From positions 1-34,442 of the IMG/VR virus record IMGVR_UViG_3300030328_001342: DNA of 34,442 bases; one strand, given 5' to 3'. Shown here piece by piece: positions 1-34,442 of this stretch (positions are counted from its first letter, which is position 1; the number at the start of each line of letters is the position of its first letter). The notes beneath the pieces are model-generated. The model was not told where the DNA came from. It saw only the letters and a list, made by a program, of their open reading frames with translations, and made no database searches. The translations under genes were made by a program, and so were the position numbers. The stretch is from a virus.

Positions 1-1
1 A

Positions 2-361
2 GCATTAGCTGCGGGTGATTTTATAGGTGATTCTATAGCAGAAACAGGTAAAGAATTAGCTGATTCTATTGAAAAAAATATAGAAAGAAAAAAATTAGAA
101 AATAAAATCAAAGAAGCTGAAGAAAAGAAGAAACAAGATGCTTTAAATAAAATTACAAAAGGTAGTCTTGCTCATAAAACTTTAGATCCTGAAGGTTATA
201 AGAAATGGATTGAAGGAGAGGATGCGCGTAAAAAAGGAAAAGAACTATTCGAAAAAGAAAAAGAAAAAGAAGCTGAAGAGTCGAAAAGAAAGAAAACATT
301 AGAAGATTCAGGTGTACCTGATTTTTCTGGTTTTACTGGAACTTCAGACGATTGGCATTAA
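2..361 (+). CDS. C-terminal part of a charged coiled-coil protein (5' truncated)
   Basis: An open frame enters from the left edge and ends at TAA 359-361, giving 119 visible residues; its start lies outside the window. The sequence is dominated by Lys and Glu, with long helical heptad-like stretches rich in EKEKEKE-type runs, and then a short Gly/Phe/Ser-rich tail ending in DDWH. This composition suggests an extended coiled coil with a small C-terminal anchor or interaction tail. I do not recognise a family. It lies upstream of a probable virion protein and on the same strand as all other genes, so a structural or assembly role is possible but is only inferred from context. Confidence 0.7.
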   Translation, partial: ALAAGDFIGDSIAETGKELADSIEKNIERKKLENKIKEAEEKKKQDALNKITKGSLAHKTLDPEGYKKWIEGEDARKKGKELFEKEKEKEAEESKRKKTLEDSGVPDFSGFTGTSDDWH

Positions 362-381
362 TAACAGTCATGGAACTGTAT

Positions 382-428
382 AAAACCAAAAACAAAAACA
401 AAAACAAAAACAATTAAAAACAAAAATC
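382..428 (+). promoter_or_regulatory. A-rich leader with tandem CAAAAA hexamers
   Basis: Four perfect tandem copies of CAAAAA occupy 387-410, and a fifth copy lies at 421-426, two bases before the ATG at 429. There is no purine-rich Shine-Dalgarno sequence. Bacteroidota ribosomes are known to favour unstructured A-rich leaders over Shine-Dalgarno pairing, so this is most likely a translation-enhancing leader. A hexamer array can also change copy number by slippage. Confidence 0.5.
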
Positions 429-860
429 ATGGCAAAATGGATTAATTTCAACGTTGTAGGTGGTGTTACTACTGGACAAGGTGGTACTCCAGCTCCTCAA
501 ATGGATGGAGACAATTTATTGTTAGCAGATAGTATTGTAAATGTATCAGTTGTAGCAACTGCTGCAGGAGCTCCAGATGATGGCGCTATTAAAGCAACAT
601 TAAATCTTTCAACTGGTGGTGGACCAACTACAGCAACTATGTTAGTAGCTACAGCTTCTGGCGCAGGTGCTTCACCTAACAACAACGTACCAGCTTCGGC
701 TAATTATGTAAATAAAGTTAAAGCTGCTATTCAAAGAGCAATTACAGCTAACCCAGGTGGTGTTAAGGCTTCAGTTAGTTTACCGCAAGATACAGCGGAT
801 GCAACAGCTGCTTACAACCCAGCGCTTAGAGTGTACTTTAGAAGCTTTACAGTAGCTTAA
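429..860 (+). CDS. Gly/Ala/Thr-rich small protein, probable virion (decoration-type) protein
   Basis: This 143-aa protein starts at ATG 429 directly behind the CAAAAA-repeat leader. It is rich in Ala, Gly, Thr, Val and Asn with few charged residues, has beta-strand-like alternation, and ends in an aromatic beta segment (RVYFRSFTVA). There is no signal peptide or membrane helix. The composition resembles that of small capsid-decoration or tail-surface proteins, and Asn codons are evenly split between AAC and AAT, unlike the strong AAT preference of the giant gene downstream. The strong-looking leader and codon use suggest high expression. I recognise no family; a decoration or auxiliary capsid role is inferred. 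A 51-aa gene starts 2 nt after its stop. Confidence 0.8.
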   Translation: MAKWINFNVVGGVTTGQGGTPAPQMDGDNLLLADSIVNVSVVATAAGAPDDGAIKATLNLSTGGGPTTATMLVATASGAGASPNNNVPASANYVNKVKAAIQRAITANPGGVKASVSLPQDTADATAAYNPALRVYFRSFTVA

Positions 861-862
861 GT

Positions 863-1018
863 ATGAAACCTAAAGGTTTAGGCGATTCAATCGCAAACTT
901 TACAAAAAAAACAGGTATTAAGGCTGTAGTCAATAAAATGGCTAACAGCCTTAATAAACCCTGTGGCTGTCAAAAAAGACAAGATTATTTAAACAAAAAA
1001 TTTCCTTATAAACAATAA
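863..1018 (+). CDS. 51-aa basic protein with a C-terminal Cys-Gly-Cys motif
   Basis: ATG 863 to TAA 1016-1018 encodes 51 residues, below many gene-caller cutoffs. The start lies 2 nt after the upstream stop and the stop lies 1 nt before the next ATG, so it fits its gap exactly. The protein begins MKPKGLGDSI, continues with a basic amphipathic helix (TGIKAVVNKMANSL), then a PCGCQKRQDYLNKKFPYK tail. From memory this GLGD...TGIK...CGC...LN..FPY pattern recurs in small proteins of Bacteroidota phages, though I cannot check that here. The two Cys could bind a metal or form a disulfide. Function is unknown. The next large gene also ends with a CGC-type tail, which may link the two. Confidence 0.75.
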   Translation: MKPKGLGDSIANFTKKTGIKAVVNKMANSLNKPCGCQKRQDYLNKKFPYKQ

Positions 1019-1019
1019 T

Positions 1020-1364
1020 ATGTTATTTAGATTAAATAAAGGTTTTAAAGTAAAAGCTCCATTTGTGGAAGATACTACTCCTATATATAATACTGATTTA
1101 GAAGATGGTGTATTAGGGAAAGCAAATAAAAACGGTACTATATTAGTATCAGATAAAATAACTGATCCAGAAGAAAGACAAAGCATTGTAGATCATGAAA
1201 AAGTTCATTTAGATCAAATGAAAAGAGGTGATCTTGATTATGATGATGATTTTGTATACTGGAAAGGTAAAAAATATTCAAGAGCGCAAATGCAAGAAGG
1301 CGCTGAAAATTTACCATGGGAAGCAGAAGCATATGCTAAAACTGATCCATTTGAAAAATATTAA
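1020..1364 (+). CDS. Small zincin-like protein with HExxH motif
   Basis: This 114-aa protein carries VDHEKVHLDQM with HExxH at residues 59-63, followed about 40 residues later by LPWEAEAY (E101, E103). This is the layout of a minimal gluzincin-type metallopeptidase: two His ligands and the catalytic Glu, then a downstream Glu as third ligand. The part between is acidic and aromatic (DLDYDDDFVYWKGKKY). The N-terminus (FRLNKGFKVKAPFVED) is short and has no signal peptide. The gene starts 1 nt after the 51-aa gene and ends 2 nt before the next. Peptidase activity is inferred from the motif; it could instead be an inactive structural metal-binding protein. A virion maturation role is plausible but unproven. 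Confidence 0.75.
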   Translation: MLFRLNKGFKVKAPFVEDTTPIYNTDLEDGVLGKANKNGTILVSDKITDPEERQSIVDHEKVHLDQMKRGDLDYDDDFVYWKGKKYSRAQMQEGAENLPWEAEAYAKTDPFEKY

Positions 1365-1366
1365 TT

Positions 1367-2911
1367 ATGGGATACAAACAAAACAATAATCCGTTTAACA
1401 GAAAAATTTCTAGTCCATTACAGCACAATGTAACTAATGCTGGTGGTGAATCATGGAGACATTCCCATAAAGATGATGGCAGGGTTGTTTCTCTTCAAGC
1501 TCAAAATATAGCTGGTAGTTCAGACTTTGGAAAAAGACCTAATAGAGCTGCTATAAGTGCAGAAACAAAGACAAAAAGATTATCTGAGGAAAGAGGTGGC
1601 GGAAGAGCTACAGAAAAAAATCTAGCAATGGATTATGCAAATCAAATAGCTGACATGTATAACAGAGGTGAATTAGTAGGTGGTCAATTTGTAGCTGATG
1701 ATTTTTATAAACGTAAATCTAAACTTAGTCTTAAAAACAATAAACTTAAAATAAAACCTAGATTTAAAAGCATTGGAGATGCTAAGAGATACAATGTTCA
1801 ATATGCTGATGAGATGGAAGGATTTGATCCAGAAGTTGGCTATCAAGCAGCTGAAACACAATATACGCCTGAAGACATATATGATATGATGGTTCAAGGT
1901 GGAGGTATGGTTAGTATTGTAGATGGTCAAATTGTAGCTGGTAATCCTAATGAAGTTAAATATGAACTTAGTGAGGCTGATTATGAAAGACCCACGTATT
2001 ATAATAGTAATAGATATATCACTAATTATAATGATCCTGGTTATGCTCCTGAAGGATATACAAGTGACTATGTAGATGAAAAATCAAATGAACAACCAAG
2101 GAGAAACTTGACTGTCAAAGAGTTGTTAGAGCAAAGAAAAATTTACAAACCAAAACCTTTAGAGCAAAGAAATGAAAGTGAAACAATTAGCTATCCTAAC
2201 AGAAACCTTACTGTAAAAGAGTTGTTAGAAAAGAGAAAACAAAAAGCGGATAGCGCTATAAATAGAGTGATGAGTAATAGTCCTTTAAATCAAGGGCATG
2301 AAACTGACGAAAGAAGTAATCAAGCAAGAGAAGGTTTTGTTTATACACCAGGTGAAGAAGTAGTAACTCAAACAGTCGAAGATGTATATGGGCCTGATGG
2401 CGTAAAAATAGGTATTAACACTACAGATACCACAACAACACCTTATCAAGGAACTAGAAACACACCTGGCACAACAAGAGTAATTAGTGAAACTCCTAAT
2501 AAAACTCCTGATCGTTGGGACGAGTGTTATGAAAACGGAGTATTTCAAACAGGTAAAATAGTAGGTGAAGGAGTTAATGCAATTGAGTGTAAATTAAAAC
2601 CAACTCCACCTCCAAATCCTGGGGGTGATCCAATAATTGAAGAAACTCAACCAATCACTGAAGAACACGTGTATGATGATGTTAGGGTTAACACTGTGTT
2701 TACTCCTATAGAAGTTGAAGAAACACCACAAGAACCAGTTATTCAAAGAGATAGATTTAATACAGATTCAGCTTCTTTAACTGGTAAAGGATTTGAATTA
2801 AAATTACCAAGTGTTGACTTAAGTGAATTAATTAAACTACCTCAAGGTTGGTTTGAACCTAAAAGTGCTGGTGGAGGAAGAGGCTGTGGTTGTATGGTAA
2901 ATCCAAGATAA
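1367..2911 (+). CDS. 514-aa low-complexity protein with internal motif repeat and Cys-rich tail
   Basis: The protein starts at ATG 1367. Its hydrophilic N-terminus contains NPFNRKISSPL, and a related NSPLNQ occurs near residue 304. A basic block (about residues 120-145) is followed by acidic Tyr-rich sequence, and two copies of RNLTVKELLE(Q/K)RK lie at residues 246-258 and 279-291. A Pro/Thr-rich linker leads to a C-terminal AGGGRGCGCMVNPR. There is no enzyme motif, signal peptide or membrane helix. It looks largely disordered with short linear motifs, as in adaptor, scaffold-like or tail-associated proteins. No family is recognised. Its TAA overlaps the ATG of the holin gene by one base (TAATG at 2909-2913), pointing to coupled translation. 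Confidence 0.85.
   Translation: MGYKQNNNPFNRKISSPLQHNVTNAGGESWRHSHKDDGRVVSLQAQNIAGSSDFGKRPNRAAISAETKTKRLSEERGGGRATEKNLAMDYANQIADMYNRGELVGGQFVADDFYKRKSKLSLKNNKLKIKPRFKSIGDAKRYNVQYADEMEGFDPEVGYQAAETQYTPEDIYDMMVQGGGMVSIVDGQIVAGNPNEVKYELSEADYERPTYYNSNRYITNYNDPGYAPEGYTSDYVDEKSNEQPRRNLTVKELLEQRKIYKPKPLEQRNESETISYPNRNLTVKELLEKRKQKADSAINRVMSNSPLNQGHETDERSNQAREGFVYTPGEEVVTQTVEDVYGPDGVKIGINTTDTTTTPYQGTRNTPGTTRVISETPNKTPDRWDECYENGVFQTGKIVGEGVNAIECKLKPTPPPNPGGDPIIEETQPITEEHVYDDVRVNTVFTPIEVEETPQEPVIQRDRFNTDSASLTGKGFELKLPSVDLSELIKLPQGWFEPKSAGGGRGCGCMVNPR
2102..2239 (+). repeat. Two-copy protein repeat RNLTVKELLE(Q/K)RK
   Basis: Codons for residues 246-258 (2102-2140) and 279-291 (2201-2239) encode the same 13-residue motif with one substitution (Q256 against K289), spaced 33 residues apart. 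The copies differ at three synonymous codons and one non-synonymous codon, so the peptide looks better conserved than its DNA. It probably forms two short amphipathic helices for binding a partner. Confidence 0.7.
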
Positions 2912-3366
2912 TGTCAAAGAAAAAATTTAAAGAAACAACCGTCGGACAACTATTGTTTGGCGCAGCGTCTGTAATAAATCCTACATTAGGAAGTGTATTA
3001 CAAGGGGTAACATCTCCAAAAGAAGCTATAGCTGCTATAACTAAATCAGATGCTCCTGCAGATGATAAAATAAAACTTCAACAAATAATTTTCGAACAAC
3101 AGAATAAAGAAATAGAAGCTATTACTTCAAGATGGCAAGCTGATTCTATGTCTGATTCTTGGATGAGTAAAAATGTTCGACCGTTAGTTTTAGTTTGGTG
3201 TATAGTTATATTTTCACTTGCTGGAATTTTAGATAGTATAGAGACTTTACCATTTCATATAAATGAATTATGGAATGATACTTTCGAGAAGATAATGATG
3301 TCCGTCGTCTTAGCCTATTTCGGAGGACGCACGACAGAAAAAGCGAGTAGTATATTTAAAAAGTAA
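2911..3366 (+). CDS. Probable holin (3TM GTA-holin-like)
   Basis: The protein is 151 aa from ATG 2911. An in-frame TTG at 2890 is possible but lies inside the upstream gene, and the TAATG overlap favours 2911. Hydrophobic segments lie at about residues 12-34 (QLLFGAASVINPTLGSVLQG), 91-111 (PLVLVWCIVIFSLAGIL) and 125-141 (FEKIMMSVVLAYFGG), followed by RTTEKASSIFKK. An acidic/Gln-rich helix separates the first two. This order, with a YFGGRTxEK tail after the last helix, matches the 3TM holin family first described in gene transfer agents (recognised from memory). It would oligomerise in the inner membrane to time lysis. No endolysin is visible in the window, so the murein hydrolase must be encoded elsewhere or carried by a virion protein. 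Confidence 0.75.
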   Translation: MSKKKFKETTVGQLLFGAASVINPTLGSVLQGVTSPKEAIAAITKSDAPADDKIKLQQIIFEQQNKEIEAITSRWQADSMSDSWMSKNVRPLVLVWCIVIFSLAGILDSIETLPFHINELWNDTFEKIMMSVVLAYFGGRTTEKASSIFKK

Positions 3367-3421
3367 AAACACTTATAAACAAGTAATTATATAAATATCA
3401 AATCAAATTAAATTAAATATT

Positions 3422-3781
3422 ATGAAAAACTTATTATTAAGTTTAGTTATGCTTTTTAGTATAACTATACAAAGTCACGAGCTAAGTGATAAATTAAGAG
3501 GAGCTTGGTCTAGTGATCAAACTTCTTATTACGTGGTCATACTACACGATAAACAAAAAGGGTATGAAGTTGTTAACTTTTCTTTTGCAGAAAACCAAAC
3601 ATTGGAAGAAACTGTTATAGAAGAAGGTAGCAATTATATAAAAACGAGATTATATAACAAAACTAATAACTTTGAAACATATGTTACTTATACTTTTGTA
3701 GATGGTGAGCTTCATTGTAAATTTGAAGGTAAATCAAACCACGTAACTGTTTATAAAAGATATTGGTTAATGACAAATTAA
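3422..3781 (+). CDS. Small secreted protein of unknown function
   Basis: This 119-aa protein starts with a clear signal peptide: MKN, then a Leu/Ser/Val/Met hydrophobic stretch to about residue 18 (TIQS). The mature part has an early LRGAWSSDQTSYYVV segment and continues as alternating beta strands (GYEVVNFSF, NYIKTRLYN, ETYVTYTFVDGELHCKF, VTVYKRYW), suggesting a small beta-barrel or lipocalin-like fold. It follows the holin by 55 nt of A/T-only sequence with no terminator. A periplasmic or outer-membrane role in lysis or superinfection exclusion is possible from context only. I do not recognise the family, and there is no lipobox Cys. Confidence 0.75.
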   Translation: MKNLLLSLVMLFSITIQSHELSDKLRGAWSSDQTSYYVVILHDKQKGYEVVNFSFAENQTLEETVIEEGSNYIKTRLYNKTNNFETYVTYTFVDGELHCKFEGKSNHVTVYKRYWLMTN

Positions 3782-3792
3782 ATTAAATAAAA

Positions 3793-4032
3793 ATGGAAAA
3801 TAAAATTACAGCTGAAGAACTAAAAGAAATACAAGATTATCAATCAGCATTATATAAAATTACTACAAATATAGGAGTTTTAGAGACTCAAAAACATGCT
3901 TTACTGCATGAGTTAGCTGGTGTTAATCAAAAACAAGAGGAACAGAAAAAAGTACTTGAAGATAAATACGGTTCAATAAATATAGATTTAGAAGACGGTA
4001 GTTTTGAAGTAGTTGAAAAGGAAGATGAATAG
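3793..4032 (+). CDS. Short coiled-coil protein
   Basis: This 79-aa protein is almost entirely predicted helix with heptad spacing (ELKEIQDYQSALYKITTNIG, then LETQKHALLHELAGVNQKQE, then EEQKKVLEDKYG). An acidic beta tail (INIDLEDGSFEVVEKEDE) follows. This is the architecture of a small prefoldin-like or dimeric coiled-coil protein. It starts 11 nt after the previous stop behind an A/T-only leader and ends in TAG, one of only two TAG stops in the window. It overlaps the next gene by 8 nt. Function is unknown; assembly chaperone or structural spacer are guesses. Confidence 0.75.
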   Translation: MENKITAEELKEIQDYQSALYKITTNIGVLETQKHALLHELAGVNQKQEEQKKVLEDKYGSINIDLEDGSFEVVEKEDE

Positions 4033-4252
4033 TGTAATAAGAAAAATTAGCATTGGAGCTGATTATAAAAATGACGCGATGCATTATTCTGTGGGTCAAC
4101 AAGTATATGGGGGTCATGAAATATCTCACATCTTATTAGATAATAAAGATAATTCATATAATATACATATAAAAAAAGACAATGAGGTATTGCCTTGGAA
4201 GAAATTCAATTCTAACATGGCAATATCTATTGAATACGATCTTGAGTATTAA
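4025..4252 (+). CDS. Small conserved-looking hypothetical protein
   Basis: ATG 4025 gives 75 residues; an in-frame TTG at 4013 is rejected because ATG is available and overlaps the upstream stop codon region. The sequence contains ISIGADYKNDAMHYSVGQQV, then GGHEISHILLDNKDNSYNIH and a C-terminal beta region (AISIEYDLEY). The pattern DYKxxAMHYxVGQ followed by alternating hydrophobic residues suggests a small beta-rich domain. I have no assigned function for it. It is tightly packed: the start overlaps the 79-aa gene by 8 nt and the stop shares one base with the next ATG (TAATG at 4250-4254), so it is probably co-translated with the chaperonin-like gene. Confidence 0.7.
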   Translation: MNSVIRKISIGADYKNDAMHYSVGQQVYGGHEISHILLDNKDNSYNIHIKKDNEVLPWKKFNSNMAISIEYDLEY

Positions 4253-4857
4253 TGAGAAGTCTTTATGATTTTATTGTAGAACCTTTAGGTGATAGATATG
4301 ATAATACTAAAAAGATTGGTAATAAAAGTTTAGTTTTAAACACTAAAATTGAATCTTGGAAATTTGTAAACCGTTATGCAAAAGTTTTACAAACTCCTCT
4401 AGCTATTAAAACACCTATTAAAAAAGGTGACACCATAATAGTTCATCAAAATATTTTTAGAAGATTTTATGATATGCAGGGTAAGCAAAAAAATAGTAGA
4501 TCTTATTTTAAAGATAATATGTATTTTGCAGCAATAGATCAAATATATTTATATAAAAACACAGATAAATGGATTAGTTTTGGTGATAGATGTTTTATAA
4601 AACCAATAAAAAATTCTAATCCTCTTTTAAATAGAAAAGAAGATCCCTGCATCGGAATACTAAAAATTGGTAATAGCTCGTTAGAATCATTAAAAATAAA
4701 CCCAGAAGACATGATAGGTTTTAAACCTGGTTCTGAATGGGAGTTTATGATTAATGATGAGCGACTTTACTGTATGAAATCAAATGATATTGTAATTAAA
4801 TATGGAAATAAAGAGAATAAAAGGGAATATAATCCAAGCTGGGCACATAGCAGTTGA
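4252..4857 (+). CDS. Probable GroES-like co-chaperonin (Cpn10-type fold)
   Basis: The N-terminal two thirds of this 201-aa protein resemble a Cpn10 barrel. They begin with FIVEPLGDRYDNTKKIG, then AKVLQTPLAIKTPIKKGDTI, IIVHQNIFRR and YFKDNMYFAAIDQIYLYK, the order seen in GroES (start strand, mobile-loop position, KxGDxVlv strand). T4 gp31 is a phage precedent: a GroES substitute that enlarges the folding chamber for the capsid protein. The insert MQGKQKNSRS replaces a short turn. The last about 80 residues (FGDRCFIKPI onward) look like a second beta domain or a repeated half-barrel. Placement upstream of the packaging and capsid genes fits a role in capsid folding. The alternative is another small beta-barrel protein. 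Its 3' end overlaps the next gene by 56 nt. Confidence 0.5.
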   Translation: MRSLYDFIVEPLGDRYDNTKKIGNKSLVLNTKIESWKFVNRYAKVLQTPLAIKTPIKKGDTIIVHQNIFRRFYDMQGKQKNSRSYFKDNMYFAAIDQIYLYKNTDKWISFGDRCFIKPIKNSNPLLNRKEDPCIGILKIGNSSLESLKINPEDMIGFKPGSEWEFMINDERLYCMKSNDIVIKYGNKENKREYNPSWAHSS

Positions 4858-5080
4858 AGAATTAATTAAAGTTGCTAAAGAACCTATTATCGAATTTGGA
4901 CCAGATATTTCAGCAGATAGACTTAAGAACGCTGCTGCTACAAAAAAATTAGCCATATTTGATGCTTTTGAAATTTTAGCTAGAATAAATGAAGAGCAAA
5001 ATATTATTGATGGTAAAGTAGAAGAAGAAACAAAAAAACCTAAAGAATTTAAAGGTTTTGCAGAAGGAAGGTCTAAGTAA
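4802..5080 (+). CDS. Candidate small terminase subunit
   Basis: This 92-aa, mainly helical protein is encoded directly in front of the large terminase and sits in the usual TerS position. A central helical block (ISADRLKNAAATKKLAIFDA, FEILARINEEQN) would suit the oligomerisation or DNA-binding helices of a small terminase. The first residues (MEIKRIKGNIIQAGHIAVEE) form an amphipathic helix and the tail (KKPKEFKGFAEGRSK) is basic. There is no clear helix-turn-helix motif, so the assignment rests on position, size and composition. The start lies inside the GroES-like gene (56-nt overlap), and the stop shares a base with the TerL ATG (TAATG at 5078-5082). Confidence 0.5.
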   Translation: MEIKRIKGNIIQAGHIAVEELIKVAKEPIIEFGPDISADRLKNAAATKKLAIFDAFEILARINEEQNIIDGKVEEETKKPKEFKGFAEGRSK

Positions 5081-7293
5081 TGTATCAGCAAACTTTATAT
5101 AAAATATTAGATAATTATATTAAACCAAAAATACTTAAAAAAAATAATAAGTATAAAAAATGGAAATATGGTTATAATGTAGAGCACGATGTTATAGTTA
5201 TCAGTAAAACTGGTAAAATAGGCGAAGTTATACAGATACAGAATTTAACTATAGCTTTACCTTTAGAAGAAGATGTATATAAATTTGAATCTAATAGATT
5301 TGAATTTAAACCATTACCTAAAGAATTAAAAAGAATTAAAACAATTTTTGATTGGGAGGAATATCCTTTAGATTTTAAGGAGCAATGGTATGATTACATT
5401 GATAAAGAATTTACTAGAAGAGAAGAAGGTTTTTGGTTTTATAATAATGATAAACCTACTTATATAACAGGAACACAATATATGTATCTACAGTGGAGTA
5501 AAATCGATGTAGGTAAACCTGATTTTAGAGAATCAAATAGATTGTTTTTTATATTTTGGGAAGCTTGTAAAGCAGATACTAGATGCTATGGAATGTGTTA
5601 TCTTAAGAATAGACGTTCGGGATTTTCTTTTATGGCTTCAGGAGAAACAGTTAATTTAGCAACTCTTAATTCAGATTCAAGATATGGTATATTATCTAAA
5701 TCTGGTCCAGATGCTAAAACAATGTTTACAGATAAAGTTGTTCCAATCTCAGTTAACTACCCTTTCTTTTTCAAACCGATTCAAGATGGTATGGATCGAC
5801 CTAAAACAGAATTAGCATATAGAGTACCAGCGACTAAATTAACTAGACGTAAACTTATAACTAATGAAGTCACTACTGAGTTACAAGGTCTTGATACTAC
5901 GATTGATTGGAAAAATACTGGTGATAATAGTTATGATGGTGAAAAATTAAAACTATTAGTACATGATGAATCGGGTAAATGGGAAAGACCTAATAATATT
6001 CTTAATAATTGGCGTGTTACAAAAACTTGTTTACGATTAGGTTCTAGAATTATTGGTAAATGTATGATGGGATCTACCTGTAACGCTTTAGATAAAGGTG
6101 GTGACAATTTTAAAAAATTATATTACAATTCAGATGTTACAAAAAGAAATGCCAACGGACAGACTCGTTCGGGACTCTATTCTTTGTTCATTCCTATGGA
6201 ATGGAATTACGAAGGATACATTGATTCTTATGGAGTACCTGTCTTCGACACTCCGAAAGACTTAGTTAAAGGACCACATGGGTTACCTATAACATTAGGT
6301 GTTATAAATTATTGGCAAAACGAAGTAGATGGATTAAAAGAAGATCAAGATGCTTTAAATGAATTTTATAGACAATTCCCAAGAACAGAAGAACATGCTT
6401 TTAGAGATGAAGCAAAATCTTCTTTGTTTAATTTAACTAAGATTTATGAGCAAATAGATTGGAATTCTGATTTAAAAAATACCAACGTGATTACTCAAGG
6501 AAATTTTCAATGGTTAGGAGGTATAAAAGATACTCAAGTTATTTTTACACCACAAAATAATGGGAGATTTTTTGTATCTTGGGTTCCACCACAAAGATTA
6601 CAAAATAACGTAATAAGTAAGTTAGGTAAAAAATATCCAGGTAATGAAAACTTAGGGGCTTTTGGATGTGATAGTTATGATATATCTGGAACAGTAGACA
6701 AAAGAGGTTCTAAAGGAGCTTTACATGGCTTAACTAAGTTTAGTATGGAAGATGTTCCACCTAATCATTTCTTTTTAGAGTACATAGCGCGTCCTCAAAC
6801 AGCAGAAATATTTTTTGAAGATGTATTAATGGCGTGTATATTTTACGGAATGCCTATATTATGTGAAAATAATAAACCTAGACTTCTATATCATTTCAAA
6901 AGAAGAGGATATAGAGGTTTTAGTATGAATAGGCCAGATAAAATATATAATAAATTATCTGTAACAGAAAGAGAAATAGGTGGTATACCTAATTCAAGTG
7001 AAGATATTAAGCAAGCTCACGCTGCCGCAATAGAAAGCTATATTGAAACATATGTGGGTTTAAGAGATGATGGTAGTTATGGTGATGTTTATTTTCAGAG
7101 AACATTAAATGACTGGGCAAGATTTGATATAAACAATAGAACTACTCATGATGCATCTATTAGTTCTGGTTTAGCTTTAATGGCTTGTAATAAAAATAAA
7201 TATCGACCTGTGCCTAAACTTATTAGACAAAATTACGATTTAGGAATAAAAAAATATGATAACAAGGGTCAATTATCAAAAATTATAGATTAA
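5080..7293 (+). CDS. terL: Terminase large subunit (packaging ATPase and nuclease)
   Basis: This 737-aa protein would pump DNA into the procapsid. The ATPase part has a deviant Walker A at residues 174-183 (YLKNRRSGFS) and a Walker B at 292-297 (LLVHDE). The C-terminal RNase H-like nuclease has an Asp in GAFGCDSYDISG (D531), a Glu in PILCENN (E596) and an Asp in RTTHDAS (D691), spaced as expected for the metal-binding triad. The TYITGTQYMYLQW segment near residue 130 and the Walker A form resemble crAss-like and marine flavophage TerL proteins. The length is normal for that group and no intein is seen. It abuts the portal gene with no gap, so headful-type packaging partners are encoded together. 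Confidence 0.92.
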   Translation: MYQQTLYKILDNYIKPKILKKNNKYKKWKYGYNVEHDVIVISKTGKIGEVIQIQNLTIALPLEEDVYKFESNRFEFKPLPKELKRIKTIFDWEEYPLDFKEQWYDYIDKEFTRREEGFWFYNNDKPTYITGTQYMYLQWSKIDVGKPDFRESNRLFFIFWEACKADTRCYGMCYLKNRRSGFSFMASGETVNLATLNSDSRYGILSKSGPDAKTMFTDKVVPISVNYPFFFKPIQDGMDRPKTELAYRVPATKLTRRKLITNEVTTELQGLDTTIDWKNTGDNSYDGEKLKLLVHDESGKWERPNNILNNWRVTKTCLRLGSRIIGKCMMGSTCNALDKGGDNFKKLYYNSDVTKRNANGQTRSGLYSLFIPMEWNYEGYIDSYGVPVFDTPKDLVKGPHGLPITLGVINYWQNEVDGLKEDQDALNEFYRQFPRTEEHAFRDEAKSSLFNLTKIYEQIDWNSDLKNTNVITQGNFQWLGGIKDTQVIFTPQNNGRFFVSWVPPQRLQNNVISKLGKKYPGNENLGAFGCDSYDISGTVDKRGSKGALHGLTKFSMEDVPPNHFFLEYIARPQTAEIFFEDVLMACIFYGMPILCENNKPRLLYHFKRRGYRGFSMNRPDKIYNKLSVTEREIGGIPNSSEDIKQAHAAAIESYIETYVGLRDDGSYGDVYFQRTLNDWARFDINNRTTHDASISSGLALMACNKNKYRPVPKLIRQNYDLGIKKYDNKGQLSKIID

Positions 7294-9687
7294 ATGAAAA
7301 GTATATACACCAACGGTAGTAGTATTTTCCCTAGCCAAGTGGTTAGTGACGCAGAAAAAGCAAGCTGGGAATATGGTCAGCAAGTGGCCCAAGCTATAGA
7401 GCAGGAGTGGTTCAACCAAGGTAGAACTAATGGTAATAGATACTTAACTAGTTGGAATAATTATAATAGATTAAGATTATACGCGAGAGGAGAACAACCT
7501 ACTCAAAAATATAAAGATGAATTATCTATTAACGGTGATTTATCTTATTTAAATTTAGACTGGAAACCTGTTCCTATTATTTCTAAATTTGTAGATATAC
7601 TAACTAATGGTATTTCTAATAAAGATTATGATATAAATGCTTTTGCTCAAGATCCAGCATCTCTACAAAAAAGAACTAATTACGCGGAATTATTAGCTCA
7701 AGATATTTTTGCAAGAGAAACAATGGAAAAAATAAATGCTCAATTAGGTGAAAATCTTTTTAATACAAGTATACCAGAAGAGCAAATGCCACAAACTCCT
7801 GATGAATTAGAATTACACATGCAATTATCCTACAAGCAGAGTGTAGAGATTGCAGAGGAAGAGGTTATAAATCAAGTATTAGATGTAAATAAATGGGATT
7901 TAATAAAAAGAAGAGTTAACTATGATTTAGTTACATGTGGTATAGGAGCTATTAAAACCGATTTTAATGTATCTAATGGAATAACTTTAGACTACGTTGA
8001 TCCAGCTTATTTAGTATATTCTTACACTGAAGATCCTAATTTTGAAGATATTTATTATGTAGGTGAATTCAAGGCGGTAACTTTGCCAGAAATAGCTAAA
8101 CAATTTCCAAGTATTCAAGATGATGAATTGTTAAAAATTCAAGAATATCAAGGTAATAGAAGTTACATGTATGGATATGGAAATGGGCCATGGGATGAAA
8201 GTGCTGTTCCATTATTATATTTTGAATATAAAACATATTCTGATCAAGTTTTTAAAATCAAAGAAACACCTAATGGTTTGTTTAAAGCTATTGAAAAACC
8301 AGATACATTTAATCCACCAGAGAATGAAAATTTTGAAAGAGTAGGTAGAACTATAGAAACACTATATAGAGGTGTTAAAGTTTTAGGTACCGATATAATG
8401 TTAAGATGGGAATTATGTCCTAATATGACTAGACCAATGGCTGATACTACTAAAGTGGAAATGAATTACGCTATATGTGCTCCTAGAATGTATAAAGGAA
8501 GAATTGATTCTACGGTAAATAGAATTACTGGATTTGCAGATATGATACAAATAACTCATTTAAAGCTTCAACAAGTTATAGCTAGAATGGTTCCAGATGG
8601 TGTATTCTTAGATATGGATGGGTTAGCTGAAGTTGATTTAGGTAATGGTACCAATTATAATCCTGCTGAAGCATTAAACATGTATTTTCAAACTGGTTCT
8701 GTAGTAGGTAGGTCTTTAACCCAAGAGGGAGAATTAAATAGAGGTAAAATACCAGTTCAAGAATTACAAACATCAGGTGGACAAGCAAAAATACAAAGTT
8801 TAATTAGCACATATAATTATTATTTACAAATGATAAGAGATGTGACGGGGTTAAACGAGGCACGAGATGGAACATTGCAAGATAAAGATACTTTAGTAGG
8901 TTTACAAAAACTTGCTGCGCAAGCATCTAATATTGCCACTAAACATATTAATAATGCAAGTTTATTTTTAACTCTCAGAGCATGTGAGAATATTTCTAAG
9001 AAAGTTGGAGATATGTTAGATTATCCTTTAACAGCGGAATCTTTAAAAAATAGTATAACTAATTTTAATGCTTCTACTTTAAAAGAAATAGACAGTCTCA
9101 ATCTTCATGATTTTGGTATATTTTTAGATTTAGAACCTGATGAAGAAGAAAAAGCTACATTAGAGCAAAACATACAAATAGCATTGTCTGGAGGAGGAAT
9201 AGATTTAGAAGATGCAATAGAAATAAGACAGATACGTAATTTAAAATTAGCTAATCAAATGCTAAAAATGAAGCGTAAACGTAAATTAGCAAGAGAAAGA
9301 CAAATGCAAGCTGAAGCAGCGCAGCAACAAGCTCAAGCTAATACTCAAGCGGCTCAACACGCAGCTGAAGCTGAAGTTCAAAAACAGCAAGCTTTAACAG
9401 CTGAAAAAGTTAATTTAGAGCAAGCTAAATCTCAGTTTGAAATACAACGTATGCAAACAGAGGCAGAAATAAAAAGACAATTGATGGCTGAAGAATTTAA
9501 TTATCAGCTACAATTAGAACAAATGAAAAATCAACGTGAATCAAACAAAGAACAAATGATTGAAGATCGTAAAGATAAAAGAACAAGAATAGCTGGTAGT
9601 CAGCAAAGTCAAATGATAGATCAAAGACAAAATGATCTTTTACCTATTAATTTTGAAGCTCAAAGTGGGCAGCAACCAACTATTTAG
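7294..9687 (+). CDS. Portal protein
   Basis: This 797-aa protein starts immediately after TerL. Its N-terminal and central parts have portal-like features: WNNYNRLRLYARGEQP, a wing-like region with IGAIKTDFNVSNGITLDYVD, and a long helical stem/crown region around FADMIQITHLKLQQVIARMV and DVTGLNEARDGTLQDKDTLV. The size fits the large portals of crAss-like and related phages. From about residue 650 onward the protein is a Lys/Arg/Gln/Ala/Glu-rich coiled coil ending in a short hydrophobic segment, which would form an extended barrel or tail reaching into the capsid. It ends in TAG. Position between TerL and scaffold supports the call. It forms the dodecameric DNA gate and the docking site for the terminase and tail. 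Confidence 0.88.
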   Translation: MKSIYTNGSSIFPSQVVSDAEKASWEYGQQVAQAIEQEWFNQGRTNGNRYLTSWNNYNRLRLYARGEQPTQKYKDELSINGDLSYLNLDWKPVPIISKFVDILTNGISNKDYDINAFAQDPASLQKRTNYAELLAQDIFARETMEKINAQLGENLFNTSIPEEQMPQTPDELELHMQLSYKQSVEIAEEEVINQVLDVNKWDLIKRRVNYDLVTCGIGAIKTDFNVSNGITLDYVDPAYLVYSYTEDPNFEDIYYVGEFKAVTLPEIAKQFPSIQDDELLKIQEYQGNRSYMYGYGNGPWDESAVPLLYFEYKTYSDQVFKIKETPNGLFKAIEKPDTFNPPENENFERVGRTIETLYRGVKVLGTDIMLRWELCPNMTRPMADTTKVEMNYAICAPRMYKGRIDSTVNRITGFADMIQITHLKLQQVIARMVPDGVFLDMDGLAEVDLGNGTNYNPAEALNMYFQTGSVVGRSLTQEGELNRGKIPVQELQTSGGQAKIQSLISTYNYYLQMIRDVTGLNEARDGTLQDKDTLVGLQKLAAQASNIATKHINNASLFLTLRACENISKKVGDMLDYPLTAESLKNSITNFNASTLKEIDSLNLHDFGIFLDLEPDEEEKATLEQNIQIALSGGGIDLEDAIEIRQIRNLKLANQMLKMKRKRKLARERQMQAEAAQQQAQANTQAAQHAAEAEVQKQQALTAEKVNLEQAKSQFEIQRMQTEAEIKRQLMAEEFNYQLQLEQMKNQRESNKEQMIEDRKDKRTRIAGSQQSQMIDQRQNDLLPINFEAQSGQQPTI

Positions 9688-9692
9688 TATTA

Positions 9693-9713
9693 ACTATTTA
9701 ATTATATTATATT
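9693..9713 (+). promoter_or_regulatory. AT-only leader shared with the gene at 12426
   Basis: The 21 bases before ATG 9714, together with the ATG itself, match 12405-12428 at 21 of 24 positions. Both are A/T-only runs except for a single C each. They may be part of a late promoter or a ribosome-loading leader. Low complexity makes chance similarity possible. Confidence 0.3.
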
Positions 9714-10904
9714 ATGGCTGAAGAAGCAGTAAAACAAGAAGGAGACTTTTCTTTAAAAGGAAAGGTTAAACCTAAAAGACCAAAACAATTAGACATAGCT
9801 AGTAAAGAAATAGCTAAAATTGATTTAAAGAAAAAAGAAGAAAAGGTTACTGAAGAAGTACCTAAAATGGATTTAACTAAAAAACCAGAAGAAAATGCCA
9901 TTCAAGAGCGAAAAACAGAGGAAATTTCTATGGGCGAATCACCCGGAGATAGCGAAAAAATGGACGAACAAATACGGGTCAGCGATACAGATGTTAAAGA
10001 GGAATCTCCGCTCGAAGTAATTGAAGAAGTTAAACCTAAAGAAGAAATAAAAGAAAAACCTCAATTAATTAAAACTCCAGAATTACCAGAAAATGTAGAA
10101 AAATTAGTTACATTTATGAATGAAACTGGAGGGACAGTAGAGGATTATGTAGAACTTAATAAAGATTACTCTAAATTAGACAATGATCAATTATTAAAAG
10201 AATACTTAAGAAAAACAAAACCTCATTTAGATTCAGAAGATATTAGTCTTATATTAGAAGATTATCAATATGATGAAGATTTAGATGAGCAAAAAGATAT
10301 ACGTAGAAAAAAACTAGCTTATAAAGAAGCTGTTGCTAATGCTAAAAAGGATTTAGAAAATAAAAAATCTAAATACTATGCTGAAATTAAGCAGAGACCA
10401 GGTGTTACTCAGGATCAACAAAAAGCTATGGATTTTTTCAATCGTTATAATAAACAGCAAGAAACTATAAAGCAAACTCAGGAAAGATTTAGAACTCAAA
10501 CTAAAGATTTATTCCAAAATGAATTCAAAGGTTTTGAATATTCATTAGGAGATAAAAATTTTAGATATAAAGTTCAAGATCCTGAAAAAGTTGGCCAAAC
10601 ACAATCTAATATTGAAAACTTTGTTAATAAATTTTTAGATAAAGAAGGAAATATTGGAGACATGACTGGTTATCATAAAGCTTTATATGCTGCGATGAAT
10701 GCTGATAAACTAGCTTCTCATTTTTATGAGCAAGGTAAAGCAGACGGAGTTAAAAACTTAGTCAAACAATCAAAGAATCCAGCTACAGAAGCGCCGAGGC
10801 AGGTTGCCAGTGGGGACGTATTTGTTAAAGGGTTTAAGGTAAAAGCTGTAAGTGGAGCGGATTCATCAAAATTGAAAATCAAAAAACGAACATTTAATAA
10901 TTAA
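9714..10904 (+). CDS. Capsid scaffolding protein
   Basis: This 396-aa protein lies between portal and major capsid protein, the standard scaffold position. Residues 1-110 are highly charged (Lys/Glu/Pro) and probably disordered. The middle is a helical, acidic coiled coil (LLKEYLRKTKPHLDSEDISL, then KKDLENKKSKYYAEIKQRPG). The C-terminal third contains GYHKALYAAMNADKLASHFY followed by EQGKADGVKNLVKQSKN, a block I associate with scaffold proteins of T7-like and marine podoviruses. The end is basic (KLKIKKRTFNN) and could bind the capsid protein, as is known for P22 and phi29-type scaffolds. It would be an assembly template that leaves before or during DNA packaging. No protease domain is fused to it. 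Confidence 0.8.
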   Translation: MAEEAVKQEGDFSLKGKVKPKRPKQLDIASKEIAKIDLKKKEEKVTEEVPKMDLTKKPEENAIQERKTEEISMGESPGDSEKMDEQIRVSDTDVKEESPLEVIEEVKPKEEIKEKPQLIKTPELPENVEKLVTFMNETGGTVEDYVELNKDYSKLDNDQLLKEYLRKTKPHLDSEDISLILEDYQYDEDLDEQKDIRRKKLAYKEAVANAKKDLENKKSKYYAEIKQRPGVTQDQQKAMDFFNRYNKQQETIKQTQERFRTQTKDLFQNEFKGFEYSLGDKNFRYKVQDPEKVGQTQSNIENFVNKFLDKEGNIGDMTGYHKALYAAMNADKLASHFYEQGKADGVKNLVKQSKNPATEAPRQVASGDVFVKGFKVKAVSGADSSKLKIKKRTFNN

Positions 10905-10915
10905 AATTTAGAAAA

Positions 10916-12364
10916 ATGGCTTTAACCCCACAATTTGGTACTATTGTACCAAGTCAAACGCAGGAAGTCCTACAATCTAACTATTTACAGTGGACAGATA
11001 AAGCAGCTGCTGATTTTGCGGATTTCGCACAACAGTATTTGCCTGAGATCTATGAAGCTGAAGTTGAAAGATATGGTAATAGAACCTTATCTGGATTCTT
11101 AAGAATGGTTGGTGCTGAGCTTCCTATGACAAGTGACCAAGTAATCTGGTCTGAACAAAATAGATTACACATAGCATACGATAACGCTACTTTTAATAGC
11201 GGTACCGGTGTTATTACGCTTAACCCAGGTGCGGTTGCAGGTGTATACAACGTTATTTCTCCAAGATCAACAGTTGTCGTTATGGACGACTTTGGTGCTG
11301 AAGCAAAATGTTTTGTATCTGCTTCAACTCCAGGTGCTGCTGGAACAATTACTGTACAACCTTACACAGCTGCTAACTTAGCAGGAGCTGGTTTAGTAGG
11401 TTCTGTAAAAGTATTTGTTTACGGTTCTGAATATTTCAAAGGTTCTACTACTCCAAATTATTCTGGAGCTGGTGCTGCTACAGGTAATGAATACATTAGT
11501 GTTGATCCACAATTTACTCAATACCAAAATAACCCTATCATTATTAGAAACAAATACGTTGTAAATGGTTCTGATATGGCACAAATCGGTTGGGTAGAAG
11601 TTGCTACAGAAGATGGAACTGGTGGATACTTATGGTATCTAAAAGCTGAGTCTGAAACAAGACTTAGATTTGAGGATTACCTTGAAATGATGTGTGTTGA
11701 AGGTGAATTAAATACAGGTGGTGCAATTGCTGCTGGTGATAAAGTAAAAGGTACTCAAGGTCTTTTTGCTGCTATCGAAGCTAGAGGTAATGTACAAGTT
11801 GGATTTGCTGCTGCTACTGGTATCAGTGACTTTGATGGTATTTTAAGAAACCTAGATACTCAAGGAGCTATTGAAGAAAACATGCTTTTCTTAGATAGAC
11901 AAACTGCTTTAGATTTTGATGATATGCTTGCTGCTATATCAGCTGGATCTGCAGGTGGTACTGCTTTTGGATTATTTGAAAACTCAGAAGAAATGGCTTT
12001 AAACTTAGGTTTTAGCGGTTTTAGAAGAGGTTCTTATGATTTCTATAAAACAGACTGGAAATACTTAAATGACGCTTCTACACGTGGTGCTATGACTGGA
12101 CCAAACTCTATTGAAGGAGTTTTAGTTCCTGCTGGTACTACTACTGTTTACGATCAAATTTTAGGAACTAACATCAGAAGACCTTTCTTACACGTAAGAT
12201 ATAGAGCTTCTCAAGCTGATGATAGAAGAATGAAATCTTGGTTAACAGGTTCTGCAGGTGGAGCATTTACTTCAGATCTTGATGCAATGGAGGTTAACTT
12301 CCTTTCAGAAAGATGTTTAGTAACTCAAGCTGCTAACAACTTTGTATTATTCAAAGGAGTGTAA
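10916..12364 (+). CDS. Major capsid protein (HK97-fold)
   Basis: This 482-aa protein follows the scaffold by 11 nt. A helical N-terminal arm (LQWTDKAAADFADFAQQYLP) leads to a core with WVEVATEDGTGGYLWYLKAE, an E-loop/A-domain region and a strongly conserved-looking C-terminal part: LFENSEEMALNLGFSGFRRG, YDFYKTDWKYLND, GVLVPAGTTTVYDQ and SERCLVTQAANNFVLFKG. I recognise these as capsid-protein patterns of crAss-like and flavophage genomes. A Gly/Ala-rich insertion (about residues 85-190) may form a surface domain. Asn codons favour AAC (16 AAC, 10 AAT counted by eye), unlike the giant gene downstream, as expected for a very highly expressed gene. A strong terminator follows. There is no obvious prodomain cleavage site. 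Confidence 0.9.
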   Translation: MALTPQFGTIVPSQTQEVLQSNYLQWTDKAAADFADFAQQYLPEIYEAEVERYGNRTLSGFLRMVGAELPMTSDQVIWSEQNRLHIAYDNATFNSGTGVITLNPGAVAGVYNVISPRSTVVVMDDFGAEAKCFVSASTPGAAGTITVQPYTAANLAGAGLVGSVKVFVYGSEYFKGSTTPNYSGAGAATGNEYISVDPQFTQYQNNPIIIRNKYVVNGSDMAQIGWVEVATEDGTGGYLWYLKAESETRLRFEDYLEMMCVEGELNTGGAIAAGDKVKGTQGLFAAIEARGNVQVGFAAATGISDFDGILRNLDTQGAIEENMLFLDRQTALDFDDMLAAISAGSAGGTAFGLFENSEEMALNLGFSGFRRGSYDFYKTDWKYLNDASTRGAMTGPNSIEGVLVPAGTTTVYDQILGTNIRRPFLHVRYRASQADDRRMKSWLTGSAGGAFTSDLDAMEVNFLSERCLVTQAANNFVLFKGV

Positions 12365-12373
12365 TTTTTATAT

Positions 12374-12402
12374 AGGTAAGGGCGCTTCGGCGCCCAATAC
12401 CT
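12374..12402 (+). terminator. Intrinsic terminator after the capsid gene, UUCG loop
   Basis: A perfect 6-bp GC stem (GGGCGC 12380-12385 with GCGCCC 12390-12395) is closed by a TTCG tetraloop. It is extended by AGGTA (12374-12378) pairing with TACCT (12398-12402) across a small internal loop. A T-rich tract follows at 12403-12420. It lies 10 nt after the capsid stop codon. It probably limits read-through and makes capsid mRNA the most abundant species. Confidence 0.85.
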
Positions 12403-12404
12403 TA

Positions 12405-12425
12405 ATTATTTAATTTTATTATATC
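12405..12425 (+). promoter_or_regulatory. AT-only leader shared with the gene at 9714
   Basis: This leader directly follows the terminator hairpin and ends at ATG 12426. It matches the leader of the scaffold gene at 21 of 24 positions including the ATG. It could restart transcription or load ribosomes on the next gene after termination, but it also doubles as the terminator T-tract, so its role is uncertain. Confidence 0.3.
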
Positions 12426-13253
12426 ATGACAAAAAAGAAACAAAAAGAAGTGGTAGTTGAAGAAACTCCACAAGTAGAAGTAGCAGTTGCTGCTCCTAAA
12501 AAACCAGTTAAAAAAGATAACTGGGAAATAAAAGATAGAACTTATATACTTAAAGGAGATAAAGAACCTTTGACATATACTATACCAAGTAGACATACAA
12601 GAAGACATCCATTATTATGGTTTGATACAGAAAAAAATTCTCAAAGAGAATTAAGATATGCAACTAATATGAGTTCTCCATTTGTTGATGAACAAAAAGG
12701 AGAAGTAACATTAGGTCATATTACTTTTAGAGATGGAACTTTAAATGTTCCTAAAGAAAAAGTAGCTTTACAGAAATTACTTTCTATATATCATCCTATG
12801 GTTAAAACAAAGTATTATGAGCATGTCCCACAAATGGTGGCTGAAGATGAATTAGAAAAAATAGAATGGGAAATAGAAGCTTTAAATGCTGCTAGAAATA
12901 TGGACATAGATATTGCTGAAGCTATTGTAAGAGTAGAATACGGATCAAAAGTAAATAAATTATCTTCTAAAGAATTAAGAAGAGATTTATTAATACTTGC
13001 AAAAACTAATCCTAAATTATTTTTATCATTAGCTGCAGATGAAAATGTACAGTTAAGAAACTTTGCTATTAATGCGATAGAACAAGATATAATTACTTTG
13101 TCTCAGGATCAAAGATCAATTCATTGGGCTAGTAATAATAGAAAGTTAATGACAGTTCCATTTGATGAAAACCCATATTCAGCGTTAGCTGCATGGTTTA
13201 AAACAGATGAAGGTGTAGAAGTATTTAGATCTATAGAAAAAAGACTAAATTAA
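12426..13253 (+). CDS. Conserved post-capsid protein of unknown function
   Basis: This 275-aa protein has a low-complexity basic/acidic N-terminus (about residues 1-35) with VEVAVAAPKKPVKKD. A characteristic globular block follows: TYILKGDKEPLTYTIPSRHT, RRHPLLWFDTEKNSQRELRY, ATNMSSPFVDEQKGEVTLGH, then a LQKLLSIYHP segment. I recall this RHTRR...RELRYATN...VDEQKGE...LGHI pattern as a recurrent but uncharacterised protein after the capsid gene in marine phages. The second half is helical. It sits alone between two terminators, so its expression is separated from both the capsid and the tail genes. A minor capsid, capsid-vertex or head-completion role is plausible from position only. Confidence 0.8.
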   Translation: MTKKKQKEVVVEETPQVEVAVAAPKKPVKKDNWEIKDRTYILKGDKEPLTYTIPSRHTRRHPLLWFDTEKNSQRELRYATNMSSPFVDEQKGEVTLGHITFRDGTLNVPKEKVALQKLLSIYHPMVKTKYYEHVPQMVAEDELEKIEWEIEALNAARNMDIDIAEAIVRVEYGSKVNKLSSKELRRDLLILAKTNPKLFLSLAADENVQLRNFAINAIEQDIITLSQDQRSIHWASNNRKLMTVPFDENPYSALAAWFKTDEGVEVFRSIEKRLN

Positions 13254-13260
13254 AATAATA

Positions 13261-13280
13261 GGGGCGGATTCGTCCGCCTC
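13261..13280 (+). terminator. Intrinsic terminator, UUCG loop
   Basis: An 8-bp stem pairs 13261-13268 (GGGGCGGA) with 13273-13280 (TCCGCCTC), including one G-T wobble, around a TTCG loop. A short T tract (TTTATT) follows at 13281-13286. It lies 7 nt after the stop of the post-capsid gene and 20 nt before the next ATG. Its GC-rich stem and tetraloop resemble the capsid terminator. Confidence 0.8.
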
Positions 13281-13300
13281 TTTATTAAAATAAAAATATA

Positions 13301-13999
13301 ATGGTAAACGTAAATACAGTATATCAAACAGTACTATTAATCCTTAATCAACAGCAAAGAGGTTATATAACTCCAGATGAGTTTAATAAAATAGCTACTC
13401 AAGCTCAGTTAACGATGTTTGAAGCGTATGCTAGTGATTTAAATCAACAATACCGTTTACCTGATAACGATACAGAGTATGCTGATCGTGTAAAAAATAT
13501 ACAACAAAAATTACAGTTTTTTCAAAGAACTGGATCCACAACTTATGTAGGACCTCATTTTACATTAACACCGGCTGGTGCTGATGTGTTATATAGATTA
13601 GGTTCTATATTTTATAAAAATATTGAATTAGGTCAATATTCCCAAAGAAACGAGATAACACAATTATTACTTTCCCCGTTAACTCAACCTACAGAAAAAT
13701 TTCCTATATATTTATATGAAAATGATTTACTTTACGTATATCCTACAACTATACAAAGTAGTATAACTTTTTCATATTTAGCTAAACCTAGAGACGTAGT
13801 ATGGGGTTTTACCACAGGTGCACAAGGTCAATACTTATACGCGCCTGGAACTTCTGTTCAATTTGATTTAGATGTAACCGAACAAGACGAATTAATAATG
13901 AGAATATTAGCTTATGCTGGGGTAATAATACAAGATCCTACTATTATACAAACAGCCTCTCAAGCAGTTGCTAATCAAGATAACAACGAAAAACAATAA
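13301..13999 (+). CDS. Probable head-tail connector / ring protein
   Basis: This 232-aa protein is the first gene of the tail block. The N-terminal half is helical (TVYQTVLLILNQQQRGYITP, then DEFNKIATQAQLTMFEAYAS); the C-terminal half is beta-rich (EKFPIYLYENDLLYVYPTTI). The C-terminal helix contains DELIMRILAYAGVIIQDPTI. Adaptor and ring proteins of podoviruses commonly combine such helices with a small beta region. I associate the RGYITPDEFN and LYVYPTTI patterns with ring/adaptor proteins of crAss-like phages, without certainty about which ring. It would bind the portal base and link to the tail tube. The next gene starts 3 nt after its stop. Confidence 0.6.
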   Translation: MVNVNTVYQTVLLILNQQQRGYITPDEFNKIATQAQLTMFEAYASDLNQQYRLPDNDTEYADRVKNIQQKLQFFQRTGSTTYVGPHFTLTPAGADVLYRLGSIFYKNIELGQYSQRNEITQLLLSPLTQPTEKFPIYLYENDLLYVYPTTIQSSITFSYLAKPRDVVWGFTTGAQGQYLYAPGTSVQFDLDVTEQDELIMRILAYAGVIIQDPTIIQTASQAVANQDNNEKQ

Positions 14000-14002
14000 G
14001 AT

Positions 14003-15235
14003 ATGCCAATTCCAGATGGTGGTTTAATAACCGAAACTAATCAACAATATTACGCGGGCGCGCAGGGATTTACAGTTACTGCGGGAGCGGGGCAGAGTGT
14101 TTTTACATTTACTTTTAATACAGATTTAATTCTTGGTAGTTTTAATCCAGCAGTGGCAGAATATGGTTTAAACAACTTTAAGCTATATAGTAGCTCTGAT
14201 GGAATAACTTATACAGAGTATGTATCTACCTATACATTAGTTGATAACGTGATAACTTTAGGAGCTCCATTAGCACAGAACAATATTTTAGTTTGTCAAT
14301 TAAAAAGTTTAACAGGTGGTGAGTATGGAAATAGAGATGCTTATGGTGTAGCTGTTGAAGAAAACTATGGTAGTTATGCTTATGTTACTTTAAACGATGT
14401 GATTAATAATTTTATTGTTGGTTATGTTGGAAAAGATAAATTAATACCAGATGTAAGAAGAAGCGATATAATATTTCACGCTAAAAGAGGTTTACAAGAA
14501 TTTAGTTATGATACATTAAAAAGCGTTAAATCTCAAGAGTTAACTATTCCTCCTAGTTTAAGTGTTATACTTCCTCAAGATTATGTTAATTATGTTAGAA
14601 TATCTAGAATAGACACATTAGGTGTTCAAAGAATAATATACCCAGCAAACAATTTAACAAATAGTCCTTATGAAATGCCTGTACAAGATAGTATAGGAAC
14701 TCCTATTCAAGATTGGAATGCAGATAATTTAGAAGGTAGTTCTATAACAGAAGAAAGATGGGATAAAGCTAATACAAACCTAATAAGTCAAGACTATAAT
14801 ATGGCTTTATTTAATGATGGTTTTGCTTGGGCTGGATATAACTGGGGTAATGGTAATTACTGGAATTGGGGTGAACAATATGGAATGTCTCCTCAATACG
14901 CTCAATATAACGGGTGGTTTAATATGAATGATAGAGAAGGTAAAGTTTCTTTTTCTAGCAATCTAGCTAATCAAATCATTATACTAGAATACATATCTGA
15001 CGGGTTAGCTTATGATTTAGATAGTAGAATACCTAAAATGGCTGAAGATGCTTTATATTCTTATATATCACATGCTATTATTGCTAGTAGAATAAACCAA
15101 CCCGAATACGTAGTTCAAAGATTAAAAAGAGAAAAAAGTGCTAAGCTTAGAAACGCTAAAATTAGACTGTCTAATATTAAATTGGATGAAATAGTTCAAG
15201 TTATGCGTGGACAATCTAAATGGATAAAAAGATAA
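14003..15235 (+). CDS. Probable tail tubular / ring protein (T7 gp11 position)
   Basis: This 410-aa protein has two parts. Residues 1-110 form a beta-sandwich-like domain (GFTVTAGAGQSVFTFTFNTD, then DNVITLGAPLAQNNILVCQL). The rest has VTLNDVINNFIVGYVGKDKL, RRSDIIFHAKRGLQEFSYDT and ELTIPPSLSVILPQDYVNYV, a pattern I know from P22 gp4/T7 gp11-like adaptor proteins of crAss-like and marine phages. A Trp/Tyr/Asn/Gly-rich loop follows (WAGYNWGNGNYWNWG). It probably forms a ring below the first connector. It starts 3 nt after the previous stop and ends 3 nt before the stabilisation gene, so the three are probably one translational unit. Confidence 0.7.
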   Translation: MPIPDGGLITETNQQYYAGAQGFTVTAGAGQSVFTFTFNTDLILGSFNPAVAEYGLNNFKLYSSSDGITYTEYVSTYTLVDNVITLGAPLAQNNILVCQLKSLTGGEYGNRDAYGVAVEENYGSYAYVTLNDVINNFIVGYVGKDKLIPDVRRSDIIFHAKRGLQEFSYDTLKSVKSQELTIPPSLSVILPQDYVNYVRISRIDTLGVQRIIYPANNLTNSPYEMPVQDSIGTPIQDWNADNLEGSSITEERWDKANTNLISQDYNMALFNDGFAWAGYNWGNGNYWNWGEQYGMSPQYAQYNGWFNMNDREGKVSFSSNLANQIIILEYISDGLAYDLDSRIPKMAEDALYSYISHAIIASRINQPEYVVQRLKREKSAKLRNAKIRLSNIKLDEIVQVMRGQSKWIKR

Positions 15236-15238
15236 AAC

Positions 15239-18200
15239 ATGCCACAAATAGTTAATACTTTTCTAAAGTCTAAGATGAACAAAGACTTAGACAGTAGAAT
15301 AATACCAAACGGCGAATATAGAGATGCTCAAAATTTACAAATAAGTAGATCACAAGGAGCTGAAGTAGGAGAGTTTGAGAATGTTTTAGGTAACGAACAA
15401 CAACAGTATTTATATACTGGTAGAAATGGTGCTAACTATACAGGTAAAATAATAGGTCAATTTACAGATCCAGTAGAAGGTAATATATATATAATGAGTG
15501 CTGGTTATTCTGGAAACGGTAGATGTCCTAGAGATATAGTAGTTTATAGTGGTGCTGCATTACAATCAGCTTCAACTATTTCTTTATACAGCAAGGGTCC
15601 CGGTGGAGCATTATTAAATCCCCAAGTTTTAGGTATTGAAGTAGGTATGACTTTATGGGGTGATAACTGGAATGGCCAACCTTCTGGAGATGGAGGTCAA
15701 GAAACTGATGCAATAGTTACAGCTGTGACAGCTACAAATATAGTGCTTAGTCAATCTATAACTTTAGCTGGAGGAGGTTTTGTTGGAGAAGGAGATAAAA
15801 TATATATTGGTTGGAATAATACTATTCATAGATATAATGTTAACTCCAATACTTTAACTCTTTTAGTAAGAGGTTCATTTTTAAACTTTCATCAAGATTA
15901 TAGAATATTTGGAATAAATTTATTAGAAGATTTATTGTTTTGGACAGACAATAGAAATCAACCTAGAAAAATAAATGTTACATTAGCTAACCCATTGGAT
16001 TTAATTAATCCTACGCATTATGTTAATGAGGATCAAATATCTGTAGCAAAATATTATCCTTATGAAACACCTTTAGTATTACGCCAAACTATTCGAGGTA
16101 TTACAGCTGGAGCTCAAGATACTGCTCGAAAAGGTTATACATTAACAATGGCTGACACAACTAATATTCAAATAGGTGATATAGTAAGTGGTTTTCCTTC
16201 TCAAGGTAGTCAAGAGCTTTGGAACGTAATATACATAGATCCAAATGTTTCAGTAGTTATTTATAATAATTTTAAAGATGGTAGCGCTACTCAAAGACCA
16301 GGTGCTTATAACGGTACTGATAATATAAATATTACTTTTAGTAATACTACAATGTCAAATTCTGCGGAAAGAAAGTTATCTAGAGGGTTTGATCAAACAT
16401 GTAGAGCTGCTGGTGCTGTCGCTGTTGGTAGTTTACTTTCTATAAACTACAATTATAACAACGTAAATACTGAACAATCACCTCAACCAACACCAAGAAT
16501 AGGAGACTATATAACAAGCGCTACAATGAACGGTCCTAGTGGATTGGGAATTACAATAAGTGATGAAGTTGTTATAACAGAAGTTAATTTAATAACTCCA
16601 GGAGCTACAGGAAAAATTGATATAAAACTTTCTAAAGCAGTTACAGTAAATGCTATAGGAAACGATATTACTATTTCAGCGAATCCAAATTATAATGATA
16701 CTTTTACAGGTGATCCTGATTTAATAGAGGAAAAATTTGTAAGATTTAGTTATAGATTTAAATATGAAGATAATGAATATTCATTAGCTGCTCCTTATAC
16801 ACAACTATGTTTTATTCCTGATCAAGAAGGAATTATAGGGGGAGGTAAAAATGAGCAATTGCAAGATATGGTTAACATATATGATTCTACAATTGTTGAA
16901 TGGTTTACCAATAAAATAGATACAATAGCTTTAAAAATTCCTTTACCAGATGGTGGAACAACAGAAGCTACAGCTTTAGAGTTTTTAAATAATAATTATA
17001 AAGTAACTAATATAGAAATATTATATAAAGAATCAGATGGTTTATCTTCAAAAATTCTTGACTCTATAGAGGTTAATAATTTAACAGCTTCAAATATTGT
17101 AAAAATTCCTAATAGCACTGGTAATACAACTCAATTTTATTATGATTTTAATTATGAGTCTATAAAACCTTATAGAACTTTACCTACAAGTGAACAAAAT
17201 AGAGTTTATGATAATGTTCCGTTAAAAGCTTTAGGTCAAGAAGTATCTGCAAATAGAGTTATATATGGAAACTTTTTACAAAAACATACTCCTCCAAACA
17301 ACTTAGATTATGAGGTTATAAATAGTAATAAATCTGTTAGCTATAATAATTACTCACAATATCCTAATCATTCTGTAAAACAAAACAGAAGTTATCAAGT
17401 AGGATGGGTTTTATCAGATAGATATGGAAGAGCTTCTAGTGTGGTTTTATCTAGTAACGATGATAATCCTTTATTGAATGGTTCTACTATTTACGTACCA
17501 TATAAAACATGGGGAGAATTAGATAACACGATAACTGATATAACAACTTATAAATGGTTGGGCAGTGCTTTAAGAGTTAAATTAAACAATGGTATTACTC
17601 AAACAACTAATAATTCTATAACTGGTGAGCCAGGTTTATATAAAGCTGAAGAAGATACCAGTGTAGATTCGGCAACAATTGTAAACCCTGGAACAGGTTA
17701 TACGGTAGGTGATAAATGTACTACTAATTACGGTGCTCTTGGCAACTTAGGGTTAGGAGAAGATTTTGAAATTCAAGTTCAATCTATAAGCGGAGGAGGT
17801 CCTACAGGACCAATATCAGGTTTTACAATTATTAACCGTGGAAGTGGATATGTTAATGATCAAATACTAACCCTTGTTGGTGGAACTGGAAGTAATGCTA
17901 CAGTTAAAGTAACGGTAAACGATGCTAATCCCACGGGTTGGCAATCATATAAGTTAGTTGTAAAACAACAAGAACAGGAATATTACAATGTATATTTACC
18001 CGGTTTTATATCAGGTTATCCAGTAGTAAACTCTGGTGAATATGGTAGAATAGCTTTCTCTGTATTATTAGGAGACAATATAAATAAAGTACCTAGAGAT
18101 TTAAATGAAGTTGGACCATTACAAGATGAGTTTTCTGCTTCAGTTAATTTATTTGGAAGAGTAAACAATCCAAATATTGATAATAAAAATAAAGGAGCTG

Positions 18201-20182
18201 CAGGTAATTATTATAACAATAGAACTTACCCGTGGAATACACAGTATTTTCCAGGTAGAAAAAATGATGAAGCTGTTACGGTTGGTAACATAGGTCAAAG
18301 TGGTTTACAGTTAGGAACTTCTCCTTTTGATAACACTGGAACTCAAGGCGAATTCAATAATAGTACTGGAGATATACCTTGGGGTAATCCAGGTGTATAT
18401 CAAAGTTTGTACAATCAAGAACAAGCTCCTATAGCAATGGGTTTAAAAATTGGTGCAGAAGAATCTCAACCACAATTAACACAAGCCGGATCTCCTCAAT
18501 TAAATACATTGGGGGCAAAAGTTACAGCTAATGTTTTTGGAGCTGCTCAAGGTACTAATGATGGTTGTATGGTTCCTTTTTTAAGTGTATCTGAAACCTC
18601 ACCGGTAGAAAGTTTATTAGAAATATTTTACGAATCATCTACCTCTGGAAATTTTATAGATTTAAATAGACAGGTTACAGCAGATTACGCTGGTGTTTCT
18701 GGAACTACAGTTACTGCAGGTAGTTTTGGTGAAGATACGGCTTCTGGAACAGCTTTAATTACTGCGTTTAGCTTTACAGATTCTGCTGGTAATAATTTAA
18801 CATTAGACAGTGTACCAACTATTACTCAAATTTTAGATGGAAACGGTGTTGATGTAACAGGTTCTTTTACTATAGTACAAAACGGTGGTAGTCCATTGAA
18901 TTTTGATATTAAAACAAATCAGCTGTTTTGGTATGGTAATGAAACTCCAAGTAAATCTAATACTTTTATATTATCTTTTCAAACAAGTTATAGTAGTGGA
19001 ACTTATATAGATATATTAAATAATCAAATAACTATTAGTTTAACTAATATTGCTCCGGTAATTGGAGGTTTTACTCCTTCAGTAGGTCCAGATGCTGGTG
19101 TTCAACAAGCTTGTAGTAAAGCAGGTGGATCCTCAGGATACGACACAACTACTACTAATTTTGGTCAATTTACAGGTGGTAAAAATGGAAGTGCAGATCC
19201 AGGTAGTGATACATTGGAACTATGTCATAGTCTTTCTGTACTAGCTTCACCAGTAGGATCAACGGCTGTGTTTGAAATAGATCATGAAACTGGAGTTGTA
19301 ACAAAAACAAGTGGTACCTTAGTTAACGGAACCTATAGTTTTGAATGCACGTTGACAGACGCGGCTGCTTATTATCCTCCTAATTGTATAAGTTATTCTG
19401 GAAGTTTACAAACAACATGTAATTATGATATCGTGCTTGGAACTCCTCCAGTAAATCAAGTATTATGTTATGGTCCTTCAAGCGCAATGGCTAGTTTGGA
19501 CACATCGTGTGTATATGGAGGAACGGGTTACCCGTTAGAAGTATTTTTTGGAGCAAACAAATTTATTAATTCAGGTACTGGAGGCGCTACAGGAAGTGGA
19601 ACTGCTAGTATATTATCTACTATTGATACAGCTATAGGTGTTGGTTCTTTAGGTTACGGGTTATCTTCAAATAATAATCTAAATTTAAGATACTACAATG
19701 CTTATAACGAGGCTTTAGCAGGGTTCGCGTGTGGTTTACCACCGGTAGCCCCAGTTTTTACAACAGGTTCTTTAGTTCAAGGAATATTTGCATTAAAAGT
19801 AACTTTAAGCAAAACAGCTTATGCTTCTACTGAAAATGATTATAGAACAAACTTTACAATATTATATAGACCTAGTTCATCTGACCCTTGGCAATTAGCT
19901 ACAACAGATTCTAGTTCCCCCACAGCTCCTAGCTCGACAGTTGGTAACTTTAATCAATTAGATATTACAGGGAGCGGAATAGCGAGTTCATCTTTAACTT
20001 ATCATTTTAGCGCAGTAGGAGAATATGCTTTTAGAAACAACGGTGTTCAAAATGGAACAGGATGTTCTGTTTCAGGGTGTTACACTTGTGCTAGAGTTGA
20101 TGTTGATTTTTATGATGCAATAAATGGACCAGGTCAAACAGGTTGTCCCGGAACTGCAGATCCTTGTACTGGACCACTGTAA
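15239..20182 (+). CDS. Large tail stabilisation (muzzle-type) protein with cadherin-like Cys-rich C-terminus
   Basis: This 1647-aa protein begins with the typical stabilisation start (NTFLKSKMNKDLDSRIIPNG, then EYRDAQNLQIS) and has LLFWTDNRNQPRKINV near residue 240, FVRFSYRFKYEDNEYSLAAP near 500, and KPYRTLPTSEQNRVYDNVPL with LKALGQEVSANRVIYGNF near 640-680. These are patterns of P22 gp10-like/muzzle proteins in crAss-like phages. Two Gly-Ser/Thr-Gly-Tyr repeats lie at residues 818-821 and 868-871. The C-terminal part (about 1200-1647) has a cadherin-like strand (FEIDHETGVVTKTSG, residues 1345-1359) and 13 Cys between 1292 and 1643. It probably forms the distal tail and may carry receptor-binding domains. 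Expected C-terminal propeller sequence appears in the next gene instead. Confidence 0.8.
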   Translation: MPQIVNTFLKSKMNKDLDSRIIPNGEYRDAQNLQISRSQGAEVGEFENVLGNEQQQYLYTGRNGANYTGKIIGQFTDPVEGNIYIMSAGYSGNGRCPRDIVVYSGAALQSASTISLYSKGPGGALLNPQVLGIEVGMTLWGDNWNGQPSGDGGQETDAIVTAVTATNIVLSQSITLAGGGFVGEGDKIYIGWNNTIHRYNVNSNTLTLLVRGSFLNFHQDYRIFGINLLEDLLFWTDNRNQPRKINVTLANPLDLINPTHYVNEDQISVAKYYPYETPLVLRQTIRGITAGAQDTARKGYTLTMADTTNIQIGDIVSGFPSQGSQELWNVIYIDPNVSVVIYNNFKDGSATQRPGAYNGTDNINITFSNTTMSNSAERKLSRGFDQTCRAAGAVAVGSLLSINYNYNNVNTEQSPQPTPRIGDYITSATMNGPSGLGITISDEVVITEVNLITPGATGKIDIKLSKAVTVNAIGNDITISANPNYNDTFTGDPDLIEEKFVRFSYRFKYEDNEYSLAAPYTQLCFIPDQEGIIGGGKNEQLQDMVNIYDSTIVEWFTNKIDTIALKIPLPDGGTTEATALEFLNNNYKVTNIEILYKESDGLSSKILDSIEVNNLTASNIVKIPNSTGNTTQFYYDFNYESIKPYRTLPTSEQNRVYDNVPLKALGQEVSANRVIYGNFLQKHTPPNNLDYEVINSNKSVSYNNYSQYPNHSVKQNRSYQVGWVLSDRYGRASSVVLSSNDDNPLLNGSTIYVPYKTWGELDNTITDITTYKWLGSALRVKLNNGITQTTNNSITGEPGLYKAEEDTSVDSATIVNPGTGYTVGDKCTTNYGALGNLGLGEDFEIQVQSISGGGPTGPISGFTIINRGSGYVNDQILTLVGGTGSNATVKVTVNDANPTGWQSYKLVVKQQEQEYYNVYLPGFISGYPVVNSGEYGRIAFSVLLGDNINKVPRDLNEVGPLQDEFSASVNLFGRVNNPNIDNKNKGAAGNYYNNRTYPWNTQYFPGRKNDEAVTVGNIGQSGLQLGTSPFDNTGTQGEFNNSTGDIPWGNPGVYQSLYNQEQAPIAMGLKIGAEESQPQLTQAGSPQLNTLGAKVTANVFGAAQGTNDGCMVPFLSVSETSPVESLLEIFYESSTSGNFIDLNRQVTADYAGVSGTTVTAGSFGEDTASGTALITAFSFTDSAGNNLTLDSVPTITQILDGNGVDVTGSFTIVQNGGSPLNFDIKTNQLFWYGNETPSKSNTFILSFQTSYSSGTYIDILNNQITISLTNIAPVIGGFTPSVGPDAGVQQACSKAGGSSGYDTTTTNFGQFTGGKNGSADPGSDTLELCHSLSVLASPVGSTAVFEIDHETGVVTKTSGTLVNGTYSFECTLTDAAAYYPPNCISYSGSLQTTCNYDIVLGTPPVNQVLCYGPSSAMASLDTSCVYGGTGYPLEVFFGANKFINSGTGGATGSGTASILSTIDTAIGVGSLGYGLSSNNNLNLRYYNAYNEALAGFACGLPPVAPVFTTGSLVQGIFALKVTLSKTAYASTENDYRTNFTILYRPSSSDPWQLATTDSSSPTAPSSTVGNFNQLDITGSGIASSSLTYHFSAVGEYAFRNNGVQNGTGCSVSGCYTCARVDVDFYDAINGPGQTGCPGTADPCTGPL

Positions 20183-20211
20183 TAAACTATTAAAACAAGT
20201 AATAATAATAT

Positions 20212-21606
20212 ATGGCAACTACTTTAGAATTATCATACTTTAATACTTTTTGGTTGAAAAGATTAAAAAACTTTACTCAATACCAAGAAAGAGAACCAGA
20301 TGGTAGTGTTGGAGTAGATAGTGGTGGATTAACTACTGGAACACCAGATCCATCTACAGGAGCTGGTTATATAAATTCAAATATATATGAAGATTGGTTT
20401 GTTGAAGAATCTAGAATAAAAGGAGGATACAATAATACAAGTGTAGATTTTGGTAACAAAGCTTACATAGTAGAAGAAGAAGATAAACAAATAAGAAGAC
20501 AGAATGCTTTAATTTATTCTGGTGTATATAATTCTAAAAATGGTATAAACAATAGTAATCAATTTCCAATAGGTGAAGATATAACAAGAGCGGTAGATCC
20601 AGCTTCGGGTAGTATACAAAAATTATATGCTGAAAACACAAACTTAATTATACTTCAAGAAAGAAAAGTTAATAGAGCACCAATAGATAAAGACGTGTTA
20701 TTCACTCAAGAAGGTCAACCTTTAACAGCTGATAGTAAAGTGGTTATAGGAACACCTACTGCTTTTGAAGGTAACTTTGGTATATCTAGAGATCCAGGTT
20801 CATTTGCGGTTTATGGATACAATAAATTCTTTACTGATAGAGACAGATCTGTTGTGATGCAGTTAGGGCCTAATGGTTTAAACGAAATATCTAATTATGG
20901 TATGATAGATTATTTTAGAGACCAATTAGCTGTAGAAGGGGAAATAATAGGAGGATACGATGTATTTAATAAGAATTATGTGGTTACCATTACTAATAGC
21001 ACTGTAGTATTTGATGATTTAATAAATGGTTGGACTAGTTTTATGGATTATATACCACAACTCTCTACTAGTTTATATGGTCAATACTACACGTTTAAAA
21101 ACAATGCTGTTTGGAAACATTATAGCGGAACAATATATAATAATTTCTATGGAAATCAAGTAGTTTCCAGTGTTCAACTAGTTTTTAATCCTGAACCAAC
21201 TAGAACAAAAACCTTTTCAACTATAAATTATGCTGGAAGCAACGGATGGAAAGCCAATGTTTTATCAGATTATACAGGTGTAGATTCTAATCCTCAACAA
21301 CCAGCCTTGGGTGATACAACTCATACAGACGTTTCTTCTACAATACTTAGTTATGATGAGGGGTATTACACAGATCCAAATAGTGGAGTTCAATATAGAG
21401 CAGGTTTTGATAGAAAACAAAACACTTATTATGCTGCTATAAAAAATAATTCTGGTATATTAGCTCAAGATGTTATAACTCCTGGAAATAAAGTTACAGG
21501 TATTAAAGCTCAATACGCAGTAGTAACTCTTACTCAAGATAGTACAACAGATGTAACTGGTGCTAAGCAATTGTTTAGTGTAGGAGCAGGTTACAATAAT
21601 AGATAA
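20212..21606 (+). CDS. Second tail stabilisation protein (C-terminal propeller half)
   Basis: This 464-aa protein starts after a 29-nt A/T-rich leader. Residues 134-160 (SIQKLYAENTNLIILQERKV, then NRAPIDKD) and the block FGISRDPGSFAVYGYNKFFT with DRSVVMQLGPNGLNEISNYG are hallmarks of the C-terminal part of crAss-like stabilisation proteins, where they normally follow the N-terminal half in one chain. Here they are a separate gene in a different frame. The rest is beta-propeller-like (VFNKNYVVTITNSTVVFDD, WTSFMDYIPQ). The most likely reading is a stably split muzzle: two proteins that assemble into one tail structure. A frameshift artefact is unlikely, because the upstream gene ends in its own distinct domain and a normal leader separates them. 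Confidence 0.75.
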   Translation: MATTLELSYFNTFWLKRLKNFTQYQEREPDGSVGVDSGGLTTGTPDPSTGAGYINSNIYEDWFVEESRIKGGYNNTSVDFGNKAYIVEEEDKQIRRQNALIYSGVYNSKNGINNSNQFPIGEDITRAVDPASGSIQKLYAENTNLIILQERKVNRAPIDKDVLFTQEGQPLTADSKVVIGTPTAFEGNFGISRDPGSFAVYGYNKFFTDRDRSVVMQLGPNGLNEISNYGMIDYFRDQLAVEGEIIGGYDVFNKNYVVTITNSTVVFDDLINGWTSFMDYIPQLSTSLYGQYYTFKNNAVWKHYSGTIYNNFYGNQVVSSVQLVFNPEPTRTKTFSTINYAGSNGWKANVLSDYTGVDSNPQQPALGDTTHTDVSSTILSYDEGYYTDPNSGVQYRAGFDRKQNTYYAAIKNNSGILAQDVITPGNKVTGIKAQYAVVTLTQDSTTDVTGAKQLFSVGAGYNNR

Positions 21607-21610
21607 TTAT

Positions 21611-22009
21611 ATGAAATTTAATGTAAGAAGCTTAACAGAGAGTGATTATGAAACTCTTGTTGAGTGGTGGGATTGGTGGCCTGGATGGGCTGCACCACCT
21701 AAAACTTTTTTACCTAAAACTGGTTTGATGATAACTAAAGGTGATAAAAATATAGCAGCCTGCTATTATTACCTAACTAATTCAAAAGCAGCGTTTGTTG
21801 AGTGGATAATATCTAATCCACAATATAGAGATAAAGATAGAAAAGAAGCCTTAAGTACCTTAATAACGGTAGCAGAAGGAGTTTTAAAAGAACTAGGTGT
21901 TGTTCATGTAATGACAATGGGTAGACATCCTAGTTTATTAAAAATACACAAAGAATTAGGTTGGGTTATTGATCCTACACCTTCACATGAAATAATTAAA
22001 AACTTATAA
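21611..22009 (+). CDS. GNAT-like acetyltransferase-fold protein (T7 gp13 position)
   Basis: This 132-aa protein begins MKFNVRSLTESDYETLVEWW, a GNAT-like first strand and helix, followed by DWWPGWAAPPKTFLPKTGLM, then IAACYYYLTNSKAAFVEWII with SNPQYRDKDRKEALSTLI (the acetyl-CoA-binding strand and helix) and VVHVMTMGRHPSLLKIHKELGW. Size and order fit the GNAT superfamily, though the typical Q/R-x-x-G-x-G/A loop is not clearly present. Small GNAT-like proteins between tail and internal genes are common in podoviruses; T7 gp13 is at the same place and of similar size. It may be a virion component rather than an active enzyme. It starts 4 nt after the tail gene and ends 1 nt before the next. Confidence 0.65.
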   Translation: MKFNVRSLTESDYETLVEWWDWWPGWAAPPKTFLPKTGLMITKGDKNIAACYYYLTNSKAAFVEWIISNPQYRDKDRKEALSTLITVAEGVLKELGVVHVMTMGRHPSLLKIHKELGWVIDPTPSHEIIKNL

Positions 22010-22010
22010 T

Positions 22011-22997
22011 ATGGCAGCAGTAACAGCAGTCGTCGCGGGTGTATCATACGCGGTAGCAGGAGCGGTAAAAGCTGGAAAAGCGCATAAAGAAATGCGTAAA
22101 GCCCGTAGTGCTAAAAACGAAGCTAAATTTAAATTAGAACAAGCTATTAATAATAGAAGAGATATAACTAATCCCTACGCAGGAGTAACAGATTTATCTG
22201 GTTTAGCAAGTGATTTATCCTCACAAATAACTAATCCATTCAATAATCTACAAGTTTCTACAGCAGCGGCTGAAATGCAGGCGGAAGAAACTGATATAGC
22301 TTTAGCTAATACATTAGATACTTTAGAACAAACAGGAGCTAGTGCTGGTGGAGCTACGGCTTTAGCAATGGCGGCATTAAAATCTAAAAAAGATGTAGCT
22401 GCTACTATTGAAACGCAAGAAGCTGCTAACTCAATTAAACAAGCAGAAGGTGAACAATATGCTTTAGATAATAGAATTAAAGCAACGGAAAGATATGAAG
22501 ATACTCAAATAGCTCAAGGGATGAGAGTTCAAGACGCGGAGGCAGCTGGTGAAATATTTCAATACCAAGCGCATGAAGCAAGAAGCGTTGCGGATATAAA
22601 TAGATATCAAAATATGTATCAAGGTTTTTTTGGTCATCAACAAACAGCAGCGCTTGCCTCAGCTGAAGCTACCGGTCAAATGATACAAGGAGTAGGTCAA
22701 GCTGTAGGTGGAGTATTTAGTACAGATGGTATGGGAGCCGGAACAGGTAATCCATATTTTGGTGGAGGTTCTGATAGACGTATGAAAAAGAATATAAAAC
22801 TTATAGATAAATCTCCTAGTGGTTTAAATATATATGCTTTTGAGTATATAAACAAACTATTTGGTGAAGGTGTTTGGCAAGGAGTTATGTCTGACGAGGT
22901 TCCAACAGAAGCTGTAATTAAAAACTTTGCAGGGGAATTTGATGGCGTAGACTATTCTAAGGTTGACGTTGAGTTTAAAAAAATACAACTGAGTTAA
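22011..22997 (+). CDS. gp14-like internal virion protein with C-terminal S74 auto-chaperone domain
   Basis: This 328-aa protein has three parts. Residues 1-30 are a small hydrophobic Ala/Val/Gly segment (AVVAGVSYAVAGAVKAGKAH), residues 30-230 a long Ala/Gln/Glu helical region (NTLDTLEQTGASAGGATALA is typical), and then a Gly-rich linker. The end is an intramolecular chaperone domain of the S74 type: GSDRRMKKNIKL at residues 253-264, SPSGLNIYAFEY, GVWQGVMSDEVP and YSKVDVEFKKI. In that family the chain cleaves itself just before the Ser (here S254) with help from a Lys five residues on (K259). The N-terminal part resembles T7 gp14-like ejected proteins, which insert in the outer membrane. S74 domains usually end tail spikes or fibres, so the combination is unusual. 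Confidence 0.8.
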   Translation: MAAVTAVVAGVSYAVAGAVKAGKAHKEMRKARSAKNEAKFKLEQAINNRRDITNPYAGVTDLSGLASDLSSQITNPFNNLQVSTAAAEMQAEETDIALANTLDTLEQTGASAGGATALAMAALKSKKDVAATIETQEAANSIKQAEGEQYALDNRIKATERYEDTQIAQGMRVQDAEAAGEIFQYQAHEARSVADINRYQNMYQGFFGHQQTAALASAEATGQMIQGVGQAVGGVFSTDGMGAGTGNPYFGGGSDRRMKKNIKLIDKSPSGLNIYAFEYINKLFGEGVWQGVMSDEVPTEAVIKNFAGEFDGVDYSKVDVEFKKIQLS

Positions 22998-23007
22998 TAA
23001 ATTAAAA

Positions 23008-24561
23008 ATGAATACATTAATAAAAGCACATAACGATAAAATGAATCGATTAGTTAACGTATCTTCTAAAAGACGAGTAACTGAATTAGATTTTTTCACT
23101 GAGTGTAGTATAAAATATAAGGATTATTTAAACGCACCTTTAGCGTTAAATCCTAATGAAAGTAAAAAGCTTAGTGACGTTATTAAAAATTCTTTTATAC
23201 AGCAAGCTCAAGATCAAGAATATGGAGTTATATTAAGATCTACTAGATTAGCTACAGATATTAAAAACATGTCTCAAGCGCAAATAAAAGAAGATAAAAA
23301 ATATATTAATGATTTTTTTAGTAGATTAGATAAGATTCAAAAATTAGGAGGATATTTAATTGTTGCCGTAGAAAATATTACACCTGAAAATCTACCTGCT
23401 TTTATATCCAATTATAAAAATCTTAATATAAATGGTACTAATGAAAGTACTAGAGATAGAAATATGTTTATGCTAGCTGCGTGGGCTAATTTATTTGATT
23501 ATTTTGATGATGTAAAAGTAGAAAAAGATTTTACATTTAGAGAAACAAATAACGGTGAAATAGCTGTATTAAATCAAAGAATTAAATTTTTAATAAAAGG
23601 AAGTACGTTTAAAAAATATTTACATAAAAAACAATATGTAATTAATGATTTTTTAAATAATAAAAATATTACATTTGATGAATACGGTAATGGATATTAT
23701 ACTATATATGGAGAAGTGGATAGTACTCAACTACCAAATGGGGATTTATTAAGCTTATATATAAGCGAGGTCCCGCAACCTATGGATTTAGGTCAAACAT
23801 TTGAAGATGGAGGTATAACTAGAAACGCTACTCTACAACCTCAATATTTTTTAGGAGGAAGTATATTAGATGAAAATGATCCAAATAATACTGATAACGA
23901 TACCTCTATTAAAATTCCAATGTATAATGTTAATGAAAATAGGGTTAAAAGATTCTTTGTTAAACCAATAAACACTGTTGCAATAAATAAAACACCGGCT
24001 TATGCTGCGGAAGTAAATTCTCATATAGCAGGATTGTTTGCGGTTGCTAGTGGAGATATTTCTGTTTTATCTGGATACAGTAATAAAAGATTAGGTATAG
24101 ATTTACCTTTAGGTATAAATGAAGTAATTACACCGGAGTTAGAACAAATGTATCAAATGTTATCTCCTGAAGGTAAAGTTGGTTTTGTAGGTAATAGATA
24201 TATGTTTAATACTACCGGTAAAAATCAAGATAGAATAAGTTTAATAGATGCTCAAAAAGCATTTATAATGGATTTAATTTTAGACGCTAATTTAGATACT
24301 AAATTAATTCAAGAAAATATGCCAGGTGAGCCTAGTATTATTAAAGAAACTTTGAGAGACGATACTACACAAGGTAAAGATTTAATAAAAGCATTAAATG
24401 ATAATGAAATGCCTATACCTGAATATTATAAGAACATGCTTAATATTACTGAGTGGCAAGCTGGTATGCCTGTATATTTACAAAAATTACCAGAAGAAGT
24501 TAGAGACTTGCCTACAGAAAAATCACCAGAAGTTGTTGAATTTATAGAACAATATTCGTAA
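23008..24561 (+). CDS. Uncharacterised virion-block protein (T7 gp15 position)
   Basis: This 517-aa protein starts after an A/T-only leader. The first about 180 residues are helical and charged (SKRRVTELDFFTECSIKYKD, then IKNSFIQQAQDQEYGVILRS). A mixed middle follows with YVINDFLNNKNITFDEYGNG, and a region near 290-310 rich in Asn/Asp. The C-terminal third is helical (ELEQMYQMLSPEGKVGFVGN, then DAQKAFIMDLILDANLDTKL) and ends in a Pro/Glu-rich acidic tail. There is no signal peptide, membrane helix or known catalytic motif. I do not recognise it. Position between the gp14-like protein and the giant protein suggests an internal core or ejected protein, as gp15 is in T7, but there is no sequence evidence for that. 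Confidence 0.8.
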   Translation: MNTLIKAHNDKMNRLVNVSSKRRVTELDFFTECSIKYKDYLNAPLALNPNESKKLSDVIKNSFIQQAQDQEYGVILRSTRLATDIKNMSQAQIKEDKKYINDFFSRLDKIQKLGGYLIVAVENITPENLPAFISNYKNLNINGTNESTRDRNMFMLAAWANLFDYFDDVKVEKDFTFRETNNGEIAVLNQRIKFLIKGSTFKKYLHKKQYVINDFLNNKNITFDEYGNGYYTIYGEVDSTQLPNGDLLSLYISEVPQPMDLGQTFEDGGITRNATLQPQYFLGGSILDENDPNNTDNDTSIKIPMYNVNENRVKRFFVKPINTVAINKTPAYAAEVNSHIAGLFAVASGDISVLSGYSNKRLGIDLPLGINEVITPELEQMYQMLSPEGKVGFVGNRYMFNTTGKNQDRISLIDAQKAFIMDLILDANLDTKLIQENMPGEPSIIKETLRDDTTQGKDLIKALNDNEMPIPEYYKNMLNITEWQAGMPVYLQKLPEEVRDLPTEKSPEVVEFIEQYS

Positions 24562-24570
24562 TAAAACTAC

Positions 24571-27500
24571 ATGGAAGAAGAAAACGAAATCCCCGGAGGC
24601 GCATCCCCAAAGGTTATAGAATCTTTGTTTTTCCCAGATCCTTCAGTTAAAAGATCTGATGATAATGAAAGAGATAAAGAATTAGCTGAAGAAGTTAATA
24701 TTTTTGGTACTGGAAATATTGCTATAGATGAAATATTGTTTCCTATTAATCCAAGTTTAGCAAGTATTGTAGCTGGTGATGATGTTGAAGTTGTTGATGA
24801 AGAGGGCAATGTAATGTTAGGTGCAACTGATGATCTTGAAGATGATGGTCAAGACGCTAGAAACTTACAACTAAGTATGCAAACTAGACCTTCTTTAGCT
24901 ACTGAAGATGATAATTATCTTAATTTACGAACTGATCAAATTAAAGAAGTTCAAGAAGCTTTAAATAAAACAGGAAAAAATATTAAAATTTTTGATCATA
25001 AACAGACTCTTGAGTATCAAAAAAATCAAATCCCTGTTACACATCCTAATTATGATGAAATTAATCAACAATTAGAGGATTACAATCAACAATCTATAGA
25101 TGCAAGCGGTGTAGGTATGGGTATGTATGCTACTCAAGACACTGGAGAAATTGAAAAACTGTTATCAAGTATAACTAATAATTCTGGGATAATAAATCTT
25201 AATTCAATAAATAAGCTTAATATAGATTTACCTTCTATAGTAGATGATGGGTATTTTAATCCTGATGCAGAATTACCAGAAATAAAGTGGAATCCTAGTG
25301 AAAGTGGATTGGAAAAATCAAATGAAGCTCAGTACGATTGGGAAAATTTAAAAAATTTATCTAAAGAACAAATTGATGAGATTGAATTAAATTCATCTTT
25401 TGAAGCATATGCCATAAGTAAAATGCTAGAAGGAGAGCCCGAAGGTTCTAACATGAGAGATATATTCCAAAAAGAAAAAATGGAGGATTATGAAACTTTT
25501 ATGGAATGGGCTGGAGGCCAATTTAAAAAAATAAAGATGGCTGATCCATTCTTAGCTGGTTGGGATAAAATAATTCGGTCTAAAGTTAATGAAGAATGGT
25601 TTGGTAGTAAAAGATTAGAGTTTGAAAAACAATTCATCACACCTTGCGTAGAGAAAAATGGTGGTGTTGCTACAGAAGATTGTTTATTAAGACACCAAGA
25701 AAGTGCATCCGCGTGGTGGAATAATAGATATAATGAATTGCGTAATGACAATGAATACATTAGAGCAATTGATATACAATACAATATAGGTTTTAGTAAA
25801 CTAATGAATAAATTACGCGAGCCTTATTTTAGAACTCAAATTGATACATATAGAGAGTTAGATGATCAACTCGAGCAAGGTGGATATACTTTTACAAAAT
25901 TTGGAAAAGATGCCGCTGCGAAAGTAGGTTTTAGTATCGATCAAACTAAAGCATTAATAAGCATGATGTACGCAAACACTGGTGTTGCTGGTACTAAAGC
26001 TAGAAGCGAATTAATAGAAAGATACAATATGCCTGGTTTTAAAGAGTTTGCGACAGAGTCTGGTTTATATGATCAAGCTATAAAAACATTTAGAAGTGGT
26101 GGTGGAGCTGAATCAGGTTTTGGAGGATATTATTTAGAAGGAAACTTATTAAATTTAAGTAATACTTTTAATATAATAGGTAATAAAATAACACGGTCAG
26201 CTTTAGGTGCTAATACTACAGGTTTATATACTCCAAAAGGTGGTATAGAATACGTATTACATGGAGGTTCTGGAAAGTTAGCTGATAGAGAAGGTACTAT
26301 AAAACTTGATAGAGATAATTTCCAAGAATACTTTGATTTACCAGAAAAATTTACTTATAGAGAGTTAAACGAAGTAGGAGGACGTGAAGCTTGGGAAATG
26401 ATTAAACAACATGGGCAAGCTTATTATTCACCTATTAGTGTCCGTGATTTTATGAACGCTAAAGAGGTTGTAAAGGGCATAGACAAATGGGTTGTAGCTG
26501 GAAAATCAAAAACCGATTGGAATCTAACACCGTGGGCTAAGATATATGGTGGAACAGGTTGGAGATATGGAGATATGACTATTAGAGACGTGTTTGAAGG
26601 TAGAGAGGCGACTGAAGGAGAGGAGATGGTTTCTAGTGTTTTAGATTATGATATAGAACAAACAGGTGTGCTATTAGATACCACTGTTAAAATGCTTGAA
26701 GCTGAAGCTGCTGCTGGATTTGCTTTAGATCCTGATGTCGAATTTGATGATCTAACAAGTTTGATGAGACACCTAGTAGCTCAAACACCTACTATGGGTT
26801 TTATGTATGCTGGAGGTATATTACAAGGTACAGGTAAGCTTGTTTCTAAAGCTCCTGGTTATGGAAAACCAATTGGCTATGGGGTAGAACTTGTGGGTAA
26901 AGGTATAGCACTAATAGGTACTTTAAATATGATGGCTCAAGAATTTACATCAAATGTTGTAGAAACCTGGAGACAATCGATTATGAAAAATAATGGAGGT
27001 AAACCTCCAACAGTAGAAGAATTTATAGCTATTGCTAGTGATCCTGCTAGTGAGGAAATTATTCTAAAAAGTTTTGCCGGTGCTGGAACATCTGCAATGG
27101 CTGAAAAAGTAGGGGTTAGCGCTACATTACTTGGATTTAAACCAGGAAGAACAATGTTAGCTTCTTTATATAGAAAAGAATTTCTTAAGTTTTTAAAACA
27201 AACACCAAAATGGGTTTTAACTACAGCAATTGGTGCTGGTGGGGAAGGTGTTACAGAGGCTTTTCAAGGAAGAGTTCATGAAACTACTGTTAACTGGTCA
27301 TTAGGTATGGGTTTTGGACAAAGCTGGTCACAATCTAACTGGGACGAACAAGGTTTTCAAGTTGGTTGGAGAATTGGTTTAGCTTTACCGGTAGCGCAAT
27401 CTACTATCTCACAAAGTTTAGTTGAAATAAACCAAGTAGGTATGGATGTAGCTAGTAAATTAATAATGGATCCTAGTAAATCTAATAGTATTTTTGCACC

Positions 27501-30500
27501 TATGGCATCAGCTAATAATTTCTTTAAAGAAGCTATAGCTGATATACAAAAAAGAATAGATAATAAAAGTATACCTAAAGAAGAAGGTATAAACGCTATA
27601 TCTAATCTTTCTAACATGAGGAATAGCGGTATGAAAATACCTGTTACAATGCCAGTTGAGCAAAGAAAGCAGATGCTTGAATTATTAATAGCTCAAAATA
27701 ATCTTAAATTAAAAATAAAGAAAACTGATAATAAAGAGGTAAGTGAAGGAAATGGAGATACTGCTGCTTTAGCCCTTATAAATCAACAAATAGTTTCGTT
27801 AACTGAACAAGAGGTTACTAGAGAACTTTACATGAACAAAATGGGTAATGTTCAGAAAATAGTAGATGAAACTTCTAAAGGTAAAGTAAAAATATTCAGA
27901 GAAAAAAACACTGATGCTATAAATAAAAGAATTGAGGAATTAAATAAGAGTGGTTGGAATATTAGAAAACAAAGCAAAGCCAACGCTGGTTATGGAGATA
28001 TATATCAAAAAGGTGATCAACAAGTTATACTTCTTAATGAAGCAGAAATATTATCTGATGGTAAAATAAATACTGGAGCTCATGAGTTTTTACATGCGGT
28101 TATTTATCAGACAGTTAAAAACAGTAAAGGAACTGCTGTAGAACTTGGTAATAATTTACTTACTTATATTAAACAAATAAACCCTGACGCTTTAAAAAAG
28201 GGAGAATTTAAAGAGAGATACGAACAGTATAAAAATGATGAAACTGTTACAGATGCGGTAATGGGAGAAGAAATACTTACATTATTTTCTGAAGCTGTTT
28301 TAGATGGTGCTATAAAGCTAGACTCTTCTATGCTACAGCAAGTAGGAGAGTTCTTTACTAGAATAATTGATACTTTAATGGGTCGTAAAAAAGCTATTAC
28401 ATTTAATACTGGTAAAGATGTTTATGATTTTATAAAAGGTTATAATAAAAGTATTGAAAAAGGTAAATTTACACAAGCACAAAAAGACTTATTTGAACAA
28501 GGTGCCACAGGTGATTTAGTTAAAAGAAAGTATAATGCTAGTGGAAAAGGAGTAAGAAATCCAAATGAGAAAAAAGCTAGTAAAAAATTAACTGATTTAA
28601 TAGTAGACTTTCAAGAAGGTACAATAGATTATAAAAAATTAAAAGATCAATATTTAAAAGTTGGTAAAAGTGAGTTAAAAAGATGGGTTGGTTATCAACC
28701 AGATATGACTATTGATTTTAAAAACCCTAAAAAAATCAAACAAATTGAAGATTTGTTAGAAGCTCAATTCCCAAGTTTTGAAAGAAACTTTGATGCTGAC
28801 AAAAGCCAAGCTACTACTTACATGGGTAACATTGCTAAAAGAGTAGGTATTGAAATAGCTAAAGAAGGAGCTCGTCAATCTAAACAAGTTAGTACTGATG
28901 TTTTACAAGAAAAAGGTTTTTCTCCACAGATTACTACTCAACCAGATCTAGACGATAAATTAAAACCTGTAGATAAAAGAGGAAAAGTATTTCCTAATGC
29001 AGTAAAAGCAATAGCAGATAATATAACAGGCGAAACTAGAGAAGATCAAAAGGTTTTACTTAAAAATGATATAGAAGAGGCTATATTAAGAGTTGGGACT
29101 AACCCTAAAGATATAGTTAAGTATATAGTAGAAAAAACTAAATCAAAAGAATATAGAAAACTAATTAAAGATAAACTAGGTGTATATGGAAGTGATCAAT
29201 ATATAGATAATGTTATTAGTTTATTTGAAAATAACGATTTTATTAAAGCTATACCAGTGGCTAATATTAAAAGAAGATTTGGGAAGTTATTTGGTATAAA
29301 ACAAATAAACACTGTTAAAACCAAAAAAACCGAAGATGGTAAAACAACTTACTGGGATAAACCAGTTTATAAAATACCAGCAGTTGATAAAACTAAACTT
29401 AATAGAATAAAAAATTATTTCTTAGGTGGTGAAAAAAGATCTCAATCTTTATTTAGTATGATTGGAGAAGGTATAGCTGTAGAATCAATGGAAGAACTAT
29501 CTAAAGATTCTAATTTTATAGCTGAACTTCAGAATAAATTAAAATTTAAGGATCCTAATTTTGAGAAACTTACTGCTAAAGATGAATTAAGAATAGAGTC
29601 TTTACAAAAACAAATAAATCCAGAAACAAAAGAAAAGTATACTAAAGCTGAAGCAAAAGCTAAGGTGGTAGAAGAAGTTTTATTAGAAAAAACTTTAAAT
29701 TTTATAAATGATATTTCTTTTAATCTTGATAAAAGAAATCTTGAAGATACTTCGTTTGATGAAGCAAAAGCTTCTAAAAAAGTTCCAGCGAAAGTTAGTA
29801 AAGAAAGACAAGCGGACTTAGATAGGATGACGCCTAATCAAAGAAATGCTGAAGAAGGATATTCACCTTGGGAACTAGTTAGACAACGTGATGGATCTTT
29901 AGAATTAGATAGAAGATTTGTAGGTAGAGCAGAAGCAATAGCAACTTTAAAAAGAATGGGTGAAGATACATCTCAAGATATGGAGTCGTTGCTAAAAAAC
30001 AACAATGTTTATGAACCTCAGTATAAATCTAGTAAAAAATATAGACCTAACCTTGAAGAATTAACTGGTACTGAAAAGATTGATTTAACCGCAGGAGATT
30101 ATGAAGCAAATATAAAAGCTATAAATAAAGCATTAAATAAAATTAAAGGTGTTCCAACTATTGCTGTTACTACAAATGAAAGAGTAAATCTTAAGACTTG
30201 GAAGAAAGAATATAAAAAAGGAAAATATGATTTATCACCTGAAGACGTAAAATTTTTAGATAATCTTGACAGTAAAAAAGGAGATGAATTTGATGCTGGT
30301 GTTGATTATCTTTTAGAAAAGTATGGTGCTATATATGATTGGAATGCCAAAATTGATCCTGATAAAGAAAATTCTTCAACTTACGGAGAGGTTCGTGATG
30401 CAATGACAAAACAGATTATTGAAAGTTTTCCTGAAAAAGATAGACCAATGATTAGACAGTTGTTGCTTGACATGTCTACAAATCAGTTTGCAGTAGGTAT

Positions 30501-33500
30501 AAAATCAAAAAGTTTGGAACTTGAAGGTGGAACTACTACTGGAGCTAGAAAAGGTAATTTAGGTTTATATGGTGTTGAATCTGAATTTAATAAAAATGTT
30601 CCAGAATATAACTGGGAAAAAGGTGATACTCCATTAGTTACACGTGATAAGTATACAAAAACTATAGACGGAAAAAGCCAAAGAGTTGATTGGAATAAAG
30701 TTAGAGGTAAAGACTTTATTGCGAATCAAGATTTAAAACTTCCAGCTTTATTTAAACTTATAGATGGATTAAAGAAATTTAAAAATGATCCAAATTTTAC
30801 ATGGTATCTTAAAGCTTTAACCGGTAATGTTTCTAATACTCAAACGCATCCATTTAGGTTTTTAATGCCTTTACGTAACATAGAAGTAGACCCAAAAACT
30901 AAAAAACCTTTTAATCAAAAATATATAGAAGAACATACTTTTGTTGCTAATAATTTAGGTAAACTTGTAGAATACGGTATATGGAGTAACCAACTACCTA
31001 TTGTAAAAAAGATAATTAATGCGTCAGCTTCTCAAGCAGCTCTTACTGAAGTTACTGATAATAAATTGAAACCATTAAAATTAACCTCGAAGATGGGTAA
31101 AGCTTATTCAAAGTTAATAAAAGGTATAATAGATGGATCACGAAACGCTGCTATACAGGGTTTAGCTTCATTCATTAGATATAAAGATGTACTTACTCTA
31201 AGCAAAATCTATAATTTAAAAGAAGGGAAGACGATGAATGAGGTATTAGGTTTTAAAATAACAGGAGCTAATAATAATCCCGATTCTAGAAATGAAGCAA
31301 ATAATATAGCAAATGCTATTTATGATAAAATACAAGCAGGTGACTTAACAATAGAAGCTCTACCTGAAGCATTAAATGAAGGACAAAAATTATTAGATGC
31401 TAGTAATAAAGTAAATAGAAAGTCTAGTAAAAAAGTTAAAGTAAATAAAGAACAATTATTTGATTTAATAAATCCTGATGGAACTACTGAAGAATCTATA
31501 CAAGCAATGTCTAAAGCTGATAAAGCTATACAAGAAGGTAATAAATTAGATAAACCTACTAAAGGTATAAGTGTTTTTGATTTTGATGATACACTAGCGT
31601 TTAGCGATAGTAAAGTTATTGTAACACAAAATGGTAAAACTTTTAAAATAACACCAGCTGAGTTTGCAGAATCATTTTCAATACTAGAAAGCGAAGGAGC
31701 TACTTTTAACTTTGATGAATTTAATAAAGTTGTAAAAGGAAGAAAAGGACCTTTAGCAGACTTAGCATTAAAACGTCAAGAGAAGTTTGGTAGTGGTGAT
31801 ATATTTGTATTAACCGCAAGACCACAAGCATCGGCTGAATCTATACAAAAATTCTTAAAAGGTATAGGATTAGATTTGCCTTTATCAAATATAACTGGTT
31901 TAGAAAATGGAACCCCTGAAGCAAAAGCGCTGTGGGTTATAGATAAAGCAGCAGATGGTTATAATGATTTCTATTTTGCTGATGATGCTTTACCTAATGT
32001 TCAAGCTGTTAAAAACGTATTAAGCCAGATAGATGTTAAGTCGGATGTTCAACAAGCTAAATCAAGTAAAAAAATAAGAATAAATAGAGAATTTAATAAT
32101 ATAATTGAACAACAAACTGGTAAAGAATGGTTTAAAACATATTCTGAAGCAAGAGCACAAGTTGAGGGTAAAAAGGCGAATAAATTTGAATTCTTTATAC
32201 CTCCATCAGCTGAAGATTTTTTAGGATTATTATATAAAATGCTTCCTAAAGGAAAAGATGGAGATAGAGCTCTTGTGTGGTTGCAAGATCATTTAATAAA
32301 TCCTTACCATAAAGGTGAACAAGCTGTTATTAGCGCAATGATAAGTGTAGCTAATGATTTTAATGCTTTAAGAAAAAGTTTAGATAATATACCAAAAAAC
32401 TTAAATGATAATTCTGGTTATAGTGATTTTACTTATTCTCAAGCTCTAAGAGTATACATGTGGAACATGCAAGGGTTAGATATACCTGGTCTTTCAAAAA
32501 GAGATTTAAATAAACTAACAAAGCTTATTGAAAATAATGCTGATATGAAAGTATTTGCAGAGAAAATTGTTTTTATACAAAAAGGTAAAGGTTATCCCAA
32601 ACCAACAAATAATTGGGTGGCGGGCAGTATTACTCAAGATATAATAAGAAACATTCAAAAAACCTATAGAAAAGAAGCTTTACAGGAATGGCAACAAAAT
32701 GTAGATATTGTATTTTCTGAAGAAAACATGTATAAGTTACAAGCTTTATATGGTTCTAATTATACAGATGCTTTAAAAAATATTCTTGGCAGAATGAAAC
32801 GTGGTAGCAATAGAGTTGTTAGTGATAACAAACAAGTTGAAAACGTAATGGATTGGATTAATAATTCAGTTGGTACAACTATGTTCTTAAACAGAAAAAC
32901 AGGTTTATTACAATTACTTTCTAGTGTTAACTTTATTAATTGGACAGATAACAACATAATGGCCGCGGGTAAAGCATTTGCTAATCAACCTCAGTACTGG
33001 AAAGATGTAATGTACTTATTAAACTCTGATTATTTAGTTCAAAGACGTAATGGTATGAGAATAAATGTAGCTGAATCTGAAATTGCTGAAGCATCTAAAA
33101 AAGGAGGAATGAAAGGTGCTATTGCATACTTATTAAACAAAGGATTTGTATTTACTAGAATAGCAGATAGTTTAGCTATAGCAACAGGTGGTGCAACTTT
33201 TTACAGAAATAGGGTAAATGCTTTGCAGAAACAAGTAAATATAAATACAGGTAAGCTTTATACTAAAGCTGAAGCCGAATCTAAAGCATTTGATGATTTC
33301 TATAAAGTAGCAGAAGAGAGCCAGCAATCAAGTAGAGCTGATAGAATATCTATGCAGCAAGCTAGTGGACTTGGTAGAGTTATATTAAACTACGCTAACA
33401 CTCCAATGCAGTATGCAAGAATTATAAAAAGATCTACTCAAGATTTATTAGCTGGTAGAGGTGATTGGAAAACACATGTAAGTAAAATACTTTATTACGG

Positions 33501-34242
33501 AGCTGTACAAAACTTAATATTTAACGCGTTACAATCAGCGTTGTTTACAATATTGTTTGATGAAGAAGAAGAAAAGGATAGAACCATGTCTGATAAAACA
33601 GCTGATGTAGGTTTTGGAATGTTAAGCACCTTGTTAAGAGGTTTAGGATATGGAGGCGCTTTAGTTGATACCCTTATATCTATGGGTAGAGAAATAAGCA
33701 TGAAAGAAGATGGTTTACCAAGTTTCTCTAAGGAATTTGCTTGGAATGTATTTGATTTTTCTCCATCAATAGATACAAAAGTTAGAAAAATAAGAAGTAT
33801 TCATAAAACATTTACATATAATAGAAAGGAAATTAAACGTAGAGGGTTTAGTTTAGAAAACCCTGCATATTTTGCTTTTGCTGAACTTATATCAGCGGGT
33901 ATTAACATACCACTTGATAGAGCTTTACGTATGGCTATGGATTTAAAACAAGCTTCAGATAAAGAAACAGCGCAATGGCAAAGATTTGGATTAATGGTAG
34001 GATATTCAAGTTGGTCTCTTAATCTACCTTATTGGGGAACAACAACTACAATAAATAATGAAGCTAAGGAAGACGAACAAATAGAAACAAAATATAAAAA
34101 CGATGCTCGTAAACTTAAAGGAATGGGATATAAGAGAATTCCAATGACTAAAGGAAAACCAGCTGGTAAAAAAATGGAAGATTACATTGAAGTTACTAGA
34201 CCTACTGGTGCTACTGAGTATTGGTTAATGCCTAAAAAATAA
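24571..34242 (+). CDS. Giant polyvalent protein with HExxH peptidase and HAD phosphatase domains
   Basis: This 3223-aa chain fills 28% of the window. An acidic, disordered N-terminus (1-130) and helical region lead to a Gly/Ala-rich hydrophobic stretch (about 741-1000, with GGEGVTEAFQ). A zincin motif AHEFLHAV follows (H1171, E1172, H1175), with MGEEILTLFSEAVLDG downstream as a possible third-ligand site. A HAD phosphatase has all motifs: FDFDDTLA (D2337, D2339), LTARP (T2415), a Lys in PEAKALW and FADDALPN (D2471, D2472). The C-terminal part (2500-3223) has NTPMQYARIIKRSTQDLLAG and a hydrophobic segment (about 2979-3000). Such multi-domain chains are known as polyvalent proteins (Iyer and Aravind) and are often injected with the DNA. 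It lies in the T7 gp16 position. No lytic transglycosylase or RNA polymerase motif was seen. Confidence 0.85.
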   Translation: MEEENEIPGGASPKVIESLFFPDPSVKRSDDNERDKELAEEVNIFGTGNIAIDEILFPINPSLASIVAGDDVEVVDEEGNVMLGATDDLEDDGQDARNLQLSMQTRPSLATEDDNYLNLRTDQIKEVQEALNKTGKNIKIFDHKQTLEYQKNQIPVTHPNYDEINQQLEDYNQQSIDASGVGMGMYATQDTGEIEKLLSSITNNSGIINLNSINKLNIDLPSIVDDGYFNPDAELPEIKWNPSESGLEKSNEAQYDWENLKNLSKEQIDEIELNSSFEAYAISKMLEGEPEGSNMRDIFQKEKMEDYETFMEWAGGQFKKIKMADPFLAGWDKIIRSKVNEEWFGSKRLEFEKQFITPCVEKNGGVATEDCLLRHQESASAWWNNRYNELRNDNEYIRAIDIQYNIGFSKLMNKLREPYFRTQIDTYRELDDQLEQGGYTFTKFGKDAAAKVGFSIDQTKALISMMYANTGVAGTKARSELIERYNMPGFKEFATESGLYDQAIKTFRSGGGAESGFGGYYLEGNLLNLSNTFNIIGNKITRSALGANTTGLYTPKGGIEYVLHGGSGKLADREGTIKLDRDNFQEYFDLPEKFTYRELNEVGGREAWEMIKQHGQAYYSPISVRDFMNAKEVVKGIDKWVVAGKSKTDWNLTPWAKIYGGTGWRYGDMTIRDVFEGREATEGEEMVSSVLDYDIEQTGVLLDTTVKMLEAEAAAGFALDPDVEFDDLTSLMRHLVAQTPTMGFMYAGGILQGTGKLVSKAPGYGKPIGYGVELVGKGIALIGTLNMMAQEFTSNVVETWRQSIMKNNGGKPPTVEEFIAIASDPASEEIILKSFAGAGTSAMAEKVGVSATLLGFKPGRTMLASLYRKEFLKFLKQTPKWVLTTAIGAGGEGVTEAFQGRVHETTVNWSLGMGFGQSWSQSNWDEQGFQVGWRIGLALPVAQSTISQSLVEINQVGMDVASKLIMDPSKSNSIFAPMASANNFFKEAIADIQKRIDNKSIPKEEGINAISNLSNMRNSGMKIPVTMPVEQRKQMLELLIAQNNLKLKIKKTDNKEVSEGNGDTAALALINQQIVSLTEQEVTRELYMNKMGNVQKIVDETSKGKVKIFREKNTDAINKRIEELNKSGWNIRKQSKANAGYGDIYQKGDQQVILLNEAEILSDGKINTGAHEFLHAVIYQTVKNSKGTAVELGNNLLTYIKQINPDALKKGEFKERYEQYKNDETVTDAVMGEEILTLFSEAVLDGAIKLDSSMLQQVGEFFTRIIDTLMGRKKAITFNTGKDVYDFIKGYNKSIEKGKFTQAQKDLFEQGATGDLVKRKYNASGKGVRNPNEKKASKKLTDLIVDFQEGTIDYKKLKDQYLKVGKSELKRWVGYQPDMTIDFKNPKKIKQIEDLLEAQFPSFERNFDADKSQATTYMGNIAKRVGIEIAKEGARQSKQVSTDVLQEKGFSPQITTQPDLDDKLKPVDKRGKVFPNAVKAIADNITGETREDQKVLLKNDIEEAILRVGTNPKDIVKYIVEKTKSKEYRKLIKDKLGVYGSDQYIDNVISLFENNDFIKAIPVANIKRRFGKLFGIKQINTVKTKKTEDGKTTYWDKPVYKIPAVDKTKLNRIKNYFLGGEKRSQSLFSMIGEGIAVESMEELSKDSNFIAELQNKLKFKDPNFEKLTAKDELRIESLQKQINPETKEKYTKAEAKAKVVEEVLLEKTLNFINDISFNLDKRNLEDTSFDEAKASKKVPAKVSKERQADLDRMTPNQRNAEEGYSPWELVRQRDGSLELDRRFVGRAEAIATLKRMGEDTSQDMESLLKNNNVYEPQYKSSKKYRPNLEELTGTEKIDLTAGDYEANIKAINKALNKIKGVPTIAVTTNERVNLKTWKKEYKKGKYDLSPEDVKFLDNLDSKKGDEFDAGVDYLLEKYGAIYDWNAKIDPDKENSSTYGEVRDAMTKQIIESFPEKDRPMIRQLLLDMSTNQFAVGIKSKSLELEGGTTTGARKGNLGLYGVESEFNKNVPEYNWEKGDTPLVTRDKYTKTIDGKSQRVDWNKVRGKDFIANQDLKLPALFKLIDGLKKFKNDPNFTWYLKALTGNVSNTQTHPFRFLMPLRNIEVDPKTKKPFNQKYIEEHTFVANNLGKLVEYGIWSNQLPIVKKIINASASQAALTEVTDNKLKPLKLTSKMGKAYSKLIKGIIDGSRNAAIQGLASFIRYKDVLTLSKIYNLKEGKTMNEVLGFKITGANNNPDSRNEANNIANAIYDKIQAGDLTIEALPEALNEGQKLLDASNKVNRKSSKKVKVNKEQLFDLINPDGTTEESIQAMSKADKAIQEGNKLDKPTKGISVFDFDDTLAFSDSKVIVTQNGKTFKITPAEFAESFSILESEGATFNFDEFNKVVKGRKGPLADLALKRQEKFGSGDIFVLTARPQASAESIQKFLKGIGLDLPLSNITGLENGTPEAKALWVIDKAADGYNDFYFADDALPNVQAVKNVLSQIDVKSDVQQAKSSKKIRINREFNNIIEQQTGKEWFKTYSEARAQVEGKKANKFEFFIPPSAEDFLGLLYKMLPKGKDGDRALVWLQDHLINPYHKGEQAVISAMISVANDFNALRKSLDNIPKNLNDNSGYSDFTYSQALRVYMWNMQGLDIPGLSKRDLNKLTKLIENNADMKVFAEKIVFIQKGKGYPKPTNNWVAGSITQDIIRNIQKTYRKEALQEWQQNVDIVFSEENMYKLQALYGSNYTDALKNILGRMKRGSNRVVSDNKQVENVMDWINNSVGTTMFLNRKTGLLQLLSSVNFINWTDNNIMAAGKAFANQPQYWKDVMYLLNSDYLVQRRNGMRINVAESEIAEASKKGGMKGAIAYLLNKGFVFTRIADSLAIATGGATFYRNRVNALQKQVNINTGKLYTKAEAESKAFDDFYKVAEESQQSSRADRISMQQASGLGRVILNYANTPMQYARIIKRSTQDLLAGRGDWKTHVSKILYYGAVQNLIFNALQSALFTILFDEEEEKDRTMSDKTADVGFGMLSTLLRGLGYGGALVDTLISMGREISMKEDGLPSFSKEFAWNVFDFSPSIDTKVRKIRSIHKTFTYNRKEIKRRGFSLENPAYFAFAELISAGINIPLDRALRMAMDLKQASDKETAQWQRFGLMVGYSSWSLNLPYWGTTTTINNEAKEDEQIETKYKNDARKLKGMGYKRIPMTKGKPAGKKMEDYIEVTRPTGATEYWLMPKK
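28576..32073 (+). repeat. Dispersed (A/S)SKK tetrapeptide at domain borders of the giant protein
   Basis: ASKK or SSKK occurs at residues 1336-1339, 1734-1737, 1820-1823, 2285-2288 and 2498-2501, each in a lysine-rich linker and followed mostly by a hydrophobic or aromatic residue. The last two closely bracket the HAD domain. A sixth ASKK at 2841-2844 lies inside an apparently folded region and may be incidental. Confidence 0.6.
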
Positions 34243-34245
34243 CTT

Positions 34246-34335
34246 ATGAAACAAAAAATAAAATTATTTATCGACAAGTTGCAGCAAGCTTGGAACAAAT
34301 TGCTATATAAATTAATGTTTAAAAAATACAAATAA
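34246..34335 (+). CDS. 29-aa cationic amphipathic peptide gene
   Basis: ATG 34246 to TAA 34333-34335 encodes 29 residues starting MKQKIKLFIDKLQQAWNKLL and ending YKLMFKKYK. It starts 3 nt after the giant gene and its stop directly abuts the next ATG, so it fits the operon exactly. The helix is amphipathic, with about nine Lys and many Leu/Ile/Phe/Trp, like membrane-active peptides. A role in lysis or membrane binding is possible; a non-coding coincidence cannot be excluded at this length. Confidence 0.5.
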   Translation: MKQKIKLFIDKLQQAWNKLLYKLMFKKYK

Positions 34336-34442
34336 ATGAAAAATCTAATTTTAATCTTATTATTATCTTTTTCTTTAACTGCTAACGCACAAGGGAGAAA
34401 GAACAAATGCATGGTCACTAAAATAGAATATGTAGAATCTTA
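34336..34442 (+). CDS. Secreted protein, N-terminal part (3' truncated)
   Basis: The frame runs from ATG 34336 off the right edge, with 35 residues visible. It starts with a signal peptide: MKN, then a Leu/Ile-rich core, with cleavage likely after ANA and before QG, the Bacteroidota-like pattern ending in NAQ. The mature part starts GRKNKCMVTKIEYVES. A Cys at residue 25 lies 6 residues after the likely cleavage site, so it is not a lipobox. Together with the 119-aa secreted protein near 3422 this makes two exported small proteins. A spanin or other lysis role is possible but unsupported by visible motifs. Confidence 0.6.
   Translation, partial: MKNLILILLLSFSLTANAQGRKNKCMVTKIEYVES

Follow-up and report, generated by a model that had tools for sequence, protein, structure and literature searches.

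A giant phage gene encoding a candidate injected polyvalent protein with a zincin-like and a HAD phosphatase-type domain

The window, i.e., the whole stretch of DNA analysed, is a 34,442-base IMG/VR virus record with the gene order holin (2890), GroES co-chaperonin, TerL, portal, a 396-aa gene occupying the usual scaffold position, a capsid-family MCP (phrog_13704), tail genes, a 328-aa gene, a 517-aa gene and a giant gene. The genes discussed most are the following.

20212..21606, + strand: 464-aa tail gene whose product carries the crassvirus muzzle C-terminal domain (PF25729, E 2.4e-12)
22011..22997, + strand: 328-aa gene, candidate small member of an ejection trio, resembling T7 gp14 only in its position and its helical, Gly/Ala-rich make-up
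23008..24561, + strand: 517-aa gene, candidate for the middle place in the trio, resembling T7 gp15 only in its position
24571..34242, + strand: giant gene, ATG start, 3223 aa, candidate ejected polyvalent virion protein; eight IMG/VR relatives align along most of its length

TerL and portal matched 87 phage records, comprising Flavobacterium elemo, Cellulophaga, Tenacibaculum and Maribacter phages and one metagenomic genome, and the window phage is assigned to podoviruses related to the Flavobacterium elemo phages, Pervagoviridae and Pachyviridae. Since these kin are phages of Bacteroidota, a Bacteroidota host is likely; the phage itself is marine. The muzzle domain in a phage with an elemo-type terminase and portal hints that its tail may be more broadly related to those of Crassvirales. 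The two tail genes at 15239-20182 and 20212-21606 matched different parts of phrog_14478 (1474 aa), as if one ancestral gene had been split. A 114-aa ORF at 1020-1364 carries another HExxH-type motif (DHEKVHLDQ) and has PHROG matches of unknown function.

The giant gene is the last of three neighbouring genes, in agreement with the T7 gp16-like genome position proposed in an earlier note on this DNA, which concerns position only. The two smaller genes of the trio may encode ejection proteins; the 328-aa gene had no structure match and the 517-aa gene no Pfam or PHROG match. The C-terminal extension of the former, missing from eight aligned relatives, resembles the start of the Peptidase_S74 endosialidase chaperone domain at a sub-threshold E of 0.004.

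The earlier note had read 24571-34242 as an ORF of 3223 aa whose product combines a peptidase-type with a HAD-type domain. The ORF (plus strand, ATG start) was reproduced exactly, and the combination of domains was supported. The encoded protein (P0001) had no Pfam match as a whole, tblastn of both its halves against 50,697 phage records gave no sequence match, and PDB fold searches, swamped by helices, returned nothing at E ≤ 0.001. The following parts were delimited within it.

26779..27630, + strand: glycine/alanine-rich, weakly hydrophobic helical module, residues 737-1020, candidate membrane or ejection part
27886..28500, + strand: zincin-like metallopeptidase domain, residues about 1106-1310, AlphaFold2 pLDDT mostly >90
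28081..28095, + strand: HEFLH, predicted catalytic motif, residues 1171-1175
28270..28272, + strand: E1234, predicted third zinc ligand, invariant in 90 relatives
31561..32040, + strand: HAD phosphatase-type domain, residues about 2331-2490, four motifs and a Rossmann-like model
31579..31593, + strand: HAD motif I, DFDDT (D2337, D2339, T2341), invariant in 46 relatives
31813..31821, + strand: HAD motif II, T2415-A-R2417, invariant in 46 relatives
31924..31926, + strand: HAD motif III, K2452, invariant in 46 relatives
31981..31986, + strand: HAD motif IV, D2471-D2472, invariant in 46 relatives
32068..34239, + strand: conserved, almost all-helical C-terminal region, residues 2500-3223, common to polyvalent proteins

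HEFLH was found where the earlier note had placed it and is the sole HExxH in the giant protein, with 0.005 occurrences expected by chance from the protein's own composition. An AlphaFold2 model of residues 700-1345, built with 68 sequences, gave in succession a strand, a helix, two further strands, the HExxH helix and a later helix with E1234: in model numbering, strands 407-412, 443-448 and 451-457 and helix 415-427 are predicted to form a three-stranded sheet with an N-terminal helix, and E1234 sits in helix 529-545. The same strand/helix layout is described for the polyvalent metallopeptidases (MPTase) by Iyer et al. (PMC5512222). Among 90 relatives picked by HExxH only, without regard to residue 1234, E1234 was the only other invariant residue besides the motif; the third metal ligand, whose absence the earlier note would have counted against HEFLH, is thus predicted in a later helix. 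Pfam matches were weak (Peptidase_M78 in 10 and SprT in 6 of the 90 HExxH relatives, best E 0.001), a PDB sequence search with the zincin profile reached zinc proteases weakly, at E about 0.5, with no significant match, and a PDB fold search of the zincin-containing model gave nothing significant. Because the model is confident, its strands and helices follow the zincin order and E1234 is invariant, HEFLH is taken as a real zincin site, an assignment made from the modelled topology and not from a database match.

The HAD domain was complete, as had been claimed, with all four motifs in order and invariant among 46 aligned relatives, and can be assigned to the phosphatase type from its motifs. 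When the protein was shuffled 500 times, a loose regular expression for the motif string found a match once. The HAD domain is conserved more strongly than any other stretch of the giant protein, with a mean identity of 0.71 at residues 2401-2500, in contrast to the first 2300 residues, where mean identity to the window was below 0.3. The model alternated strands and helices in a HAD-like Rossmannoid arrangement (pLDDT about 63-83); its PDB HAD neighbours, including the Ceg4 effector and class C acid phosphatases, appeared at E about 1 only, which is not significant, and a PDB sequence search with the HAD profile had no significant match. DUF2608 was the commonest weak Pfam match (38 of 46 HAD members, best 1.9e-5), the window member lying below the cut-off.

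The C-terminal region, about 700 residues of almost continuous helix, provides in its predicted fold the strongest evidence for membership of the polyvalent class: the model matched in BFVD virus proteins annotated as PolyVal ADP-ribosyltransferase, ART-PolyVal-like, large polyvalent protein associated domain and MuF C-terminal domain, with E values of 1e-4 to 1e-8 for the annotated polyvalent and MuF proteins and below 1e-46 for the closest virus proteins. Domains of unlike activity are combined in the chain (zincin, HAD and the helical C-terminal region), and it is encoded among virion genes, directly after the MCP and tail genes. On this fold match, domain mix and virion-gene setting the polyvalent assignment of the earlier note was retained. 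Likeness to phage polyvalent proteins thus extends to a very large multi-domain protein adjoining virion genes, to the MPTase topology with HExxH and a later-helix glutamate, and to a C-terminal model matching annotated large polyvalent proteins; the giant protein differs in having no sequence match among the 50,697 phage records. It belongs to a known kind, the phage polyvalent protein, and what is new here is the HAD phosphatase variant: the words 'phosphatase' and 'haloacid' are absent from the main text of the polyvalent-protein survey (Iyer et al. 2017, PMC5512222).

Evidence on the location of the protein came from its N-terminal module. A profile of this module from 47 further relatives aligned by hhalign with that of Gundel gp074, phi38:1 gp101, phi18:3 gp123 and elemoF gp18 at E 1.8e-20 and a probability of 99.3, against 0.76-1 for column-shuffled and 0.016 for reversed controls; the window's own subgroup aligned more weakly with the same four proteins, at E 2.7e-5. 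Gundel gp074 matched phi18:3 gp123 at 5.5e-14, and its C-terminus matched relative L008 at 3.9e-10, in a region where L008 is 47% identical to P0001. Positional counterparts at the cassette end were elemoF gp18 (3694 aa, 'structural protein'), phi38:1 gp101 (structural by similarity) and phi18:3 gp123, whose database record reads 'experimental MS/MS proteomics' and so lists it as found in virions. The phi38:1 proteomics paper (PMC13288928) covers methylated proteins only, and the sections consulted have no mention of gp101. Family-profile matches to phi38:1 were set aside, the search having used --max and a tiny database. The four isolate proteins share the N-terminal module and most of them the position, and Gundel gp074 and elemoF gp18 also keep the HExxH; however, none of the four has the HAD DxDxT motif. 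Since phi18:3 gp123 and phi38:1 gp101 lack both the HExxH and the HAD, their virion evidence covers the N-terminal module only, and the common core would be this module, with the enzymes as added cargo. A virion location of the window protein is, accordingly, supported only through homology, by way of the N-terminal module of the MS/MS-recorded protein.

The hydrophobic segments noticed earlier exist as mild stretches, but they are weak, the best 19-residue Kyte-Doolittle means being 1.21 within 741-1000 (at 771) and 1.41 (at 2978). Both lie below the usual transmembrane cut-offs, so that 'hydrophobic' is a fair description and 'membrane-spanning' an unproven one; the transmembrane reading of 741-1000 was dropped on its best mean. 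Despite its mild hydrophobicity, the stretch at 737-1020 is a conserved module, with profile matches in 16 family members, 133-151 residues before the HExxH where that is present.

The HAD profile detected the domain in at least 532 IMG/VR stretches. In contrast, tblastn of the window HAD against the 50,697 phage records gave none at E 1, and the HAD of relative L154 as query gave a single remote HAD in an uncultured 462-kb phage; searches with these two members thus found no close relative, and none of the isolated phage records searched carried a HAD of this kind. Close matches among genome contigs were mostly on short contigs of marine metagenome-assembled genomes (MAGs) of unrelated taxa, probably mis-binned phage DNA. 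Among 69 complete proteins selected by the HAD (P0001 included), 62 had exactly one HExxH, and the HAD began roughly 790-1,130 residues past it. When 77 complete proteins were picked via the C-terminal region, without regard to the HAD, 51 had the HAD, usually directly preceding the C-terminal region, and 68 the HExxH; a few relatives that are otherwise very close, e.g., L013 and L100, gave no match whatever to the profile of the HExxH domain. From these frequencies and the losses in close relatives, both enzyme domains are optional cassettes, gained and lost, a feature missed by the earlier note. A Pfam search of the central regions of ten HAD-less relatives gave only a near-cut-off DUF6934 and a weak TAFH match. 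Relative L109 has, in place of one giant gene, two ORFs that overlap, 3256-7728 (HExxH half) and 7718-12151 (HAD half).

Comparison with relative L001 revealed a shift in DNA identity near residue 1480 (window position about 29,000): roughly 55-75% before it and mostly >90% beyond it; blastn gave 94.9% from 29,719 to the window end, genes upstream of the switch had 66-74% identity, and fourfold-site divergence fell from about 0.5 to about 0.1-0.16. This pattern indicates recent recombination in which the HAD half is transferred as one unit.

The nearest named phage family to the HAD was PHROG_415 ('polynucleotide kinase'), which matches the phosphatase domain of T4 PnkP (residues 154-298, E 3e-24), a 3'-phosphatase. 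Nothing pointed to ADP-ribose-phosphate, one of the substrates suggested in the earlier note, and it was dropped after supporting evidence had been looked for and none found. PHROG_415 matched the HADs of relatives L154 (9.8e-9), L162, L148, L118 and L007 (range 4e-4 to 1e-8) and, at 1e-11 to 7.7e-15, free-standing HADs of 168-187 aa from MAGs, which aligned with the family profile along the whole domain (hhalign E 2.4e-24). In relative L123 (ORF 3647-12394, residues about 1744-2110) a Zeta_toxin/AAA_33 P-loop kinase is inserted within the HAD, after motif I, a place where five other relatives have short inserts. The PHROG_415 matches and the kinase insert are a lead towards end-healing chemistry. 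A similar kinase lies elsewhere in the chain of L168, at residues about 795-950.

This lead can be extended to a PnkP-like 3'-phosphatase preloaded in the virion: where anti-phage nucleases of the host have cut tRNA or other RNA, it would start the repair of the ends. As a form of the main reading (below) that specifies the substrate, this is a possible but doubtful reading of the HAD. It is favoured by the family common to the T4 domain, the five relatives and the free-standing MAG HADs, by the kinase within the L123 HAD and by a jumbo-phage survey that names PNK-HAD phosphatases as taking part in RNA repair (PMC7824862). However, the HAD of the window, which shares the four motifs but is embedded in a giant protein, had no PHROG_415 match at E 0.01, and direct hhalign of T4 PnkP against the HAD profile aligned the motif I region alone. 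Moreover, P0001, as distinct from T4 PnkP, has no partner 5'-kinase domain: a search for a kinase or ligase domain found none, nor has it a P-loop motif. The P-loop kinase was confirmed only in L123 and L168, being missing from most relatives and, in the latter, placed elsewhere. The broader proposal that many uncultured marine phages carry in their virions a giant, self-processing protein with a PnkP-like end-healing phosphatase in it, and that repair of host-cut tRNA or other nucleic-acid ends, or removal of a phosphate-based alarm signal, thereby starts ahead of phage gene expression, is regarded as speculative and rather improbable.

With the homology of the N-terminal module to a packaged protein and the polyvalent-like C-terminal fold, the reading as an injected polyvalent protein is well supported, and in all likelihood the virion stores the giant protein and injects it along with the DNA. 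The computational evidence consists of the domains and their degree of conservation, the gain and loss of modules, the kinship in fold of the C-terminal region to polyvalent proteins and the N-terminal homology to a virion protein; it is in our opinion probably best explained by a virion-packaged polyvalent protein that is ejected and processed by its zincin, with the HAD acting early. The giant protein would be the counterpart of T7 gp16 or the N4 virion RNA polymerase in a three-gene ejection cassette and would exit the virion before the DNA or together with it. The weakly hydrophobic 737-1020 module may aid in crossing or lining the inner membrane, and the zincin would cleave, most likely, the giant chain itself, freeing its modules. 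In the cytoplasm the HAD would then, during the first minutes, remove phosphate from small substrates, of which terminal phosphates of nucleic-acid ends or nucleotides are the most plausible. Packaging in the window phage is here deduced from homology; the steps of ejection, membrane passage, self-processing and early HAD action, and the substrate, we infer.

Known systems offer partial parallels. The giant protein ends a small-medium-giant trio, as do the virion RNA polymerase of N4 and DEV and T7 gp16; those of DEV and T7 are ejected, the former being the 3,398-aa RNA polymerase gp71, third of such a trio (PMC10925440). In contrast to N4 and DEV, P0001 had no RNA polymerase domain in Pfam and PHROGs searches, having the HAD and zincin instead, and in contrast to T7 gp16, an N-terminal transglycosylase sought in the same databases had no match. 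Crassviruses keep cargo proteins in both capsid and tail.

It is unlikely that the zincin is instead an effector cutting host proteins, with the HAD acting on host phosphoproteins or signalling nucleotides. Host targeting is among the roles considered for polyvalent MPTases in PMC5512222, and Ceg4 and the class C acid phosphatases among the PDB neighbours of the HAD model would fit, but those matches are not significant; nothing separates host from self cleavage, and an accessory role, whichever of the two it is, would agree with the absence of the HExxH domain from certain very close relatives. Finally, it is highly improbable that the protein is structural or part of an internal core, like a tape measure or core protein, with enzyme-like domains as decayed remnants, even if the gene sits with tail genes and its homologues are labelled structural: across 46 to 90 divergent relatives every catalytic residue is invariant, and no stretch is better conserved than the HAD, features that decayed domains would lose.

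The HAD is the best conserved part of the giant protein, the N-terminal half of which can hardly be aligned. Its conservation and its presence in so many IMG/VR stretches, with no close kin in the phage records searched, mark an important early-infection activity missing from laboratory models. If the protein is injected, it would provide a testable case of a phosphatase delivered ahead of gene expression, and the substrate of the HAD would name the host defence or pathway that these phages must neutralise first.

A short motif, K-[A/S]-S-K-K, recurs in the giant protein at residues 1336, 1734, 1820, 2285 and 2498 (window about 28576, 29770, 30028, 31423 and 32062), past the zincin domain, in linkers and flanking the HAD on both sides. 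Close relatives often have it, whereas few copies occur in distant ones. With one more match, sites of the form [AS]SK[KR] numbered 6, against 0.36 expected and a maximum of 4 in 1000 shuffles, and the K-[A/S]-S-K-K copies could be linker repeats or cleavage sites.
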